A stretch of DNA of 35,455 nt. It comes from Anaerolineaceae bacterium (GTDB taxonomy: Bacteria > Chloroflexota > Anaerolineae > Aggregatilineales > Phototrophicaceae). Positions 1-35,455 of the stretch are shown here, one piece after another. Numbering within the stretch: position 1 is the first letter of the stretch; each line of letters opens with the position of its first letter. The translations under genes were made by a program, and so were the position numbers. Under the pieces are notes generated by a model, which saw nothing but the letters and a program-made list of their open reading frames with translations, was not told where the DNA came from and made no database searches. The DNA lies in the NCBI GenBank assembly GCA_002699585.1, contig PABP01000025.1, forward strand, positions 1 through 35,455, in the 5' to 3' direction.

Positions 1-650
1 AGTTCGCCTCGAAGGTCACGCCTGCCAATAGCCATGCGTAAGGCATCGTCGACCAGTTGTTTCTGCAAGCGCTCGCTCATGGACCAACCGACGATCTTAC
101 GAGAGTAAGTATCCAGAATCGCTGCCAGATACAGCCAACCCTCACGCGTATCGATGTAGGTGATATCTGTCAACCATTTCTCATTGGCAACTTACGCATG
201 GAAGTCCTCTGCGATGAGATTAGACGCAGTTTCACAAGCTGGATCACGTTTGGACGTTGTCTTGTGGCGCTGTTTGCGTTTGGCTTGAATCCCATGCAGC
301 CGCATCAAACGGGCGACTCGATTACGACTTATATTTTGATATTTGGCTTGTAACTCGGCATGAATGCGCGGCCTGCCATAGGTTTCACGGCTGTCTTCAT
401 AAATCTGACGAATATTAACGACCAGAGCCTCGTTTTCTTGTTACCGAACACTCGGCTCACGCTTCAACTAGGCATAAAATCCGCTGTTGGAAACGGCCAG
501 TACCTCACACGTCTGTCCAACACAAAATTCATCTGAGCCGCGCTCACGTCGTCTAGCGCTGCCATCTCGAGCACATCACACTTGAATTCTTCTGTGTATC
601 GCTTGCTTTTTCGTCCCATAGTCTTCTCCCTTTTTCGATTATATTAGACA
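1..650 (-). mobile_element. Degenerate IS3-family insertion sequence, cut by the window edge
   Basis: Read on the minus strand, an orfA-like start (ATG at 619, beginning MGRKSKRYTEEFK) runs about 35 codons. The sequence then passes into orfB-like sequence: a helix-turn-helix region with RETYGRPRIHAEL and a DDE integrase core containing [20 protein letters not shown] and [14 protein letters not shown], which continues past position 1. The reading frame is broken by at least three stop codons (after NSGFYA, after KREPSVR and after AEDFHA), and most of orfA and the start of orfB appear to be deleted. This is a dead remnant. The outer boundary is probably near 650, where minus-strand sequence begins with TG, as IS3 ends do. 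Family assignment rests on the recognisable orfB motifs; no intact terminal repeat pair can be shown. Confidence 0.85.
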
Positions 651-1044
651 TTTCCTTTGTCCATGAAACTGGGTGAAGATCATGAACCGTTCTTGGCAAT
701 GACCCTAACAGTTGAGTGATATACTGACTCTGTGTTTAGCCTCAAGAATATCTACACGACGTTGATCGATGTCTCCTGGTTGTGTCAGTAACGGTCCAGC
801 GCGTTGAAAAATACATTACGCTATGTAATATTGACACCGTGAGGTATCAGGGATTATTGCGTATTCTTAATCAGTTCTTCCGCTACCACAATAAACTGAT
901 CACTAGTATCAGATACTTGGGGTGGTCGTATTGAATGTCAGTGGGAAGATTTTGGTGATTTTAGGCACTGCGTATCAACACATCTGGAGAATGATTTGGG
1001 TGAGGGAAGTAACTTTGGTGGCTTGAGCGAGTGGGGAAGGGTGA

Positions 1045-1079
1045 GAAACCTATAGCAACGGTTTTAGTGCTATGGTTTC
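1045..1079. other. Intergenic hairpin
   Basis: The left arm GAAACCTATAGCA and right arm TGCTATGGTTTC pair over 12 bp with a single bulged T and a 10-nt loop. There is no clear T-run after it on the plus strand (TTGTATG follows), so it may be a weak terminator or the relic of a mobile-element end. Confidence 0.4.
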
Positions 1080-1259
1080 TTGTATGTTGGGTGGATTCCA
1101 ACGTAGCTTAAAATGACGTTCTTTTGCACTCAGCCTCCGATTTACAGAGTAGGAGAATAAAGTAAAAACGTTCCATTTTCTAATAACTTTACTTCACTGA
1201 AAGTCACTGATATGATGACATGACTCATTGATATTAAACAGGGCTTTCAGTTAATTTCT

Positions 1260-1352
1260 ATGAAACAGCCACGCACCATCGCTTATTTGAGAGTGTCCAC
1301 GACTGACCAAGATATTGAAAAATTAATTCTATATTCTGCAACTCGGCAATGA
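1260..1352 (+). pseudogene. Serine recombinase (resolvase/invertase) N-terminal stump
   Basis: The 30-codon frame starts MKQPRTIAYLRVSTTDQDIEK and then stops. The YLRVSTTDQ segment is the hallmark beginning of serine recombinases; the Ser of RVST is the catalytic nucleophile. Families normally continue for 180 or more residues, so only the first strand and the active-site serine survive. It lies near an IS remnant and is most likely debris from a resolvase or IS607-type element. I infer no activity. Confidence 0.7.
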
Positions 1353-1498
1353 AAAAGGGCTAAGGCAGGCCATAAGAACTCATATATTAGAAGCGAAATG
1401 GCTACATACATGTCGAAGCGTTGTTGAAATGATGCTTACATTCAATCATACTATCTTTAAGTATTCCAACTTTAATCTGACAGCATTGAGCAAAAACG

Positions 1499-2242
1499 AT
1501 GACACAAAAGACACCATCTCCGCACTTCAAGTCAATTCAACGTGATGGCATTGTTGTAGACATCCTGGATAGCGTAAAACAGGCACTTCTCACAGATGAG
1601 TTAAAACCAGGACAACGCATACCCTCGGAGACCGAGTTGATGCGAGAGTTCGGCGTCGGTCGAAACAGCATAAGAGAAGCTATGAAAATGCTGCAAGCAC
1701 TAGGTGTGGTTGAAGTGCGTCGGGGAGATGGCACATATGTGGTTGATAAGCCCTCATTAAAGAACTTTCAACCGCTCATTTTTGCAATGTTGTTGCGCAT
1801 TAATGCAACTAAAGAGCTGGTTGAATTGCGTACAATGACCGAAATCGGTTACTGTCAACTTGCAGGACAATGTGGTACGGAAGAGGACTTTGCGGCGATC
1901 CGGGATGCCGGAGCTGCGTGGGAAGCTGAGGTTATGAAGAAAAAGCCTGACCTTAATCGAGTGCTTCAACTGGATATGCAATATCATCGGGCGATTATTG
2001 CAGCGACCCATAATGAACTTGTTGCCATGCTCGCGGAAACCGTCGAAGAGATATTCTTTCAAACAATAAGGCAAGTTCATACTCAGGAACGCGTCCTAAG
2101 ATACGGCCTTGAAGGACATCGCCGTATCACAGAATCGCTATCAACACGGGATCCTATTAGGATATACGAGGCCGTGACTTTTAGTCTCGAGTACTGGAAA
2201 TCCCAATTTATCAAAAACGAAGCCGATAAACAGACGAAATAG
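1499..2242 (+). CDS. GntR-family transcriptional regulator, FadR/FCD subfamily
   Basis: The 247-residue protein has an N-terminal winged helix-turn-helix (about residues 15-82) with the GntR signature PSETELMREFGVGRNSIREAM and the wing GDGTYVV. A helical FCD ligand-binding domain follows (about 100-235). FCD proteins usually coordinate a metal with Asp and three His. Here D159, H163 and H207 are visible, but the expected C-terminal His is replaced in the AVTFSLEYW segment, so metal binding may be altered or lost. The family typically senses sugar acids or other carboxylates and represses the adjacent catabolic operon. Its position in front of the 2.6-15.5 kb locus makes it the likely local regulator. 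The ATG at 1499 gives full family length; the ribosome binding site is weak (GAG eight bases upstream). Confidence 0.9.
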   Translation: MTQKTPSPHFKSIQRDGIVVDILDSVKQALLTDELKPGQRIPSETELMREFGVGRNSIREAMKMLQALGVVEVRRGDGTYVVDKPSLKNFQPLIFAMLLRINATKELVELRTMTEIGYCQLAGQCGTEEDFAAIRDAGAAWEAEVMKKKPDLNRVLQLDMQYHRAIIAATHNELVAMLAETVEEIFFQTIRQVHTQERVLRYGLEGHRRITESLSTRDPIRIYEAVTFSLEYWKSQFIKNEADKQTK

Positions 2243-2258
2243 CGATCTAATCGTTTCC

Positions 2259-2305
2259 ATAGGGTTGGTCACATGATTGTCTCCTGTTTTTATGATCAAC
2301 CCTAT
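2259..2305 (+). terminator. Hairpin after the GntR regulator, possible terminator
   Basis: Arms at 2259-2271 and 2293-2305 pair over 13 bp with one G-T wobble (AGGGTTGGTCA against TGATCAACCCT) around a 21-nt loop. It sits 17 bp after the regulator stop codon. No T-run follows the right arm, so termination is plausible but not certain; an operator role is the alternative. Confidence 0.4.
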
Positions 2306-2433
2306 AGATTATTTGATACTTCCCCTCAATTCTACCAAGTTCTGTCACTTAGGGTTTGCTGGGTATTTGACGCAGCTATCTCTCTCCTTTTTATATTACC
2401 AATCTAGCGCCGCCTTTAGACATCATAGGCTGC

Positions 2434-2462
2434 TTGACATCGTGAGAAACCTTCGGTACATT
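2434..2462 (+). promoter_or_regulatory. Candidate sigma-70 promoter of the catabolic locus
   Basis: TTGACA (2434-2439) is followed after exactly 17 bp by TACATT (2457-2462), in the 329-bp gap between the regulator and the first TIM-barrel gene. It would give a leader of about 100 nt. No other coding signal is seen in this gap. The rest of it is AT-rich. Confidence 0.4.
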
Positions 2463-2571
2463 ATTGGTGGGATGTAGGACGTAGGATGTTTACTTCAATA
2501 TTTTAATCCTGAATACGTTTCATTTTTTATATTTTTAAAGTTATAGATTTCTCACTCAAAATGAGGGTGCA

Positions 2572-3543
2572 ATGAGTAATAATATTAAGTTTGCTGCAAT
2601 ACTTAGTTTTATGGGTCAAACGCGTGATCGATTTCAGGTATGGGGGCCAGCCTATACTCTGGAGGAAAAGTTTGCCCGCGCAGCTCGAGTTGAAAACCTG
2701 GGCGCTGTAGAAATTGTTTATCCTCAAGAATTCGGTGATGTTGCTAAGACAAAACGATTGCTCGATGAGCACAATCTCGTCTGTTCGACTGTCAACGTCA
2801 ACATAAAGACAGAACCAGTCTTCCACATGGGGTCATTGACCCACCCCGACGCCAACGTACGCAACAAAGCCATTGATTATCTGAAAACGGGCATGGATAT
2901 TTCCGTTGAGATGGGCTGCAATATGATTACTTGTTGCCCACTGGGAGATGGTCACGAATACAGCTTTCAAATAGATTATGTTGAGGCTTGGGGGCGTTTT
3001 ATAGAGGGCATTCGCGAAGCCGCTAAACATCGCAGTGATGTCAAACTGTCCCTGGAATATAAGGCCAATGAAACCCGCGCTCGCATCATTATGGGATCAG
3101 CCACATCTGCACTACATGTTTGTGATCAGGTGGGGCTCGACAACGTTGGCGTTACCATAGACATAGGTCATGCGCTCTATGCTCCAGAAACACCCTCTCT
3201 TTCGATTGCCCAGCTACATCTTGCCAATCGTCTTTTCCTGTTTCACATCAATGATAACTATCGTAACTGGGATTGGGATCTCATCCCCGGTAGTGTGAAC
3301 TGGTGGGATTGGGTCGAGAACATGCTCTATATTGAAAAAGTTGGATACGATGGCTGGATTGTCAGTGATGTCATGCCGGGGCGTTTGGATGCCATAAAGG
3401 TTTTGAACGCCGTGAACAAATCAATCCTACGTGCCAAAAATCTGCTAGACAAAGTTGACCACGACAGATTGTGGACAGCAATACGTAGCAATGATGCGCT
3501 GGCGGCTTACGACTTATTCTATAGAGAACTGGGACTAGATTAA
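2572..3543 (+). CDS. TIM-barrel sugar isomerase/epimerase-like protein (E-D-H-D metal site)
   Basis: This 323-residue protein belongs to the xylose-isomerase-like TIM-barrel superfamily. Four putative metal ligands can be read at the ends of strands: E162 (LSLEYKANE), D197 (VTIDIGHA), H225 (FLFHIND) and D266 (WIVSDVMPGR). The last ligand is Asp, as in L-rhamnose isomerase-type enzymes, rather than the Glu of D-tagatose 3-epimerase types. There is no signal peptide, so it is cytoplasmic. It is followed 12 bp later by a second TIM-barrel gene and lies directly downstream of the GntR regulator, so it probably isomerises or epimerises an intermediate of the sugar catabolised by this locus. The substrate cannot be read from sequence. 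The start is an ATG after GAGGGTGCA. Confidence 0.85.
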   Translation: MSNNIKFAAILSFMGQTRDRFQVWGPAYTLEEKFARAARVENLGAVEIVYPQEFGDVAKTKRLLDEHNLVCSTVNVNIKTEPVFHMGSLTHPDANVRNKAIDYLKTGMDISVEMGCNMITCCPLGDGHEYSFQIDYVEAWGRFIEGIREAAKHRSDVKLSLEYKANETRARIIMGSATSALHVCDQVGLDNVGVTIDIGHALYAPETPSLSIAQLHLANRLFLFHINDNYRNWDWDLIPGSVNWWDWVENMLYIEKVGYDGWIVSDVMPGRLDAIKVLNAVNKSILRAKNLLDKVDHDRLWTAIRSNDALAAYDLFYRELGLD

Positions 3544-3555
3544 AGGAGCCTATTC

Positions 3556-4368
3556 GTGCGACTAGGTATTAGTTCTCATGCTTTTAAGTGGAATATTGGG
3601 CAGCCAAATGCAGCACCCGATGTACCCTTATCACCGCTAACGCTGCTTGATAGGGCTACCGCATTGCAGGTCGATGTGGTGCAAATCGCGGATAACTTGC
3701 CAATCCATACGTTTTCTGATGAAGTTGTTGAGGTGTTTGGCAATATAGCGCGCGACCGTGGTATTGCGGTTGAGCTTGCGATGCGGGGTCATGACCCAGA
3801 GATGTTCCAACAATACTTGGAAATCGCTAAAAATGTCGATGCAAATCTCGTGCGAACAGCATTCCCTAGACCTAATGGAGAAGCTGGTATCGATGCCGTG
3901 ATTAAGGATGTCAAAACCGTCATAAGTGAGTTTGAAGACGCCGATGTCTGCATCGCCTTTGAGAATTATGATCACTTCCCGATAGCAGAGCTTGCACAAA
4001 TTATCAACGGTATTGACAGCTCCCATGCTGGGAGCTGTATAGATCCTGGTAATAGCCTGAGCTGTAACGAGGATACGATCCGCGTTGTGGATGTACTAGG
4101 CCCCATGGCGCTCAATCTCCATGTGAAAGACATGGCCATCTTTCGTGAGCCGTATCACATGGGTTTTTGGATTGAAGGCCGGGCTTGCGGGCAAGGTCAG
4201 ATTGACTTTCCTTGGTTGATTGATTGTGTGCGCACATTCAATCCCCATGCAAATGCGATTTTAGAGAACTGGATACCCTGGCAGGGATCGCTGGAAGCAT
4301 CGCTCAACATTGAAGATCAATGGATTGAAGAGAGTATTTGCTTTCTTCGTACCTTAATCCCAGCTTAG
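3556..4368 (+). CDS. TIM-barrel sugar isomerase/epimerase-like protein (E-D-H-E metal site)
   Basis: This 270-residue protein starts at GTG, seven bases after AAGGAG. It has the xylose-isomerase-like AP-endonuclease-2 fold, with the canonical ligand set E136 (IAFENYDH), D163 (SCIDPGNS), H189 (LNLHVKDM) and E237 (AILENW). Family members include hydroxypyruvate isomerase-like OtnI, D-tagatose 3-epimerase and the 3-oxo-isoapionate decarboxylase OiaC, so the reaction could be isomerisation, epimerisation or decarboxylation of a keto acid or ketose. Translation is probably coupled to the preceding TIM-barrel gene. Together with the DUF1537 kinase further down, it suggests processing of a short-chain sugar acid; this is inference from context. 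Confidence 0.83.
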   Translation: MRLGISSHAFKWNIGQPNAAPDVPLSPLTLLDRATALQVDVVQIADNLPIHTFSDEVVEVFGNIARDRGIAVELAMRGHDPEMFQQYLEIAKNVDANLVRTAFPRPNGEAGIDAVIKDVKTVISEFEDADVCIAFENYDHFPIAELAQIINGIDSSHAGSCIDPGNSLSCNEDTIRVVDVLGPMALNLHVKDMAIFREPYHMGFWIEGRACGQGQIDFPWLIDCVRTFNPHANAILENWIPWQGSLEASLNIEDQWIEESICFLRTLIPA

Positions 4369-4431
4369 ATAATAGAGTTTATTGAGATAAGGTTATCAAC
4401 GTTCACTAGAAAGAACACAAATAGAGGGGTG

Positions 4432-4447
4432 CTTATGTTGACATAAG
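4432..4447. promoter_or_regulatory. Perfect dyad upstream of the binding-protein gene, candidate GntR operator
   Basis: CTTATG and CATAAG arms flank TTGA, 97 bp before the binding-protein start. The core TATGT-TG-ACATA resembles the T-GT...AC-A pattern of FadR-subfamily operators. A TTGACA hexamer (4438-4443) overlaps the dyad, which would place a bound repressor over a -35 element. No good -10 element at 17 bp is visible. Confidence 0.4.
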
Positions 4448-4544
4448 TTATTCGTTTTAGGAATCAGATTCTTATATGTCCCGTAGAGTATGAGCAGCAA
4501 AACGACAATTTAGTGCAAACTAGTTATTCATAAGGACTCGGAAA

Positions 4545-5876
4545 ATGAAAAAATTTAATCCTAGAGGTTTTTCCCGTCGTGATTTCCTAAGAACCGCAGG
4601 TATTGGTCTCGGAGGTCTAGCCGTTGCCCGATTACCTATGCCCGTGATAGCTCAGGGTGCCCTAGACTTCTGGACGCAACCCTATGGTGATACCGTTGAG
4701 TGGGCAGCTTTCATCAATGAGTTGGCTGAGCAATTCGCCAATGAGACCGGTATTGATGTTGCAACAGAAGTTATCAATTGGGACAATGCTGCCAACACCT
4801 GGTTGTTAGTCTCATCGGGTGGTGCTGCTCCAGATACAGCTGATATGTTCTGGCTATATACGCACTCAGCGATTGGGGGTGATCAATTTGGCCCCTTGCC
4901 ACTGACTGAATATCAGGACGAGTACTTCCCGGATCTGGAAGAGCGCTTCATCGCGGGTGCACTTTCTGATGTGTTCTGGCGTGGTGATTTCTATGGTATC
5001 CCCTGGCGTGGTGATATCCGCCCGCAAATCTATCGTACCGACGTCTTCGAGGAATTCGGACTGGAAGCTGGACCGGATAACTGGGATGAGATCGCCGAAT
5101 ATGCTCGAGAAATGACAATTCGCGATAGCTCCGGTAACGTCGAGCGATGGGGGCTTTCCTTCGGTACGGCTACACCACTGCAGAGTTTGCTACCGCTATA
5201 CTGGTCAGCGGGTGGTGAGTTTATGACAGAAGATGGCCTCACTGCAACTATCGACAATGAAGCCATGCGTGAGACACTCAACTGGATGCGTGACCGCGTA
5301 TGGGTAGATCAGGTAGTTGATCCCAACTTTATGGAAACTGGCTATGATCCAGAAGCTGAGTTCCAAAATGGGCGCCTTGCAATGATCATGAGCGTCAGCG
5401 ATAGCTATGGGGCTGACCTCGAACGTGATTACCCAGAACTGAACGGCTTATGGGCAATGGCAATCCCGCCGATGGGTCCCGCCAGGCGCGCTTCCTATAG
5501 CGGGGCAGGTTACTGGGGTGTTCTGCGTGGTACCGATCAGATTGAAGAATCCTTGAAGTGGATTCAGTTCCTTGCACGGGACGACAATATGCTCGCCTTT
5601 GCGGAAAGAACGGGTCGCGTAAGCGCGAACCGCGCTGTCATGAATTCTGAGTTCTGGCAGGATGCCGAGTGGAAGCGCGTTATCGTAGAAACGCTAGATT
5701 ATGCGCATACATCTCAGCATGCTGCACCGGCATGGTCAATTTTAGTTGCTCAGGCACGCGGTTCGGTGCTCTATGATCTCTACTATGATGCCGTTGTTCT
5801 ACAAGAGGACATTGACGAAGTCGTTACCCGTGCTCAACAGCAAGCGCAAGAAATTATGGATCAAGCCGCAGTCTAG
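4545..5876 (+). CDS. ABC transporter carbohydrate-binding protein, Tat-exported
   Basis: This 443-residue family 1 (MalE/UgpB-like) extracellular solute-binding protein has an N-terminal twin-arginine signal: SRRDFLRTAG at about residues 9-18, followed by a hydrophobic stretch and a probable cleavage site near VIAQG. The mature part begins with LDFWTQPYGDTVEW and carries the usual two-lobed pattern, including NGRLAMIMS and GAGYWGVLRG. It would capture a sugar or oligosaccharide outside the membrane and deliver it to the two permeases that follow. Tat export implies folding before secretion. A strong hairpin after the gene probably lets it be expressed above the permeases. The ATG at 4545 has AAGGACTCGG upstream. 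Confidence 0.93.
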   Translation: MKKFNPRGFSRRDFLRTAGIGLGGLAVARLPMPVIAQGALDFWTQPYGDTVEWAAFINELAEQFANETGIDVATEVINWDNAANTWLLVSSGGAAPDTADMFWLYTHSAIGGDQFGPLPLTEYQDEYFPDLEERFIAGALSDVFWRGDFYGIPWRGDIRPQIYRTDVFEEFGLEAGPDNWDEIAEYAREMTIRDSSGNVERWGLSFGTATPLQSLLPLYWSAGGEFMTEDGLTATIDNEAMRETLNWMRDRVWVDQVVDPNFMETGYDPEAEFQNGRLAMIMSVSDSYGADLERDYPELNGLWAMAIPPMGPARRASYSGAGYWGVLRGTDQIEESLKWIQFLARDDNMLAFAERTGRVSANRAVMNSEFWQDAEWKRVIVETLDYAHTSQHAAPAWSILVAQARGSVLYDLYYDAVVLQEDIDEVVTRAQQQAQEIMDQAAV

Positions 5877-5891
5877 TTTGTGGCGAATAAT

Positions 5892-5930
5892 ATCGGAGTT
5901 TGATAGCTTGTGCGTCTATCAGACTCCGAT
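5892..5930 (+). terminator. Intra-operon stem-loop between binding protein and permeases
   Basis: Arms 5892-5906 and 5916-5930 form a 15-bp stem with a single G-T wobble, a 9-nt loop and a following TTTCTT. It lies 16 bp after the binding-protein stop and 20 bp before the permease start. Such elements commonly act as partial terminators or 3'-end stabilisers that raise binding-protein mRNA over permease mRNA. Confidence 0.75.
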
Positions 5931-5949
5931 TTCTTATGAGGTATAATCC

Positions 5950-6849
5950 ATGCTTGAATCCAGAAAAAATATATTTTGTTATTTGATGGTTGCGCCCGCC
6001 CTCATCCTCGTAATACTGCTGGGCATCCTCCCAATGATCCAGTCGCTACGCATGGCATTTGTAGAGTACAACTTATTGACACTGCGTACTAAAGGTACGC
6101 CCTTTGTTGGCTTGGATAATTTTGAATATCTATTTTCTGACTCCGTTTTCATTCAAACTCTTGTCCAAACGATCATGTTTGTGGTCATTGTCGTAGGGTT
6201 TGTCATCGTACTCGGGGTTTTGGCAGCACAGGTACTTAATCGGCAGTTCGTCGGACGTACTTTTTTACGAACGACATTCCTGCTTCCCTGGTTTATTCCG
6301 CCCGTAATCGCTGCGGGCATCTGGCGCTGGCTTCTAAATACAAATCTAAGTCCAATTAATTCAGTTCTAAGTGATATCGGACTGATTAACGGCAATATCG
6401 GCTTTTTGACAGACACCACTTCAATTGGCTATTTCAGCTTACCAATGCTTGTCGTTTCGCTCGTTCGCACATGGAATGGTTTGCCATTTGTAACGGTCAT
6501 GGTCTTGGCTGGCTTACAGTCTATCCCTAGCGATATTTACGAAGCTGCAGATATTGACGGTGCAAGTTCCTGGCAAAAGTTCACGCGTCTGACGCTGCCT
6601 TTGCTGCGACCCGTACTTGTGGTTATTGCGACGCTGTTGTCTATCTCCGGAATTGGCTACTTCGAAGTCAACTACGTGATGACTGGAGGTGGCCCACGCG
6701 ATTTGACCAATATCCTCGGCGTTTATGCTTATGATCAAGCTTTTTCTTTCTATCGATTTGATTATGCCGCGGCTGCTAGCTCCGTCATCTTGATTCTCAC
6801 CAGCTTTATTGCCTTCTTCTATATCCGTTATTTGTTGAAAGAGGATTGA
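5950..6849 (+). CDS. Carbohydrate ABC transporter permease, MalF/UgpA type
   Basis: This 299-residue integral membrane protein has six predicted transmembrane helices; the first is at about residues 12-32. The cytoplasmic EAA loop that contacts the ATPase is clear: EAADIDGASSWQKFTRLTLPLLRP at about residues 198-221, with the invariant Gly. It forms the translocation pore with the next gene product. No MsmX/UgpC-type ATPase gene is present in the window, so a shared ATPase from elsewhere is likely. The stop codon overlaps the next gene's start. Confidence 0.92.
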   Translation: MLESRKNIFCYLMVAPALILVILLGILPMIQSLRMAFVEYNLLTLRTKGTPFVGLDNFEYLFSDSVFIQTLVQTIMFVVIVVGFVIVLGVLAAQVLNRQFVGRTFLRTTFLLPWFIPPVIAAGIWRWLLNTNLSPINSVLSDIGLINGNIGFLTDTTSIGYFSLPMLVVSLVRTWNGLPFVTVMVLAGLQSIPSDIYEAADIDGASSWQKFTRLTLPLLRPVLVVIATLLSISGIGYFEVNYVMTGGGPRDLTNILGVYAYDQAFSFYRFDYAAAASSVILILTSFIAFFYIRYLLKED

Positions 6850-7757
6850 TGATGAGCCGTGTTGCGACCATGTCCCGGCCTGACAGTCGCTTGACTGATA
6901 CAGTCACGTTTCGCAAACGGATTACTAGAATCGTGACAATCGCAATGGTAGTGCTACTCAGCGTGTTTGTCATGATATATGTGTTGCTGCCCATCTACTG
7001 GATGGTGAAAAGTTCCTTTCAGACGAATTTTGAAATTCGCGCTTCGCCACCATTATGGTTTCCCAGCAGTATTTCATTTCAGACATATGCTGATGCGACG
7101 ACGGTTATCCCCATTGTACGCTATATGCTGAATTCGCTCTTTGTCGCTGGCACGACAGCCATTCTGGCGACGATGATATCTGCCATGGCGGCGTATGTTC
7201 TTGCGCGGTTTCGGTTTCCGTTTGCACGTTTGATCCTGGTCATTATCTTATTTACGCAGTTGATACCTCATATCACACGTGTGTTCCCAATATATTTCTT
7301 TATTCAAGATCTAGGGCTGCTGAACACCTATGTGGGACTGATCTTTGCCTATACGGGCTTTTCAATTCCCTATGCTGTATTGATGCTGCAAAGTTACTTC
7401 CGATCGAGTTGTCCGCCGGAGTTGGAAGAAGCAGGGATGATCGATGGCTGCGGCTACTTTGGTGCCTTCCGTCGGATTGTGTTACCAGTTTCAATGCCAG
7501 GGATTGCAGCGATTGGCACATTTACGTTCTTAGGAGCATGGAATGACTTCTTGTGGGCGAGCTTGCTGCTGAATCGTGGTGAAATGAAGACCCTGCAAGT
7601 GGGCCTGCGTGACTTCATGGGCGAAGGTGGCACGATTGCGAACGCCAATGTTTTCATGGCGGCCTGTGTGCTGGCAACAATCCCGGCGGTTATTCTCTTT
7701 ATCTTTTTACAGCGTCACATGGTCAGCGGTATCTCAGCCGGTGCTATCAAGGGCTAG
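6849..7757 (+). CDS. Carbohydrate ABC transporter permease, MalG/UgpE type
   Basis: This is the second pore subunit of the importer, about 302 residues with six predicted membrane helices. Its EAA loop (EEAGMIDGCGYFGAFRRIVLPVSMPG) lies in the expected C-terminal third. I chose the ATG at 6849, which shares one base with the upstream TGA (TGATG) and so implies translational coupling; the ATG at 6852 is equally possible. The frame is open further upstream with only a TTG. The C-terminus (HMVSGISAGAIKG) is typical of the MalG type. A 67-bp gap with a good Shine-Dalgarno sequence (GGAGTAGG) leads to the next gene. Confidence 0.92.
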   Translation: MMSRVATMSRPDSRLTDTVTFRKRITRIVTIAMVVLLSVFVMIYVLLPIYWMVKSSFQTNFEIRASPPLWFPSSISFQTYADATTVIPIVRYMLNSLFVAGTTAILATMISAMAAYVLARFRFPFARLILVIILFTQLIPHITRVFPIYFFIQDLGLLNTYVGLIFAYTGFSIPYAVLMLQSYFRSSCPPELEEAGMIDGCGYFGAFRRIVLPVSMPGIAAIGTFTFLGAWNDFLWASLLLNRGEMKTLQVGLRDFMGEGGTIANANVFMAACVLATIPAVILFIFLQRHMVSGISAGAIKG

Positions 7758-7824
7758 TCTCGAATAGGCACCGCTTGTTGATGGACCTTAATTATTCGAT
7801 TTTATTGGAGTAGGACTTACAAAT

Positions 7825-8856
7825 ATGAATCATAAGACACACGTTTCTATTCGTGGTGAAAAATTCTACATCAACGACGAACTGACTTATAAAGGGCGTT
7901 ATTGGAACGGCCATAGAGTTGAAGGCTTGTTGTTTAATTCGCGTATGGTTCAGGCGACCTTCGATGACCTCAATGACGAGACACGTCATCGCTGGGATTT
8001 CCCGGATGGCAGCAAATGGGATCCTGATCGCAATACGAGCGAATTCTTAGCGCAGATGCCGACTTACCGCGATCATGGTTTACTAGCGATCACAGTCAAT
8101 CTACAGGGTGGCAGTCCCTACGGCTACAGTGATATTGACGAGCAAATCTGGACGAATTCTGCCATTAACCCCGATGGCTCGTTGCGCGCTGAGTATATGG
8201 CACGCATGGAAAAAGTCATCGACAAGGCCGATGAACTGGGCATGGTCATCATTCTAGGTATTTTCTACTTCGGTCAGGAAAAAGTGCTACAAGACCAAGA
8301 CGCCTTTGGCATAGCGGTCGATAATGTCATGGATTGGCTATTTGAACATGCCTATCGTAACGTGATTATCGAAGTCAACAACGAGTGCAACATCATCTAT
8401 AAACAGCCGGTCATGCTGCCAGAGAACATTCATAAGCTGATCGAACGGGTCGCCGCAGATGAGCGTGATGGCTATCGCTATCTCGTGGGTACAAGCTATG
8501 GCGGCAATCATGTGCCACGCGCCAATGTGGTGCAGGCTTCAGACTTCATCTTGATGCATGGCAACAGCGTCAAGCATCCTGCACGTATTGCCGAAATGGT
8601 ACGTCAGGTACGTCAGGTCGAAGGTTATCGTACGATGCCAATCCTATTCAACGAAGACGATCATTTTGACTTTGATAAGCCCACCAATAACATGCTTGCC
8701 GCCCTGAGCGAATACGCGTCTTGGGGCTTCTTTGACTATCGCATGGAGGGCGAAGGCTTCGATGACGGCTATCAGAGTGTGCCTGTAAACTGGGGGCTTA
8801 GCTCTGATCGTAAGCGTGGCTTTTTTACGCTCCTTAAGGACATTACTGGCATCTAG
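7825..8856 (+). CDS. GH-A-clan-like putative glycoside hydrolase, cytoplasmic (short paralog)
   Basis: This 343-residue protein has no signal peptide. The pattern fits a TIM-barrel glycosidase of the GH-A clan. A strand ending in an Asn-Glu pair (IIEVNNECN, with E187 as the acid/base candidate) is followed about 90 residues later by another strand ending in Glu (PILFNEDDH, with E277 as the nucleophile candidate). I cannot place it in a named GH family. It is clearly paralogous to the next gene: they share the N-terminal segment around GLLFNSRMVQATFDD, WDPDRNT, LAITVNLQGG and the region around the second Glu. It ends after the barrel. Its position after an importer suggests that it cleaves the imported glycoside inside the cell. 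Confidence 0.75.
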   Translation: MNHKTHVSIRGEKFYINDELTYKGRYWNGHRVEGLLFNSRMVQATFDDLNDETRHRWDFPDGSKWDPDRNTSEFLAQMPTYRDHGLLAITVNLQGGSPYGYSDIDEQIWTNSAINPDGSLRAEYMARMEKVIDKADELGMVIILGIFYFGQEKVLQDQDAFGIAVDNVMDWLFEHAYRNVIIEVNNECNIIYKQPVMLPENIHKLIERVAADERDGYRYLVGTSYGGNHVPRANVVQASDFILMHGNSVKHPARIAEMVRQVRQVEGYRTMPILFNEDDHFDFDKPTNNMLAALSEYASWGFFDYRMEGEGFDDGYQSVPVNWGLSSDRKRGFFTLLKDITGI

Positions 8857-8887
8857 TATTCAAGTTTAAACGCCATGATCGCTGATT

Positions 8888-10237
8888 ATGACACGCTATC
8901 AAGGCAACAGTAGCATATCTGAGTATGGCATAGAGTCAACAGATACGACTTTGTTTAGGAGTAGTGATTCTGTGGTGAAGACATCTTTAGATATTCAAGG
9001 AACTGATTTTTTTATCAATGGAAAAAAGATCTATTCAGAGATTGATGGAACCAAGCCCGATGCACATGGTTTGCTGATGAATGCGCGCTTCATTCAAGGG
9101 ATTTTCGACGACAAGGCGCACCCAGAAAGATACGAAATCTTTGGCTATGGCGAGTGGGATCCAGAAGCGAATACAGATCGTCTCATTCAGGCACTGCCGG
9201 AATGGTACGATTATGGTCTCCGGGCGATCACAGTTGGTTTACAGGGTGGTGGCCCTGTGCTAACCGTCGATGATTGGAGCACAATTGACAACAATCCTTT
9301 CGGGCCAGATGGTAGATCTTTCGATTCAGCATATGCTGGACGGTTAGATCGCCTGCTAAGGGCTGCCGATGCGATTGGTATGGTCATCATCGTGAGCTAT
9401 CTGTATGGCTCGCAGGCTCCGCGTTTGCAAGATGGGCGCGCAGTTCGTAATGCAGTGATAGGCGCCTCGCGCTTCTTACGCGAAGGCAACTACACAAATG
9501 TCATTATCGAGGTTGCGAATGAGCATGATCTCCCCGGTTTTCAAGTTCATCCTATCGTGCAGACAGCTGAAGGCATAGCGACTTTAATTGATCTTGCACG
9601 GGCCGAGTCGGGAGGGCTTCCAGTTGGTTCCAGTGGAACAGGTAACTATGCCAACAAGGAAGTTGCCGATGCCAGTGATGTCATCCTCATACATGGAAAT
9701 GGACTGACGCGGCAAGGATATTACAACCTGATCAAGAAGGCCCAAAACTGGAATATGAATAAACCAATCGTCTGTAACGAGGATTCGCCGCGCTTCACGC
9801 ATCTTGACGTCGCATTTCAGACGAAGACATCTTGGGGTTACTACAATAACCACACCAAACAGGATGTACCTGCCGACTGGGGCATTACCCCTGGCGAAGA
9901 TACTTATTTCGCGCAGCGCATGGCCACCGGCATTGGCATTCCTGTTGAGCCGATTGCTCCAGAAAATCAGTATTACTTCCAAGGGTTTGAGCCTCATAAA
10001 ATACAAGGCAATAAACGCTGGATTCGACTGGCATCTCTGCATCCAGAGAAGGTCAATACTGTTGAATATTTCCGCAATGGAGAGCCGATAGGTATTGCCT
10101 ATGAGGAACCTTTCTATCCTGACTACATTACGACATGGATACAGAAACCCATCCTAATAACGCCTGAGGACAAAACGTTCAAGGCGCAGATCACTCAGTT
10201 AGATGGTGAAGTCATAGAAAAAATTATTGAATTGTAA
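8888..10237 (+). CDS. GH-A-clan-like putative glycoside hydrolase with C-terminal beta domain (long paralog)
   Basis: This 449-residue paralog of the preceding gene has a barrel at about residues 33-345. The candidate catalytic residues are E212 (VIIEVANEHD) and E298 (PIVCNEDSPR), with conserved landmarks GLLMNARFIQGIFDD and GLRAITVGLQGGGP. A C-terminal segment of about 95 residues (from ENQYYFQGFEPHK) is rich in predicted beta strands and looks like an Ig-like accessory domain. The short paralog lacks it. There is no signal peptide. The N-terminal 30 residues are Ser/Thr-rich and absent from the paralog, and the ATG at 8888 has a poor ribosome binding site, so a start nearer residue 29-31 (GTG) is possible. 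Function is assigned by fold pattern and context only. Confidence 0.72.
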   Translation: MTRYQGNSSISEYGIESTDTTLFRSSDSVVKTSLDIQGTDFFINGKKIYSEIDGTKPDAHGLLMNARFIQGIFDDKAHPERYEIFGYGEWDPEANTDRLIQALPEWYDYGLRAITVGLQGGGPVLTVDDWSTIDNNPFGPDGRSFDSAYAGRLDRLLRAADAIGMVIIVSYLYGSQAPRLQDGRAVRNAVIGASRFLREGNYTNVIIEVANEHDLPGFQVHPIVQTAEGIATLIDLARAESGGLPVGSSGTGNYANKEVADASDVILIHGNGLTRQGYYNLIKKAQNWNMNKPIVCNEDSPRFTHLDVAFQTKTSWGYYNNHTKQDVPADWGITPGEDTYFAQRMATGIGIPVEPIAPENQYYFQGFEPHKIQGNKRWIRLASLHPEKVNTVEYFRNGEPIGIAYEEPFYPDYITTWIQKPILITPEDKTFKAQITQLDGEVIEKIIEL

Positions 10238-10255
10238 TTCAGTCAGGATAGTGAA

Positions 10256-10657
10256 ATGTTCAAATCACTGGATCACCTCGCGATTGTTGTACGCAATACT
10301 GATGAAGCACTCAAGCTATATCGCGATAAACTGGGTTTGTCCGTACTGTTCAGTGAAGTACTGCCTGATCAACCTGTGCGCTTAACACATCTGGACATGG
10401 GTAATACGCACTTACAGCTTGTCCAGCCGTTGACAGCAGATCATCCTTTGCAGGCTTGGCTAGACGAACATGGTGAAGGGCTACATCATTTTTGTTTCCT
10501 GGTCGATAGTGTCGAGGAGACGGCGAAAGAATTGCCAGAGAAGGGCATGCAATCACAGGATGATCCGCCGCGCAGCGGACCAAACGGACGCAAGGCCGCT
10601 TTTATTGACCGCACAAAAACGAACAATGTCCTGATAGAGATCACGTCGGAATCATGA
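10256..10657 (+). CDS. VOC-superfamily protein (glyoxalase/methylmalonyl-CoA-epimerase-like)
   Basis: This 133-residue protein has paired beta-alpha-beta-beta-beta modules. Metal-ligand candidates in the usual places are H7 (DHLAIVV), Gln in LQLVQP, His in GLHHFCFLV (residues 77-78) and E128 (VLIEIT), the pattern seen in methylmalonyl-CoA epimerase-like enzymes. In this operon it more likely isomerises, epimerises or cleaves a small hydroxy- or keto-acid intermediate than a CoA ester, because no CoA-dependent genes are nearby. It overlaps the downstream kinase gene by 4 bp (ATGA). The start ATG has AGGATAG upstream. Confidence 0.82.
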   Translation: MFKSLDHLAIVVRNTDEALKLYRDKLGLSVLFSEVLPDQPVRLTHLDMGNTHLQLVQPLTADHPLQAWLDEHGEGLHHFCFLVDSVEETAKELPEKGMQSQDDPPRSGPNGRKAAFIDRTKTNNVLIEITSES

Positions 10658-12066
10658 GCAACCGATTCCATAAAAAACAGTCTGAAGTTTTTGGGTCATT
10701 GCCGCTCGAACAGATCCAGAGCTTAATGCCTGCTATACAGCGGATGATCGCCGATATAGGCGACAAAATCGTTGTGTTGGATGATGATCCGACGGGCACT
10801 CAGACGGTTCATGATGTCACTGTGTTGACATCATGGGTGCCTCAGACTCTGATTCAGGCGCTGGAGGATCCATCTCCGGCAGTTTTTATACTAACGAATA
10901 CTCGTAGTCTGACGCCGGAAAACGCTGCTGCTCTCAATCGAGACCTTGTGAACAATCTACAAAAGGCTTCAAAACAAGTCGAGCGGGGCTTTGTGCTTAT
11001 CAGTCGTAGCGATAGCACCTTGCGCGGTTACTTCCCCTTAGAGACGGATACTATCACAGAAACATTGAGGGTCGACTTCGATGCTGTGCTCATAATCCCT
11101 GCGTTTATGGCGGGTGGTCGCTATACCATCAATAGTGTGCATTACGTCGCCGAGGGTGATGAACTGGTCCCTGCGGCGGAAACTGATTTCGCTAGAGATG
11201 CTGCCTTCGGTTACCAAGCGTCTAATCTGCGTGACTGGGTTGCAGAAAAAACGAGCGGTAAAGTCATGGCAAGGGATGTCATCTCTATTGTTTTAGATGA
11301 GATACGGCAGGGCGTAGATCTCATTGAAGATAAGTTAATGTCGCTTGATTCTCATCGCTACTGTGTGATCGATGCAGTGACAGAACGTGACTTGGAGATT
11401 GTAGCACTAGCGGCACTCAAGGCAGAGGCACAAGGTAAGCGTTTCTTATATCGAACAGCAGCCAGTTTTGCGGCAATTCGTGCAGGCATTAGGCTTCGCC
11501 CATTACTCACATCAGACGAAATACGCTTACGACGCAAAGGGGGTGGCCTGGTAGTGGTTGGCTCCTACGTGCCCAAGTCATCCAGTCAGCTCGACTATCT
11601 GCTGTCACATACGACGATCCACCGAATAGAAGTCAATGTCGAGCAGTTGCTAAACGACGCAGCGCAATCTAATGAAATCGAACGCGTGGTCACTCAAGCA
11701 AGGCTATTCCTTGAGCAAGAGCAAACGGTGGTGATTTACACAAGTCGCCAGCTCATCACAGGTGCTGATGCGCAAAGTAGCCTCAGTATTGGCAATCGAG
11801 TCTCGGCGAGTTTAGTAGCGATCACAATGCAGCTCAGAGATGCTGCCCGTTTTATCGTCGCTAAAGGTGGCATTACATCAAGCGATATTGCAACAAAGGC
11901 TCTCCAGGTCAGAAGAGCGAAGGTAATCGGACAAATTATTCCTGGGGTACCCGTATGGCAACTGGATGAGCTAAGCGCTGCGCCGCATCTGACGTACGTC
12001 GTTTTTCCCGGTAACGTCGGCAGGATTGAAGCAATCGCTGATGTCGTACAGAAGCTTGAAGGCTAA
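10654..12066 (+). CDS. Four-carbon acid sugar kinase family protein (DUF1537, OtnK/DtnK-like)
   Basis: This 470-residue two-domain kinase has an N-terminal sugar-binding domain with DDDPTGTQT (residues 43-51) and RSDSTLRGYFP (118-128). The C-terminal nucleotide-binding domain has VVVGSYVPKSSSQL, GGITSSD (405-411), the RRAKVIGQIIPGVPVW stretch and FPGNVG (451-456). Characterised relatives phosphorylate the terminal hydroxyl of four-carbon sugar acids such as 3-oxo-tetronate, D-threonate and D-erythronate, or 3-oxo-isoapionate, using ATP. The usual RGHFP is RGYFP here, which may alter substrate choice. Usual partners PdxA2 and the class II aldolase-type OtnC are absent; a TtuC-like dehydrogenase and an Fba-type aldolase are nearby instead. 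Confidence 0.92.
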   Translation: MSNRFHKKQSEVFGSLPLEQIQSLMPAIQRMIADIGDKIVVLDDDPTGTQTVHDVTVLTSWVPQTLIQALEDPSPAVFILTNTRSLTPENAAALNRDLVNNLQKASKQVERGFVLISRSDSTLRGYFPLETDTITETLRVDFDAVLIIPAFMAGGRYTINSVHYVAEGDELVPAAETDFARDAAFGYQASNLRDWVAEKTSGKVMARDVISIVLDEIRQGVDLIEDKLMSLDSHRYCVIDAVTERDLEIVALAALKAEAQGKRFLYRTAASFAAIRAGIRLRPLLTSDEIRLRRKGGGLVVVGSYVPKSSSQLDYLLSHTTIHRIEVNVEQLLNDAAQSNEIERVVTQARLFLEQEQTVVIYTSRQLITGADAQSSLSIGNRVSASLVAITMQLRDAARFIVAKGGITSSDIATKALQVRRAKVIGQIIPGVPVWQLDELSAAPHLTYVVFPGNVGRIEAIADVVQKLEG

Positions 12067-12140
12067 TAGGCAATCCAGGCAAGTAAGTAAATTCAACCAA
12101 TACAACATAGATACAGACTATATAAGTGATAGGAATACAG

Positions 12141-12941
12141 ATGCGAATAGAAGGTAAAGCGGCCATTGTGACTGGCGCAGCGCAGGGAATTGGTAAAGCG
12201 ATTGCGACAGAAATGGTCAAAGAAGGGGCTTCAGTAGTGGTTGCGGACATTGATACAAAATTGGGACCGCAAACAACACATGAGATCAACCAAATGGGTC
12301 CGGGTAGAGCCATTTTTCTGGAGACTGATGTATCCGTTTATGAAGATGTGTTTGCAGCGGTCGATACCGCTGTGAGCGAATTCGGTAAATTGGACATCAT
12401 GGTGAACAATGCTGGTACTATCATTCGCGATACGGTACTGGAGACAAAGCCAGAAGATTGGGCCCGTGTCTTTGGCGTCAATATGAACGGCACCTATCAT
12501 GGCACAGTAGCAGCTGGCAAGCATATGGCCGAACGCGGCGGTGGCGGACACATCCTTAACCTTGCCTCACCGAATGGCTATGTAGGTTGCTACAACCGTT
12601 CCTGTTATGCAGCGACCAAGGGCGCGATTATTGCTTATACGCGCTGCTGCGCGGCGGAGTTCGGACAGTACGGCATTCAGGTGAATGCGATGGCACCAGG
12701 CTTCACAAATACGGAAATCAATAGCACATTCTTTAATCCAACCGTCCTTCAATCGTTGGAATTCCGTATTCCGATGAATCGCGTCCAACAGCCGGAAGAA
12801 GCAGGGCGCTCTGCTGTGGCGATTGTCTCCGGTGACTTCCCCTATATGACAGGTCAGATTATCTATGTCGATGGGGGCTGGTCGGCCTGTGATATTGATT
12901 ATGGCGAACTAGGAGAGCATTTTGAACGCGCAGGTGATTGA
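12141..12941 (+). CDS. Short-chain dehydrogenase/reductase (SDR)
   Basis: This classical SDR has about 266 residues. It has the Rossmann glycine motif TGAAQGIG (residues 11-18), NNAG (89-92), and a catalytic set of S143 (LNLASPNG), Y156 and K160 (YAATK). D36 after the second strand suggests NAD(H) over NADP(H). It probably oxidises a sugar or sugar acid in this pathway. I chose the ATG at 12141 (MRIEGKAAIVTG) because AGGA lies six bases upstream and it matches SDR N-termini; an in-frame GTG at 12126 is less likely. The 3' end overlaps the cyclase gene by 20 bp. Confidence 0.9.
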   Translation: MRIEGKAAIVTGAAQGIGKAIATEMVKEGASVVVADIDTKLGPQTTHEINQMGPGRAIFLETDVSVYEDVFAAVDTAVSEFGKLDIMVNNAGTIIRDTVLETKPEDWARVFGVNMNGTYHGTVAAGKHMAERGGGGHILNLASPNGYVGCYNRSCYAATKGAIIAYTRCCAAEFGQYGIQVNAMAPGFTNTEINSTFFNPTVLQSLEFRIPMNRVQQPEEAGRSAVAIVSGDFPYMTGQIIYVDGGWSACDIDYGELGEHFERAGD

Positions 12942-13560
12942 TCTTACGCTTCCTTTTTCCGATGGAAAGCGCGGTGTAGCTTACACGCCAGCACTCAATA
13001 TCGACGATGACGGGTTCAATACAACCACACTTAACCTCTATAGTCATGCGCTAACACATATGGATGCACCTAAGCACTTTCTAAAAGGCGCGGCAGGTAT
13101 TGAGACTATCCCGTTAGGTCGCTGTATAGGGCCAGCAGAAGTGATTGATCTTACGCACAAGGAACCAAACAGCTTGATGAAGGTTGATGATCTCTTGCCT
13201 GACGAGCATCGTGTTATCGCAGGCGGGCGAGTGCTGTTGCGCACAGATTGGAGCACCCATGCAGATCTTGAGGACTATCGGACGCGGTTCCCGCGCATTT
13301 CCCTTGAATTAGCACATTGGTTTGTTAGCCGTGGCGTGTGGTTAGTAGGCGTGGAAGCGCCTTCGGTTGCGTCACTGGCACAAGAACACCGAGCTGAGCT
13401 CACTGATGTACATCAAACATTGTTGGGCGCAAACATCATCATTGTTGAGGGCTTATCCAATCTGGATCGACTACCGCCACATATCGAATTCATTGCGTTT
13501 CCCCTAAATTTACCGGGCTGTGATGGTTCGCCTGTGCGGGCAGTGGCGCGAATAAATTGA
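12922..13560 (+). CDS. Cyclase/kynurenine-formamidase-like metal-dependent hydrolase
   Basis: This 212-residue member of the cyclase family (PF04199 type) carries the metal site SHALTHMDAPKHF (H42, H46, D48, H52), a variant of the HxGTHxDxPxHF signature. Family members hydrolyse amides or lactone-like rings. Between a dehydrogenase and a sugar-acid decarboxylase, a lactonase-type role on the product of the SDR is a reasonable guess, not proven. The start is a TTG at 12922, preceded by GGAGAG and overlapping the SDR gene by 20 bp, implying coupling. No upstream ATG is available in frame. Confidence 0.82.
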   Translation: MNAQVIDLTLPFSDGKRGVAYTPALNIDDDGFNTTTLNLYSHALTHMDAPKHFLKGAAGIETIPLGRCIGPAEVIDLTHKEPNSLMKVDDLLPDEHRVIAGGRVLLRTDWSTHADLEDYRTRFPRISLELAHWFVSRGVWLVGVEAPSVASLAQEHRAELTDVHQTLLGANIIIVEGLSNLDRLPPHIEFIAFPLNLPGCDGSPVRAVARIN

Positions 13561-13578
13561 TATAGAGGAGTAAGGGCG

Positions 13579-14652
13579 ATGAGAAGCTATCGCATTGTTG
13601 CTTTACCTGGCGATGGTATTGGCAAGGAGATTATGCCCCTTGCGCTCGACGTACTCAATAGCTTGCAAACAACGCTCGGCAGCTTTGATCTCGTTATAGA
13701 TCAGTATCCCTGGGGCTGCGAGCACTATCTGGAAACGGGTTTGGTGATGCCTGCTGATGGCATACAAATCCTAAGCCAATATGACGCAATCTATTTTGTT
13801 GCGGCGGGCCACCCCGATGTGGATGATACACTGAGTGGTTGGGAATTCATCTACCAGATGCGCAAGCAGTTTAAAGAGTATGTTTGCCAGCGCCCGATTC
13901 AATCCTATGAGGGTATCGAAACGCGCATTACCAACAAAGCACCGATTGATTTGATCGTGATCCGGGAGAATAGCGAAGGTGAGTACGCGGGCATGGGCGG
14001 CATAGCTCATAAGGGATTCCGTAACGAAGTGGCTATCCAGACGACCGTCATGACACGTGAAGGCGTCGAACGGATTGCTCGTTATGCTTTTGAACTTGCT
14101 CGTACCCGTCGCAACCATGTGACTAGTGTGACAAAATCGAACGCCCTTCAGTATTCACAAACATTCTGGGATAGGATCGTGGCAGAAGTTTCGTCCGAGT
14201 ATCCAGATGTTGAATTTGATTGGTTATACGCTGATGCTGCTACTATGCGTTTTGTACAAAATCCGGCGTTCTTTGATGTGATTGTGACGACGAATCTATT
14301 TGGTGATCTGCTCAGTGACCTAGGGGGTGCAATCGTTGGCAGCATTGGTCTGATGGCGAGCGCTAATATTAATCCAGAAGGCGATTTTCCGTCGATGTAT
14401 GAGCCAGTCCATGGTTCTGCGCCCGATATTGCTGGCAAAGGAATTGCAAATCCATTAGCGATGATATTAGCGGGCGCCATGATGCTTGATGGTCTCGGTG
14501 AATCTGTGGCAGGGGACATTTTGCGTCGATCCGTAGCGAGTACTATTCAGGACGGTGTATTGACACGTGATCTCGGTGGTAGCGCACATAGCTCGGACGT
14601 GGCAGCATCTGTTCAGGAAAACATTCAGCTTCATGTTGCTAGCATGAAATAA
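13579..14652 (+). CDS. Tartrate dehydrogenase/decarboxylase-like beta-hydroxyacid oxidative decarboxylase
   Basis: This 357-residue protein belongs to the isocitrate/isopropylmalate dehydrogenase superfamily. Visible features are LPGDGIGKE at the N-terminus, RENSEGEYAG (129-138), K186 in TSVTKSNALQYS, metal aspartates D219, D243 and D247 (NLFGDLLSDLGG), and the NAD-site segment EPVHGSAPDIAGKGIANP. The PWGCEHYLETG and ENSEGEYAGMGG stretches match the tartrate dehydrogenase (TtuC) branch rather than LeuB. The residues following the Rossmann strand (VAAGHPDV) differ from the usual GAVGDP. It likely oxidises the hydroxyl beta to a carboxylate and releases CO2, possibly acting on the kinase product in place of PdxA2. 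A strong ribosome site (GAGGAGTAAGG) precedes the ATG. Confidence 0.88.
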   Translation: MRSYRIVALPGDGIGKEIMPLALDVLNSLQTTLGSFDLVIDQYPWGCEHYLETGLVMPADGIQILSQYDAIYFVAAGHPDVDDTLSGWEFIYQMRKQFKEYVCQRPIQSYEGIETRITNKAPIDLIVIRENSEGEYAGMGGIAHKGFRNEVAIQTTVMTREGVERIARYAFELARTRRNHVTSVTKSNALQYSQTFWDRIVAEVSSEYPDVEFDWLYADAATMRFVQNPAFFDVIVTTNLFGDLLSDLGGAIVGSIGLMASANINPEGDFPSMYEPVHGSAPDIAGKGIANPLAMILAGAMMLDGLGESVAGDILRRSVASTIQDGVLTRDLGGSAHSSDVAASVQENIQLHVASMK

Positions 14653-14667
14653 ACTAAGGTCAATCTG

Positions 14668-15552
14668 TTGCTTGCAAAAACTCTACCCATCTTACGCGCT
14701 GCTAAAGATATGAAATATGCTGTGGGTGGCTTCAATATCTACAATCTGGAGGGGATTCGGGCTGTTATTCGTGCGGCTGAAAATCGTAATAGTGCTGTGC
14801 TGTTGCAGATTCATCCGAATGCCCTAAATGTAGGTGGCAGTGAACTCATACAACTCTGCATTTTCGCTGCAGAAAACAGTAGTGTGCCTGTTGGCGTTCA
14901 TCTAGATCATTGCGACGATGAAAAGTGGATACAACAAGCGATTTCTTTGGGTGTTTCATCCATTATGGCTGATGGATCGCATCTAAGTAACCTAGCAAAC
15001 ACAGCATTTGTTAATTCTGTCACGCCACTTGCACATGCGCAAGGTATCGCTATCGAAGCCGAACTGGGTCGCATGAGTGGCACAGAAGATGGTTTGATAG
15101 TTGAGGATTATGAAGCGCGCATGACGGACCCTGTTGATGCGGTCCAATTCGTTGAAGAAACATCTGCTGACTTATTAGCTGTTTGCATAGGTAATGTGCA
15201 TGGTACTTATCGGAATCCACCTATTCTTGATTTTGCTCGATTAAAGATGATTAGAAATCTGGTTGACGTCCCTTTAGTTCTGCATGGTGCCTCTGGTCTG
15301 CCTAATACACTTATTCGGGATGCTATTGGCTACGGAATCTGCAAGTTCAATGTCAATACAGAAGTTCGAACTGCATATCTACAGACTCTTCAACAGATTC
15401 CGAAGCATACTGATCTTCCAAGAATAATGGAAATCGGAATTGATGCGATGCAATCCGTTGTTGAGGAAAAGATTGATCTCTTTGGATCACGAAATAGTGC
15501 TAAACACTATCGGGAGGCAGACGAAAATAGCACCAAGGATAATAGATTCTAG
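14668..15552 (+). CDS. Class II fructose-bisphosphate/ketose aldolase family protein
   Basis: This 294-residue zinc-dependent aldolase has GGFNIYN at the N-terminus, VHLDHCDD (catalytic D80, zinc ligand H81), E132 in AELG, H178 in GNVHGTY, H206 in LHGASG and KFNVNTE near the phosphate site. The length and motifs fit the KbaY/GatY/FbaA group. It would cleave a ketose-phosphate or related phosphorylated intermediate to dihydroxyacetone phosphate and an aldehyde, which makes it a likely terminal step of this locus. The start codon is TTG, eight bases after AAGGT; the N-terminus aligns well with family members. The last ten residues are polar and atypical, and no clear terminator follows. Confidence 0.88.
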   Translation: MLAKTLPILRAAKDMKYAVGGFNIYNLEGIRAVIRAAENRNSAVLLQIHPNALNVGGSELIQLCIFAAENSSVPVGVHLDHCDDEKWIQQAISLGVSSIMADGSHLSNLANTAFVNSVTPLAHAQGIAIEAELGRMSGTEDGLIVEDYEARMTDPVDAVQFVEETSADLLAVCIGNVHGTYRNPPILDFARLKMIRNLVDVPLVLHGASGLPNTLIRDAIGYGICKFNVNTEVRTAYLQTLQQIPKHTDLPRIMEIGIDAMQSVVEEKIDLFGSRNSAKHYREADENSTKDNRF

Positions 15553-15660
15553 TTTGTTGTTTCACCATGCGAAATCTGGTTTTGACACGAGACTTGAGTG
15601 TGCGTCTTCAAATAGATCGGGACTCCAGAAGCAGAAAAACAATGGAGACATCACCCCGGT

Positions 15661-15973
15661 CTAGATAGTTGCTAAGCGATGTTCTAGATACTGTTGACGG
15701 CGGTGCCATATAGTCTGTCGTTTCACCTCCTCTCGTCGACTCAAGATGATCTGGTCGCGACCAAAGAGCACATCATCTGGCGTCAAATTGTCTAGTGCTT
15801 CATGGTAGCGCTGACGGTTGTAGTAGGCGACAAAGTTGGCAATGGTCTGCTCCTGGGAAGGCTTTGCGATTGGGCGAGATCTCTGGGCGACGACTTTGGC
15901 TGGCTAATCCAGCTAGACCTTGTTCCTGGTACCCCTCGATCCACGCAAGGCGTTTCAAGACGCCACTTTTCAT
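15661..15973 (-). pseudogene. Internally deleted IS481/IS3-like transposase remnant
   Basis: The minus strand encodes an N-terminal helix-turn-helix piece at about 15858-15973 (RLAWIEGYQEQGLAGLASQ and SRRPEISPNRK). It is joined out of frame to a C-terminal integrase piece (NFVAYYNRQRYHEALDNLTP, then VLFGRDQII) that ends with the stop codon at 15661-15663. The whole DDE core between them is missing. The junction is near CCAGGAGCAGACC, about 15850-15860. The wider 15553-16020 interval holds nothing else I can support. Confidence 0.8.
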
Positions 15974-16020
15974 CTCGTCATTCTACTTATTGAAACGATG
16001 TATGTGAATCACACATTTTA

Positions 16021-16434
16021 GTGCTCACGCTACTGCTCCTAGCGGCTCATTTGAACCTCAGCGCGCTTGTTCCTCTTCAGATTGGCGAAGTTGCGCCACC
16101 TTGGTGGGTCGGCGGTAGACTTCTGTGGCCGTTTGCAGTAGAAACCCATACGCTCCTATCAGATGGGGCCTTGAACACGCTCACACCCATGCTGTCCCTT
16201 GCTTCTGCAATTTGTTTTATCCTGGCAGCAGGTGCTCTTCTACGCTGGCGCGTGCCAAGTCAGTGGTTCCCGTTGCTCATCGTCGCAGGTGCCGTGTTCT
16301 CCATTGCATTGCAGTTTATCTGGTTCACCATCTGGGCTGTTCTCCCACTCCTTTTGGATATTGCGTTGCTCTGGGCCGTGTTTCGGGCAAGGATCACTGT
16401 CAATGGGCTTCGCGTAAAAACCGTCAGCGCCTAA
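16021..16434 (+). CDS. Hypothetical membrane protein, probably 5'-truncated
   Basis: The 137-residue product has four hydrophobic segments (about residues 1-20, 55-75, 82-103 and 105-123) and a short basic tail. I do not recognise a family. The frame opens just after the transposase remnant, and the only usable start, GTG at 16021, has no ribosome binding site and falls inside the first hydrophobic segment (LTLLLLAAHLNL). This suggests that the native N-terminus was lost when the element inserted or was deleted. Expression is doubtful. Confidence 0.5.
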   Translation: MLTLLLLAAHLNLSALVPLQIGEVAPPWWVGGRLLWPFAVETHTLLSDGALNTLTPMLSLASAICFILAAGALLRWRVPSQWFPLLIVAGAVFSIALQFIWFTIWAVLPLLLDIALLWAVFRARITVNGLRVKTVSA

Positions 16435-16493
16435 TTCACAATATGCAAATCTGTTTTCTGTCGTACTTGTGGAAGATCATCAAAACTGGCGTC

Positions 16494-16703
16494 CTACCTA
16501 TATGAACCAGAAATCGTATTGTTGAATACTTGCCCAGTAGGTTCACAATGAGTTGATAGAGTGTATGCCGTCCAAAAGAATGTGACGGCAAGCATTTCGC
16601 TCATCATCTTCGCAGTTACCGATATGTACTTTTGAAGGGTTTCTTCCTGAATCTGAGGTGTTTTTGAGAACTGATCATCTATAATCTCGAGCAGGTTGTT
16701 TCC
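16494..16703 (-). pseudogene. Gene fragment within a 304-bp gap
   Basis: An open minus-strand frame without a start codon at its beginning encodes about 69 residues. It has a helical, acidic first half (EIIDDQFSKTPQIQEETLQ) and a hydrophobic patch (MLAVTFFWTAYTLS), ending at the stop 16494-16496. An upstream TGA interrupts it. The composition looks coding, but I recognise no family. It is the only content I can see between 16435 and 16738. Confidence 0.3.
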
Positions 16704-16738
16704 TCAACTTACAGCTAACAATCAAGCCGTTACAAACC

Positions 16739-17059
16739 TCATATTGTGATACCTCTCAACAGTTCTAGAAGTTCTTTATCAGGCATCACGTTTAAGACAA
16801 AATAAGGAATAACAAATAGCAAGTAAAATACGCGAAGTTTGCATCTAGATTTTTTGTAGGTACCCGCGTATAGAGATGCCATCGTTCCGATAACGACAGA
16901 AACTACGGCCAAAATGTTGCTAGGGAAGTCATCACCTAAGTATGCACCAGGCTGGCATTTCAACGAGTATACAAACGTCGAATTCGCAGCAAACCAACCT
17001 CCTAAAAGGGCCGTTGGCACATATGCCCATACAGAGTAGGCTCTTCGGACCAACGACAT
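16739..17059 (-). CDS. Hypothetical small membrane protein
   Basis: The product has about 106 residues and three predicted membrane segments (around WAYVPTALLGGWF, ILAVVSVVIGTMASLYAG and VFYLLFVIPYFVLNV). The frame extends upstream to an ATG at 17152 that would overlap the ABC gene, but the extra 31 residues cross a terminator-like hairpin and are not hydrophobic. I therefore prefer the ATG at 17059, which has GGA eight bases before it. It follows the ABC ATPase gene where a permease would be expected, yet it is far too short for an ABC-2 permease. It could be an unrelated gene or a reduced partner. Confidence 0.45.
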   Translation of the reverse strand: MSLVRRAYSVWAYVPTALLGGWFAANSTFVYSLKCQPGAYLGDDFPSNILAVVSVVIGTMASLYAGTYKKSRCKLRVFYLLFVIPYFVLNVMPDKELLELLRGITI

Positions 17060-17108
17060 TACGTTCCAAAGACAGGATAAACAATCAAGCCAAATTGTTA
17101 GTCCACGA

Positions 17109-17132
17109 GTCTCCCTTTGAGGGAGGCTTTTT
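17109..17132 (+). terminator. Rho-independent terminator-like hairpin
   Basis: CTCCC and GGGAG arms, extended by a G-T and a G-C pair, flank TTTGA and are followed by five T residues (17128-17132) on the plus strand. It would end plus-strand transcription coming from the truncated membrane-protein region. It sits inside the minus-strand gap between the ABC ATPase stop and the small membrane gene. Confidence 0.55.
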
Positions 17133-17142
17133 ACAGGATTGA

Positions 17143-18033
17143 TTACTGCCATAATGTTTGTTCGATTTCTCCGCCTGCATTAACGATAGTAACCACCAAG
17201 AGCGCTGTATCTATCGGCTGTGTAAGTTGAAGTAGCAAGTACTCATTACTGTCAGAAACAGACTTCTGTACTGACAGGACTTCAGGATAAGCTCGCAGGG
17301 CAGAGAGCAAGCCTTGATTAAAATTGTGACCTATAATCTTCAATCGAATCTTTTCCGCCTGCCCTGCTGCATTGTCGAGCTTCAGGAGCTTTCCCGAATC
17401 AAGTAAGGCGTATTGCTGGCAAAGTTCTTCTGCTTCAAGCGGGTCACATGTATTTAGGAAAATCGTCAAACCTTCATACGCAGCCAAACTTTTCAGGTTC
17501 TCTCGTAGGTTTGTCGCTTCTACTGGATCAAGCTCGTTGGTTGGCTCGTCCAAGAACAGCAACTGGGGTCGTTGTAGCAGGGCACGCGCGATGGCGAGTT
17601 TCTGGCGAGAGCATTTACCAAAGTCTTTTACCTGTTGGTTACGCTGATCCCACAGGTTCATTTGCATAAGCAGCTCTTTGATTCGGGCATATAGTGTAGA
17701 TTTTGTCATCACGTCTCTGCTAGCAGATAGTTCAAGATTGTCTATGGCAGTTCGTGTTTCATCGAAGCTGAGCTTATCTTCCATAACCAGCCCACAAGCT
17801 GCCCGAATTTTGTGTCCCTCATTCCACATATCGTAACCAAGTACCCGAGCATCACCGCTAGATGCTTCAAGTAGACCAGCCAGCAGTCGCATCGTGGTTG
17901 TTTTGCCAGCGCCTTTTGGTCCCAGTAAGCCAAATATGATGCCGCATGGAACATTGAAATTCAGGTCATCTACTGCTCTTAAATCGTTGAAGTCGCGAGT
18001 GAGGTTCATGGTTTGGACTGCGAAGTTTGCCAT
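17143..18033 (-). CDS. ABC transporter ATP-binding protein with degenerate signature and switch motifs
   Basis: This 296-residue ABC-2-type ATPase has Walker A GPKGAGKTTT (Asn replaced by Lys before GAGKT) and an intact Walker B LLFLDEPT. Two elements needed for a normal ATPase dimer are altered. The signature, usually LSxG, reads FGKC (VKDFGKCSRQKLAIARAL), and the switch His in the STHD position is Cys (LNTCDPLEAEEL). It can probably bind ATP but may hydrolyse it poorly, or it may be a decaying gene. It follows the ParB-like gene by 11 bp and has a good AGGA ribosome site. No permease of normal size follows. A regulatory or heterodimeric role is the alternative. Confidence 0.85.
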   Translation of the reverse strand: MANFAVQTMNLTRDFNDLRAVDDLNFNVPCGIIFGLLGPKGAGKTTTMRLLAGLLEASSGDARVLGYDMWNEGHKIRAACGLVMEDKLSFDETRTAIDNLELSASRDVMTKSTLYARIKELLMQMNLWDQRNQQVKDFGKCSRQKLAIARALLQRPQLLFLDEPTNELDPVEATNLRENLKSLAAYEGLTIFLNTCDPLEAEELCQQYALLDSGKLLKLDNAAGQAEKIRLKIIGHNFNQGLLSALRAYPEVLSVQKSVSDSNEYLLLQLTQPIDTALLVVTIVNAGGEIEQTLWQ

Positions 18034-18044
18034 CTTTATATCCT

Positions 18045-18488
18045 TTAGAGCGATGTCTGTGACACATTGCTATACAGGCGAATCACATGGGCATCAACAT
18101 ATTCGATATTCAGAAAACTGCTAACTGAAACACGGTGATTCCCATCGATGATGTAGTAGCCATCATCTGTTAGATACACGTCAATAGGTGGTAGTGTGAT
18201 GCCCGTCAAATAAAGACGGATAAGACGTTGCCACCTGAGTTCGACACTATCATCGAGCGGCATGAAGTCACGATCAAATTCGCGTGAACGCCCCAGAGAC
18301 CCGACAATGTGCTTTATGGGAATGGAATCAACGCCACAATCTGTGCGCCCCTTTAGTCTGGTACGGGCCTGCCACTGCTCAAAAGCTTCAAGGTATGTAG
18401 GTTGCTGATGCAGACGACGCTTCAGTCGTTTCCAGAACCCACGACGCAAGGCACTCTGGAACAGACCATTTCTTGTTTTGATCGTCAT
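18045..18488 (-). CDS. ParB N-terminal-domain-like protein
   Basis: This protein of about 147 residues has a basic N-terminus followed by a ParB/Srx-type fold. The diagnostic stretch is LPPIDVYLTDDGYYIIDGNHR and then VSVSSFLNIEYVDAHVIRL, with the DGNHR box that binds nucleotide in ParB-related enzymes. There is no helix-turn-helix DNA-binding domain and no parA neighbour, so it is not a chromosome-partition ParB. Similar stand-alone proteins are of unknown function. I chose the ATG at 18488 because AGGA lies seven bases upstream; an ATG at 18503 is in frame. It is probably cotranscribed with the degenerate ABC gene. Confidence 0.75.
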   Translation of the reverse strand: MTIKTRNGLFQSALRRGFWKRLKRRLHQQPTYLEAFEQWQARTRLKGRTDCGVDSIPIKHIVGSLGRSREFDRDFMPLDDSVELRWQRLIRLYLTGITLPPIDVYLTDDGYYIIDGNHRVSVSSFLNIEYVDAHVIRLYSNVSQTSL

Positions 18489-18592
18489 ATAGGTTCCTTG
18501 CATGGGTGACTCGCTTTACTCATATTGCTAAATGCATCAACAGTAGTTTCGCACGCGAGCCATCACTCAACATCTGGATTTCGATCAGTTGC

Positions 18593-18614
18593 TACCTGGT
18601 CGTTTGACCAGGTA
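18593..18614. promoter_or_regulatory. Palindromic operator upstream of the ABC-2 exporter
   Basis: Two perfect 9-bp arms, TACCTGGTC and GACCAGGTA, flank GTTT, 79 bp before the exporter ATPase start. Eighteen of the positions recur (RTTY centre) at 23972-23989, upstream of the hydrolase and the sensor kinase. The NarL-type response regulator encoded between them is the obvious candidate to bind both. Confidence 0.7.
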
Positions 18615-18692
18615 CGACCTGTCTGAAAGCTAGATTCCCCATCGTGTGAATATTGCTATCTTGAAGCTAAACTTGGAGACAGGAGACTGAAT

Positions 18693-19631
18693 ATGCCTGA
18701 AATGGTTATTCACACAGAAAAGCTGAGCAAACACTTCAAAGGGGTACAGGCGCTTACAGATTTATCAATGGACGTACCAGCTCATTCTATTGTGGGTTTT
18801 CTAGGGCCGAACGGAGCTGGAAAAAGTACAACAATCAAACTGCTCCTGGGATTGATTCATCCTTCTTCTGGCCGTGCTTCCATCTTTGGCCAGGACATCA
18901 CGCGTCATAGCCTTGAGATTCGCCAACGGGTGGGTTATCTAGCCCAACAACCGAAATTCGATGAGGCGATGACTGCTCGCCAAACACTCCGGTTTGTTGC
19001 GAAGTTTTTCTACAGTGGACCAAAACAGCTCATCGAAGCGCGTGTTGAGGAATCACTGAAGCTAGTTGGCCTTGATGACAAAGCAGATCGCGTGGTGCGC
19101 GGTTTCTCTGGTGGTGAGATGCAGCGACTTGGTATCGCACAGGCTCAGATCAATGAACCAGACCTTCTTATTCTTGATGAGCCAGCCGCAGCACTCGATC
19201 CGATGGGCAGGCGGGATGTGCTCAACATCATGGAGCGATTACGCGAAAGATCGACAATCTTCTACTCAACCCATATTCTCGATGATGTCCAGCGGGTCAG
19301 CGATCGCGTCGTGATCTTGAATAAGGGGAGTTTGGTGGCGCAAGGCCCTATCGAATCGCTTTTGCAGTCTGAAGAGGGCGCTATTTATCATGTGGCACTT
19401 AACGGGGATGTCGAAACTGCGCAAGCGCGAGTCAAAGCTCTCAGTTGGGTAAATAATCTATTTGTCAGGAACAGTAATGGTGTGACCCACTGGCAGGTAG
19501 GCGTGACTGATACCGCAGCAGCAGAACAACTTTTGTTGCGAACAATAATGGCCGACGATGACATTCAAGTACTGGAATACGGTCCCGAGACCTACGAACT
19601 TGAAGACGTATTTATGAAAGTCGTGCAGTAA
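18693..19631 (+). CDS. ABC-2-type transporter ATP-binding protein
   Basis: This 312-residue protein has all ATPase motifs intact: Walker A GPNGAGKST (residues 38-46), Q-loop in GYLAQQP, signature FSGGE, Walker B LLILDEP and the switch His in STHIL. A C-terminal extension of about 90 residues is typical of ABC-2 exporters of drugs, lipids or peptides. The permease gene starts 12 bp downstream. The palindrome at 18593 and the neighbouring two-component system suggest induction by an envelope or chemical stress signal. GGAGACAGGAGA provides the ribosome binding site. Confidence 0.93.
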   Translation: MPEMVIHTEKLSKHFKGVQALTDLSMDVPAHSIVGFLGPNGAGKSTTIKLLLGLIHPSSGRASIFGQDITRHSLEIRQRVGYLAQQPKFDEAMTARQTLRFVAKFFYSGPKQLIEARVEESLKLVGLDDKADRVVRGFSGGEMQRLGIAQAQINEPDLLILDEPAAALDPMGRRDVLNIMERLRERSTIFYSTHILDDVQRVSDRVVILNKGSLVAQGPIESLLQSEEGAIYHVALNGDVETAQARVKALSWVNNLFVRNSNGVTHWQVGVTDTAAAEQLLLRTIMADDDIQVLEYGPETYELEDVFMKVVQ

Positions 19632-19643
19632 AGGGAAACGATC

Positions 19644-20492
19644 ATGACGGTAACACAGAAGCTCCAATCGAAAAAATCGATTGGCTATCTAAGCGGGTTC
19701 GGAAACCTATTTGCGCGAGAAAGCCGCAAATGGTGGCGGTCGCGACGCTGGTGGATGCAATCCCTACTATGGTTAGTCATCTTAAATGGGATTGTCGTCT
19801 TTGGCCTGTTCGTAATGCCCACGCTCGTTGAAGAATCTGGCGCGGAGATGCAACAAGCCGCAGAATCCGGTGTTCAGACGATGACTGCGGAACAGTTTCA
19901 ACAGGATGTGCCGAATTTATTGTTTGGGTTAGCTACCTTTTTCCTGCCAGTTGGGGTTATTATCCTGGTCCAAGGACAAGTGTATGCTGAGAAACAATCG
20001 GGCATCACGGCCTGGATCTTATCTAAGCCAGTAGTACGCCCAGCTTATCTTCTGGCGAAATTCTTGGCAGACTGGATTGGCATCGTACTGGTGCTCGTAA
20101 TCTTGCAAATGGCAACTGCATACTTGTTGTTGACATCTGTGATTGAAGTGAACACCGTTGGCTATATAACTGCAGTGGCTTTACTCATCATGCTGCTGCT
20201 CTTTTATCAATCGTTTACTCTGATGATGAGCGTCATGGGAAATTCGACTGAAATAGTCTTAGGTGCTTCAATGGGTTTGTTTTTGGGCGGATCACTGCTC
20301 AAGAATCCGCTTGCCCAGATTTTTGGCGACGCTGTCTTTGCGACACCGTGGATGCTCCCAGATGCCATCGCGCTCGCAGTGACCGGTGAACCCTTACCAC
20401 CTCAACTGCAAATCACAGTCGTTGCTGTACCTGCTTTGACAGTAGCTTGCTTACTTTTGATGATCTGGCAGTTCCACCGACAGGAATTGTAG
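19644..20492 (+). CDS. ABC-2-type transporter permease
   Basis: This 282-residue protein has six predicted membrane helices. The first follows a basic segment (SRRWWMQSLLW), and a long extracytoplasmic loop after helix 1 contains the Glu/Gln-rich stretch EESGAEMQQAAES. A conserved AEKQSGITAWILSKPVVRPAYL cytoplasmic loop is typical of ABC-2 permeases, where it couples to the ATPase. Together with the preceding ATPase it forms an exporter of unknown cargo. It ends 32 bp from the convergent response-regulator gene, and no strong terminator is visible between them. Confidence 0.88.
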   Translation: MTVTQKLQSKKSIGYLSGFGNLFARESRKWWRSRRWWMQSLLWLVILNGIVVFGLFVMPTLVEESGAEMQQAAESGVQTMTAEQFQQDVPNLLFGLATFFLPVGVIILVQGQVYAEKQSGITAWILSKPVVRPAYLLAKFLADWIGIVLVLVILQMATAYLLLTSVIEVNTVGYITAVALLIMLLLFYQSFTLMMSVMGNSTEIVLGASMGLFLGGSLLKNPLAQIFGDAVFATPWMLPDAIALAVTGEPLPPQLQITVVAVPALTVACLLLMIWQFHRQEL

Positions 20493-20524
20493 TCAGTCCA
20501 CATGGCCTGGGCAGTACCCATGAC

Positions 20525-21166
20525 TTACTTTTGCACAACGATCTCGAGCTTCAACGCCAGGGAAACGGCCTCCGTACGACTACTGGCGTTGAGCTTAGAC
20601 AGTATCGTGCTGACATGGAATTTAGCTGTAGACAGGCTGATCTCCAATTTCTGGGCAATCTGAGCGTTTGTCATGCCATCTACAAGTATACTCAACACTT
20701 CTAGCTCGCGTTCAGTCAGATCAAAGCCAGGCTGTTGTGGTTGTATACTGGCATGAATCAACGCTTGTGCAGCTTCTGGGGCCAGAGTTGACTTACCAGC
20801 ATGGGCATTGCGTACTGCTTCAGCAAGTTGATTTGACGGTATGTTTTTCAAAAGATAGCCAATGATGCCTACTTTTAATGCTTCTTGAATGCGATTATCC
20901 TCACTGAAGCTTGTCAAAGCGATGATTTGTGTCTGCGGGCATACTTCCTTAATGCGCTTTGTCGCTGTGATACCATCAACCCTGGGCATAACCAAGTCCA
21001 TCAAGATGACGTCGGGACAAGTTTCCATACAGAACATGAGAGCATGTTCGCCATCGGATGCTTGCCCGACAAGCTCTAAATCTGGGGCTATCTTTAACAT
21101 ATTCGCTAGACCTTCGCGCACCATCTCATGGTCGTCTACAATCAAAACACGAATTGTTTCACTCAT
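20525..21166 (-). CDS. NarL/FixJ-family response regulator
   Basis: This 213-residue regulator has a receiver domain (residues 1-125) with the acidic pair D11-D12 and phosphoacceptor D57 (VILMDLVMP). A LuxR-type helix-turn-helix follows at about 145-205 (LTERELEVLSILVDGMTNAQI, then STAKFHVSTIL). I chose the ATG at 21166 because GGAGG lies just upstream, the receiver domain starts there, and it overlaps the kinase stop codon by 8 bp (ATGAGTGA). The longer open frame is only the antisense-free extension into the kinase gene. It is activated by the kinase next to it and probably binds the palindromes at 18593 and 23972. Confidence 0.95.
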   Translation of the reverse strand: MSETIRVLIVDDHEMVREGLANMLKIAPDLELVGQASDGEHALMFCMETCPDVILMDLVMPRVDGITATKRIKEVCPQTQIIALTSFSEDNRIQEALKVGIIGYLLKNIPSNQLAEAVRNAHAGKSTLAPEAAQALIHASIQPQQPGFDLTERELEVLSILVDGMTNAQIAQKLEISLSTAKFHVSTILSKLNASSRTEAVSLALKLEIVVQK

Positions 21167-23852
21167 TTTTCCTCCAAAAAACCTGTATCTCCGTACCTTC
21201 TGCGGGATTTGTGTCAACGTAGAAGGTCGCACCCATAGACGAAGCTCGCTCAGCCATGATCTGCATTCCAAAATGCCCTGCCTCAATCTTATCCGGTTCA
21301 AATCCCTGCCCATCATCAAGCACTTTCAGGATGTGGCCCTGCTCATCACAGCGCAAACTTATAAAGGCATGTTGAGCATTGGCATGCTTGATGATGTTAT
21401 TGAGCGCTTCCTGAGCAATGCGATAGAACATATACTTAATGTCTGGGTCTGTATCACAGCTTCCATGAACACTCAAGTTGATTTGAACTTTGCTACGCCC
21501 CTGGGCTGCATCAATAAGTTGTTGAAGTAGTGTATGCATATCTGCTTGCGCAAACTGCGCGGGTCGTAACTCAATGAGTAGTGTACGCATTTCCGCTAAC
21601 GCGCCGCGCGTCAAGTTTGCTAACCGATCAAGCTGTTGTTGTGCATCGGCCCGATCAATTTCCCAAAGGTCGGGGAGCGTATCGGCGATCAAACTTGCAG
21701 AGAACAGAGTCTGGGTTACGGCATCATGCAGATTGCGTGCCAGCCGATTTCGCTCTTCAATCGCTGCGGATTCTCGCACGCGTTCGCGCAGTCGAGCATT
21801 TTCAATAACGAGAGCGGCTTGTCCAGCGAAAGCAACTGCAAGGCCAATCATGTCGTCTGTAAATTGCTGACTCTCCGAGTAGTAAAGTGTCATTGCTCCA
21901 TACACTCTTTCATGTGTACGGATGGGCACAGACAGTACGGCCCCATATTGTTTTATGAGCTGGTCAAGACCATTAATCCAGCCATCCGGGATGCTGGGTT
22001 CTCTCAAATATCTATCCAGCAACCCCGATGCAGCCTGTAAATCTGGCACAGAAACGGGTTCACCTAACGCAACTGCACGTCCGGTTATCGCGCCACCCAC
22101 AGGAAGCTCCAGGGCAGTATAGGATGTGCTAAGGCCATGTGACGCGCCCACATGCAGCATGGAGCGTTCTTCATCTAGCAGATACAGTGCGCCGCCCCGC
22201 GTCCCCAACATCTGCACAGCCTGCCTGACAATAAAATCGAGGATGTCATCTAGAGAAAGGTTAGAATTCAATACGGCCAAACTATCTCGCAGGCCCTCGG
22301 CAATGCGGCGACGATCTTCCGCCTCGATGCGCCGCTCCTGTTCGGATTGATGTAAGCGTGCATTTTCAACAGCAAGGGCAGCTTGTTCCGCCAGTGTTGT
22401 AGCAACCCTCAACTGAATGTCCGAAAATACTTGCGCTGAATCGTAATAGATTGTGAGGGCACCATACGGTTCGTCGCGAACAAAAAGAGGCACAGAAACA
22501 GATGCTTTGAATCTTGCATATAACTCAATGCGTCTGGATCTTACAGCTGCACTTAGTCCCTTATCTGTACGAATTTGGTCGAGTACAGCTTGCGTGTAGT
22601 TGATTGCTATAGGTTCTTTTGAAGCAAAAATGCTTAGGAGCTCTCTACCTGGTGTTGACTCAAGATCAAACTCAATTGTCCCCAGTTCATCTTCAAAAAT
22701 ACCCACACCGACCTCTACACGGCCTGTCTGCGTAACTTGATCTAAACTGTATAAGATACATGCTGAAGCCTCTGCCAAGGTACAGGCCTGCCGGGTAATG
22801 TGCGACAGGGTTTCTTCTAGCGATGCGCTGGAATTGACCACTGCTAGTGTTTCGCGCAAACCTTTCGCAACCCTATGACGCTGCTCCAACTCTCGCGTAC
22901 GATCTTGAATACGCGCTTCGAGAGTCCGATTCATCTCTCTAAGTTCAATCTCAGCCAGGCGACGGTCCAGAACGTTAGCAATGATGCCAGCCGCAATTCG
23001 CAATAGATCAACGACTTCCTCAGGCCATTGACGTCTTTGTCGAACAGCGTCAAAGCCGATAAAACCAACGACTTGATCACGTCGTTCCATAGGTACAACC
23101 AGAATTGATTTTATCTTCTGTACAGCGAACTCGTCTTTTTCGGTCTGAGCTTCAGAAGGCAACTCCTCGACAACGGGAGTATTCAAGACTACGCCACGCA
23201 AAATCTGCTTGTTGGACCACGACATGGCGTCAATGGGCACACATTGCATACGCTCGATTTGAGGTGCAATGTCTTCAGCGCACCACTCATATCGATTGTG
23301 CATATACTCATCATCGTAGTCGAATACGTAGCTGCGATCAGCTTGCACGAACCGACCCAAATCTCCAAGGATCTGCTGAATACCTGCATCGATTTCATCA
23401 GTGGGCAAGATAATAAAATAGCTAGATGTATAGGTGATCAACGTCTCTAGCTGACGACGATACTGAAGTGCTTTTTCTGCTTGCTGGCGCCGTGTAATAT
23501 CGCGCCAATTAGAATACAAAATATCTCGGCCATCGTACTCAATGGCGATTAACAAGACTTCGACAGGTAGAATCGTGCCATCTACGCGTTGGTGGTCCCA
23601 CTCAAAACAGAGGTGACCCTGCTTGAGTGCAATATCCATGAGGTCGTGCTCGCGTATATCGGAGCGAGAGCCATCTGGCTGAAATTCGGGAGAGTAATCG
23701 CTAGGGCGGCATCCGATGATTTCTGACTTATCAGAACAAGCGAGAAGTGAGATTGCTGTCGCGTTGCAATCTATAAACACGCCATTTTCAAGCAAAAACA
23801 ACCCATCGGTAGATTGTTCAAAGACACGTGCCAAGATTCCGCTGCGTTCCAT
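21159..23852 (-). CDS. PAS-GAF-GAF-GAF sensor histidine kinase (NarL-type HisKA_3)
   Basis: This 897-residue kinase has no membrane helices, so it is a cytoplasmic sensor. The domains in order are PAS/PAC (about 5-120), three GAF domains (about 145-305, 340-505 and 530-690), a HisKA_3 dimerisation box with H709 in ERNRLARNLHDAV, and a HATPase (about 800-895) with N-box EALNNIIKHAN and G-boxes DDGQGFEP and GHFGM. GAF2 and GAF3 resemble each other (YGALTIYYDSAQVFSD against YGAMTLYYSESQQFTD), which suggests internal duplication. It transfers phosphate to the overlapping response regulator. Its 5' side faces the hydrolase gene, with a shared palindrome between them. Confidence 0.95.
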   Translation of the reverse strand: MERSGILARVFEQSTDGLFLLENGVFIDCNATAISLLACSDKSEIIGCRPSDYSPEFQPDGSRSDIREHDLMDIALKQGHLCFEWDHQRVDGTILPVEVLLIAIEYDGRDILYSNWRDITRRQQAEKALQYRRQLETLITYTSSYFIILPTDEIDAGIQQILGDLGRFVQADRSYVFDYDDEYMHNRYEWCAEDIAPQIERMQCVPIDAMSWSNKQILRGVVLNTPVVEELPSEAQTEKDEFAVQKIKSILVVPMERRDQVVGFIGFDAVRQRRQWPEEVVDLLRIAAGIIANVLDRRLAEIELREMNRTLEARIQDRTRELEQRHRVAKGLRETLAVVNSSASLEETLSHITRQACTLAEASACILYSLDQVTQTGRVEVGVGIFEDELGTIEFDLESTPGRELLSIFASKEPIAINYTQAVLDQIRTDKGLSAAVRSRRIELYARFKASVSVPLFVRDEPYGALTIYYDSAQVFSDIQLRVATTLAEQAALAVENARLHQSEQERRIEAEDRRRIAEGLRDSLAVLNSNLSLDDILDFIVRQAVQMLGTRGGALYLLDEERSMLHVGASHGLSTSYTALELPVGGAITGRAVALGEPVSVPDLQAASGLLDRYLREPSIPDGWINGLDQLIKQYGAVLSVPIRTHERVYGAMTLYYSESQQFTDDMIGLAVAFAGQAALVIENARLRERVRESAAIEERNRLARNLHDAVTQTLFSASLIADTLPDLWEIDRADAQQQLDRLANLTRGALAEMRTLLIELRPAQFAQADMHTLLQQLIDAAQGRSKVQINLSVHGSCDTDPDIKYMFYRIAQEALNNIIKHANAQHAFISLRCDEQGHILKVLDDGQGFEPDKIEAGHFGMQIMAERASSMGATFYVDTNPAEGTEIQVFWRKNE

Positions 23853-23971
23853 ATCGATCTCCGCTTTATGTGTAACGGAGCGTATCCTATTGCAAGCTGT
23901 TGTCGCAAGCGAACTGCGAACAACGCTGATGTTAGTCTTTGTATTTCAGGATATTTATCTGAATAGGCGGC

Positions 23972-23989
23972 ACCTGGTCATTCGACCAG
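23972..23989. promoter_or_regulatory. Second copy of the palindromic operator, between kinase and hydrolase genes
   Basis: ACCTGGTC-ATTC-GACCAG matches 16 of 18 positions of the site at 18594-18611, and both mismatches are transitions in the 4-bp centre. It lies 85 bp before the hydrolase start and 119 bp before the divergent kinase start, so it could control either or both. Confidence 0.65.
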
Positions 23990-24074
23990 TCTCACAATAG
24001 TCAGACGATAGATGTGATCGACACACGAATATGTGATGCTGGGAACAAGTATTCACATGAAGGAGCAAATTTAC

Positions 24075-25160
24075 ATGCGACAAAAAGTGTTGTCGATTTT
24101 AACAATTATCAGCCTATTCATCATAGGCGGTAGCCTTTACGCGCAGGGTGATCTCCCGTATGTCAGTGAGGATGTCACCTTTACAAATGACGATATCATT
24201 TTGGCTGGAACGCTAACATTGCCCAATACAGCCGCCGCTCCACATCCCGCGGTAATTGTGATTTCTGGTAGCGGTGAACAAAATCGTGATGGCGCAACTG
24301 AAGGTTTTATAGAAGGTTACGAACCTTTGCGTTTCCTTGCCGAAGGCTTGACGCCTGCTGGAATTGCCGTCCTGCGCTACGATGAACGCGGTATAGGTGG
24401 ATCTACCGGGGAACATGCATCTTCTACGACGGCGGATTTCGCTACTGATGTGCTGGCAGCTTTCGACTACCTCACGTCTCGTGACGATATTGATGGTGAT
24501 CAAATCGGATTAATTGGACACAGTGAAGGCTCGAATATTGTTGCCTATGCCGCTGCTCGAAATGAAGACATTGCCTTTGTAATTTCTATGGCTGGACAGG
24601 CCGTCAATGGCTATGAGGTATTGGTTGAACAGACCATAAAAGGTGGGATTGCCAATGGCATGACTCCAGAACAAGTCGATGCTGAGCTTGCAATGAATCG
24701 CACAGAATGGGACATGGTATTGGCTGAAGATTGGGACGCGCTTGAAGCCTACACACGCGAACGCATCGCGGAATTCCCGGTAAACCAACAACCTGAGCCT
24801 GAAATCCTGGATATGTTGATAGAACGTCAGGAAGTCTTCGCGAAAAACTGGTTTCATTTCTTCATGACCTATGATCCAGCGGATGATTGGCGGCGAATCG
24901 AAGTACCGATACTGGTTATCTTCGCGGAGCTAGACACACAGGTCACCGTCGTGCAGAATCGAGAGCCCTTCATCCAAGCGCTTGAGGACGGTTCAAACTC
25001 TGACTATAAGGTCGTAACGCTGGAAGATACGAACCATCTATTCCAGTCAGATGTTGAAACTGGGGCCCCGCTAGAATACATGACGCTAGAACCAAGCTTC
25101 ATGCCAGAATTGATGACACTCATTCGAGAATGGGTGCTGGCCCACATTACAGTCGAATAG
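24075..25160 (+). CDS. Exported alpha/beta hydrolase (EstD/S33-like)
   Basis: This protein of about 361 residues has an N-terminal signal peptide (MRQKVLSILTIISLFIIGG, cleavage near LYAQG). The alpha/beta-hydrolase core has the oxyanion region VIVISGSGEQNRDG, DERGIGGS, and the nucleophile elbow GHSEGS. An acidic residue in ILVIFAELDTQV and a His in EDTNHLFQ complete the triad. It resembles EstD-like serine esterases acting outside the membrane. The start at 24075 is supported by AAGGAG nine bases upstream and by the signal peptide. The palindrome 85 bp upstream ties it to the exporter and two-component regulon, suggesting detoxification of an external ester or modification of an envelope compound. 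Confidence 0.88.
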   Translation: MRQKVLSILTIISLFIIGGSLYAQGDLPYVSEDVTFTNDDIILAGTLTLPNTAAAPHPAVIVISGSGEQNRDGATEGFIEGYEPLRFLAEGLTPAGIAVLRYDERGIGGSTGEHASSTTADFATDVLAAFDYLTSRDDIDGDQIGLIGHSEGSNIVAYAAARNEDIAFVISMAGQAVNGYEVLVEQTIKGGIANGMTPEQVDAELAMNRTEWDMVLAEDWDALEAYTRERIAEFPVNQQPEPEILDMLIERQEVFAKNWFHFFMTYDPADDWRRIEVPILVIFAELDTQVTVVQNREPFIQALEDGSNSDYKVVTLEDTNHLFQSDVETGAPLEYMTLEPSFMPELMTLIREWVLAHITVE

Positions 25161-25168
25161 AATTCGCG

Positions 25169-25196
25169 ACGGGGTCGCACATTTGTCCGACCCCGT
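25169..25196 (+). terminator. Stem-loop terminator after the exported hydrolase
   Basis: Nine-bp perfect arms, ACGGGGTCG and CGACCCCGT, are separated by 10 nt, starting 8 bp after the stop codon. The downstream TCTCTACTCC is only moderately T-rich. Confidence 0.65.
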
Positions 25197-25376
25197 TCTC
25201 TACTCCTATGATGGTGCAATGAATAATTGTTCACGTGTTGGCTTTCACGCACAGAATTCAAACAAAATCAACATGGAACGACTAAACCGTATTGAGATAG
25301 AGGCTCTTGGAAATCAAATACTGAGTGGCTTCAATCTGAATTGGAAGCAACACTTACAATTGATGAGGAAGTTTCA

Positions 25377-26270
25377 ATGAATTTTCACACACTTCTCGAT
25401 AACTATACGGTTGCTGTAGGGGCAATGCTCCTGGGTAATCAGAAATTCTTCAGTAGAAGCGTCGAGAGCCCTGGCTTCAGCGAACTTTTACAGGCCATAT
25501 CCATTGGGAAACTAGCGATTTCTGGTGAGGGATTCTATGAGGTTGAAGTGGATACACTCGTAGGATTGCTTGATCCTGCGTTCTATATTGCTCAATGGCT
25601 CGGCTCAGACTATCCGACACTTATTTACCACCACGGCAATAACGAAAGACCTTTTGACTTTGGTGTACTCAGCAAGAATACGTTTAAAAGCATCTTCCTG
25701 AACCGAAAAACAGCTTTTCCGGCTAACTTGATCGTATTGCGTGCCCCCTTCCACAAATCATTGCGCACTTACTCGGAGAAGATCAGAGAACTTGTGAATT
25801 TCGCTACTATGCTGGCTGTTTCCGTAAAACTGATCGAAGAACTTCAAGTCTTAATTCGGCAACAAAGTAGTCAATGTATTGTCGTCTGTGGCATTAGTTT
25901 GGGCGGCTGGGTAACAAATATGCATCGAGCCTATTTCAATTCAGCAGATCAATACCTACCCATGCTGGCCGGAGCGGCACTGGACGAGGTTTTTCTATCA
26001 TCAGCATATAGGAAAATGACCGCTACTTTAGCTCATAATCATCCAGAAAAGATACGACAAACACTCAACTTTGAAGCGCCATTTGCTCAAATCACATCAG
26101 ACAACGTTTTTCCCTTGCTGGCCCGCTATGATCCTATCATTGAATACAATCGCCAAAAAAGATCCTATGATGAACGTCTTCTCACGGTTATTGACAAGGG
26201 GCATACAACGACTGTTCTTGACAATAATACGCTCCGAGAATTTCTATTGTCCCATCTGGAGCAACTGTAA
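25377..26270 (+). CDS. Alpha/beta hydrolase-like protein
   Basis: This protein of about 297 residues has no signal peptide. An alpha/beta-hydrolase pattern is visible: a strand and oxyanion region (TLIYHHGNNERP), a nucleophile elbow GISLGGW (Ser in the GxSxGG motif), a candidate acid in LLARYDPIIEYN, and a His in DKGHTTTV. The HHGN stretch is typical of esterase/lipase-like members. I cannot assign a substrate. I chose the ATG at 25377, which has GAGGAAG upstream. A TTG 36 bp earlier is in frame but has no ribosome site. It shares an ATGA overlap with a short open frame of doubtful reality. Confidence 0.72.
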   Translation: MNFHTLLDNYTVAVGAMLLGNQKFFSRSVESPGFSELLQAISIGKLAISGEGFYEVEVDTLVGLLDPAFYIAQWLGSDYPTLIYHHGNNERPFDFGVLSKNTFKSIFLNRKTAFPANLIVLRAPFHKSLRTYSEKIRELVNFATMLAVSVKLIEELQVLIRQQSSQCIVVCGISLGGWVTNMHRAYFNSADQYLPMLAGAALDEVFLSSAYRKMTATLAHNHPEKIRQTLNFEAPFAQITSDNVFPLLARYDPIIEYNRQKRSYDERLLTVIDKGHTTTVLDNNTLREFLLSHLEQL

Positions 26271-26426
26271 ATAGATAGAGCAATATGAAGCGACTATAGA
26301 GCTATTTCCGAGTTACTTGCAACTGTAGCCATGTTCCCCGAGTGATGCTTACTGTTGCTAAGGATCTATAGCTCCCAGACAATCATAGCAACGAGTATAA
26401 GACACGAACAGAAAGTGAAATATAAC

Positions 26427-26861
26427 ATGGATCATGTTGTGTATGTTGATGCAAAGACGGATGAACTTGCACACCTGCTAGGTAGGTCAAAGTCGATGAT
26501 TATTCGTGGAGCAGCCGGACGCAAGCTACCCTATGGTCGTGTCAATTCTGGGGACCAATTGTACTTCATAAATAATAATGCTGAGGGGATTGCCAAAGCC
26601 GTTGGTACTGTGACCCATGTGCTGAATTCCGAAAAGCTAACGCCGGAGGAGTCAGCAGCATTGTTGACGCAATATCAACCTAAGTTGCAACTGAATGACA
26701 AGCAGTTCAAGCGCTGGGCAGGCAAGCGCTACCTTGTTCTCATTGAAGTTGGCAATGTTGAAGTGATTGAACCGATAGCAATTGACAAGAGTGACTATGG
26801 CAATATGGATGATTGGCTGCCAGTTGGCGACATCAGCACCGTTCGGATCAGCGAGAGTTAG
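26427..26861 (+). CDS. ASCH/PUA-like domain protein
   Basis: This protein of about 144 residues has features of the PUA/ASCH/EVE superfamily, small beta-barrel domains that bind RNA or modified nucleotides. They include the early SKSMIIRGAAGRKLPYGRV segment, a GDQLYFINN strand, a KAVGTVTHVLNS strand and KRYLVLIEVGNVEVI near the end. It stands alone, with no obvious functional partner. I chose the internal ATG at 26427, where the domain begins, over the upstream in-frame ATG at 26355, because the extra 24 residues are unlike the family and no ribosome site precedes either. Function is unknown; assignment is by pattern. Confidence 0.65.
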   Translation: MDHVVYVDAKTDELAHLLGRSKSMIIRGAAGRKLPYGRVNSGDQLYFINNNAEGIAKAVGTVTHVLNSEKLTPEESAALLTQYQPKLQLNDKQFKRWAGKRYLVLIEVGNVEVIEPIAIDKSDYGNMDDWLPVGDISTVRISES

Positions 26862-26994
26862 TGATGCTAACGCTTGCCAATGACAAGCGACTCGGTATAC
26901 AGCAGGCGCTAGTTGAGCATAAATCACTGTTCTAAAATGCTTACAAGCTGTGATGCATTTCAGGAAAGTTGAACAGAGGCTAGATCCGATCTCC

Positions 26995-27351
26995 TTACAT
27001 ATCATAGGTGATACCACTTCCATCTGGTGCAATATCAGATGGTGGAACGGATGCCTATCCGCGATCTAGCGTGTCACGAAGCGCTTGGAGCCTGCATCCA
27101 AAATGGATCTGAGAGCGATCCACCTGATCCAACCAGATTTGTAGCCGGTGAACCAGTTCATCTGCCCCCTGGAAGCGTGGCTGGTAGGATGCGATAGCCA
27201 ATCGGCTGAAGTCCCGCGCATCATCTTTCATTTCGACTTGCCTGGCTTTTATGTCCGGCACTGTCTCTTTCTGAAAATGAGCGTTTTTGAGATAAATTAC
27301 TGATAGCGATCCCAGCAGATGCCAGGATCGCATTTCAACACTTAGACGCAC
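26995..27351 (-). pseudogene. Broken gene fragment with in-frame stop
   Basis: On the minus strand, an open frame overlapping the end of the C45 gene by 10 bp encodes residues including QVEMKDDARDFSRLAIASY and DQVDRSQIHFGCRLQALRD, up to a TAG at 27055-27057. Without any frame change it then continues PPSDIAPDGSGITYDM to a second stop at 26995. The tail looks like a natural protein end, so the TAG appears to be a nonsense mutation. Its first 30 codons run through the repeat at 27269-27287 and are unlikely to be original. I do not recognise the family. It fills the otherwise empty 26862-27341 gap. Confidence 0.45.
27269..27287 (+). repeat. 19-bp repeat, copy 1 (left of the MalT module)
   Basis: TTCTGAAAATGAGCGTTTT occurs here and again, identical and in the same orientation, at 35189-35207. 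Both copies are followed within 3 bp by GATAAAT (TGA or C in between). The two copies bracket the minus-strand gene module. Confidence 0.7.
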
Positions 27352-29402
27352 TGCTCTATGCTTGTTGGGATAGCATGAGGTGTTTGCAGCGCCTGGACGA
27401 CTTGTTGTGCACGAACCTGGGCTCGTGTAAAAGCACGTAAGGTCCGGGCACGAGTATACACATCATCTGACTGCGACTGATACAAATTGCCAAGCGCAAG
27501 CTCCGATTGTGCCATATCAAGTAAGTGTGTCAGATGGTTGGCAGCCGTATCCTGACCACTGATTTGACTAAGCAAAGTCTGGGCGATCTCAATGCGTCGT
27601 TCTGCTAGCTGGCGAGCATGTATTATCATGTCGGAAAACGTCCCCTTCAAACTAATCTCCCAAAACGCATTGGTTTCATCATACAGTGGTGAGCTGTTTT
27701 TAGCTGACATCGGCACTAATCCGCGTTCCACTTCACCGACACAATGCATATAGACGCCATCCTCTGGCTTCATGACCACAACCAGCGCATTAGAGGCATT
27801 GCCCACAGCTGGCTGCCATTTTTCTTCTGCGTAGGCCTTGGCAATGGACTTCCATTCACCATCCGGGATAGTGCCAGATTCGCTGTAGATATCGATCATA
27901 GCCTCAACATCAATCTCCCCAACCCGCTTGTTGAGGGCTGCAAAGGCCTGTTGATTGCGCTGAAAAGCACTGAACCAGCCCCACTTCATACCCATCACAT
28001 GCGGATTCTCCATGCTCCGTAGCGTGAACTCGGCGAAAGACTTGGGGCGCCAACCACCAGGCGCTGACCATTCCCAGTTGTCCGGTTCGGATTGTAGCCA
28101 GCGTGCTGCTTTCACATCAGGGTGCATGGGCGCGTTGGTAGCATAGATAAAATCCGTTTCTCCCAGCAAACCAGATTCACGGACGATGACTGGATCGGCT
28201 TTACTCTCGATACTGAACGCCCCGCTGCTATCGGCATAGTAACCGCCAGCCGTCGCTGGATCGCCCATACCGGTATCACCCACGGGGAACGACATCTCCA
28301 TCTCACGCGCTTCTTGGATATTGTCACAGAAGCGTAGGATGTGCAGCACAGAAATCACACGGCGGATGCCATATCCCCATGTTTCTTTCGGCTCAATCAT
28401 CTTGGGGCCACCCCCATGATGCACGTACGCGAGCCCTTTGTTGTTCATCCCCGGATGCCCGAAGAAATAGAGTGGACCAGCCGCAGGTACGCCACCATCT
28501 GCACCAAATGGTGCAAAGATGTAGTTGTTACCTGTTTCTGGAAAGGCCACGACAGTAACTGTATGACCGATGTCATGGTCGCCACTAGAACCCGTGATCA
28601 GCTTACCATCCTTGGTTGCACGTCCCCATGCTGCCAGACCACTGCATAGTGGATGGCCAAGTTCTGGCAAAGCTTCCTCACCAATGTAGCCTGTTGATGG
28701 CGGTTCGTGACCTGTCCACATATCTAACACATCGTCATATGACATCACTACGCCGGACGCTGTAGCACCGGCTGCCCAGCCCTGGAAGAACGAAATAAAC
28801 TCTGGCGCATGGGTCTGAATTTGCAGTTCCCATTGGCGCATGGTAGCGCGCTGGTTGGCATCATAATCGTTGCCAGCATTGCGAGACAGCACCCAAGTAC
28901 CGAAAATCTCAATTAACTGCGTAGCGTACTGATAGCCCATATCGTAATCACTGCCTTGCAGCACCACAATCGGGTTAATTGAGGGTACCAGTGGGGCGCC
29001 ATCTGCAAACTGTATTTCTGTACCAAGACTGTCCAGCTCTATGGGGTCATAGTCCAAGGGATCATGGCTAGCGGACTGCACAAGATCATGCAGAGCATCA
29101 GCCATGAAAGCAGCGCTCTTATACAATTGTGTTGAATGCTTCCAATCGGCCTTGTAATCAGACTGCATCGCCTGGCTGGTTGCCCATTTAGCGCGAGTCA
29201 ATTCGATCATCACACGGTCGAACTCTGCTATACGCTGCACATACATTTCGCTGGTTTTATCCATCTTGCCGAGCTTCAGATTGACTAGCATGAGGGTATT
29301 CTTGATGTCTTGATTGGCTTTGCGCGCCTTCAGCACATTTATGTTGCTGAGGGAATAACCAGTCACGCTCGCCATGTTTCGTAGTCCTTTGAGGATACGC
29401 AT
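27342..29402 (-). CDS. C45-family autoproteolytic acyltransferase/hydrolase-like protein
   Basis: This 686-residue protein contains an N-terminal-nucleophile (NTN) hydrolase domain of the C45/acyl-CoA:6-aminopenicillanate acyltransferase type. The hallmark is LCSGLAAWGRATKDGKLITG, where C253 would become the nucleophile after self-cleavage. GSSGDHD, NNKGLAYVHHGG and NASNALVVVM later in the domain are consistent. About 250 residues precede the Cys, and a helical region of about 130 residues follows the domain. There is no signal peptide. Family members hydrolyse or transfer acyl groups on amides. The start ATG follows AGGAGATAACG, and a promoter motif shared with two other units lies 42 bp upstream. 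Confidence 0.85.
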   Translation of the reverse strand: MRILKGLRNMASVTGYSLSNINVLKARKANQDIKNTLMLVNLKLGKMDKTSEMYVQRIAEFDRVMIELTRAKWATSQAMQSDYKADWKHSTQLYKSAAFMADALHDLVQSASHDPLDYDPIELDSLGTEIQFADGAPLVPSINPIVVLQGSDYDMGYQYATQLIEIFGTWVLSRNAGNDYDANQRATMRQWELQIQTHAPEFISFFQGWAAGATASGVVMSYDDVLDMWTGHEPPSTGYIGEEALPELGHPLCSGLAAWGRATKDGKLITGSSGDHDIGHTVTVVAFPETGNNYIFAPFGADGGVPAAGPLYFFGHPGMNNKGLAYVHHGGGPKMIEPKETWGYGIRRVISVLHILRFCDNIQEAREMEMSFPVGDTGMGDPATAGGYYADSSGAFSIESKADPVIVRESGLLGETDFIYATNAPMHPDVKAARWLQSEPDNWEWSAPGGWRPKSFAEFTLRSMENPHVMGMKWGWFSAFQRNQQAFAALNKRVGEIDVEAMIDIYSESGTIPDGEWKSIAKAYAEEKWQPAVGNASNALVVVMKPEDGVYMHCVGEVERGLVPMSAKNSSPLYDETNAFWEISLKGTFSDMIIHARQLAERRIEIAQTLLSQISGQDTAANHLTHLLDMAQSELALGNLYQSQSDDVYTRARTLRAFTRAQVRAQQVVQALQTPHAIPTSIEQCV

Positions 29403-29443
29403 CGTTATCTCCTGTGTTTAGTGAATACTTTCATGGTTTATAC

Positions 29444-29485
29444 TGAGCTAAACTCCGCTTTTTCGGATGTGCCAAAGGATGTATT
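29444..29485 (-). promoter_or_regulatory. Bipartite promoter motif, copy A (upstream of the C45 gene)
   Basis: On the plus strand it reads TGAGCTAAAC, 13 bp, ATGTGCCAAAGGATGTATT. On the transcribed minus strand this gives a dyad over a TTTGGC hexamer, then 17 bp, then GTTTAG, as a -35/-10 pair would lie. Its near edge is 41 bp from the start codon. Confidence 0.75.
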
Positions 29486-29511
29486 TTCACAGCGATAAAC
29501 TGTGTCAATAA

Positions 29512-29542
29512 AAAAGCGCTTTCTGGATTGGAAAGCGCTTTT
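29512..29542 (-). terminator. Rho-independent terminator of the beta-propeller gene
   Basis: Twelve-bp perfect arms (AAAAGCGCTTTC and its complement) flank a 7-nt loop, 16 bp after the minus-strand stop at 29559. On the minus strand the stem ends in a T-run (CTTTTTTATT). Confidence 0.9.
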
Positions 29543-29558
29543 GATCGTATCGGTCAAG

Positions 29559-30782
29559 CTAGCCGATGGACACGAAGGGGGCCAAGTCCATCGGAGCCGG
29601 ATACTGTGACGACCACACGATTTGCCAGCCATCAAACTCTGATTGCCAGAGTGTATTGTCCGTTTCGTTGCCTAGCACATGGTGGGATAGTGTGTGCATA
29701 TTGGAGTTCGCCGTTAGTGTGATATACCCCCCGGGTGCATCAACGAGATCAAGTATTGGATCACCGCTGGTTAACTGTGTAACCGCGCCTCCTCGATTCA
29801 GTGCGATCCATTGATTCTGAGGAACAGTCGCATCACTCATTGGCATGTGTAGCATCAATGCGAGCTGTTCACCGCCAGCAACATAAGTCGGGTTCGCCAA
29901 CACGGCATTTTCTGCATGATAAATGATTGATGTATCGCCGGAGACATCGCTCATACGTACCACGTTGAAGCGTCCCATCGGGTTCGGCAGCGTATCAATG
30001 GTCGCCAATGAAGATTCCTCGTCAAGCCAGACTGTTTCGCCAACATCTGGAAGCGTATCGAACAGAGAAGTATTGCTATGCGGACCACCCGTTAGCCGTT
30101 CCAATGATCCATAGTCCAACGACCATCGATAAACATCACCATAGACAATACCACCGACACCAAACGGCATGCCAGCGAACGTAACGTTACTTCCATCGAA
30201 ATCGTGCACTTCTGCCAGGATGAGCTGATCAACGGGTAGGTCACTGTTTACGACCGCTGCCAGCGTGGGATTCAGATCGTAGACAATCTGACCGCTGGCG
30301 ATGTCTACCACTAGAAGCTGCCAGATGCGACCGTCGGCTGCCGGAACATCCTGTGGATTACGAACAATGGCAACAGCGACCCGTGAATGATCCGGTGAGA
30401 AAGCCGCATTGCTGATATGACAACCGAGCGTGCTGCCGAGATCAACTTGTGCGAGGTTGTTCATGGACTGCACATCACGAACGACGAGGGTCGTCTGAGC
30501 CACACTGACCCCAGGCTCTAATGTCTCCGCACAAAATGCAACACGTTGGCCATCTGCGGAAAAACCCATGCTATCCCCAGAAACCCGCGTCGTCGGCTCC
30601 ACACCGAGTTCAAAGGATTGGACGCTGCTATCTAGCAAATTAACTTGAACGAGTTCGTGCTGAATTTCGTTGTAGAGCAGTACATACCAGTTGTCTGCTG
30701 CATGGATCGATATCGCATTGACGACCAGAATAAACAGACTGACGAGTACAGCAGCTTTACGTGAGTATTGATTATTCATCAT
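29559..30782 (-). CDS. Exported beta-propeller-like (WD40/TolB-type) protein
   Basis: This 407-residue protein has a signal peptide (basic NNQYSRKAA, then VLVSLFILVVNAISIHA, cleavage near HAADN). The mature part shows repeated beta-strand blocks with FSADGQRVAFCAE, FSPDHSRVAVAIV and GGEQLALMLHMP, the pattern of TolB/WD40-type propeller blades. No catalytic motif is visible, so it is likely a binding or scaffold protein outside the membrane. It has its own copy of the bipartite promoter and a strong terminator, so it is a monocistronic member of the MalT-neighbourhood regulon. Two ATGs are adjacent; GGAGGAAG precedes them. Confidence 0.75.
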   Translation of the reverse strand: MMNNQYSRKAAVLVSLFILVVNAISIHAADNWYVLLYNEIQHELVQVNLLDSSVQSFELGVEPTTRVSGDSMGFSADGQRVAFCAETLEPGVSVAQTTLVVRDVQSMNNLAQVDLGSTLGCHISNAAFSPDHSRVAVAIVRNPQDVPAADGRIWQLLVVDIASGQIVYDLNPTLAAVVNSDLPVDQLILAEVHDFDGSNVTFAGMPFGVGGIVYGDVYRWSLDYGSLERLTGGPHSNTSLFDTLPDVGETVWLDEESSLATIDTLPNPMGRFNVVRMSDVSGDTSIIYHAENAVLANPTYVAGGEQLALMLHMPMSDATVPQNQWIALNRGGAVTQLTSGDPILDLVDAPGGYITLTANSNMHTLSHHVLGNETDNTLWQSEFDGWQIVWSSQYPAPMDLAPFVSIG

Positions 30783-30843
30783 CTTCCTCCATTGTTGATA
30801 ATTTGTTGATTGAACGAATGTAAATGCCTTACATCCTCAAAGA

Positions 30844-30885
30844 TGACCTAAACCCTTGGGCTTGCGATGTGCCGAACGGTGTATT
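30844..30885 (-). promoter_or_regulatory. Bipartite promoter motif, copy B (upstream of the beta-propeller gene)
   Basis: The plus strand reads TGACCTAAAC, 13 bp, ATGTGCCGAACGGTGTATT. The architecture and spacing are identical to copies A and C. The near edge is 61 bp from the start codon at 30782. Confidence 0.75.
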
Positions 30886-30908
30886 TACAGTCGCGGTTGG
30901 GTAAACAA

Positions 30909-30935
30909 AAACCCGATTCACAAAGAATCGGGTTT
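30909..30935 (-). terminator. Rho-independent terminator of the SRPBCC operon
   Basis: Eleven-bp perfect arms (AAACCCGATTC and GAATCGGGTTT) flank ACAAA. On the minus strand the stem ends in GGGTTTTTGTTT. It lies 20 bp after the stop codon at 30956. Confidence 0.9.
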
Positions 30936-30955
30936 CTCAATTGGCGAATAGTGAA

Positions 30956-31426
30956 CTAGTTCCGGGCCAGGTGTTTAACCCGCGCTTTGAGGGCTTCGCC
31001 TAACAGACAATACCCCTCCTCACGAGCCTCCATCTGGGCGAAGGGCAGCGCAATGCCTTCAAAGTGTTCCTGGCAAATGACATGTGTCCCACTGCAAACT
31101 GTCTCCGAGATCAAATACGCATGTTCACCATAAAAGAGGCCACGTATGCCACCGCCCCAGCGGATCTCTTGGCACGGTTTCAGCGCCATCATGCGCGGTG
31201 TGGCTGTCGCCCGCTGGCCATTGGGTTTCTTGATATGGACTTCTAGTGGTGCGCCCTCGACAGAATCGCCTTTGATCTCAACGAAGTAGGGATTCCAAGC
31301 TGGATATTGCGAAATGTCAGCCAGAATCTCATAAACGACCTTCGGTGGGGCATCAATATCGAACCCCGTGATGGTGTGAATACGTGGATAACGGAAGCTA
31401 CTATACTTGCCTAGAATATGCCTCAT
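30956..31426 (-). CDS. SRPBCC-family protein (polyketide-cyclase/START-like)
   Basis: This protein of about 156 residues has the SRPBCC fold. FDIDAPPKVVYEILADISQYPAWNPYF opens the domain, followed by strand-rich segments and a C-terminal helix (LGEALKARVKHL). The fold encloses a hydrophobic cavity for lipids or aromatic ligands. I chose the ATG at 31426, which shares one base with the upstream stop (TAATG). The longer in-frame start at 31447 lies inside the preceding gene. It is a diverged tandem duplicate of that gene: both contain AWNPY or EWNPY, KPNG, WGGGxRGLFYGEH and EGxA near matching positions. Function is unknown. Confidence 0.85.
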   Translation of the reverse strand: MRHILGKYSSFRYPRIHTITGFDIDAPPKVVYEILADISQYPAWNPYFVEIKGDSVEGAPLEVHIKKPNGQRATATPRMMALKPCQEIRWGGGIRGLFYGEHAYLISETVCSGTHVICQEHFEGIALPFAQMEAREEGYCLLGEALKARVKHLARN

Positions 31427-31944
31427 TAGTGGATCCCTTCTATCCATGCCTTGAGCGCAACGTTCATGCCGTTGTAGCCCTCTTCTATGGCATCCAGCGT
31501 AACAAACTGCACAGCCATGCCTTCAAAATCTTCTTTGTGGATCAGGTGTGTGCCACCTGCTGAATTCTCTTCCAGCAAGAAGACATGTTCACCGTAGAAC
31601 AGACCGCGCACGCCACCGCCCCATGTCAGTTCACGCGAGGGTTCCATCCGCAGCATATGCGGATGGACCGTTGGTGTATCCCCATTGGGCTTATTCATAT
31701 GAACGACAAGGGCTTCACCGACTGCCGCTCTCCCTTCGATCACCACATGATAGGGGTTCCACTCAGGATACCGTTCCAAGTCCGCGAGTACTGCATAGAC
31801 TTCTGCTGGCGGTGCGTCGATGTCGATTTCGGTATACACATGCAAACCAGGGAAGTACGGCCCTATGAAGTAGATAAATGCTGTAAGACCGCTGATGATA
31901 ACCAGACCCATCAGGAAATATGTCATTAGATTCTTGCTCCTCAT
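31426..31944 (-). CDS. Membrane-anchored SRPBCC-family protein
   Basis: This 172-residue protein has an N-terminal membrane helix (about residues 8-28, YFLMGLVIISGLTAFIYFIG) followed by an SRPBCC domain starting at IDIDAPPAEVYAVLADLERYPEWNPY. It is the anchored partner of the soluble paralog that follows, with start and stop sharing one base (TAATG). Conserved features in both are KPNG, LTWGGGVRGLFYGEHVF and the EDFEGMA region. It lies 24 bp downstream of a small membrane protein gene, so the three are probably one operon driven by the motif at 32358-32399. Confidence 0.85.
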   Translation of the reverse strand: MRSKNLMTYFLMGLVIISGLTAFIYFIGPYFPGLHVYTEIDIDAPPAEVYAVLADLERYPEWNPYHVVIEGRAAVGEALVVHMNKPNGDTPTVHPHMLRMEPSRELTWGGGVRGLFYGEHVFLLEENSAGGTHLIHKEDFEGMAVQFVTLDAIEEGYNGMNVALKAWIEGIH

Positions 31945-31968
31945 ATCGCAAAGTCGCTCATGAATGCG

Positions 31969-32301
31969 CTAGGCGCGGCGAAAGATCGTGCGCCGTAAGA
32001 AGAGGCCCACGCGAACGATAACCACCGCCAGCAGCAACGGGAAACCAATCAAGATGAAAGTGGCTAGCGGTAGTGCGAGACTCCCCAGTTCATCTTCCTT
32101 GTAGATCATTTGCGCGGTGGGTGATTGACCATGTACCCATTGGGTCAATTTAGCCAGGGTAACGTAGGCGTTAAAGTACTCTGCTTCGTGCCCCATAATG
32201 AGGTCGATAGCCGCCTGCATGGCGATGATCGCAATCGTAATTGCACCGATCGTGCGCCAAGAATGCCGACTGTGTTCGTTTTTATGGCTAGAGTGTGACA
32301 T
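31969..32301 (-). CDS. Small membrane protein of unknown function
   Basis: This 110-residue protein has a His/Ser-rich cytoplasmic N-terminus (MSHSSHKNEHSRHSW) and two membrane helices: about residues 18-36 (IGAITIAIIAMQAAIDLIM) and about 78-101 (PLATFILIGFPLLLAVVIVRVGLFL). The second is followed by a basic tail. I recognise no family. It is the first gene of the predicted three-gene operon with the SRPBCC pair and lies 56 bp after promoter motif C. The ATG at 32301 follows GGGGGATC. Confidence 0.65.
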   Translation of the reverse strand: MSHSSHKNEHSRHSWRTIGAITIAIIAMQAAIDLIMGHEAEYFNAYVTLAKLTQWVHGQSPTAQMIYKEDELGSLALPLATFILIGFPLLLAVVIVRVGLFLRRTIFRRA

Positions 32302-32357
32302 GAGTGATCCCCCTAATTAAGTGAACTGGTTCAGAATCTGTCGTTCACTCTTGAGGG

Positions 32358-32399
32358 TGATGTAAACTTGTCAACCAGCAATGTACCAAATGGTGTATT
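32358..32399 (-). promoter_or_regulatory. Bipartite promoter motif, copy C (upstream of the SRPBCC operon)
   Basis: The plus strand reads TGATGTAAAC, 13 bp, ATGTACCAAATGGTGTATT. It lies between the stop of the MalT-type regulator (32410) and the operon start (32301), with its near edge 56 bp from the start codon. The dyad AATACACC-ATTT-GGTACATT is most complete in this copy. Confidence 0.75.
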
Positions 32400-32409
32400 G
32401 TGGGTGGGA

Positions 32410-33336
32410 TTAGTCTAGTAAACCCTGTTCCTGAGCACGCGCAACGGCTTCAGTGCGGTTGCCAACATAGAGTTTTTCATAGATGTTGGCAGTATGGCGC
32501 TTGACCGTGCCGGGAGCGATGATGAGTTCGGCGGCGATGGCGTTATTGGTCTTACCAGTTGCCATCAGGCGTAGGACATCCATTTCGCGTTCTGAGAGGA
32601 TATCTGGTCGTGAGGAGTCGCTTTGTAGTTTCGATTGCAGAGTAGCAGTATAAGCTGGTGCGTCAGGTAACTGCACCATCAATCGCAGCAAATCGACCAC
32701 GCCTGTTCCTACATCGAACAGCGAACGAACGTACTTTCCCTGTTCCGCAATGGTCAGTGCTTCGCGTAACACCGCAAGTGCACTATCATCACGCCTGAGT
32801 TTATGCAAAACGATTGCCTGAAGTGCCAAAGTTTGCAACATAGCTCGCTGACGGCCACCAGCCTCAGCCTGCCGATAAAGTTGTTCTAGCAGTGTGGCGG
32901 TCTCTTGCGCTTGTTCATTCATGATTTGCCAGCGTGCAAACAGCAATAGATCTTCTTCTATCACATCAGTGGTGGCTACTTTTACTGAGTAATCGTTTAC
33001 TGCTTGCCATTGACGTAAACCAGCGAATTCTTTCATCGCTAGCCAGATCATGACCTGTGCGCGTTCGATCAAAAGCTGCGAAAAGGGACCAATATACGTT
33101 TTAGCAATCAATTCCTGAGCTTGATCGTGCCACTGTTGAGCTGCTTCAGGGTCGTCCTTTGCCAGTGCAATCCGCACCAGCAAGATATAGACATCTCGGA
33201 TTGCGGGATTATAGGGTTCGCCTGTTAGTTGCAGGGCATCCAGCGCCTCCAGACAATATTGTTCAGACTGACGCAGATCGTTTTCCTCATAGGCTACCAG
33301 CGCCTGCATGCCTAACAGATACTCTGTACCTGTCAT
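32410..33336 (-). CDS. MalT-type LuxR regulator, C-terminal half (downstream of frameshift)
   Basis: This 308-residue open frame encodes helical, TPR-like repeats (for example [21 protein letters not shown] and [12 protein letters not shown]) and a C-terminal LuxR helix-turn-helix: [21 protein letters not shown] followed by [15 protein letters not shown]. It is the missing end of the regulator encoded just upstream. The same frame stays open upstream to about 33417 with clearly homologous coding sequence ([15 protein letters not shown]). Joined at about 33418, the two parts give about 875 residues, a normal length for MalT-type regulators. The ATG at 33336 could allow independent translation, but this is more likely a frameshift than a separate gene. 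Confidence 0.85.
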
Positions 33337-35035
33337 CGGAATGCCCGTTTGTTGCTCGTAATGCAGTCGATGCTGATCTAGAGCTGCTACCCAAGTCTGT
33401 GCGGCTTGTTGGTCCCCACAACACCATGTCAGCTGTAGCCAGGTTGTGATAGATTGAGACCAGGCCGCGTGTATCCGTTGAATCGCCGCGCACGTTCAGT
33501 GCGGTTTTGCCAGCGTCATGTGCGGAAAGAATGTCATTGCTGGTCAGGCCATAGGTGGAGATGATCAGCCATACGGTACTCTTCTCGAAACCAGCCGTGT
33601 CCGGCAGTTTCTCCAGTGCTAGATAGGCGGTATCAAGCGCATTTTCGCCATCATTGATAATTGAATCATATAGTGCCCGCGCCATATCGACATACCCCGG
33701 CGGCACACCGTGTTTGGCACGCTCTGCTGCATCTAATAACGGCCTAACGCGCTCAAACTCGCGTTGCAAAATACTCGTGATAGCAAAATACAAACACAGC
33801 GAGGCGTATTGTGAGATGATTTCATCGGGTAGTTGACCCAGCCATTCACGTACCTGACGGCTTCGTCCTGTTGAGGATAGGTGCGCTACAAGCGGTGTCA
33901 TCATCTGTGCAGCAAAGATCATGTCGCCCGAGGCAAAGGCAAATGCAACTCCTTCTTCCTGGTTGCCTTGTTCTAAGTGCCAGTGACTGACCGCCTGCAA
34001 GGCATTTATATAGGCTTCAGTATCTTGCAGTTTAAAACGCTGTCGCAACAAATCCGCAAATAGGTGATGATAGCGATACCAGATGCGCTCTTGATCCAAC
34101 GGAATTACGAATAGGTTATTTGCTTCGAGGTAACGTAATATTGTCTGACTGTCCTTAGTGCCGAGCAGAGAATTGCACAAATCTGCACTCAGTCGCTCTG
34201 CGACTGATGTCTTCAGCAGGAAGTTTTGAATCTCCGGTGGTTGGTGCCGAAGTACCTCTTCTGTCAGATAGTCAGTGATGTAGCGATGGCTACCACTAAA
34301 ACCACCCACGAAACTCGATTTATCCGATGTCTGCGCAAGCGACAAGGCCGCCAGTTGCAAGCCCGCTGCCCATCCTTCCGTCCGTTGGCGTAGTGCTCGT
34401 ATTTGGTCAGCAGTTAGTGCAAGCTGTAAATTCTGATTGAGTAGGTGCCGCACTTCATCATCTGAAAAACGCAAATCTTCAGCATGAATCTCCTGCAATT
34501 GCCCGCTGACACGCATCCGCGATAGCGACAGATCGGGGAAGACACGTGTTGTGATAATAAGTGTCAGATTCGATGGCAAGTTATCCAGCAGATAGGCAGC
34601 CGCCCGATTGACCGCCGCACTTTCAGCTTCATGGAAGTCATCTAGCACCAACACTAATTCCTGACCATACTGAATCAGGTCGTTTATAAGCGCAGCTAAA
34701 ATGCTTTCAATCGGCAAACTGTCTGTACTATTCAGGATGGGCAACAATTTGCTGCCAATGTGTGGTGCAGTGCTCGTAAACGCTTGAATGAGATAGCCCA
34801 GAAAATGTGAGACATTGCGTTCGTTGGTATCCAATGACAACCAGGCTGCTGGACGAGCTTGCGTTTGTAACCATTGAGCGACCAACGTCGATTTTCCAAA
34901 GCCCGCCGGAGCTGTGACTAAAATCAGCTTTTTGTTGCTACTGACCGCCTCATTAAAGCGCGCATCTAGCTGAGGACGATGGATCGATATAGCCGCAGGT
35001 TCGGGAATATAATATTTGGTGGGTAAAAAGTCCAC
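33287..35035 (-). CDS. MalT-type LuxR/STAND regulator, N-terminal half (frameshifted)
   Basis: The 582-residue frame starts at GTG (35035), preceded by TGGAG. It encodes a STAND-type ATPase: Walker [10 protein letters not shown], Walker [12 protein letters not shown], the sensor region [15 protein letters not shown] and the [14 protein letters not shown] helix. A winged-helix-like region and the start of the TPR-like arm follow. The last 45 or so residues (after [11 protein letters not shown], Ser- and Arg-rich) are out-of-frame sequence: an extra T at about 33418 shifts translation. Deleting it restores [12 protein letters not shown] in the downstream frame. The regulator is probably inactivated, or it carries a sequencing error. 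It would normally bind an inducer and activate nearby promoters. Confidence 0.85.
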
Positions 35036-35188
35036 GATGCACTCCAGGGGCCCATTCGTAGGTTCGTATTCTACCGTGTCGAAAGTTAATCATCTAATCA
35101 ACAGCATAGGGAGCGACCATGTCCCGTGAATCACATGCGTAGTTTTCAAATATGCCATCGATCTTATACTATCGTTCACTATGACAGA

Positions 35189-35207
35189 TTCTGAAAATGA
35201 GCGTTTT
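35189..35207 (+). repeat. 19-bp repeat, copy 2 (right of the MalT module)
   Basis: It is identical and in the same orientation as 27269-27287. It lies in the 179-bp gap after the regulator start, 7 bp before the terminal repeat of the flanking insertion sequence. Nothing else is seen in that gap. Confidence 0.7.
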
Positions 35208-35214
35208 CGATAAA

Positions 35215-35455
35215 TGATCTTGCCCCGGTTTGGTGGACAATGAGTTTGTCTAAGCAGCTCGTTGCTCATACTGCTCAGGACTGAGATAGCCGAGCGCCGA
35301 ATGTCGTCGGCAGCGATTGTACCAAACCTCGTTGTATTCAAAGATCAGTTGACGTGCTTGCTGGCGGTTTTCCAACCGCTCAGTCACACATTCGGTTTTG
35401 AGAGTAGCTAAAGAAGCTCTCCATCATGGCATTGTCATAACAGTTGCCCACGCCA
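35215..35455 (-). mobile_element. 3' end of an IS3-family insertion sequence, cut by the window edge
   Basis: The element ends at 35215 with a 25-bp terminal segment (35215-35239: TGATCTTGCCCC on the plus strand, ending in GGTGGACA), of the type found at IS3-family ends (TG...CA). The transposase orfB reads inward on the minus strand. The other end lies beyond the window. Confidence 0.75.
35250..35455 (-). pseudogene. IS3-family transposase orfB, C-terminal part, frameshifted
   Basis: The minus strand encodes GVGNCYDNAMMESFFS, which carries the third catalytic acidic residue (E of MESFF). A one-base insertion at about 35406 then shifts the frame, after which TLKTECVTERLENRQQARQL and WYNRCRRHSALGYLSPEQYE continue to the stop at 35250. 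The motif order is that of IS3 orfB. The copy is inactive as read. Confidence 0.85.

Follow-up and report, generated by a model that had tools for sequence, protein, structure and literature searches.

Two copies of one palindrome, standing ahead of an ABC exporter and ahead of an exported hydrolase, with a two-component system encoded in between, raise the question of which protein recognizes them and whether the neighbouring genes are under its control. The sites and genes concerned are arranged as follows in the window, that is, the entire stretch of 35,455 nt that was analysed:

18593-18614, no strand: site 1, palindrome TACCTGGTC-GTTT-GACCAGGTA, 9 paired positions per arm, one mismatch from CCTGGTCA-NN-TGACCAGG
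18693-19631, + strand: ABC exporter ATPase P0003 (domain search: ABC ATPase)
19644-20492, + strand: ABC-2 permease P0004 (domain search; hydrophobicity)
20525-21166, - strand: NarL/LuxR-type response regulator P0001, the proposed binder (Response_reg and GerE domains; regulator comparisons)
21159-23852, - strand: kinase P0002, PAS-GAF-GAF-GAF-HisKA_3-HATPase_c (domain search; hydrophobicity)
23972-23991, no strand: site 2, ACCTGGTC-ATTC-GACCAGTC, two mismatches from CCTGGTCA-NN-TGACCAGG, between the divergently transcribed kinase and hydrolase genes
24075-25160, + strand: exported alpha/beta hydrolase P0005 (domain search; one N-terminal hydrophobic stretch)

The gene identities proposed by the first-pass annotation, namely, a GAF-rich kinase and a NarL-type regulator between the sites, an exporter and a hydrolase, hold by domain search. 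P0001 combines a receiver domain (PF00072) with a C-terminal GerE helix-turn-helix (PF00196), both above the gathering score, and adjoins the HisKA_3/HATPase_c kinase P0002, the two genes overlapping by 8 bp. No membrane segment was found in P0002 (897 aa), which has no 19-residue hydrophobicity window of at least 1.6. The exporter and regulator-kinase genes face each other in convergent orientation. Both sites are intergenic, site 2 lying between the divergent kinase and hydrolase genes.

A motif search bore out the shared palindrome that had been reported at these two positions and nowhere else in the window: ACCTGGTC-RTTY-GACCAG has exactly two copies in the 35,455 nt, and the mismatch-free matches of ACCTGGTCRTTYGACCAG lie at 18594-18611 and 23972-23989, a third match being site 1 read on the other strand with two mismatches. 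With up to three mismatches, shuffled sequences contained a mean of 0.07 matches, and three matches were reached in 0 of 100 shuffles. The reported distances of 79 and 85 bp to the start codons are likewise correct, the exporter ATG (18693) lying 79 bp from position 18613 (81 bp from 18611) and the hydrolase ATG (24075), preceded by AAGGAG, 85 bp from 23989. Site 2 is better bounded as CTGGTC-ATTC-GACCAG (23974-23989; six paired positions per arm). The genome-wide scan also came out in favour of the pair: CCTGGTCNNNNGACCAG occurs exactly at only two places in the whole 6.7-Mb genome, which are the two window sites, 5.4 kb apart, and the looser pattern CTGGTCNNNNGACCAG at four places. At other places in the genome, two weaker copies, likewise intergenic, each precede a receiver-domain gene.

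The genomes of relatives contain a sequence resembling an operator, CCTGGTCA-NN-TGACCAGG (hereafter the box), a 7-2-7 inverted repeat in the LuxR/GerE style; a longer consensus of the box is absent from both window sites. Among 100 regulator loci, 17 box sites were found with up to two mismatches, compared with 0.3 (sd 0.6, maximum 2) for 100 permuted words, and the boxes stood near kinase-regulator genes in nine loci, compared with 0.14 (maximum 2). With up to three mismatches the enrichment is weak, amounting to 10 loci versus 2.18, with 1 of 100 permutations as high, and to 24 sites versus 6.8 for permuted words, the maximum of which was 22. Of the 154 genomes of the host's order, 12 contain CTGGTCANNTGACCAG, at 18 places in all; a hand count put a regulator, receiver or kinase gene no more than 150 bp away from 10 of these places. 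A box was located within 400 bp in only 17 of 107 regulator rows, a set including loci chosen for having the box; class-wide, regulators or kinases lie within 400 bp of 8 of 28 boxes and within 150 bp of 3 of 24. Twenty stretches of class genomes were hand-picked, mostly from multi-box genomes, with G162, G364, G207 and G174 in addition, and some named loci duplicate genomes already counted under G handles. No box was detected in any of 80 named P0001 relatives (up to two mismatches, up to 8 kb on each side), in the eight best-matching regulator loci (L104-L111), in 12 exporter relatives from the host's order (up to three mismatches), or in L136, which has the same neighbourhood of two-component system plus ABC genes as the window. 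The 180 regulator loci contained no hydrolase homologue, and the hydrolase promoter could thus not be footprinted from them.

The box stands at set distances from -10-like hexamers. Such a hexamer lies at 68-69 nt from 30 of 63 distinct boxes, compared with 40 of 879 control sites (4.6%, permuted words), and at 44-45 nt from 15 of the 63, compared with 32 of 879 (3.6%); the 63 boxes are not fully independent, since they count window site 1 and related copies, of which three come from G206. Predicted transcription starts lie about 90 or 66 bp from the box centre. The class peaks are at 69, 44-45 and 56 nt, and because of them a class II position (centre near -40), suggested by a TAGAT equidistant from the site in both window promoters, was dropped. 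The candidate hexamers in the window are the following:

18657-18662, + strand: TATCTT, candidate -10 of the exporter promoter, 44 nt after the 18-mer box and within the class peak of 44-45 nt
18668-18673, + strand: TAAACT, alternative -10 of the exporter promoter, 55 nt after the 18-mer box
24035-24040, + strand: GATGCT (3 of 6), weak candidate -10 on the hydrolase side, 44 nt after the 18-mer box and below the scan threshold

On neither side of site 2 does a hexamer at the preferred distances pass the threshold.

Phylogenetic footprinting of the exporter promoter supports the shared-site reading, the box recurring ahead of homologous exporters in two genomes from other families (G206 and G207), in both cases 68-69 nt from a -10-like hexamer. 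In G294, judged by coordinates, a box lies 1.2 kb ahead of the permease gene. In G178, ABC, ABC, kinase and regulator genes follow one another on one strand, with a second ABC pair divergent and a box in between; its hexamer at 69 nt points to the second ABC pair, that on the kinase-regulator side lying at 77 nt, and an initial assignment of this box to the promoter of the ABC-ABC-kinase-regulator run was therefore abandoned. Among the 100 rows kept after omission of those lacking full context or the C-terminus, the box covers the stop codon in 10 of 22 regulators ending in LVx, compared with 1 of 78 others. This overlap was rejected as a regulator-specific trait, since the gene in front of the G207 box, by eye an S41-type peptidase, overlaps in the same way, and we consequently read the promoter as packed into the end of the preceding gene.

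The predicted binder of both sites is a regulator of NarL type, and the adjacent P0001 is the most probable one. P0001 is the best match in its own genome of two box-associated regulators (245 and 241 bits), and its recognition helix follows the pattern K-x-HVS with F or Y, P0001 having F. This pattern is shared by 12 of 15 box regulators and 29 of 70 others (p = 0.009); the comparison left out 22 off-pattern rows of the 107, two of them box rows, and counted P0001 itself (from L049) as non-box. In the tree, P0001 was assigned to the box group by hand. Nevertheless, the sites could be LuxR-type operators bound by another regulator of the genome, with the neighbouring two-component system a target rather than the master. 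The paralogue C3:30520, for instance, follows closely in both comparisons (234 versus 245 and 228 versus 241 bits) and has the same recognition helix, KFHVS, and class-wide the box stands before many kinds of genes. By contrast, two paralogue loci, L167 and L186, contain no box at up to one mismatch, whereas the genes of P0001 itself are flanked by both exact sites, and we regard a distant binder as possible but rather unlikely. The GntR-FCD regulator of the window (1499-2242) was also weighed as a binder and set aside; the known sites of this family have a shorter spacer.

Drug-type ABC exporters are often controlled by TetR repressors, and both L308 and L309 have CTGGTCATGTGACCAG immediately ahead of a TetR gene (Pfam TetR_N for L308). 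It is nonetheless improbable that the sites serve as operators for a repressor of the TetR family encoded at another locus, given that the outer base differs in these two loci (GCTGGTCA), that L308 falls outside the -10 classes, that none of the 14 window proteins scanned belongs to the TetR family, and that the association with regulators and the upstream spacing suit an activator. Chance repetition of a palindromic word, to which the loose CTGGTCNNNNGACCAG would lend itself in being no commoner than its reversed control (32 versus 43 of 101 genomes), appears highly improbable in view of the shuffle expectation, the proximity of the two copies in so large a genome and the positional and spacing controls. 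Still more improbable is the interpretation of the palindromes as transcription terminators or RNA hairpins: although a hairpin with a T-run comes after the box in several regulator loci, it is an element separate from the box, the window sites have no T-run downstream and neither was called as a terminator, the conserved entity is the word itself, beyond mere pairing, and four box loci gave no match in Rfam.

Likenesses to known systems are partial. The best solved-structure matches of P0001 are named VraR (157 bits; DevR, 121 bits), which points to the LiaSR/VraSR/CesSR systems of envelope stress in Firmicutes. The CesR motif TCAGHCTnnAGDCTGA is a 7-2-7 inverted repeat (PMC4447274), sharing its layout with the window box but differing in the half-site. 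LiaS-type kinases are membrane-bound, whereas P0002, with its PAS and GAF domains, appears soluble and scores 110 bits against the Strep_LiaS model, below the cut-off of 450. DevRS/DosT of Mycobacterium and OsdKR of Streptomyces combine a NarL-type regulator with a 16-nt palindrome, as here, and the DosT kinase, like P0002, has GAF; OsdR sites precede Usp and pyruvate phosphate dikinase genes (PMC5069765). The 20 proteins hand-picked from the box lists as products of genes behind boxes in other class genomes comprise three PPDK, two Usp, two CBS proteins and one flavodoxin. The palindrome is, however, not of the DevR/OsdR type: CCTGGTCA-NN-TGACCAGG differs from AGGGCCGATCGGCCCT, the half-sites being CCTGGTCA and AGGGCCG. 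In the window, the candidate targets are the exporter and hydrolase genes; Usp, PPDK and redox genes were seen behind boxes of other class genomes and not here. An ABC exporter with a two-component unit is an arrangement of known kind. In YvfRSTU-type loci the two are neighbours, and ABC ATPase, permease, HisKA_3 kinase and NarL regulator genes adjoin as in the window, which differs in its convergent and divergent units tied by two sites and in the additional hydrolase.

Taken together, the sequence evidence makes it probable that a NarL/LuxR-type response regulator, with P0001 the likeliest candidate, uses the two palindromes as operators and activates the exporter and hydrolase genes from upstream. 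The soluble PAS-GAF kinase P0002 would sense a signal and phosphorylate P0001, whose dimers would occupy the 7-2-7 inverted repeat and thereby activate the ABC exporter, the exported hydrolase and, possibly, the kinase-regulator genes. At the exporter, the occupied site would lie some 65 bp ahead of the predicted start. The first-pass annotation had predicted a compact autoregulated unit. Its shared site gains support from the regulator enrichment, the set -10 distances, the G206 and G207 exporters and the G178 box, but 'compact' is too narrow, because the two weaker genomic copies precede receiver-domain genes. Autoregulation is only plausible: the kinase gene has site 2 in its upstream region, and in L115 and L244 a box is likewise ahead of a kinase gene, yet no kinase-side hexamer coincides with the class peaks, those of site 2 lying only at 19, 38 and 83 nt and those of L115 and L244 at 62 and 60 nt among others.

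We tentatively suggest, with the balance tilting slightly against it, that the box defines an undescribed Anaerolineae promoter type, in which CCTGGTCA-NN-TGACCAGG is often followed by a weaker half-copy 24 nt on and by a -10 spaced rigidly at 69 (or 45) nt, the TGA of the box often being the stop codon of the preceding gene, and which would serve a DevR-like redox/energy-stress regulon (PPDK, Usp, CBS, flavodoxin, lone receivers, ABC exporters). The literature searched yielded no description of such an element, and, to our knowledge, hardly any regulator-site pairs are known in uncultured Anaerolineae, although the host genome by itself yielded 129 first-look candidates for NarL/LuxR-type regulators. 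A box with set promoter distances would provide a code readable from sequence, predicting targets, transcription starts and a candidate binder, and, in this organism, would connect an exporter and a secreted enzyme with their neighbouring two-component system.

Exactly two copies of ACCTGGTC-RTTY-GACCAG lie in the window, at 18594-18611 (site 1) and 23972-23989 (site 2), as the first-pass annotation had claimed, and the gene calls bear out the NarL-type regulator and GAF-rich kinase that it placed between them:

1499-15552, forward strand: GntR-FCD regulator and a gene run like sugar-acid catabolism (by eye)
16739-18033, reverse strand: second ABC ATPase, signature region unusual by eye
18693-20492, forward strand: ABC ATPase and ABC-2 permease (exporter; gene calls)
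20525-23852, reverse strand: NarL-type regulator (P0001) and PAS-GAF3-HisKA_3 kinase (gene calls)
24075-25160, forward strand: exported alpha/beta hydrolase (gene calls)
32410-35035, reverse strand: MalT-like LuxR regulator, two overlapping ORFs in different frames

The exporter is downstream of site 1, the better palindrome of the pair, and site 2 occupies the divergent region between hydrolase and kinase; no membrane segment was found in the latter. A short ORF that matched no family comes after the second ABC ATPase, which is possibly in decay. One MalT-like ORF holds the AAA part and the other the TPR and GerE part, which may reflect a frameshift, a split gene or an assembly error.

The chance expectation for the window palindrome is 0.07 at ≤3 mismatches, and the genome-wide motif scan proposed by that annotation found CCTGGTCNNNNGACCAG exactly only at both window sites (6,701,443 bases, 42 contigs). 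At ≤3 mismatches, ACCTGGTCRNNYGACCAGGT has 15 places in the genome vs 7 for the reversed control; 11 fall within ORFs of at least 100 aa, and the remaining four are both window sites, C22:61366 and C28:118840. Receiver-domain genes lie downstream of the latter two, C28:118840 having TATGCT at 44 nt on its gene-facing side and C22:61366 having gene surroundings similar, by eye, to those of a box locus in a relative (G096).

Among relatives, the loose pattern CTGGTCNNNNGACCAG showed no excess (32 of 101 genomes vs 43 of 101 for the reversed control); its placement was intergenic in 9/30 test loci vs 1/30 control loci, and it lay ≤400 bp from a regulator or kinase gene in four vs none (30 each). 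In the organism's own order, CTGGTCANNTGACCAG occurs at 18 places in 12/154 genomes (control: 5 places, 3 genomes), with a regulator, receiver or kinase gene ≤150 bp away at 10 of the 18 by our count. Across 100 loci of P0001 homologues, CCTGGTCA-NN-TGACCAGG gave 17 sites at ≤2 mismatches vs 0.3 for permuted words, and kinase-regulator genes accompanied it in 9 loci vs 0.14. Class-wide, CTGGTCANNTGACCAG is present in 63/396 genomes and the control in 6 (control column read by eye). Neighbours of this operator-like box are more varied there: regulator or kinase genes lie ≤400 bp away in 8/28 loci and, in a second class-wide set, ≤150 bp away in 3/24, while a single aldo/keto reductase coding sequence accounts for 6/28 (L320-L325, by eye). 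A TetR gene follows the box in 2/28 (L308, by Pfam; L309, by likeness), with CTGGTCATGTGACCAG immediately 5' of it (L308:1501, L309:1501); these genes are another user of a similar word.

The boxes stand at preferred distances from -10-like hexamers. Such a hexamer lies exactly 69 nt past the box in 30 of 185 oriented stretches, the mean over offsets being 2.57 (null maxima: ≤10 in 99%; 0/2000 reached 30), with smaller peaks at 44-45 and 56 nt. For distinct boxes at ≤1 mismatch, hexamers occur at 68-69 nt in 30/63 and at 44-45 nt in 15/63, and at ≤3 mismatches in 36/116 and 21/116, vs 40/879 and 32/879 for permuted words, part of the boxes in all these counts being related copies of one another. 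From these distances the centre of the box would fall at about -90 or -66, a position like that of an upstream activator. A longer consensus is common to the 37 stretches with a hexamer at 68 or 69 nt: it repeats half of the box 24 nt further on, and many of these stretches also hold a T-run hairpin. The window sites have the box without this longer module. On its exporter side, site 1 shows TATCTT (44 nt) and TAAACT (55 nt); site 2 has only GATGCT (3/6) at 44 nt on the hydrolase side and, on the kinase side, no -10-like hexamer at the preferred distances.

The rigid promoter-like module is seen at L423:1454-1560, L303:1501-1600, L313:1501-1600 and further stretches, in the order box, half-box 24 nt on, often a T-run hairpin (its loop frequently GATGCG) and TAnACT 69 nt past the box. 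In ten regulators and one peptidase (by eye), the stop codon of the preceding gene is the TGA inside the box:

Regulator stop: L035, L039, L042, L199, L224, L233, L303, L305, L306, L307
S41-type peptidase stop (by eye): L437:5001-5012

Permease homologues were found in 22/396 class genomes, our organism's included. A box with TACACT at 69 nt precedes exporter homologues in G206 (ATPase 63% identical, permease 36%); in G207, box and TAAACT at 68 nt are followed by the gene of a GyrI-like protein and then by those of the ATPase (56%) and the permease (33%); and in G294 the box is 1.2 kb upstream of the permease (from coordinates). Thus, a box lies ≤1.6 kb upstream in 3/21 other genomes; in G506 and G482 the distance is 3-4 kb. 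In G178 a box (L420:4354) separates two divergently oriented ABC exporter units: a hexamer at 77 nt faces the ABC ATPase-permease-kinase-regulator unit and another at 69 nt the second unit, an ABC pair. In G162 box and TATACT at 45 nt precede a DrrA-like ABC pair. Exporter relatives of the own order had no box at ≤3 mismatches (0/12), nor had L136, the sole one of 180 regulator loci in which the regulator adjoins this ABC exporter. Alpha/beta hydrolases adjoin exporter relatives at L208 and L209; the two kinds of gene may thus recur as a pair.

P0001 is the proposed binder. The recognition-helix motif K-x-HVS carries F or Y in 12/15 box regulators vs 29/70 others (p = 0.009), P0001 having F; in the HTH, box regulators resemble P0001 slightly more than the others do (identity 33.8 vs 31.4 of 56, p = 0.003), and both nearest HTHs belong to them. 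The box label clusters on the regulator tree, with P0001 counted within the box group (10 changes vs 16.0 shuffled; 0/500 as low), where P0001 sits in an unresolved comb adjoining several box regulators. Two box regulators have P0001 as their best match in its genome, with a rival candidate, the paralogue at C3:30520, a close second. Counting against P0001 are its named relatives, 0/80 of which had a box at ≤2 mismatches within the stretch examined for each, and the eight best-matching regulator loci (L104-L111), box-free at ≤1 mismatch.

No paper containing the motif was found under five spellings in the library searched, nor, at the level of search results, was it named in Chloroflexi or Anaerolineae regulon literature. 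The window's unit is of a kind already known; the promoter type may be the stronger claim to novelty. Among 20 genes downstream of boxes, hand-picked from the box lists, were three PPDK, two Usp, two CBS, one flavodoxin, one multicopper oxidase, one PAS-HisKA_3 kinase and one receiver, the others being different or unmatched. PPDK genes stand behind a box in three genomes (L328:1722, L426:5170, L428:5216). In PMC5069765, OsdR, a DevR relative of Streptomyces, has a 16-nt palindrome upstream of Usp and PPDK genes, and PMC4447274 describes the CesR motif as a 7-2-7 inverted repeat. P0001 is nearer VraR than DevR in sequence. We call the system DevR-like as regards the content it may have across the class, and LiaR/VraR-like as regards the sequence of its regulator, without counting it as a proven member of either group; a function for the unit in the window, read from this class-wide content, would be an inference.
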